Below, piece after piece: positions 1 through 24,491 of a stretch of DNA of 24,491 nucleotides. The position numbers and the translations under genes were made by a program. Position 1 is the first letter of the stretch; the number at the start of each line of letters is the position of its first letter. Under the pieces are notes generated by a model. That model did not search any database. It saw only the letters and a list, made by a program, of their open reading frames with translations, and had not been told where the DNA came from. The stretch is from a virus: the IMG/VR virus record IMGVR_UViG_3300020457_000092, positions 1-24,491 of that record, one strand, 5' to 3'.

Positions 1-1
1 T

Positions 2-2260
2 AATATTAAAAAATTAGTTGCAATATACCCAGGAAGATTTCAACCGTTTGGTCCACATCATAAGACATCTTATGAATTTTTAAAGTCTAGGTTTGACGAA
101 GTCTATATAGTCACGAGCGGCAAGACAGGTGGTGCTAGACATCCAATGAATTTTGCAGAAAAGAAAAAGCATATGATGAGAATGGGAATACCTGCTAAAG
201 CTATAAAGATGGAAAATCAGCCATATATACCAAAAAGTTTACTGTCAAAATTTGATGAAAACACAACAGCAGCTGTCTTTGCAGTAGGTGCAAAAGATGA
301 AGGACGTTTAACATCTGGCAAATATTTCTTACCATACAGGCAAAATTATAATAGACTAAAAGGGTTTAAAGAACAAGGATACACTTTAGAAATACCTCAC
401 ACTAGCATTAAAGTTGGAGGTATGGAAATAAGTGGTACAACGATGAGAAAATTGTTAGGTTCTGAAAAATTTGATTTAAATGCAAAAAAGAAATTCTTTC
501 AAAAAATGTTTGGATATTTTGATCAAAAAGTATTTGATAAATTTACAAAATCTTTTAAAGAAGAAATTAAATTAGATGTTAATGTAGGTGACACTATTTT
601 AGTTGGAAGATTTAAAAATAAAAAAATAAAAGTTAAAAATATCGCCAAAGACAAACACGGAATGCCTACAATAAACGGAAGAAAAATTGTTAACTTTAGA
701 AAGATGGAAGAAGCAGCAAGAAAGCCACGTAAAAAAGGGCAACATAGAAACTCCCCAAACCATTCTGACCTATATACAGACGAAAATCCAAAAGGCACAA
801 TCAAAGGTCTAAAGTTTGCTACTGTTAAAGATGCTATCGCATCTGTTAAGAAAATAAAAGGAAGTGGGAAATCACACGCACATAAGATACAAGCAGCAGT
901 TGCTATGGAGCAAAGAGCAAAAGAAATGGGTAAGAAAAGTGCTGCAGCTGTTTATAGAGCTTTTATAAATAAAATGAAAGAAAAAACAAAAAGAAAAAAT
1001 GAATCAAAAGAAAAGGAGTTATTGCTTATGGGAGGAGCCTATGGTCACATGGCACACCCGTTTGATGATTATGGATTGACCTTTGGAGAACTAAAGGACA
1101 TAATAGACTTAGGGTTACAGGGTAAATTAGACAAAGAAGAAGCCGTCACAGAGAAGCTAGACGGTCAGAATATAATGATTTCAGTTATAAACGGAAAAGC
1201 AAAAGCAGCAAGAAATAAAGGTGACTTAAAATCAGGTGGTATGAACTTGGCTGGTGTAAAAGCTAAATTTAAAAATCATATACCTAGTGTAAGAAATGCA
1301 TTTGTATTTGCTATGAGAGATATTGCAAATTCAATAGAAAAAATATCTAAAAAAGATCAAGATGCACTTTTTAATAACGGTAAGAACTGGGCAAATTTAG
1401 AAATAATCTATCCTGAAAATAAAAATGTTATTGATTACGACGGTTCTGCTACAATAGTTTTTCACGGTATATTGCAATATAATGAAGCTTGGACACCTTC
1501 TGGAGAAGTTAAGTCAGGAGGCGCAAGACTAGCAGCAGTAATTAATAAGACAAATGCAGCAATAAAGGCGAAGTTTGCGTTTAAAGGACCAAACATAGTA
1601 AAGCTTCACAAACCAAAAGACTATACAAGACTTAGAGCAAAATATATTGGGTCTTTGAGCAAGTTGCAGAATATATATAGATTAAAGGATAGCGACTCGC
1701 TATCGTTATGGCATCAACATTTTTGGTTAGAATACATATTAAACGGCGCAAATTCAACAGACTTTTCAAATATAACAGACAATATTTTGTATCCGCTTAT
1801 GAAGAGGTGGGCATTCTCTGATAAGAGCTTTACTATGAATCAAATAAATAAATTAAAAGATGAGCATCCGAAGTTTGTTGATTGGGTAAGAAAAACAGAA
1901 AAATTAGATCATCAGTCAATGTTAAAAAAGAATATGGAGCCATTTGAGCAAATATTTTTTGGTGTAGGAGCTGAGATACTGGCAAATGCAAGTAACTTTT
2001 TAAGTGCAACTCCAGACAAGACAACACAAAAATTAAGAAGTGAATTAGACGCAGCTTCAAAAGCTCTTTTAGCAAAGAAAGACTTCTCAAATATAGGAAA
2101 ACTAAAAGCACAACTTAAAAAATTAAAGTCAATGCCAAACATATCAAAAGTTGCACCGTCAGAAGGGATCGTATTTAAATACAATGGAAAAGTTTTTAAG
2201 TTTACAGGATTTTTTGCACCAATAAACCAGATCTTAGGATTAGAAAAATTTTCGAGGTAA
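2..2260 (+). CDS. Nucleotidyltransferase / ligase-like fusion protein (5' end cut by window)
   Basis: The frame is open from base 2, so the true start lies just left of the window; 752 codons are visible and residue numbers count from base 2. Residues 7-20 read VAIYPGRFQPFGPHH-like, the first strand and substrate loop of the HxGH nucleotidyltransferase superfamily. ISGTTMR at 143-149 fits the second conserved motif (ISxTxxR) of NMN/cytidylyl-transferase-like enzymes. A lysine-rich middle part follows, with HSDLYTDENP at 254 and AHKIQAAVAM near 292, a pattern met in other viral proteins. The C-terminal half has EKLDGQN (catalytic-type Lys385), ARNKGDL, LEIIYP (466-471), EGIVFK (721-726) and KVFKFTG (730-736), in the order of motifs I, Ia, III, IV and V of RNA/DNA ligases; the III-IV interval holds a large helical insertion. 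Two chemistries in one chain is inference from motifs; the substrates are unknown. It sits 2 bp before the next gene. Confidence 0.72.
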   Translation, partial: NIKKLVAIYPGRFQPFGPHHKTSYEFLKSRFDEVYIVTSGKTGGARHPMNFAEKKKHMMRMGIPAKAIKMENQPYIPKSLLSKFDENTTAAVFAVGAKDEGRLTSGKYFLPYRQNYNRLKGFKEQGYTLEIPHTSIKVGGMEISGTTMRKLLGSEKFDLNAKKKFFQKMFGYFDQKVFDKFTKSFKEEIKLDVNVGDTILVGRFKNKKIKVKNIAKDKHGMPTINGRKIVNFRKMEEAARKPRKKGQHRNSPNHSDLYTDENPKGTIKGLKFATVKDAIASVKKIKGSGKSHAHKIQAAVAMEQRAKEMGKKSAAAVYRAFINKMKEKTKRKNESKEKELLLMGGAYGHMAHPFDDYGLTFGELKDIIDLGLQGKLDKEEAVTEKLDGQNIMISVINGKAKAARNKGDLKSGGMNLAGVKAKFKNHIPSVRNAFVFAMRDIANSIEKISKKDQDALFNNGKNWANLEIIYPENKNVIDYDGSATIVFHGILQYNEAWTPSGEVKSGGARLAAVINKTNAAIKAKFAFKGPNIVKLHKPKDYTRLRAKYIGSLSKLQNIYRLKDSDSLSLWHQHFWLEYILNGANSTDFSNITDNILYPLMKRWAFSDKSFTMNQINKLKDEHPKFVDWVRKTEKLDHQSMLKKNMEPFEQIFFGVGAEILANASNFLSATPDKTTQKLRSELDAASKALLAKKDFSNIGKLKAQLKKLKSMPNISKVAPSEGIVFKYNGKVFKFTGFFAPINQILGLEKFSR

Positions 2261-2262
2261 AT

Positions 2263-2820
2263 ATGAGTTACAGTAAAGAAACAGAAAGACAAAATAAAGT
2301 ATTAGGCGATTTATTATCTGGAAGAGATCCAGAAAAAAGAATATTTGTCGGATATGAAGGTAAAAAGCAAAAACAAGGTGATGTAAAAAGTAGACTCACA
2401 GATATAATGGCAGAAGCTAGAATGCCGTGGTTTTGCCCTAAGTGTAAAAAGATAATGAAAAAACAGGCAGACAATAAAATGTGGATGTATTTTGGGCACT
2501 GTTTAGAATGTCAAGTTGAAGATGAACACAATATGAGAGTTAATGGCACATTTAAAGAGTTTGCTGAAAAGAAAGTTATAAGAAGTAAAATTAGTATGAT
2601 TAAAGAGCACATAGCACAAATAACAGACTGGAAGAAAAATACGACTTTTGAAAATATAGAACCGGTTAATGTCGATACGGGTTTTGTACATAAAGAAAAA
2701 TTTGAATTGTCACCTGAAATGATAAAAGATGCAGAAGACGCGATTGAAATGCTTAATGAAAAATTAGATAATTTTACGAACAGACTTAAAGAAATAGAAG
2801 ATGCAGAAAGACCTAACTAA
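2263..2820 (+). CDS. Zinc-ribbon protein at the gp16 (small terminase) position
   Basis: A 185-residue protein with one CPKC (Cys58, Cys61) and one CLEC (Cys80, Cys83) pair, a four-cysteine zinc-ribbon spacing. A basic N-terminus (about residues 1-50) precedes it, and the charged C-terminal half (about 100-185) looks helical, probably coiled coil. The start is ATG with GAGG seven bases upstream, inside the end of the preceding gene. Its last 20 bp overlap the large terminase gene, so the two are probably translationally coupled. T4 gene 16 (small terminase, DNA recognition) lies directly before gene 17, so position and a possible nucleic-acid-binding ribbon make this a candidate small terminase or terminase accessory factor. 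I see no sequence resemblance to T4 gp16, so the role is positional inference; a transcription-factor-like role is equally open. Confidence 0.6.
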   Translation: MSYSKETERQNKVLGDLLSGRDPEKRIFVGYEGKKQKQGDVKSRLTDIMAEARMPWFCPKCKKIMKKQADNKMWMYFGHCLECQVEDEHNMRVNGTFKEFAEKKVIRSKISMIKEHIAQITDWKKNTTFENIEPVNVDTGFVHKEKFELSPEMIKDAEDAIEMLNEKLDNFTNRLKEIEDAERPN

Positions 2821-4381
2821 TAAACAAATAAAAGAATATTTTAGAGAAGAGTACGTAAAGTGCGCTCTAGATCCAATATACTTTATGCGTCAATATTGCT
2901 ACATACAGCACCCTGTAAAAGGCAAAATTAAATTTGATCTTTATCCATTTCAAGAAAGAACCTTAAAAGATTTAAAAGATAATGATTATAATGTCATTTT
3001 AAAAGCAAGACAGTTAGGTATATCAACACTTACTGCAGGCTACTCCTTGTGGTTAATGAATTTTCACAATGATAAAAACATATTAGTAATTGCAACTAAA
3101 CAAGAAGTTGCAAAAAATCTTGTAACAAAAGTTAGAGTTATGCATAAACTTGCACCTGACTGGTTAAAACAAGGCTGTGTTGAAGATAATAAATTATCGT
3201 TGCGTTACAAAAATGGATCACAAATAAAAGCAATATCATCAACAAGTGAAGCAGGTCGTTCTGAAGCATTATCACTTTTAGTAATGGATGAAGCAGCATT
3301 TATTAAAAATATAGATGACATATGGGCTGCATCACAACAGACACTTGCAACTGGTGGTAAATGTATTGCATTATCTACACCAAACGGGATGGGAAACTGG
3401 TTTCATCAAACATGGGTTGGAGCCGAAGAAGGAACAAACAACTTTAATTTTATCAAATTACACTGGACAGTTCACCCAGAAAGAGACAAAAAATGGCGAG
3501 ATGATCAAAACGCATTATTAGGACCTGACATGGCAGCACAAGAATGTGACTGTGATTTTATAAGTTCAGGTCAGTCTGTGATACCTGCAGCAATAATAAA
3601 AGAATACCAAGATAAGTTTACATGTGATCCAATAGAAAAAAGATATAGTGACGGAATGTGGATATGGAAACATCCAGAACCAAACAAGAGGTATTTAATA
3701 GGGGCTGATGTTGCGAGAGGTGATGGTAGTGATTTTTCAGCGTTTCACATACTAGATATTGATACACTAGAGCAAGTAGCAGAATTTAAAGCAAAAGTAG
3801 ACACAACGAGATATGCAGGAATACTTGCTTCAATAGGCACAGAATATAATGATGCTGTACTAGTCGTTGAGAATAACAATGTTGGATGGGCAGTTTTACA
3901 AGTATTGCTAGACAGAGAATACAGAAATTTATTTTGGATGAAAAGAGATTTAAAGTATGTTGATACAAAAACACAATATACAAACAAGTACAGAAGAGAA
4001 GACAGAAATCAAATACCTGGATTTTCAACTACTATGAAAACAAGACCACTTATCATAGAAAAATTATCACAATTTATTAGAGAAAAACAAGTAAAAATAA
4101 ATTCAATTAGACTGATCGATGAATTATATGTTTTTATATTTAATAATGGGAAAGCGGAAGCTTTTAAAGGCTATAACGATGACTTGGTCATGAGTATGGC
4201 AATAAGTCTCTGGATCAGAGATACTAGTTTACGTCTTCATGAAGAAAACATGAGGATAACAAGAGAAACAATGAACAAAATGGGAGCAAGCTCTGGGGTT
4301 TACACTGTTGAAGCAGAAGAAGACTACGGCTGGAAACAAAAAGTAGCCGGCAAAAAAGAATCCATAACTTGGTTAATATAA
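2801..4381 (+). CDS. gp17: Terminase large subunit (T4 gp17-like)
   Basis: A 526-residue packaging motor and headful nuclease; T4 gp17 is 610. The N-terminal ATPase shows an adenine-binding-type YPFQERTL (48-55), a Walker A-like KARQLGIST (68-76), Walker B LLVMDEAAF (159-167, with Asp163 and Glu164) and the coupling motif ALSTPNG (190-196). The C-terminal RNase H-like nuclease has acidic residues in GADVARGDGSD (Asp303), VVENNN (Glu357) and YNDDLVMS (Asp460/Asp461). The Walker A lacks the usual GK(S/T) lysine; the lysine at 68 may substitute, as proposed for other terminases with shifted lysines. The ATG lies inside the end of the upstream gene. The next gene, the portal, follows after one base; docking of this ATPase on the portal is the known family mechanism. 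The family assignment is secure. Confidence 0.95.
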   Translation: MQKDLTNKQIKEYFREEYVKCALDPIYFMRQYCYIQHPVKGKIKFDLYPFQERTLKDLKDNDYNVILKARQLGISTLTAGYSLWLMNFHNDKNILVIATKQEVAKNLVTKVRVMHKLAPDWLKQGCVEDNKLSLRYKNGSQIKAISSTSEAGRSEALSLLVMDEAAFIKNIDDIWAASQQTLATGGKCIALSTPNGMGNWFHQTWVGAEEGTNNFNFIKLHWTVHPERDKKWRDDQNALLGPDMAAQECDCDFISSGQSVIPAAIIKEYQDKFTCDPIEKRYSDGMWIWKHPEPNKRYLIGADVARGDGSDFSAFHILDIDTLEQVAEFKAKVDTTRYAGILASIGTEYNDAVLVVENNNVGWAVLQVLLDREYRNLFWMKRDLKYVDTKTQYTNKYRREDRNQIPGFSTTMKTRPLIIEKLSQFIREKQVKINSIRLIDELYVFIFNNGKAEAFKGYNDDLVMSMAISLWIRDTSLRLHEENMRITRETMNKMGASSGVYTVEAEEDYGWKQKVAGKKESITWLI

Positions 4382-4382
4382 A

Positions 4383-6161
4383 ATGGCAAAACAAGATACA
4401 TTTTTTGATAGAATACAACGCTTATTTTCAACAGGCGTTATTGTACGTAATGTTGGAGGTAAAAAATTAAAAGTAGTTGATACTGATGATATTCAAGCAG
4501 GTTCCAGGTCACTTATGGATAGATACCAAAGATTATATTCTGGTAAAAGAGGAATAGGATCTTATCACGGTTACAGTGGAGAACTAGCAAAAGCACAACG
4601 TATATCACTTTTTCGTGACTATGAAGCAATGGATGATGACCCTATTATTGCATCTGCTCTTGATGTATATGCAGACGAATCAACAATGAAATCAGAGTAC
4701 GGAAACGTATTAGAAATTAAAGCAAACAATACACAAATTCACGAAATATTGCACAATTTATTTTATGATATTTTAAATATAGAATTTAATCTGTGGCCGT
4801 GGATTAGAAATATGTGCAAGTACGGAGACTTCTTTTTAAACTTAGATGTAAAAGAAGGCTACGGAATTATTAATGTTTCACCTCTTTCTACATACGATGT
4901 TTCACGTATAGAAGACTTTGATCCTGAAAATCCTTACGAAGTAAAGTTTATTTTAGATGCAACTGATCCAAGAAATCAACCACAAAATGCGTCTAATCAA
5001 GAATTACAAAATTTTCAAGTAGCACACTTTAGATTGCTATCAGACTCCAATTATATTCCCTATGGTAAGTCAATGATAGAAGGAGGAAGAAGGGTTTGGA
5101 AACAATTATCTCTAATGGAAGATGCAATGTTAATTCATAGAATTATGAGAGCACCAGAAAAAAGAGTATTTAAAATTGATATTGGAAATTTACCTCCTAA
5201 TGAAGTTGATACATATATGAAGCGTATTATTGATAAAATGAAAAAAGCTCCAGTTATAAACGAAGACACAGGTGACTATAATTTAAAATACAATATGCAG
5301 AACCTAACAGAAGACTTTTATTTACCTGTTCGTGGTGGTGATAGTGGTACACAAATAGAATCTCTCCCAGGACTAACTTATGAGGCAGTTGAAGATATTG
5401 AATATCTAAAAAATAAATTACTATCAGCACTAAAAATTCCAAAAGCATTTTTAGGATTTGAAGAAAATGTTGGATCAAAAGCAACACTAGCAGCAGAAGA
5501 TGTTAGATTTGCCAGAACAATTGAAAGAATACAAAGAATTGTATTGAGTGAGTTAACAAAAATAGCAGTTGTACACTTATACTCACAAGGTTATACAGAC
5601 GCTGCTTTGGTTGACTTTGATTTAGAGTTAACTAGTCCATCAACAATATATGAGCAAGAAAGGCTTGACCTTTGGGAAAGAAAAAATAGTATAGCTGAAA
5701 GTATGAAAAGAGAAGGACTAATATCACAGCAGTGGATTTATGATAATATATTAAATTTTACTACAAAAGATGTAGACAAAATGCAAGATGAAATTATAGA
5801 TGATAAAAAACAGGCATTTAGACTAAGCTCTATAGAAAATGAAGGTTCAGATCCTGCAAAACAAGCAGAAGAAGGGCAAATGAAAAGTGATAATGAGCAA
5901 GGTGGAATGGAAGATGAAACAACAAAAAGAGACACAGAGGACAGAGAGACATACGGTGTAAGAGATGCATTAGGAAAATATGATTATCTACATTCTGCTC
6001 AAAGAGATGACAGCCCAGTAAAACATAAATTTAGAAAAAGTCCACTAGCATTGGCACATTTTGATGCTATGAAGAATAGCTTTGATAAAAAAGAAACACA
6101 ATTATTAAAAGAAGTATCTGATATTGATGAAGAACTTAATGGAACTGAGAAGAAAATTTAG
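4383..6161 (+). CDS. gp20: Portal vertex protein (T4 gp20-like)
   Basis: A 592-residue protein (T4 gp20 is 524). The N-terminal segment around residues 65-130, with RDYEAMDDDPIIASALDVYADE and an adjacent ESTMKSEYG-type stretch, is characteristic of T4-like portals, as is the later KIPKAFLGFEE followed by SKATLAAEDVRFART (about 350-385). A dodecamer of this protein forms the DNA channel at one capsid vertex, nucleates prohead assembly and docks the terminase and neck. The last ~120 residues are highly charged, rich in Glu, Asp and Lys, and likely flexible. The start is ATG one base after the terminase stop; no convincing Shine-Dalgarno is visible, so translation may depend on coupling. In T4, genes 18 and 19 separate 17 from 20; here they are missing from this place. 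Confidence 0.95.
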   Translation: MAKQDTFFDRIQRLFSTGVIVRNVGGKKLKVVDTDDIQAGSRSLMDRYQRLYSGKRGIGSYHGYSGELAKAQRISLFRDYEAMDDDPIIASALDVYADESTMKSEYGNVLEIKANNTQIHEILHNLFYDILNIEFNLWPWIRNMCKYGDFFLNLDVKEGYGIINVSPLSTYDVSRIEDFDPENPYEVKFILDATDPRNQPQNASNQELQNFQVAHFRLLSDSNYIPYGKSMIEGGRRVWKQLSLMEDAMLIHRIMRAPEKRVFKIDIGNLPPNEVDTYMKRIIDKMKKAPVINEDTGDYNLKYNMQNLTEDFYLPVRGGDSGTQIESLPGLTYEAVEDIEYLKNKLLSALKIPKAFLGFEENVGSKATLAAEDVRFARTIERIQRIVLSELTKIAVVHLYSQGYTDAALVDFDLELTSPSTIYEQERLDLWERKNSIAESMKREGLISQQWIYDNILNFTTKDVDKMQDEIIDDKKQAFRLSSIENEGSDPAKQAEEGQMKSDNEQGGMEDETTKRDTEDRETYGVRDALGKYDYLHSAQRDDSPVKHKFRKSPLALAHFDAMKNSFDKKETQLLKEVSDIDEELNGTEKKI

Positions 6162-6168
6162 TTTTCTT

Positions 6169-6182
6169 ATATTTATAAATGA
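6169..6182 (+). promoter_or_regulatory. Candidate late promoter, copy 1
   Basis: ATATTTATAAATGA lies in the 50-bp gap after the portal gene, 29 bases before the next start codon. It contains TATAAATG, one base off the T4 late-promoter element TATAAATA. The same 14-mer, with at most one change, recurs at 11718 and 17520, also in intergenic gaps. A 10-bp perfect palindrome, CTTAGCTAAG, follows at 6195-6204. Promoter function is inferred. Confidence 0.5.
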
Positions 6183-6211
6183 ATTCATAAGAGACTTAGC
6201 TAAGGGTATAT

Positions 6212-7051
6212 ATGAAACACTCAAAATTTAAAAATGGCGGCTTGTTATTCGAGTTGCTAACTAGACAAATAACATCAGACGTGCTGAATGGTTCTGCATC
6301 TTCACCGTCAACCAAAATAGTAAAGCAATATTTTAAGAAAGATACAGAGCTATACAAAGAGGCTAAGATCTTTAATGTTTTACAGCAGACAAAAATTAAA
6401 AATTCTGATCGTGCAAAACATTTAATTGAAACAACAATAAAGTCTTATAATAAAACAGTTAATCAGTCAAAACTAAGAAAAGAAAAATATGAGCTTATCA
6501 AGACGATAAAAGAAAGTTTTGATATGGATTCTTTTTTTAAAGTAAGAATACCAAATTACAAGTTATTAGCATCAATATACAACGTACTGACAGAAGACTA
6601 TTCCGATCCAGAAAAATCATCTAAAAGTTATTATACAGTAGTAGAAAATATTTCTTCAGCTAAAAAAGAAGAAAATGATAAAACTTTAGTTGAATTAAAA
6701 AGGCAAAATAAAGATTTAAGACTTTTAGCATACCAAATATTAGTAGAAAAATTTAATAAGAAGTATGATACACTTTCTAAAGATCAGAAAAAAGTTCTTA
6801 GAGAATATATTAATAGCGTATCAAGTACTAGTACACTAAAAACATTCTTAGAATCACAATTTAAAAATGTATTATTTGAATTAAAAAAATATTATAGTTC
6901 TATAGATAATAAAATTGTTAAGATAAAAATTAAAGAATGTGTTAAACTAGTAAATGAAACAAAAATAGCAAAACCAAAAACATCACATGTATTAAAACTT
7001 ATGCGATTTTATCAATTAGTTTCTGAGATAAAGAATGTCATCAAAAAATAA
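6212..7051 (+). CDS. Unknown protein at the T4 gp67 position, possible prohead core component
   Basis: A 279-residue, lysine-rich, mostly helical-looking protein. It begins MKHSKFKNGGLLFELLTRQ; this opening resembles a family of uncharacterised proteins in marine T4-like phages, though I cannot name a domain. No signal peptide, membrane segment or catalytic motif is visible. It is the first gene after a candidate late promoter, and its last 17 bp overlap the next gene. In T4 the portal (20) and protease (21) genes are separated by gp67 and gp68, prohead core proteins. This gene and the next take that place, so a role in core or scaffold assembly is a positional inference; at 279 residues it is far longer than gp67 (80). 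Many Lys/Glu pairs would suit a core protein, but DNA binding is also possible. Confidence 0.6.
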   Translation: MKHSKFKNGGLLFELLTRQITSDVLNGSASSPSTKIVKQYFKKDTELYKEAKIFNVLQQTKIKNSDRAKHLIETTIKSYNKTVNQSKLRKEKYELIKTIKESFDMDSFFKVRIPNYKLLASIYNVLTEDYSDPEKSSKSYYTVVENISSAKKEENDKTLVELKRQNKDLRLLAYQILVEKFNKKYDTLSKDQKKVLREYINSVSSTSTLKTFLESQFKNVLFELKKYYSSIDNKIVKIKIKECVKLVNETKIAKPKTSHVLKLMRFYQLVSEIKNVIKK

Positions 7052-7469
7052 AAAATTAATAGAATTATTAAGAAAGCTCATACAAAAAGAATTAAAAGAG
7101 ATGAGCGTTACAGGTGGCATTGATGGAGGCGCAGGACCACCAAAAACACCGGCGGCGTTTAGGGACCCTAAGGACGATGAAAAAGATGAAGACGATTTAA
7201 AATTATCACCAGGTATGAGTGTTGTTAAAGAAAATTATTGGCATTTTAGAAATGATGATTCTATGTCAACAAAACAAAAACTAGCTAAGTCTATGACTGA
7301 AATTCGTAATAGAATGACTGAGATAGAAAAACTAGTAAAGTACAATGTAAAACTTAAAAACGAAATGAGATTCGAGTCAGCTAGTTACATGAAGCGAACA
7401 AAGATAGCACTAACAAAAATTTCAGAAAAACTTGTAAGACTTTCTCATAAAGTAAAGGACTTAGTATAA
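7035..7469 (+). CDS. Unknown protein at the T4 gp68 position
   Basis: A 144-residue protein with a basic helical N-terminus (residues 1-23), a glycine/proline-rich stretch around VTGGIDGGAGPPKTPAAF (25-42), an acidic patch of Asp, Glu and Lys (43-58) and a C-terminal helical region (about 80-144), probably coiled coil. The start overlaps the preceding gene by 17 bp and the stop overlaps the protease start as TAATG, giving tight coupling on both sides. T4 gp68, a prohead core protein in the same place, has 141 residues, a similar length, but I see no clear sequence match. Best guess: a small prohead core or internal head protein, from context only. Confidence 0.6.
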   Translation: MSSKNKKLIELLRKLIQKELKEMSVTGGIDGGAGPPKTPAAFRDPKDDEKDEDDLKLSPGMSVVKENYWHFRNDDSMSTKQKLAKSMTEIRNRMTEIEKLVKYNVKLKNEMRFESASYMKRTKIALTKISEKLVRLSHKVKDLV

Positions 7470-8065
7470 TGGACAAATCTTTATTAGTTGACGTAATTCC
7501 TTTTGAGGTAACACCAGACAAAGTAAATGAAGCTATTAGTACAAATGGTGGAAAACTTGTTGTTAAAGGTGTATTGCAAAGAGCAGAGGCAAGAAATCAA
7601 AATGGAAGAGTTTATCCAAAAGAAATATTAATGCGTGAAGCAAATAAGTATACAGATAATTTTATAAAAGAAAGAAGAGCCATGGGTGAGTTAGATCATC
7701 CTGATAGTTCAGTTATAAACTTGCAAAACGTTTCACATAATGTAATGGAGATGCATTGGAACGGAAATGATCTAGTAGGAACTGTAGAAGTATTAACAAC
7801 ACCTGCTGGAAATATTTTAAGAGAATTATTTAAAAGTGGAATTAAATTAGGTATTAGTTCAAGAGGTCTAGGCTCTATAAAACAAGAATCTGTTGGTGAC
7901 GAAGTTCAAGACGATTTTGAATTAATAGGATTTGATTTTGTTTCTAATCCTTCAACACACGGTGCCTTCTTAAGACCTGTTAATGAATCAGTTAACGGCA
8001 AAACAAGCAGTAATAAATGGCAAGGTGTTGAAAAAGCAGTATTTAACATCCTATCAGGAGAATAA
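7469..8065 (+). CDS. gp21: Prohead core protein protease (T4 gp21-like)
   Basis: A 198-residue serine protease (T4 gp21 is 212) that assembles in the prohead core, digests the scaffold and trims the capsid protein before packaging. The catalytic histidine is in GELDHP (His77), and the nucleophile serine is in GISSRGLGS (Ser130 or Ser131), the two hallmark motifs of T4-type prohead proteases. GVLQRAEARNQNGRVYP (34-50), an N-terminal stretch shared with phage prohead proteases generally, and a conserved GFDFVSNPS (about 153-161) also fit. The ATG overlaps the upstream TAA as TAATG. The presence of an IDE/A site in the capsid protein (9993-11633) supports activity. Confidence 0.93.
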   Translation: MDKSLLVDVIPFEVTPDKVNEAISTNGGKLVVKGVLQRAEARNQNGRVYPKEILMREANKYTDNFIKERRAMGELDHPDSSVINLQNVSHNVMEMHWNGNDLVGTVEVLTTPAGNILRELFKSGIKLGISSRGLGSIKQESVGDEVQDDFELIGFDFVSNPSTHGAFLRPVNESVNGKTSSNKWQGVEKAVFNILSGE

Positions 8066-8067
8066 CA

Positions 8068-8541
8068 GTGAAGATGAAAGATATATTAGAAGAAGCCATT
8101 GGAGGGGTTGTTACAATAAAGCCTCTTGGAAATATGTTTGAAGAAGAAAAATCTACAGACTTATTAAAAATTGCAAAAGAATTAGTTGCTAAAGAAGGCG
8201 ATAAAAAATTAATGACTAAAGAAACTTTGGTAAAAACTGTAAATGAGTTTGGAACTTATGGCCCTTCAATATATAAAAAGCACAATTTAGCAGATGTTGC
8301 AAAAACATTTGTTGAGATTGCTGAAGCTGCACAAAAACATGTTGTAGATGAGACTCAAGACTGGTTTGATGGTGTTACTGTTAAAAGAAACATGAATGAA
8401 TTAAAGAAACAAGCCACCCAATTCAATAAAATAGCAACAGAAGCTCAAGCATTACAAGATAGAATGGCTGCTTTGTATGAAGATATGGGTGGAATATTAA
8501 ATAGATACTTTGATATAAGAGAACTAAACGAAGAAGACTAA
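8068..8541 (+). CDS. Unknown protein between protease and bS21, possible internal head protein
   Basis: A 157-residue acidic helical protein with no domain I recognise. A GTG start at 8068 is preferred because AGGAG ends seven bases before it; the in-frame ATG at 8074 would leave 13 bases. The N-terminus contains LEE/A (residues 7-10) and the middle IAE/A (84-87), both matching the (L/I)xE/(A/G) cleavage rule of T4 prohead proteases. Together with its place immediately after the protease gene this suggests a core or internal head protein that is processed during maturation; this is inference. The C-terminal third (about 105-150) looks like a long helix. It is followed after nine bases by the bS21 gene. 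Confidence 0.55.
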   Translation: MKMKDILEEAIGGVVTIKPLGNMFEEEKSTDLLKIAKELVAKEGDKKLMTKETLVKTVNEFGTYGPSIYKKHNLADVAKTFVEIAEAAQKHVVDETQDWFDGVTVKRNMNELKKQATQFNKIATEAQALQDRMAALYEDMGGILNRYFDIRELNEED

Positions 8542-8550
8542 GAGGTAAAG

Positions 8551-8748
8551 ATGTCAATAAAAGTTAAGGTTACAAATAACAAATACGAATTTGCATTAAG
8601 AAAATTTAAGAAAAAAGTAAAAGAAGCAGGAATATTACATGAGCTTCAACAACGACAGTTTTATGTAAAACCTTCAGCAATAAAAAGAGATCGAAGAGCA
8701 AAAGGAAGATTAAGAGCTCAAATTAGATCAAAAAAAGCTGAACTTTAA
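8551..8748 (+). CDS. rpsU: Phage-encoded ribosomal protein bS21
   Basis: A 65-residue basic protein (E. coli bS21 is 71). The stretch EFALRKFKKKVKEAGILHEL followed by QQRQFYVKPSAIKRDRRAKG aligns along its length with bS21: the FxxALRRFKR helix, the KAG(I/V)L turn and the RR(Q/E)FYxKP motif are all present, followed by a Lys/Arg-rich tail ending RSKKAEL. bS21 sits on the 30S platform near the anti-Shine-Dalgarno end of 16S rRNA and takes part in initiation. Phage copies, including in SAR11 phages, are known from earlier surveys. The ATG has AGAGG eight bases upstream. It is odd that this gene lies among head genes, directly before the scaffold leader, rather than with early takeover genes; it would therefore be made late. 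Confidence 0.93.
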   Translation: MSIKVKVTNNKYEFALRKFKKKVKEAGILHELQQRQFYVKPSAIKRDRRAKGRLRAQIRSKKAEL

Positions 8749-8867
8749 ATATATTATACCATACTTATATAAAAATAAAATGCACCTACACTCGTTAGGT
8801 GTTCCGAAATAATCGAATCAGATTATAGTTCCAAATAACTATATAATCTCTTTAAGGGAGAATCCTA
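8749..8867 (+). promoter_or_regulatory. Structured leader of the scaffold-capsid unit
   Basis: This 119-bp gap has no ORF. It starts with an A/T-only-like tract (about 8755-8780, with TATATAAAAATA at 8766-8777) that could be a promoter. A small stem, CACCTA (8783-8788) with TAGGTG (8796-8801), follows. A larger stem-loop pairs AGATTATA (8820-8827) with TATAATCT (8842-8849); inside it GTT (8828-8830) pairs with AAC (8837-8839), leaving a two-base bulge and the loop CCAAAT. The ribosome site AAGGGAG (8854-8860) comes right after, seven bases before the scaffold ATG. Neither stem is followed by a T run, so they are not terminators. A role in mRNA stability or translation control is inferred. Confidence 0.5.
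8801..8838 (+). repeat. Direct repeat pair in the scaffold leader
   Basis: GTTCCGAAATAA (8801-8812) is repeated as GTTCCAAATAA (8828-8838), differing by one inserted base, 27 bases apart start to start. The second copy forms the loop and inner stem of the larger hairpin. The pair could be an iterated protein-binding site in DNA or RNA; no function is known. Confidence 0.45.
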
Positions 8868-9977
8868 ATGGATAAACTATTAAAAGAAGCAATTGCTGAC
8901 GCAAAAGCCGTGCGCGAAACTGCATTAGCAAATGCAAAAATAGCCCTCGAAGAGGCCTTTACCCCACATCTGAAATCAATGCTATCTAAGAAGCTTCAAG
9001 CTGAAATGGATGGCGAAGATGAGGAAAAAGCCGATGAAGGTTATCATGGTGAAGAAGAAGAGGAAATCGAAGAGAATGACGTTTCTTCAGACATCGGATC
9101 TAGTGATAATAAAGAACCTGCTAAAGCAGGTGACACTTCTATGATAGGACAAGGTCCTGAGTCTGAAGGTGATGATGAAGAAGGCGGCGAAGAAGATGAA
9201 AATCTTGAAAAAGCCCCTGATCAGCCAGTAGGCGAAGGATATGGCATGGATGACGAAGACGAAGATCCAAAAGAAGAAGGTGCACACATGGACGACGAAG
9301 AAATGGAAGAAGGTGAGCACATGGACGATGAGGATGATGACGTCGAAGAAGTCTTACGCCAATTAGAAGCTGAAATGAATGACGAAGAAGAAGATATGAA
9401 AGAAGAGATGGAAGACGAAGACAAAGATATGGACGAAGAAATGGAAGACGAAGATGAAGACAAGAAAGAAGAAGGCGCTCATATGGATGACGAAGACAAA
9501 GATATGGACGAAGAAATCGATCTTGATGAAATCATTAAAGCTCTAACAGAAGAAGAAGGTATGGAAGACGAAGACAAAGATATGGACGAAGAGATGGAAG
9601 ACGAAGAAATGGAAGAAAATAGCGAACTCGAAGAGTATAAGAAGACAGTTCTTTACTTGAAGAATAAGCTTTCCGAAGTCAACCTACTCAACGCTAAACT
9701 TCTTTACACAAACAAGCTATTCAGAAGCAGAAACGTAACTGAAGAACAGAAAATGAAAGTAATTGAGCAATTTGACAGAGCTGCTAACGTACGCGAAGTT
9801 AAACTTGTTTTTACTACATTTGCTGAATCAATGAAGCGTAAACCTGTTAATGAGTCTGCTAAACGTGTAAGTCAAGCTTCTAAACCAACAGCTTCTACAC
9901 AACCTAAGAAGAAACCAATAATCGGCGAAAATACGGATTTTAAATCTCGTATGAAGAAACTCGCTAACATTATTTAA
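8868..9977 (+). CDS. gp22: Prohead core scaffolding protein (T4 gp22-like)
   Basis: A 369-residue protein (T4 gp22 is 269) that forms the internal core around which the capsid protein assembles and is then degraded. The N-terminus (1-45) is helical and mixed in charge, with LEE/A near residue 28 as a possible protease site. Residues ~47-252 are an extreme Asp/Glu/Met-rich low-complexity region with recurring GAHMDDE and DEDKDMDEE units. The C-terminal part (253-369) is helical and ends in a basic tail with SRMKKLANII. Length, acidity, position between protease and capsid genes and the AAGGGAG ribosome site all fit. The extra length relative to T4 is in the acidic repeats. Codons are richer in GAC, AAC and CGT than in genes to the left. 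It ends 15 bp before gp23, with which it is presumably cotranscribed. Confidence 0.88.
   Translation: MDKLLKEAIADAKAVRETALANAKIALEEAFTPHLKSMLSKKLQAEMDGEDEEKADEGYHGEEEEEIEENDVSSDIGSSDNKEPAKAGDTSMIGQGPESEGDDEEGGEEDENLEKAPDQPVGEGYGMDDEDEDPKEEGAHMDDEEMEEGEHMDDEDDDVEEVLRQLEAEMNDEEEDMKEEMEDEDKDMDEEMEDEDEDKKEEGAHMDDEDKDMDEEIDLDEIIKALTEEEGMEDEDKDMDEEMEDEEMEENSELEEYKKTVLYLKNKLSEVNLLNAKLLYTNKLFRSRNVTEEQKMKVIEQFDRAANVREVKLVFTTFAESMKRKPVNESAKRVSQASKPTASTQPKKKPIIGENTDFKSRMKKLANII
9414..9595 (+). repeat. Internal repeats of the scaffold gene
   Basis: A 29-base unit beginning GACGAAGACAAAGATATGG occurs at 9414-9442, 9489-9517 and 9567-9595; the first two copies are identical and the third has one change. 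The spacings, 75 and 78 bases, keep the reading frame. The unit encodes a DEDKDMDEE-type peptide. Unequal recombination could expand or contract the acidic region. Confidence 0.75.
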
Positions 9978-9992
9978 TTACGGAGAAAAATC

Positions 9993-11633
9993 GTGTCTTA
10001 CAAGAACGAACTAAAAGACGTAATGGGTGGATATAATCCACATAATGAGCTTCTTGCTTCCTCTCGTAAATTGGTTTCTAAGTGGGAACCAACAGGCCTT
10101 TTAGAAGGACTTAAAAATGAGAGTGAAGTTTCCGGTATGGCTGTACTCTTGGAAAACCAAGCAAAACAGTTAATCGATGAAGCTTCAAATGTTGGAACTT
10201 CAGCTAATCAAGAACAGTGGAGCGGTGTTGCTCTACCATTAGTTCGCAGAATATTTGCTGAATTATCCGCGCAGGAATTTGTTTCTGTGCAACCTATGAA
10301 CCTACCGTCTGGTCTAATTTTCTATTTAGACTTCAAATATGGTTCAACACAACAGCATGGATCTTTGCACTCTAAAGGTGCTGATATCTATGGTGACACA
10401 TCAAGTTCTGGTGATCCTTCTGGTGGCCTTTATGGCGCTGGAAAATGGGGTTACTCGATCAATGATGTAACTGTAAACCCTGGCTTCTCAACTGGATCAG
10501 TATCTATTGCTGATATCAGAGGTGATGCTAACTTGTCTGCTTCTCAAGCAGCTGGAAACTTAGTAAAAGTTAACATTTCTGGATCACAGTTATCCGGTGC
10601 AGACTTAGAAGGTGTAAAAGCTTTCTCAGTAACTGGATCTATTGCAGGAACTGGTGCGCCACTTACTGCTTATTATCCAGCTTTTACAACCTATACTCCT
10701 TCAACAGACATGATCAGCTTTATTGTTGATCCTGCAGCAGTTGATGGAGGTGGTAGCTTAGATCCAGCTTCTGGAAGTATTCAGGTAAATTATCACAAGC
10801 AACCAACAGACATCACCAGAGGTGATTTCGAGGCTAACTCAGCTGCTGAAGGATCTAATCCTGAAGAAGATAATGCTGGTATACCTGAAGTTGATATTCA
10901 AATGCGTTCAATCGCAATTACTGCTAAAACTCGTAAGTTAAAAGCTGTATGGACTCCTGAGCTAGCTCAAGATCTTAACGCTTATCACGCTGTTGATGCA
11001 GAAGCTGAATTAACATCTATGTTGTCTGAGTACGTAACTATGGAAGTTGACTTAGAAATCATTGACATGTTGAAGCTTAATGCTTCTGCAAAGACTGAGT
11101 TCTGGTCAGCTGAATTAGGCTACGAATGGAATGGATCTGCTTTTGTACAATCAGGTGCAAACGTAGCTGCTTACACAAAAGGTGAGTGGTTCCAAACACT
11201 TGGTAACAAGATACAGTCAGTATCTAACAACATCCACAAGAAAACACTTAGAGGTGGAGCTAACTTCATTGTCGTAAGCCCTGAAGTTGCTACAATTCTA
11301 GAGTCAATCCCAGGATTCGCTACAGACTCAGACGCTGATGTGACTAAGTCTTATGCGATGGGTGTTCAGAAGATAGGTGCTCTTAATAATCGTTTTAACG
11401 TTTATAAGAACCCTTACTTACAGGACGATCAAATCCTTGCTGGATTTAGAGGTGCTCAGTTCCTTGAAACAGGTGCTGTATATGCTCCTTACGTTCCGTT
11501 GATCTTAACACCAGTTGTTTATGATCCAACAAACTTCACACCTCGTAGAGGCGTGATGACAAGATATGCTAAGAAGATGGTTCGCCCAGAATTCTACGGT
11601 CTTGTTAACGTTGCTAAATCTGATCTTGTGTAA
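9993..11633 (+). CDS. gp23: Major capsid protein precursor (T4 gp23-like)
   Basis: A 546-residue protein (T4 gp23 is 521) that forms the HK97-fold hexamers of the head. ALPLVRRIFAELSAQEFVSV (about 81-100) followed by QPMNLPSGLIFYLDF is the signature of T4-like capsid proteins, and MRSIAITAKTRKLKAVWTPE further on is equally typical. The C-terminus, with RYAKKMVRPEFYGLV, also fits. A prohead-protease site, LIDE/A, is visible at residues 60-64, close to the T4 cut at residue 65; the mature protein would begin at Ala64. The start is GTG, chosen because GGAG lies seven bases upstream and the N-terminus MSYKNELKD is in register. Arg is mostly CGT/CGC here, whereas AGA dominates in the terminase and fibre genes, consistent with very high expression. 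A strong terminator follows. Confidence 0.96.
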   Translation: MSYKNELKDVMGGYNPHNELLASSRKLVSKWEPTGLLEGLKNESEVSGMAVLLENQAKQLIDEASNVGTSANQEQWSGVALPLVRRIFAELSAQEFVSVQPMNLPSGLIFYLDFKYGSTQQHGSLHSKGADIYGDTSSSGDPSGGLYGAGKWGYSINDVTVNPGFSTGSVSIADIRGDANLSASQAAGNLVKVNISGSQLSGADLEGVKAFSVTGSIAGTGAPLTAYYPAFTTYTPSTDMISFIVDPAAVDGGGSLDPASGSIQVNYHKQPTDITRGDFEANSAAEGSNPEEDNAGIPEVDIQMRSIAITAKTRKLKAVWTPELAQDLNAYHAVDAEAELTSMLSEYVTMEVDLEIIDMLKLNASAKTEFWSAELGYEWNGSAFVQSGANVAAYTKGEWFQTLGNKIQSVSNNIHKKTLRGGANFIVVSPEVATILESIPGFATDSDADVTKSYAMGVQKIGALNNRFNVYKNPYLQDDQILAGFRGAQFLETGAVYAPYVPLILTPVVYDPTNFTPRRGVMTRYAKKMVRPEFYGLVNVAKSDLV

Positions 11634-11660
11634 GCTAGATTAATTTAGAACATCATATAA

Positions 11661-11690
11661 AAGGGCTCCATTTTTTGGAGCCCTTTTTTT
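11661..11690 (+). terminator. Rho-independent terminator after the capsid gene
   Basis: AAGGGCTCCA (11661-11670) pairs perfectly with TGGAGCCCTT (11676-11685) around a TTTTT loop. An uninterrupted run of seven T ends at 11690. This 10-bp GC-containing stem in AT-rich DNA is the clearest terminator in the window and separates the head unit from the neck/tail unit. Confidence 0.93.
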
Positions 11691-11717
11691 ATTTCTTCCA
11701 ATATTGTTAAAATCTTC

Positions 11718-11731
11718 ATATTTATAAATGA
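11718..11731 (+). promoter_or_regulatory. Candidate late promoter, copy 2
   Basis: ATATTTATAAATGA is identical to copy 1 at 6169. It lies just downstream of the terminator and 23 bases before the neck gene start, where a new promoter is expected. A 10-bp palindrome, GAAACGTTTC, sits at 11730-11739. TATAAATG resembles the T4 late element TATAAATA. Confidence 0.6.
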
Positions 11732-11754
11732 AACGTTTCTAACTGGAGAATGTA

Positions 11755-12909
11755 ATGTCAGTAACAATTTGGGAAGGCAGTAGCTCTTTTTCTACAGGGC
11801 AGACGCCTTACGGTTTTTATGACTCAGATAACGAATTTACATCTTCTGCTGATCAATTTTCAGACTGGGCAGCCAGAAGGTTAGGTTATCCTATAGTTGA
11901 TGTAGAACTACAATCAGGTTCTTTTTACGCATGTTTTGAAGAATCAGTAACAGAATACTCTGCACAAGTAAACCAATTTAATATAAGAGATAATTTATTA
12001 CATTTGCAAGGTCAAGCGACAGGCTCAGACCTTACAGGTAAAAGAGTTACACCAACTTTAGGAAGGACTGTATTTTTAAGCCAGCAATACGGAACTGAAG
12101 CAGGTGCTGGTGGTTATGTTGACTGGAAAAAAGGTAGCATAACAATTACTAGCGGAAGCCAAGAGTATGACTTAAATGCACTATACGCAGCAGTTTCAGA
12201 ATCAGGAAACGGTGCTATAGAAATAAAGAAAGTATATCATGAAGCACCACCTGCAATAAATAAATACTTTGATCCTTATGCTACAACAGGATATGGAACA
12301 GCAAATTTTGTAGAAGGTTTTGGATTTGGTGATTATTCTCCGGCTGTTTCATTCGTATTAATGCCAGTTTTTGAAGATTTATTAAGAATGCAAGCTATAG
12401 AGTTTAATGATCAAATAAGAAAATCTGCCTATTCATTTACACTAGTTAATAATAAATTAAGAATATTTCCTATTCCAGAAAAGAATACAAGACTACACTT
12501 CGATTATGTAATAACAAAAGATAGAGATGATGCACTATTAATGCCGTCAGGATCAGATCCTAATTCAATATCAGATTACTCAAATGCACCATATAATAAT
12601 ATGCAGTATCAATACATAAATGATGTTGGAAAACAATGGATACGAAAATATGGTTTAGCACTTACAAAAGAATTATTAGGGACAGTTAGAGGAAAATTTG
12701 GTACAGTCCCAATACCAAATTCTGAAGTTAGCATGGATGGTGAAACACTTAGAGCTGAAGCAACTTCAGAAAAAGAAGCTTTAATACAACAGCTTAGAGA
12801 GAATTTAGAACAAACTAGTAGAAAAATGATGATGGAGGCTGATAGTGAAGAGAGCACAAGATTGCAAGAAAAATTAAATAAAGTTCCACTCAATATCTAC
12901 ATAGGATAA
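11755..12909 (+). CDS. gp13: Neck protein (T4 gp13-like)
   Basis: A 384-residue protein (T4 gp13 is 309). An N-terminal helical element, FSDWAARRLGYPIVDVELQS (35-54) followed by FYACFEESVTEYS, has the pattern of head-completion/neck adaptors of T4-like marine phages. The C-terminal region, WIRKYGLALTKELLGTVRGK followed by FGTVPIPNSEVSMDGETLRAEA, and the charged helix at about 335-380 fit the same family. In T4, gp13 and gp14 close the filled head and provide the tail-docking surface. The ATG has TGGAG seven bases upstream. The gene is the first of a unit beginning after the capsid terminator, with its own candidate promoter. The assignment to gp13 rests on remembered family patterns, not on a computed alignment. 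Confidence 0.68.
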   Translation: MSVTIWEGSSSFSTGQTPYGFYDSDNEFTSSADQFSDWAARRLGYPIVDVELQSGSFYACFEESVTEYSAQVNQFNIRDNLLHLQGQATGSDLTGKRVTPTLGRTVFLSQQYGTEAGAGGYVDWKKGSITITSGSQEYDLNALYAAVSESGNGAIEIKKVYHEAPPAINKYFDPYATTGYGTANFVEGFGFGDYSPAVSFVLMPVFEDLLRMQAIEFNDQIRKSAYSFTLVNNKLRIFPIPEKNTRLHFDYVITKDRDDALLMPSGSDPNSISDYSNAPYNNMQYQYINDVGKQWIRKYGLALTKELLGTVRGKFGTVPIPNSEVSMDGETLRAEATSEKEALIQQLRENLEQTSRKMMMEADSEESTRLQEKLNKVPLNIYIG

Positions 12910-12913
12910 AAAA

Positions 12914-13399
12914 ATGGCAGGTCGCTTTTTAAGGTCGAGAGATAAAGAATTTTTTGATACTGTCAATAAAGAATTGTTAGGCAATCCACAGACAAACAAG
13001 TCTGGTATCATAAATCAAGAAGTCATAGCATATAAAGTATCTGTTTATGAGACAGAGACAAATTTATACGGCGAAGCATCTTCAGGGAAACGTTACCAAA
13101 ATGGTGTCAAGCTAACATGTTTAGTTACAGCAGACGATTTTGATTATGATACAAATGAATTTGGACCTAGCGCAAATCAAAATGCTAGTTTCGCTTTCTT
13201 AAGACAGCAACTAATAGACGCAAATTATGTGCCTGATGTAGGTGATGTAATAGAATGGAATTATGGTTTCTTTGAGATTGCCACAATAAATGAGAACCAG
13301 TTACTAGCAGGAATGCAAGAAAATAATCATTCTGTTGTTTGTAACGGATTTTTAGCTGATCCAACAAAAGTTGGCTTAAGCAGGAGTAGAGGAATTTAA
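12914..13399 (+). CDS. Short neck/head-completion protein, gp14-like
   Basis: A 161-residue protein. NLYGEASSGKRYQNGVKLTC (51-70) is reminiscent of the gp14 segment in which a conserved FGED is found, and PDVGDVIEWNYGFFEIATIN matches the gp14 pattern of a GDL/I strand followed by (L/F)FEI. T4 gp14 is 256 residues, so this is a shorter and diverged version lacking the C-terminal part. It starts with ATG four bases after the gp13-like gene, with AGGA upstream, and its stop overlaps the next start as TAATG. Gene order 13-14-15 is as in T4, which supports the call. Another adaptor in the head-to-tail joint would be the alternative. Confidence 0.5.
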   Translation: MAGRFLRSRDKEFFDTVNKELLGNPQTNKSGIINQEVIAYKVSVYETETNLYGEASSGKRYQNGVKLTCLVTADDFDYDTNEFGPSANQNASFAFLRQQLIDANYVPDVGDVIEWNYGFFEIATINENQLLAGMQENNHSVVCNGFLADPTKVGLSRSRGI

Positions 13400-16300
13400 T
13401 GGCTGAAAAACCAACAATAGTAGAAAACAACAGAGGAAGACAAATATCACGTTTAGGCGACAAGACAAAAAGTGTGTCAGTCGGCTTAATGGATATGGAT
13501 TCAGCGATATTTTACTACTTTGAAAATGTAATAAAACCTTTTATTGAAGAGAATGGTGAACAAGTAAAAGTTCCCATAATATATGCGAATCCTGAAAGAT
13601 GGGCAGCACTTCAAAGACAAGGCTTTATAAGAGATCAAAAAAGAAAAGTAATGGCACCTGTAATCGCATTTAGACGTACAGGATTTCAAAGAGATGACAA
13701 TATACCTGTTGATAAAATTGATCCAATGGATCCAAAGCTGCATCTTCACTATGAAAGCCAGTATACAAGAGAAAACAGATATGATAAATTAACAGCTCTT
13801 AGAGGCTTGACACCTAAAAAAGAGATCTTTTCTGTTGCAGTTCCGGACTATGTTCAGTTAAGCTATGATTTTATAGTATGGACAAATTTTACAGACCACA
13901 TGAACAATATAATAGAGAAAATTAATTGGTCAGAAGGCTCATACTGGGGAGATCCAGGTAAATTTAGATTTAGAACTCGAATAGATAATTTTACAGATGC
14001 TAGTGAGTATGAAGGTAATACAAGAAAAATAAAGACTAGTTTTTCACTCACACTACATGGTTATTTATTGCCAGATGAATATCCACCAACAGCTGTAAAT
14101 ACTGAAAAATTTATAACACCTAAGCAAATAGTTTTAAATGACTCAACTGATATCAATATAACATCAATTGCAGGAATAGATGACGAAGGTGCAAGAACTG
14201 TAACTGTAATAAATAATATTGCAAAAGGTGGAGGCGGTGGAGGAGGAACAGCAGGTGCTGTACAGCCATTAGTTTTAGATTCTGGTTTAAATATGGTATT
14301 TGACAATACGTCGTTTACTGGTGAGACTACAAAGACAGTTACACTTGCGACATCACAAACACCTACTTTTAGTACGATTACAACAACAGGTGGAATAACA
14401 GCATCAGGAAACATAGTAACTTCTGGTAATATAATTGCAGAACAATATATTGTATCATCATCAATAAGCATAATAACACAATCATTTAGCAGTGGTTCTA
14501 CAATTTTTGGTGACACGCCAGTAGATGACACACATCAATTTACAGGGTCGCTTTTTGTAAATTCTGCAACAACTCAATCAACTGCAATTTTTGCAGATAA
14601 TATTCAAACTGGTTATCCAACTTCAAATAACTGGAAAGAAAATTTAGAAGGAAGTTTTTTCAATAACTTTGACAACACAACACATGTAAGTGAAATTTTA
14701 AGATTTATGGCAGGAATAATTAGTCACTCAATAGACACAGCGTCACCAACACCAAACACAAAAACATTTGCAAGTGTAGATACAAATAACAATAATCTAG
14801 GTGGAACTGCAAATCAGATAGCCGGTAGACTACCACAAAATTATACTGCATTAAATAATGATACATTAGATTATTTGTTTTCAAAAGGCTGGACAAGTGT
14901 TGGTGCAAAAGTTTTTGACGGAATATCTATTTATAATAACTCAAGTTACTTTTTAGATTTTGATTCAAATAGTGGAGGCTCTACAGCTATTAGCTCTTCT
15001 GGTGATAGTGAATTATTTGGCTTAGGTTCTTTAACAAGCGGCGGTGCAACACGATTTGATGTTAGAGTAATAGCAACACAATCATTTAGTGATTCTGCAG
15101 GACTCACAACGCCTACATCTGTAACAAACTCTTTTACAACACAATCAGTCAAAGATTATGCAGCGACTAGTTTTGGAACAACAAACGGTGTGACTTTGGC
15201 AAAAATTGCTTCTGCTAATCCTGCAGTAATTCCAGCTGCATTTCAAGACGGAAAATTTGAAAATATTGGAGGAACTACTATGAGTGGTTCTTTGACAAGG
15301 AAATATAATGTAACTTCTGGAAGCTTCACAAGTATATCATCTAGTGGATATTATAGGTTTCACGATTTAAAAGTTGGAATATCAACTGGATCAGGAGCGT
15401 TTACTTTTGTAAATGGAACTGATAGAGTTCACTTTTTTGCACCTAGAGCAGCAATAAATACTGCAATAGGTGATAACAGTATAGATGATAGTGAATTTGC
15501 ATACAGAGAATTAACTTGTGTATCAAGGAGTTTAAGTGGCGCGCCGTATGTAACAGGCTCCACTTATGATGCATCTTCAAAAGTTACAGGTTTATTTAAT
15601 CCATTGTATGCAGGAACAACAACATTAGTTGATTTTGTAGAACATTCAGTTGGTATGGGGTCTGTTGTAATAACAAATGGTACGATTTCTACAAGCGGTG
15701 GCACAATACAAACTGCAAATGCAATTTACGATAGTACTGGAGCAACTGCAAGAGGTACAGGAACAGTGCCACACTATAATGATATAGCAATAGTATCTGC
15801 TTCAATTCAGTGGGATGCAGGCAATGATGAAAATATAAATCAAGGAAGTGGAACTGGCGATACATCGTTTAATCTTAAAGTAAATGTAAGAAATAGAGAT
15901 AGTGATCAATCAACTGTAAAAACTCAAAATATAAAATATCACACTGCAGGTGCATTTGGTCAAACAGCAGCAAGTGGAAGTATGGCTGTTTATGGTAGAC
16001 CAAACGGCTATGATCCTGGAAGTTTAACTGGTACATCTGAAACATTTTTTGGTGAGAGCTTTAGAATTCAATTATTAAATAATGTTACAGCATTTAATGG
16101 AACTGCTTGGGATACTACATTTGCAATAGGGCAATTAGGCACATATGATCTACAAGTTAAACCAGGATTTTTAGTAGATCCAGGCGGTCAATATAGGTAT
16201 TGGTATCCTGCAAATTATCACAGTGGTGGAACATATAAATATTATATTAGAAGGTTTCAGACAAGTGGAACAAAAACAAGTATGACAGTAAACGTAGGAA

Positions 16301-16659
16301 CAGCATTACAAAATTGGGATTCTGAAAGTAACGGAGTTGCTGTAGCTTTAATTTTAAAAAGTGGAACAAGCGCAGGTGGAAACACAAGTATCACAACTTG
16401 TAGACTATTCGATCCTACAAAGACAACTTCAAATTTAATTGAGTCAGGTATTGCTGCAGATAATTTTAAGAATCCATTTTCAAGCAATATAGACTTATAC
16501 GGAAATACAGGCGGTGGTGTAAGTGGAACAACATATACCGTACCAATAAGAAATGCAGACGGAATGTTCATAGATAACACAGATAATGAACTTTACGTAA
16601 TAATTAGATATAAAGGAGATCCAACTCCTGTGTCTTCAATTTCATTAAGCTTTAGTTAG
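13399..16659 (+). CDS. Tail-sheath stabiliser (gp15-like) fused to a large fibre-like extension
   Basis: A 1086-residue protein. The first ~240 residues follow T4 gp15 (272 residues) in outline: VKVPIIYANPERWAALQRQG (57-75) against the gp15 VPITYAS region, LSYDFIVWTNFTDHMNNIIE (154-173) against its YELSIFTRYEDDMFQIVEQ segment, and KTSFSLTLHGYLLP against the closing LTFEVNGWMYP strand. A linker with seven glycines (277-283) follows. The rest, ~800 residues rich in Ser, Thr, Gly and Asn, reads as beta-structured virion protein: TASGNIVTSGNI repeats, a QYIVSSS...DDTHQFTGSL module (about 347-384), then ILRFMAGIISHSID and further domains like those of large marine-phage structural proteins. gp15 caps the tail at the neck, so this chain could put a fibre at the collar. 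The gp15 assignment is inferred from the patterned match; the fibre role is inference. Confidence 0.62.
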   Translation: MAEKPTIVENNRGRQISRLGDKTKSVSVGLMDMDSAIFYYFENVIKPFIEENGEQVKVPIIYANPERWAALQRQGFIRDQKRKVMAPVIAFRRTGFQRDDNIPVDKIDPMDPKLHLHYESQYTRENRYDKLTALRGLTPKKEIFSVAVPDYVQLSYDFIVWTNFTDHMNNIIEKINWSEGSYWGDPGKFRFRTRIDNFTDASEYEGNTRKIKTSFSLTLHGYLLPDEYPPTAVNTEKFITPKQIVLNDSTDINITSIAGIDDEGARTVTVINNIAKGGGGGGGTAGAVQPLVLDSGLNMVFDNTSFTGETTKTVTLATSQTPTFSTITTTGGITASGNIVTSGNIIAEQYIVSSSISIITQSFSSGSTIFGDTPVDDTHQFTGSLFVNSATTQSTAIFADNIQTGYPTSNNWKENLEGSFFNNFDNTTHVSEILRFMAGIISHSIDTASPTPNTKTFASVDTNNNNLGGTANQIAGRLPQNYTALNNDTLDYLFSKGWTSVGAKVFDGISIYNNSSYFLDFDSNSGGSTAISSSGDSELFGLGSLTSGGATRFDVRVIATQSFSDSAGLTTPTSVTNSFTTQSVKDYAATSFGTTNGVTLAKIASANPAVIPAAFQDGKFENIGGTTMSGSLTRKYNVTSGSFTSISSSGYYRFHDLKVGISTGSGAFTFVNGTDRVHFFAPRAAINTAIGDNSIDDSEFAYRELTCVSRSLSGAPYVTGSTYDASSKVTGLFNPLYAGTTTLVDFVEHSVGMGSVVITNGTISTSGGTIQTANAIYDSTGATARGTGTVPHYNDIAIVSASIQWDAGNDENINQGSGTGDTSFNLKVNVRNRDSDQSTVKTQNIKYHTAGAFGQTAASGSMAVYGRPNGYDPGSLTGTSETFFGESFRIQLLNNVTAFNGTAWDTTFAIGQLGTYDLQVKPGFLVDPGGQYRYWYPANYHSGGTYKYYIRRFQTSGTKTSMTVNVGTALQNWDSESNGVAVALILKSGTSAGGNTSITTCRLFDPTKTTSNLIESGIAADNFKNPFSSNIDLYGNTGGGVSGTTYTVPIRNADGMFIDNTDNELYVIIRYKGDPTPVSSISLSFS

Positions 16660-16667
16660 AGGTAATA

Positions 16668-17513
16668 ATGGCAGCTTTAGATAAAGAGAAAAAATCGAAT
16701 AGACTATTAGGGTCAAGAAGATATACACATGACACACTACTAGACTCACAAGAAGCATTCACAGAAGTGCTTGATATAGGTGCATCAGAAGTATACACAC
16801 AAGCACACTTAATTCCTTCTTCTGGCTTACCATTTAGTGGAAGTTCACAAAATCAGTCTATACATCAGTCAGGCGGTGATAATATAGTAAAATACTGGTA
16901 TAGGCATAAGTTAACAAAGTCAAATTTAAATAATGAAGCTTGGTTCTTCTTAAGCCCAACAGGAAGTGATAGTGGAATAGGTGCGCAGTTAATTGATGCA
17001 GGTCAACAAACTAGCTTTGTATCACCTAAATATTCAACACCAGCACTTGCAAATTCAACAACAGAAGATGCAACACCAGGATATTTGGCGATTGTTTATA
17101 AATCAACATCTTTAAATTCCGGTTCTTTAAGTGGTGGTGATATTGTTTCTACAAATGACTATACATTTGATTATAAGACAGGTGTATTACAATTTAATAG
17201 TTCAGCTGTTGATCCTTCTGACACACAATATGTTTATATGACAGTCTACCAATATGTAGGCACAAATCTTAGAACAGGGCTAGATATTGCAGGAAATGTA
17301 AAAATAAGTGGATCATTAACTGTTTCTGGACAAACACTTTTAGATAGCTATTTTACTGGTAGCGAAACATTAATTGTTAGCGGAGCTATGAAGATAGTAG
17401 ACCAACAAGTAGGTTCTGCTGTTGCTAGCTCATCGCTATTTTTAGAAAATTTAGGAACACTTGGAAACAAAGATCTTTCAGGAGTGATAGATTTAGGCGA
17501 CGGATTTCAGTAG
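16668..17513 (+). CDS. Fibre-associated virion structural protein
   Basis: A 281-residue protein. The N-terminal part, with RLLGSRRYTHDTLLDSQEAF (13-32), resembles structural proteins that precede fibre genes in marine myoviruses. A central part (70-195) has beta-rich sequence including NDYTFDYKTGVLQFNSSAVD, and the C-terminal region (about 200-281) carries GNVKISGSLTVSGQTL-type strands shared with fibre shafts. No catalytic motif is visible. The ATG has GAGGT six bases upstream, and the gene is eight bases after the gp15-like fusion, so they are cotranscribed. A fibre-to-virion connector or short fibre is the best guess, from composition and context. Confidence 0.55.
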   Translation: MAALDKEKKSNRLLGSRRYTHDTLLDSQEAFTEVLDIGASEVYTQAHLIPSSGLPFSGSSQNQSIHQSGGDNIVKYWYRHKLTKSNLNNEAWFFLSPTGSDSGIGAQLIDAGQQTSFVSPKYSTPALANSTTEDATPGYLAIVYKSTSLNSGSLSGGDIVSTNDYTFDYKTGVLQFNSSAVDPSDTQYVYMTVYQYVGTNLRTGLDIAGNVKISGSLTVSGQTLLDSYFTGSETLIVSGAMKIVDQQVGSAVASSSLFLENLGTLGNKDLSGVIDLGDGFQ

Positions 17514-17519
17514 TTCTCG

Positions 17520-17533
17520 ATATTTATAAACGA
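17520..17533 (+). promoter_or_regulatory. Candidate late promoter, copy 3
   Basis: ATATTTATAAACGA matches copies 1 and 2 at 13 of 14 positions and lies in the 50-bp gap before the 709-residue fibre gene, 30 bases before its ATG. It is followed directly by a perfect 12-bp palindrome, AGACATATGTCT (17534-17545). A fibre transcription unit starting here is inferred. Confidence 0.5.
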
Positions 17534-17563
17534 AGACATATGTCTGACAAATAGGAAAAGAGT

Positions 17564-19693
17564 ATGGCACAAATTATAAAACATAGAAGAGGTACAGCAG
17601 CTCAGCTAAAAACAGTAACTCTTCAAAAAGCAGAATTAGGTGTATCAACTGGATCGGTATCAGGAATTGAAACACCTGTATTGCATGTAGGTGACGGCGC
17701 TAATGCGGCTGGGTTTGTTGTAGGTCGCTTATTTCAAGGCTCTACAGTACCAACTCTTAATTCAGGCAATATCGGTTCTTCTTTAAATGATTTATTATTT
17801 CATGATTCAGCGACTTATAAACTAGTAAAATTACATACTAGCGGCAATGAAACACTCGATCTGACAGGAAATATTGCAAATAACAAAATAACAGGTAGCT
17901 TAATAGCATCTGGAAATATTAGTGGTTCAGCAACCTCAACTGGATCATTCGGATACGTAAACGTCGCAGGTGATATATCTGCATCAGGAAATATTCATGC
18001 TGTAGGAAATATTACTTTTGAGGGTGGAAGTTCTGGCACAATTACAATGGGGTCAGGAGCAGACGATAATATCGTACTTGCTGGTGATGTAAACTCAAAT
18101 ATTAGACCAAATACAGATAATACATTTGATCTCGGTTCTGATAGCCAGCAATGGAGAGACTTATATTTAAATAGAATAGCATACATTGATCAATTAGGTA
18201 CTGATGCAGATCCTACAACAGCTTATATAGGTGGCGGTGAAATTGATGGAGCAGTAATAGGCGGAGAATCAGCTGCTGCAGGTACTTTTACAGCTATTGT
18301 TGGTACATCATTAGATATGAACGGCAATGTTGATATTGATAATGCAACAACAGAAATTGATTCTACAAGCACAGTATCGATAGATGCAGGTGGTGCTTCT
18401 AATTTTACGACATCAAATGGTACATTAACATTAGCTGGCGCAGGAGGAGTAACAGTAACATCAACAGGTGGGACATTAACACTAAATGGTGCTGGACAAA
18501 CTGTTGATATTGACGGTGCTGCAATTAATATTGATGCATCTTCTGCATTATCACTCGATGCTGCTGCTGCATCTAATTTTTCTACTTCTGATGGCGCAAT
18601 AACAATCGACGGTAAGACTGGAATTAATATAAAAGAGAACGGTACTAATGTAATTGTAATTGACACAAATCAAGATATTTTATTCGGAGCAACAGGAGGT
18701 TCGACATCAGATCCAGACATAGAAGTTGATGGATACACAAGATTTGATGGCCAAGTAGAAGTAGCGAATACAACAACTTCAACATCAACAACAACTGGTG
18801 CATTAGTTGTAGATGGCGGTGTTGGTATCGGAGAAAATTTACATGTAGGTGGAAATACAGTTGTAACAGGTGATCTGACAGTTGTAGGCACAAATACATA
18901 TGTAAGCTCAAGTGTTGTATCACTTGGTGATAGTATTGTAACATTAAATGCACTCAACAATGCAGTAGATGGTGGTATACAGGTAATAGATGTTAGTGGA
19001 TCTTCAACTGGAAGTGGTTTAGCTAGTGCTAATCCTACGGGTTCATTATTATGGAATGCAGCGAATGATTATTGGTATTCAGGAGTTAGTGGATCAACTC
19101 ACTATAGATTACCACAACAAGCATCAAACGGTACACTAACAGAAAATAAAGTTTTAATAGCAGATGCAAACGGCAGGATAGAACCTTCATCAAATATAAC
19201 TGATAACGGGTCTACAATTGATGTTAATGACGTAAATATTACTAGTATTGATAAATTAGAAGGTGTTGATGCAAATACATTTATCGACATAGGTGCATCT
19301 GATACAATTGAAACCAAGGGTAATATTGTACCAAATGTCAATAATGCAGACACACTCGGTACAGACTCAAAAAGATTCTCAGATTTATTCTTAGACGGTA
19401 ATGCAGATATTGATGGAACATTAAATGTTCAGGGCATAACAGATATTCAAGCAAAAGTACATGCACAAGCTGGACTCGAAGTTACAGGATCAGTATTCGT
19501 AAGTGCTGGTGCTAGTGTTGAGGCAACTGGAAGTGCTGTAGGTAGTAGAATTGCTTTTAGAAATCAAAGCAATACACAGCTAGGATATTTATCATCAGAC
19601 ATGACAAGTGATGTTATCAGTGGTATTATAGGATATAATGAGTCAAATAACAATCTGACTGTTAGTAATGTAATTGATGGCGGCTCGTTCTAA
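17564..19693 (+). CDS. Phage fibre/adhesin protein
   Basis: A 709-residue protein. It begins MAQIIKHRRGTAAQLKTVTL followed by QKAELG, the N-terminal motif of many tail-fibre-type proteins. Next come a GSATSTGSFG linker (about 123-132), IRPNTDNTFDLGSDSQQWRD, a typical marine-phage fibre segment, and GGGEIDGAVIGGESAAAGTF. Residues ~240-370 are short TLTLAGAGGVTVT-like strands suggesting a beta-helix, then TTTSTSTTTGALVVDGGVGI, GNTVVTGDLTV and a later WRD-like repeat (SKRFSDLFLDGNADIDG). No lyase, peptidase or chaperone motif is seen. The ATG has AGGAAAAGAG eight bases upstream, and the stop overlaps the next start as TAATG. The N-terminus is shared with the giant fibre at 19937, suggesting a common docking site. 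Confidence 0.72.
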   Translation: MAQIIKHRRGTAAQLKTVTLQKAELGVSTGSVSGIETPVLHVGDGANAAGFVVGRLFQGSTVPTLNSGNIGSSLNDLLFHDSATYKLVKLHTSGNETLDLTGNIANNKITGSLIASGNISGSATSTGSFGYVNVAGDISASGNIHAVGNITFEGGSSGTITMGSGADDNIVLAGDVNSNIRPNTDNTFDLGSDSQQWRDLYLNRIAYIDQLGTDADPTTAYIGGGEIDGAVIGGESAAAGTFTAIVGTSLDMNGNVDIDNATTEIDSTSTVSIDAGGASNFTTSNGTLTLAGAGGVTVTSTGGTLTLNGAGQTVDIDGAAINIDASSALSLDAAAASNFSTSDGAITIDGKTGINIKENGTNVIVIDTNQDILFGATGGSTSDPDIEVDGYTRFDGQVEVANTTTSTSTTTGALVVDGGVGIGENLHVGGNTVVTGDLTVVGTNTYVSSSVVSLGDSIVTLNALNNAVDGGIQVIDVSGSSTGSGLASANPTGSLLWNAANDYWYSGVSGSTHYRLPQQASNGTLTENKVLIADANGRIEPSSNITDNGSTIDVNDVNITSIDKLEGVDANTFIDIGASDTIETKGNIVPNVNNADTLGTDSKRFSDLFLDGNADIDGTLNVQGITDIQAKVHAQAGLEVTGSVFVSAGASVEATGSAVGSRIAFRNQSNTQLGYLSSDMTSDVISGIIGYNESNNNLTVSNVIDGGSF

Positions 19694-19887
19694 TGGATAA
19701 AAAATTAAAGAGTAAAGTAAGAAACTGGATTAAGAAAACAGCTGAATTAGGAAAAGAGTTAGATTCTCTAAATAGAGAGGCTAATAAAAGTAGTTTTTCA
19801 CAGAGCCAGAGGCAGTTAGAATTTGTACAGACAGACTATAGGCAGTTTTTTAGTGCAGTAAAAAGACTTTATCAATTAGTAAAGTAA
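19693..19887 (+). CDS. Small unknown protein between fibre genes
   Basis: A 64-residue, Lys/Arg-rich (12 of 64) helical protein, probably coiled coil; no known domain. The ATG overlaps the TAA of the 709-residue fibre gene as TAATG, so coupling is likely and reading-through of ribosomes is the probable source of translation, since no separate ribosome site is obvious. The C-terminal half, QRQLEFVQTDYRQFFSAVKR, has aromatic and hydrophobic residues at helical spacing. A fibre-assembly helper or fibre-binding subunit is possible from context, but nothing in the sequence shows it. Confidence 0.55.
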   Translation: MDKKLKSKVRNWIKKTAELGKELDSLNREANKSSFSQSQRQLEFVQTDYRQFFSAVKRLYQLVK

Positions 19888-19911
19888 GTTTGCAAACTAG
19901 GGTATATACCC
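19887..19911 (+). repeat. Two adjacent 12-bp palindromes before the giant fibre gene
   Basis: AGTTTGCAAACT (19887-19898) and GGGTATATACCC (19900-19911) are both perfect palindromes, separated by one base, in the 49-bp gap before the giant fibre gene. They could be dimeric protein sites or short RNA hairpins. No promoter-like 14-mer like those at 6169, 11718 and 17520 is present in this gap. Confidence 0.5.
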
Positions 19912-19936
19912 AAATACATAAAGGAGCCGTTATATA

Positions 19937-22900
19937 ATGGCACAAATAATTAAACTGAGACGGTCAGCCGTCACAGGTAATGTTCCAACAACGTCACAAT
20001 TAGGACTCGGTGAGTTAGCAATAAACACTGCTGACGGAAAAATTTACTTTGAGAAGAATGACGGATCTCCAACCATTCAAACAATTGTTACAACAAATTC
20101 ACAAACTACAGGATCAATTGAAATAACTGGAAACATAAGCGGTTCAGCTACATCAACTGGTTCGTTTGGTTCTTTAAAAATTGCTGATGCACATCAAGGT
20201 ACTTTAAAAATAAATGGTGGATTAACATTAGCTGGTTCTGGTCCTAACATTAATGGTGCTGGTGGTAATGTATACATGGTGTCTACCAATTTTATTGTAA
20301 GGTCAAATATTAGTAACGATAGTGGTGATGTAAAAGTTACTGACAATCTAACTGTAACTGGCAATGTAAGTGGTTCAGCAACGTCAACTGGTTCGTTTGG
20401 TTTCATTCAAGTAGAGAAAGACAATAAAATAGAATTTAAAGGTGGTGTTAATGATATATCATTAAGAAATACATCATCAAATTTATTAGTTCTAAGATAT
20501 GGTGCAAATGATAGGATACAGTTTGGAAATGGTGCTATATTTGTAACTCAGTATTTGGGTGCTAACATACCATCTTATACATTTGATGGAATGACAAACT
20601 ATGGATTAGCTGGTGGTAATAGTTCTATATCTTTAATGGCTGCTGGTAATCATGCTTTAACCATTGATAGTAACTCAAATGCAAGCTTTAGAGGAAATGT
20701 AAGTGGTTCATCAACCTCAACAGGTTCGTTTGGTAGGGTAGAAACTCCTGGTGGTGTTGTAATTGATAATGGTAATGTAAGTGGTTCAGCAATTTCAACT
20801 GGTTCGTTTGGTAGAATAGAAGCGACAACATTTGATACAGCAAATGTAACATCAACAGATGTATCAGTCACAAATGATATGACAGTGACAGGAAACATAA
20901 GTGGCTCAGCAACATCGACTGGCTCTTTTGGTAGAGTATTTGCAGAGACAATAAATATTAATACAAAAATTGATCAAGCCTCACTAACTATAGGAAATGG
21001 AAGCTCACCTTTTATATTTAACAGTAATAACGGCGGAATAATAGTTGGGTCTAAGACTACTATGAGGCTAGTCAGCAACGGACTAGAATACTTAAATACA
21101 TCCGGTGGAACATCACATAAATTTTTTACAAATCTAAATCAGACATTAACTGTTACAGATACATTAATAAGCGGATCCGCTATTACGACTGGTTCGTTTG
21201 GTTCTTTAGGTGTAGGTCTTGCAGCTCCAAGTGTAGCACTTGAGGTAGATGGAACAATAAAACAAAATGTAATTAAGATTCGTAATGATGGCTTAGCAGG
21301 ATATATAGAACAACAAGGTGACTTTGGCGGCAGCACAATGTTTATTAGGCAACTTGGCGCTAATCATGATATAAGATTTCAAACAAATAAAGGCGGTGCA
21401 ACTACAACTGCTCTTGCCATAGATGGACTAACACACTACATTGGCATTGGCACAGAGAGCCCTTCTAATATACTTCATGTATCTACTGCTGACAATATCG
21501 TGGCAAAATTTGAATCTACAGATGCTAATGCTACTCTTAACTTAGTCGATAATAGTACATCAAATGCCAGTACATTTAAGAGAACTGCTAATGATTTAAA
21601 GATTTTAGAAAACGGTGGTAATGTATTATTTCCAGGTGCAAATGTAAAGGTAAGCGGTTCTGCAACTTCAACTGGCTCATTCGGGTCATTAGTTGTTTCA
21701 GATGCTGTTCAGGGCAACTTAACAATTGAAGGAGACTTAATAGCAAGACAATATATTGTATCTTCATCTGTTACACACTTAACGTCATCAACAGTTAGTG
21801 GTTCTTCGACATTTGGTGATAGCATGGATGACACTCATCAGTTTACTGGTTCTCTAAATGTAACTGGTTCTGTTGAAGTATCTGGTCATATAACTGGCTC
21901 ATCAACTTCAACTGGTTCTTTTGGTAGAGGTGTTGTTGCTGATACACTTAGGGTAAATAGTACCGACTCTTCAACAACGGAAATGGTCATCAAATCAAGC
22001 GATACAGACCATGCAGTATTTCTTATAAAGGCAAGTGATGGTATCCAGGGTTTAAGAATAGATGAGAGTAGTGGTGGTGATGTTAATCTTACTATGAGAG
22101 ATACATCTGGTAATGCTGATATAGTTTTTCATCCGGGTACACATTCATACTTTAATAACAATGGCAACTTTGGTATCGGCACCACGAGTCCTGGTGCTAA
22201 GTTAGAAGTAATTGGTGACATAAGTGGTTCAGCAACCTCAACTGGTTCGTTTGGTATGGTGCATACTGAGGGTGTAAGAGGATTAGATGGAAACTATAGT
22301 ACTGCGTTATTAGTACCAGACACTTTAAGATTTGGAAATGATACGGATTCTGAGTTTAGAAGAAGAACTTCAAACGAAGTTGAGTTTAGAATGGCTGGTA
22401 CGGATATGGTCAGGATAAACACAACTGGTTTATTTGTTGAGGCTGGTAGTTTAGAAGTTGAAAGTGGTAATATAATAGCAAGTGGTAACATAAGTGGTTC
22501 AGCAACATCAACTGGTTCGTTTGGTGCTGGTTACATAGATAACAAGTTGGGTATAGGCACAACAAGTCCAGATGAAGAGATTCATATTGTAGGTAATAAT
22601 GCTAGTATTAAATGGGAAGAATCTGGTGGAAGTATAGGTAGGTTAGTGTCTCAAGGAGCTAGTAGTGGTACATCTTTATTTACTCAAGGTTCAACTCCTT
22701 TACATTTAGCAACAAACACCCAAGGTCCAAGTGCTGATTATTCAATAAAGTTAGATGGTAGTTCTAAGAATGTAGAATTTGCTGGTAATGTAAGTGGTTC
22801 AGCAACCTCAACTGGTTCGTTTGGTAAAGTAGAATCAGATTTATATAAAGTAGGTAATGATAACTTCTTTATTGGTCAAACTGCTGGTGCACCTGTTAGT

Positions 22901-24491
22901 AGTGGTAATCTAATATTAGGTTCTCTAAATACTGCTAAACAAGTTGGATTTGAAATCCATCACCCAACCAATCCTGTATCACTAAGATTAAAATATGATG
23001 GTGGTGGTAGTGAATTATCACTTGATAATGTCCATCAAAATATGATAAATGATTTAGTTTTTAAGAAAGGTGGCACTGAATATCACAGAATCGGTACTGC
23101 ACTTAACCAAACTTCTGATTTATCAAATAACTTTTTTATAAAATCAAATAATAGTAGTCATGATTTTGTGATACTAGACCATAATAGTAATGCTGAATTT
23201 TACATTGACACTTCAACTAGAAATGTAGGTATAGGAGAATTTCACAAAAACAATTTACCTGACCGAAGACTTCACATATACGATTCTGCTACAGATGATA
23301 GACCAGCGATGGAAGTTTCATCATCTAATAGTAATGGTGCTTCAATACAACTTACTGCTACTAATCCTGGTGTAAAATTTAATGGTAGAGGTAGAGTTTG
23401 GTATGATGGTTCTATGACCATTGATAATGCTGGAGATTCTGCTAGACCAATTAAAATAACAACACTTATAGGAACAGCCGCTGCTGGTAAAGATACTGCT
23501 ATAATCAGAATAGCCCCAAGTGGTAGTACATCAGGATATTTTAATGCACATGGTGGTGTATCAATTGGTAGAAATCATCAAAGAGCTGATTCATCAACAT
23601 CAACAAATTTTATATTACATGTTTCTGAAAGTGCTGACCATGGTTTATTAAAGTTAGAAGGTTCTAAAATAAGTGGTTCATCAACCTCAACTGGTTCGTT
23701 TGGTAGGTTAATACTACCATCGGGAGTTCTTGCAGACAAGAGTGCCCCACATTTAGCATTTGGTGACGGAAATACAGGTTTTTATGAAGCTGGAGATAAT
23801 GTATTATCTGTTGCAATAGCTGGAAATAGAAGATGGTATTTTGCTGCCGATACACTTTATGGTCAAGATGGTGGAGGTCCTGCTTTATTTGCTAAAACTG
23901 CTACTGCGACTCAACCTGTATATTCGTTTGAGGGAGATGCAAATACTGGTATAGGTAAAGCAGCATCAGATACCATATCATTAATTGGTGGTGCTAAAGA
24001 AATTCTTAGAGTATCATCAACATTAGTAAGTGGTTCATCAACCTCAACTGGTTCGTTTGGTGCAGCTGCTATCGGATTAGCTTCACCAGGCGGAGGTTCA
24101 AAATTAAATATTAGAACAAGTTCTAATAGTTCTTATCCTTTACTTATAGAGGGTGATATAGATAATGATGGCGGATATACAGGAATACAATTTGGGTGGA
24201 ATGGTAGTAATTACAATAAAGCCGCTATTCATATAGAAGGAACAAGCGGTAATGTTCAGCCAGACTTACATTTTCTACTTGATAGTGCTGGGGGTGCTTC
24301 TAATGTAGACGCTTCTACAGATAAGAAGATGAGTATATTCAATGATGGCACTGTTGAGTTTCCTGTAGCTAATCAAAAGATAAGTGGCTCATCAACCTCA
24401 ACTGGTTCGTTTGGTAGAATAGAGGGTACGACAGTATCAGCTAGTAACTATGTAGGTCAAATCGGTTCTCGTTATGTTCACTCACAAACAT
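19937..24491 (+). CDS. Giant modular fibre protein (3' end cut by window)
   Basis: An ATG at 19937, with AAGGAG ten bases upstream, opens a frame with no stop to the right edge: at least 1518 residues. The N-terminus, MAQIIKLRRSAVTGNVPTTS followed by QLGLGELAINTADGKIYF, is the N-terminal domain of fibre-type proteins and parallels the 709-residue fibre. The rest is domains separated by 14 in-frame copies of a GSATSTGSFG-type linker. Several intervening domains contain GIGTxSPxxxLHV-like motifs (near 21440, 22170 and 22550), seen in fibres and adhesins of tailed phages. A QYIVSSS...DDTHQFTGSL module (about 21740-21860) is also found in the gp15-like fusion. The C-terminal receptor-binding or chaperone part lies beyond the window. 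From about 22.5 kb, GCT and GGT dominate where the upstream fibre genes prefer GCA and GGA. Confidence 0.85.
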   Translation, partial: MAQIIKLRRSAVTGNVPTTSQLGLGELAINTADGKIYFEKNDGSPTIQTIVTTNSQTTGSIEITGNISGSATSTGSFGSLKIADAHQGTLKINGGLTLAGSGPNINGAGGNVYMVSTNFIVRSNISNDSGDVKVTDNLTVTGNVSGSATSTGSFGFIQVEKDNKIEFKGGVNDISLRNTSSNLLVLRYGANDRIQFGNGAIFVTQYLGANIPSYTFDGMTNYGLAGGNSSISLMAAGNHALTIDSNSNASFRGNVSGSSTSTGSFGRVETPGGVVIDNGNVSGSAISTGSFGRIEATTFDTANVTSTDVSVTNDMTVTGNISGSATSTGSFGRVFAETININTKIDQASLTIGNGSSPFIFNSNNGGIIVGSKTTMRLVSNGLEYLNTSGGTSHKFFTNLNQTLTVTDTLISGSAITTGSFGSLGVGLAAPSVALEVDGTIKQNVIKIRNDGLAGYIEQQGDFGGSTMFIRQLGANHDIRFQTNKGGATTTALAIDGLTHYIGIGTESPSNILHVSTADNIVAKFESTDANATLNLVDNSTSNASTFKRTANDLKILENGGNVLFPGANVKVSGSATSTGSFGSLVVSDAVQGNLTIEGDLIARQYIVSSSVTHLTSSTVSGSSTFGDSMDDTHQFTGSLNVTGSVEVSGHITGSSTSTGSFGRGVVADTLRVNSTDSSTTEMVIKSSDTDHAVFLIKASDGIQGLRIDESSGGDVNLTMRDTSGNADIVFHPGTHSYFNNNGNFGIGTTSPGAKLEVIGDISGSATSTGSFGMVHTEGVRGLDGNYSTALLVPDTLRFGNDTDSEFRRRTSNEVEFRMAGTDMVRINTTGLFVEAGSLEVESGNIIASGNISGSATSTGSFGAGYIDNKLGIGTTSPDEEIHIVGNNASIKWEESGGSIGRLVSQGASSGTSLFTQGSTPLHLATNTQGPSADYSIKLDGSSKNVEFAGNVSGSATSTGSFGKVESDLYKVGNDNFFIGQTAGAPVSSGNLILGSLNTAKQVGFEIHHPTNPVSLRLKYDGGGSELSLDNVHQNMINDLVFKKGGTEYHRIGTALNQTSDLSNNFFIKSNNSSHDFVILDHNSNAEFYIDTSTRNVGIGEFHKNNLPDRRLHIYDSATDDRPAMEVSSSNSNGASIQLTATNPGVKFNGRGRVWYDGSMTIDNAGDSARPIKITTLIGTAAAGKDTAIIRIAPSGSTSGYFNAHGGVSIGRNHQRADSSTSTNFILHVSESADHGLLKLEGSKISGSSTSTGSFGRLILPSGVLADKSAPHLAFGDGNTGFYEAGDNVLSVAIAGNRRWYFAADTLYGQDGGGPALFAKTATATQPVYSFEGDANTGIGKAASDTISLIGGAKEILRVSSTLVSGSSTSTGSFGAAAIGLASPGGGSKLNIRTSSNSSYPLLIEGDIDNDGGYTGIQFGWNGSNYNKAAIHIEGTSGNVQPDLHFLLDSAGGASNVDASTDKKMSIFNDGTVEFPVANQKISGSSTSTGSFGRIEGTTVSASNYVGQIGSRYVHSQT
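20129..24415 (+). repeat. Dispersed linker module, 14 copies, in the giant fibre gene
   Basis: A ~36-base unit encoding NxSGSATSTGSFG recurs with its GGT/GGC/GGA codon at 20141, 20372, 20705, 20783, 20903, 21173, 21656, 21896, 22226, 22496, 22796, 23675, 24032 and 24386. All spacings (78-879 bases) are multiples of three. Many copies are near-identical in DNA, e.g. TCAACTGGTTCGTTTGGT, beyond what the protein requires. A further copy lies in the 709-residue fibre gene near 17920-17955. Confidence 0.9.

Follow-up and report, generated by a model that had tools for sequence, protein, structure and literature searches.

The question that this locus raises is why a single phage reading frame should encode two nucleotidyltransferases that belong to different superfamilies, of which the second has the RNA-ligase motifs I to V. 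We analyzed it in a linear virus record of 24,491 bases (the window). The window opens with an ORF (positions 2 to 2260, plus strand, as are all of the features located within it below) that encodes 752 amino acids and has no start within the contig, its 5' end lying beyond the contig edge. Close full-length homologs have approximately 225 further N-terminal residues, among them L005, which is 84% identical to the window protein, so the contig edge truncates the window gene. The truncated polyprotein consists, in order, of a nucleotidyltransferase (NTase) domain, an RFKNK module, a phrog_727 module, and a ligase domain. A preliminary description of this DNA had recognized the two enzymes in one frame, and our analysis bears this out. 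At the far end of the window (17564 to 24490), two large ORFs contain many GNISGSATSTGSFG-like repeat copies and are probably tail or fiber proteins.

Sequence comparisons identify the N-terminal domain (2 to 559) as a predicted NMNAT/cytidylyltransferase-like NTase of the HIGH superfamily. The cytidyltransferase family phrog_395 was matched by 16/16 homologs (best, 1.1e-11), several homologs passed the cut-off for PF01467 (CTP_transf_like; for example, with 35.3 bits), and the best solved relatives of the NTase profile were NMN adenylyltransferases (chains 1f9a and 2qjt). The ISGTTMR motif that had been reported for this domain is present (residues 143 to 149; positions 428 to 448). The HxGH N-terminus that had also been reported is not, as the window protein reads GRFQPF-GPHH (residues 11 to 20; positions 32 to 61), with the first histidine replaced by glycine. 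Other clades have a canonical GRFQPFHxGH, with GPHH found in the window clade, and L119 has a divergent NTase (GSFKPMTGGH) that the profile overlooked. With the first histidine lost, the window NTase may or may not be active.

The C-terminal 409 residues belong to one conserved family (67 sequences), in which motif I (KxDG) and then motifs Ia, III, IIIa, IV, and V were found in order. In the window, this RNA-ligase-like (Rnl1-like) covalent nucleotidyltransferase domain occupies positions 1028 to 2260. It contains EKLDGQN, with the predicted AMP-accepting Lys385 of motif I (1154 to 1156), ARNKGDL starting at residue 403, NLEIIYP (motif III), EGIVFK, with Glu721 of motif IV (2162 to 2164), and KVFKFTG, with Lys733 of motif V (2198 to 2200). 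All of these motifs are where they had been placed, except that the motif III glutamate, previously numbered 468, is Glu467 (1400 to 1402). The motifs are conserved and are not there by chance, because ligase-domain residues E41, K42, D44, G45, A60-K63, E124, E378, G379, K390, T392, and G393, which cover motifs I, Ia, III, IV, and V, do not vary among the 67 homologs. The 12-residue spacing from Glu721 to Lys733 was also correctly reported and compares with 13 residues (Glu227 to Lys240) in T4 RNA ligase 1 (Rnl1, gp63). What had been overlooked is the distance from Glu467 to Glu721, which is 254 residues versus 68 in T4 Rnl1 and reflects a long helical insertion.

Alignment of the ligase half with T4 Rnl1 by hhalign placed Lys385 on Lys99 and NLEIIYP on NFEFVAP (Glu159), with a score of 31 for T4 Rnl1 and 30 for Rnl2, whereas none of six T4 control families scored above 22. 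The ligase half was modeled with AlphaFold from 64 sequences; the model had a pLDDT of 92.2 and a pTM of 0.89 and replaced an earlier model built from 25 close homologs (pLDDT, 75). The fold of the C-terminal half had been named in the preliminary description as a point on which its ligase reading could be checked, and this check came out in favor of that reading. When the model was searched against the PDB with Foldseek, ranks 1 to 15 (E, 0.009 to 0.19) were all RNA ligases or close kin, with T4 RNA ligase 1 first and with an Aquifex ligase, T4 RNA ligase 2, and archaeal RNA ligases among them, and the first 23 matches were all ligases. The modest E values (0.009 and up) are plausibly due to the approximately 190-residue helical insertion between motifs III and IV, and the fold evidence from this model lies in the consistency of the ligase list rather than in single E values. 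No ligase was matched when the whole window protein was searched against the PDB as a single sequence or when profiles of the ligase half were compared with PDB sequences. We considered an NAD-dependent DNA ligase as the identity of this half; the fold search puts RNA ligases first.

The Pfam RNA_ligase match of the ligase half (E, 6.7e-4) scored 20.3 bits, below the cut-off of 27, and we therefore treat this half as a divergent superfamily relative and do not count it as a PF09414 member. Motifs I, Ia, III, IIIa, IV, and V and the aligned Lys99 and Glu159 are features that it shares with T4 Rnl1, its best PDB fold match, whereas sequence identity is approximately 11% and the extra residues between motifs III and IV, mainly helical, are peculiar to the window ligase. 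The chain ends soon past motif V, 19 residues beyond Lys733, and the C-terminal helical domain of Rnl1 is absent, with helices inserted between motifs IIIa and IV instead. For this reason we do not file the ligase half as Rnl1 proper, although its motifs predict that it is of the Rnl1 type in its working.

Relatives of the ligase were found on at least 585 stretches in IMG/VR (profile scan, confirmed) and on six MAG contigs that are probably viral. The GenBank phages that carry it are Microcystis phage Mel-JY01 and two uncultured huge-phage genomes. Database copies of the family bear only the name cytidyltransferase-like, and our literature searches found no named RNA ligase-cytidylyltransferase fusion and nothing on Mel-JY01. 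Among 66 homologous loci with more than 5 kb of downstream sequence, a T4-type large terminase lies downstream on the same strand in 65. In the window, the plus-strand genes that follow include those for the T4-type terminase large subunit (2801 to 4381; PF03237, 1e-11), a prohead protease of the peptidase S77 (T4 gp21) family (7469 to 8065; PF03420, 4.5e-29), and the major capsid protein Gp23 (9993 to 11633; PF07068, 1.3e-77). The capsid protein has a candidate cleavage site, I-D-E/A (the slash marks the proposed cut), after residue 63, and this stretch is also present in three homologs. Between the protease and the scaffold, where Mel-JY01 has a gene with the annotation RpsU (ribosomal protein S21), is a small basic protein (8551 to 8748). 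A very acidic, repetitive protein (MEDEDKDMDEE; 8868 to 9977) lies between the protease and the capsid protein, the same place as that of the T4 scaffold gp22.

This gene order bears on whether the ligase half might, in the manner of T4 gp63 in its second activity, attach tail fibers or act structurally in some other way, with no need to seal RNA. The locus does lie in a structural gene block, and the domain is Rnl1-like by profile and fold and gives a weak match to PHROG 562 ("RNA ligase and tail fiber protein attachment catalyst"; E, 0.035). However, the residues for nucleotidyl transfer are all invariant, the neighbors are head and packaging genes and not tail fiber genes, and in the Mel-JY01 genome a ligase-like match of the PF09414 type occurs separately, at another place; we regard a structural role as very unlikely. 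The link to morphogenesis that had been suggested earlier finds support in a different sense: the gene is in the head and packaging block and looks like one for head-packaged cargo, but we found no evidence for tail fiber attachment.

The homologs range from 644 to 1909 residues in length and carry swappable modules between the two constant domains or ahead of them. The kinds of module include phrog_727, RFKNK, DDGP, Zeta-toxin/AAA_33 kinase, CCA-adding-enzyme-like, ParB-like, and Zn_protease. In the window, the small RFKNK module EIKLDVNVGDTILVGRFKNKK (563 to 703) recurs at other positions in homologs. Residues approximately 240 to 340, overlooked in the preliminary description, form an exchangeable phrog_727 module (713 to 1009) that shares approximately 70% identity with stretches of hypothetical proteins from cyanophages and also occurs alone in cyanophages. 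The Zeta_toxin/AAA_33 kinase module is present in four homologs other than L117, and the module of L117 has a CCA-adding-enzyme-like PolyA_pol head (E, 1.5e-29) with an RNA-binding domain. L117 (829 to 6555) is the 1909-residue homolog and has this module ahead of the NTase and ligase; its contig was binned as a Flavobacteriales MAG yet has a T4-type terminase. L003 has a ParB-like domain and L068 a Zn_protease (PF05618) domain that we take not to be a zincin, and no zincin family was among the Pfam matches of 15 long homologs. In the middle of the L010 and L011 polyproteins there is an R...SLS...EQE pattern that recalls ADP-ribosyltransferases; we dropped an ADP-ribosyltransferase-like reading of this module, as neither Pfam nor PDB sequences supported it. 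L027 and L029 have, between the NTase and the ligase, a segment LLPIIQKYI...GTMLLIPPIIQLAKKF.INLLP, which presumably resembles a LETM1-like domain.

The borders of the modules carry a recurring mark. A hydrophobic-x-Glu sequence stands at a fixed offset before the kinase (9/9), phrog_727 (9/9), RFKNK (13/13), and DDGP (21/26) modules, before the NTase (40/47, at two offsets), and before one class of ligase domain, which we call E-type (48/48), compared to a background of 1.6% of positions overall. These counts come from related sequences and are not independent events, and for the E-type ligase the search pattern itself demands the glutamate, so that only the hydrophobic P3 counts there as independent evidence. 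The window has such prohead-protease-like junctions at F185-K186-E187 (554 to 562), ahead of the RFKNK module, and at M235-E236-E237 (704 to 712), ahead of the phrog_727 module. At the E-type ligase junction, (L/I)-x-E/GGAYGH, P3 is L or I in 52/52, and the protein motif is kept while the codons are not. Counting against a prohead-protease reading, P1' is not constant (Q ahead of the NTase, D or E ahead of RFKNK), and V, M, or F sometimes takes the place of L/I at P3. T4 gp21 cleaves after L/I-X-E (PMC9026906), and the gp21-family protease encoded in the window genome itself is the processing enzyme that we propose.

Many complete homologs also have an (L/I)xE-ending N-terminal leader, in the region where the window copy is truncated. 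These leaders include MNKLTEWLTKPFLxE, MSLKKLVEEITKPILQE/G, and MDRLVKQLITPFITE, as well as MKFLKSYEEFLNENLILE/GG in the huge phage LR756500, and they resemble MKTYQEFIAE/A of T4 IPII/III. The capsid-targeting leaders of T4 internal proteins are 10 to 19 residues long (PMC9026906).

Entry into the ligase domain is of two types that are mutually exclusive. In 45 of 98 nonredundant junctions, including that of the window, the residue preceding GGAYGH is Met and not Glu (M-type). The Lys-Glu codons at M-type junctions are AAGGAG in 39/41, compared to 2/283 elsewhere in the same ORFs, and this hexamer lies 9 nt before the ATG. In the window, the conserved, Shine-Dalgarno-like AAGGAG over the Lys-Glu codons is at 1013 to 1018 and the in-frame ATG, the proposed start of a free 410-amino-acid ligase (M-GGAYGHM...), is at 1028 to 1030; the preliminary description had overlooked both. 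A scan of IMG/VR with a junction pattern that admitted all four Lys-Glu codings gave 99 distinct stretches, with 91 AAGGAG, 8 AAAGAG, 0 AAAGAA, and 0 AAGGAA. This bias is as predicted for an internal ribosome-binding site. T4 gp21 has its own internal start, Met45 (PMC9026906), which provides a precedent for an internal-initiation device. On the ligase tree there are 9 switches of junction type, at least 7 of which are forced by well-supported branches.

The same signals could be read otherwise, with hydrophobic-x-Glu as a linker preference or the site of another protease and AAGGAG-ATG as a recombination tag that aids shuffling. The modules do shuffle, and the DNA of M-type junctions is similar between distant clades, as such a tag would have it. 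Against this, AAGGAG hardly varies, unlike the three Leu codons that separate it from the ATG, and E-type junctions maintain their protein motif and not their codons. Moreover, the site is of the kind known to be cut by the protease family whose gene lies downstream, and the genes of the window have GGAG-type sites at similar spacing. We consider this other meaning of the junctions unlikely.

The NTase is in the same ORF as the ligase in nearly every complete homolog (ORFs with their 5' end inside the contig). The exceptions are L031, a split gene whose separate ligase ORF retains the internal-type start, L004 (LR756500), where the two are neighboring genes, and L120, whose sequence is interrupted by N. 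The free ligase of LR756500 is followed by a gene (11244 to 13214) with an N-terminal ENLDGS stretch and then an NTase; this stretch is possibly a ligase-like motif I with Asn for Lys, and the protein an inactive ligase paralog. L118 (4285 to 7242) has the reversed order, with a phrog_727-like module, the ligase, and then an NTase with canonical HxGH.

Co-occurrence this regular, which extends even to L119 with its divergent TGGH NTase, would be expected of one bifunctional enzyme in which the ligase domain uses the NTase product (e.g., NAD or a dinucleotide) and the fusion serves catalytic coupling. The product of an NMNAT and the donor of a ligase are also both adenylates. The coupling of both reactions in one chain was the original proposal for this protein, and it does not agree with what we found between the domains, where cut-like sites or an internal ribosome-binding site are conserved exactly at the border and unrelated modules intervene. 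Nor does it agree with the reversed order in L118, the separate genes in LR756500 and L031, or a fold search that ranks RNA ligases and not NAD-dependent ligases. A coupled enzyme is, in our judgment, decidedly unlikely.

We instead judge it probable that the ORF encodes a head-targeted, processed, and probably injected polyprotein with NAD and RNA-repair enzymes, the ligase of which is, in the window, also freed by internal initiation. The modular polyprotein of these T4-like phages would be made together with the head proteins, and a short N-terminal peptide would target it into the prohead. There, the S77 prohead protease would divide it at the hydrophobic-x-Glu sites into separate enzymes, which would travel in the head and pass into the cell along with the DNA. 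One constant cargo would be the NMNAT-like NTase, restoring or supplying NAD, and the other the Rnl1-like ligase, sealing broken RNA such as tRNA cut by host defenses. The kinase, CCA-adding, and other modules vary, and the first two would fit RNA repair. At approximately half of the sampled junctions, including that of the window, an internal ribosome-binding site and ATG would replace the cut site before the ligase, and free ligase would be translated alongside the fused chain, so that it could act without head processing. An M-type ligase without a cut site speaks against its packaging, which would need the uncut chain. What the sequences show is the domains, their modularity and synteny, the conserved junctions, and the conserved internal Shine-Dalgarno-like element and ATG; that the chain is cleaved, packaged, and injected, that translation starts at the internal ATG, and that the enzymes catalyze these reactions is our inference. 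The chances seem to us evenly balanced that the separators are interchangeable in a cassette-built polyprotein, either a protease site or a ribosome-binding site with ATG, with repeated switches between lineages, and that the cargo is a head-delivered NAD and RNA repair kit.

This family of RNA-ligase-like proteins is large, abundant, and so far unnamed in marine T4-like phages. Our reading offers shared delivery, rather than shared chemistry, as the reason for the NMNAT-like fusion, and it suggests that RNA and NAD repair may reach the cell with the phage, ahead of all gene expression. It also ties the unexplained NMNAT of cyanophage virions to targeting and cutting of the T4 kind and yields sequence rules, open to testing, by which other head-packaged enzymes might be spotted.

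NMNAT-like or cytidylyltransferase proteins have been detected by mass spectrometry in virions of cyanophages S-SCSM1, S-CREM2, S-CBWM1, and S-SZBM1, with the authors' caveat that the NMNAT was possibly carried over in purification (PMC9602691, PMC10665884). We take the single phrog_395 protein encoded by S-SCSM1 (E, 1.8e-107) to be the virion NMNAT (ORF91). It starts with MKSFLQFLKE/AA, a 10-residue leader with the length and ending of that of T4 IPIII. We know of no virion proteome of any member of the fused family. The virion proteins of T4-like cyanophages (S-SCSM1 ORF91 and S-CREM2 ORF154) are like the proteins described here in their NTase family (phrog_395, checked for S-SCSM1) and CTS-like leader, and theirs were detected in virions. 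Unlike in our loci, a profile search by sequence found no recognizable copy of this ligase family in the related S-PM2, which has the NTase; in a structure search with the ligase, a BFVD model of an S-PM2 cytidyltransferase-like protein matched with an E of 5e-4.

The T4 internal proteins IPI-III and Alt share with our family a short (L/I)xE-ending leader, an S77 protease in the same genome, and a proposed role as head cargo, but they are single proteins with a leader, whereas here modules stand in series with a site before each. The polyvalent proteins (Iyer et al. 2017, PMC5512222) are likewise large, with unrelated enzyme domains in one chain, and are encoded near virion genes. They are predicted to be injected and cut apart, with processing ascribed to a built-in zincin-like metallopeptidase (PMC5512222), whereas the separators here fit the phage's own prohead protease or are an internal start codon. 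A word search of that paper did not find a HIGH-type NTase, and it mentions RNA ligases only as not associated with its 2H domains (PMC5512222). The system described here resembles polyvalent proteins without the zincin and T4 internal proteins placed in series. Given this likeness, with differing separators and serial modules, we regard it as a variant of known systems with a divergent ligase family inside.
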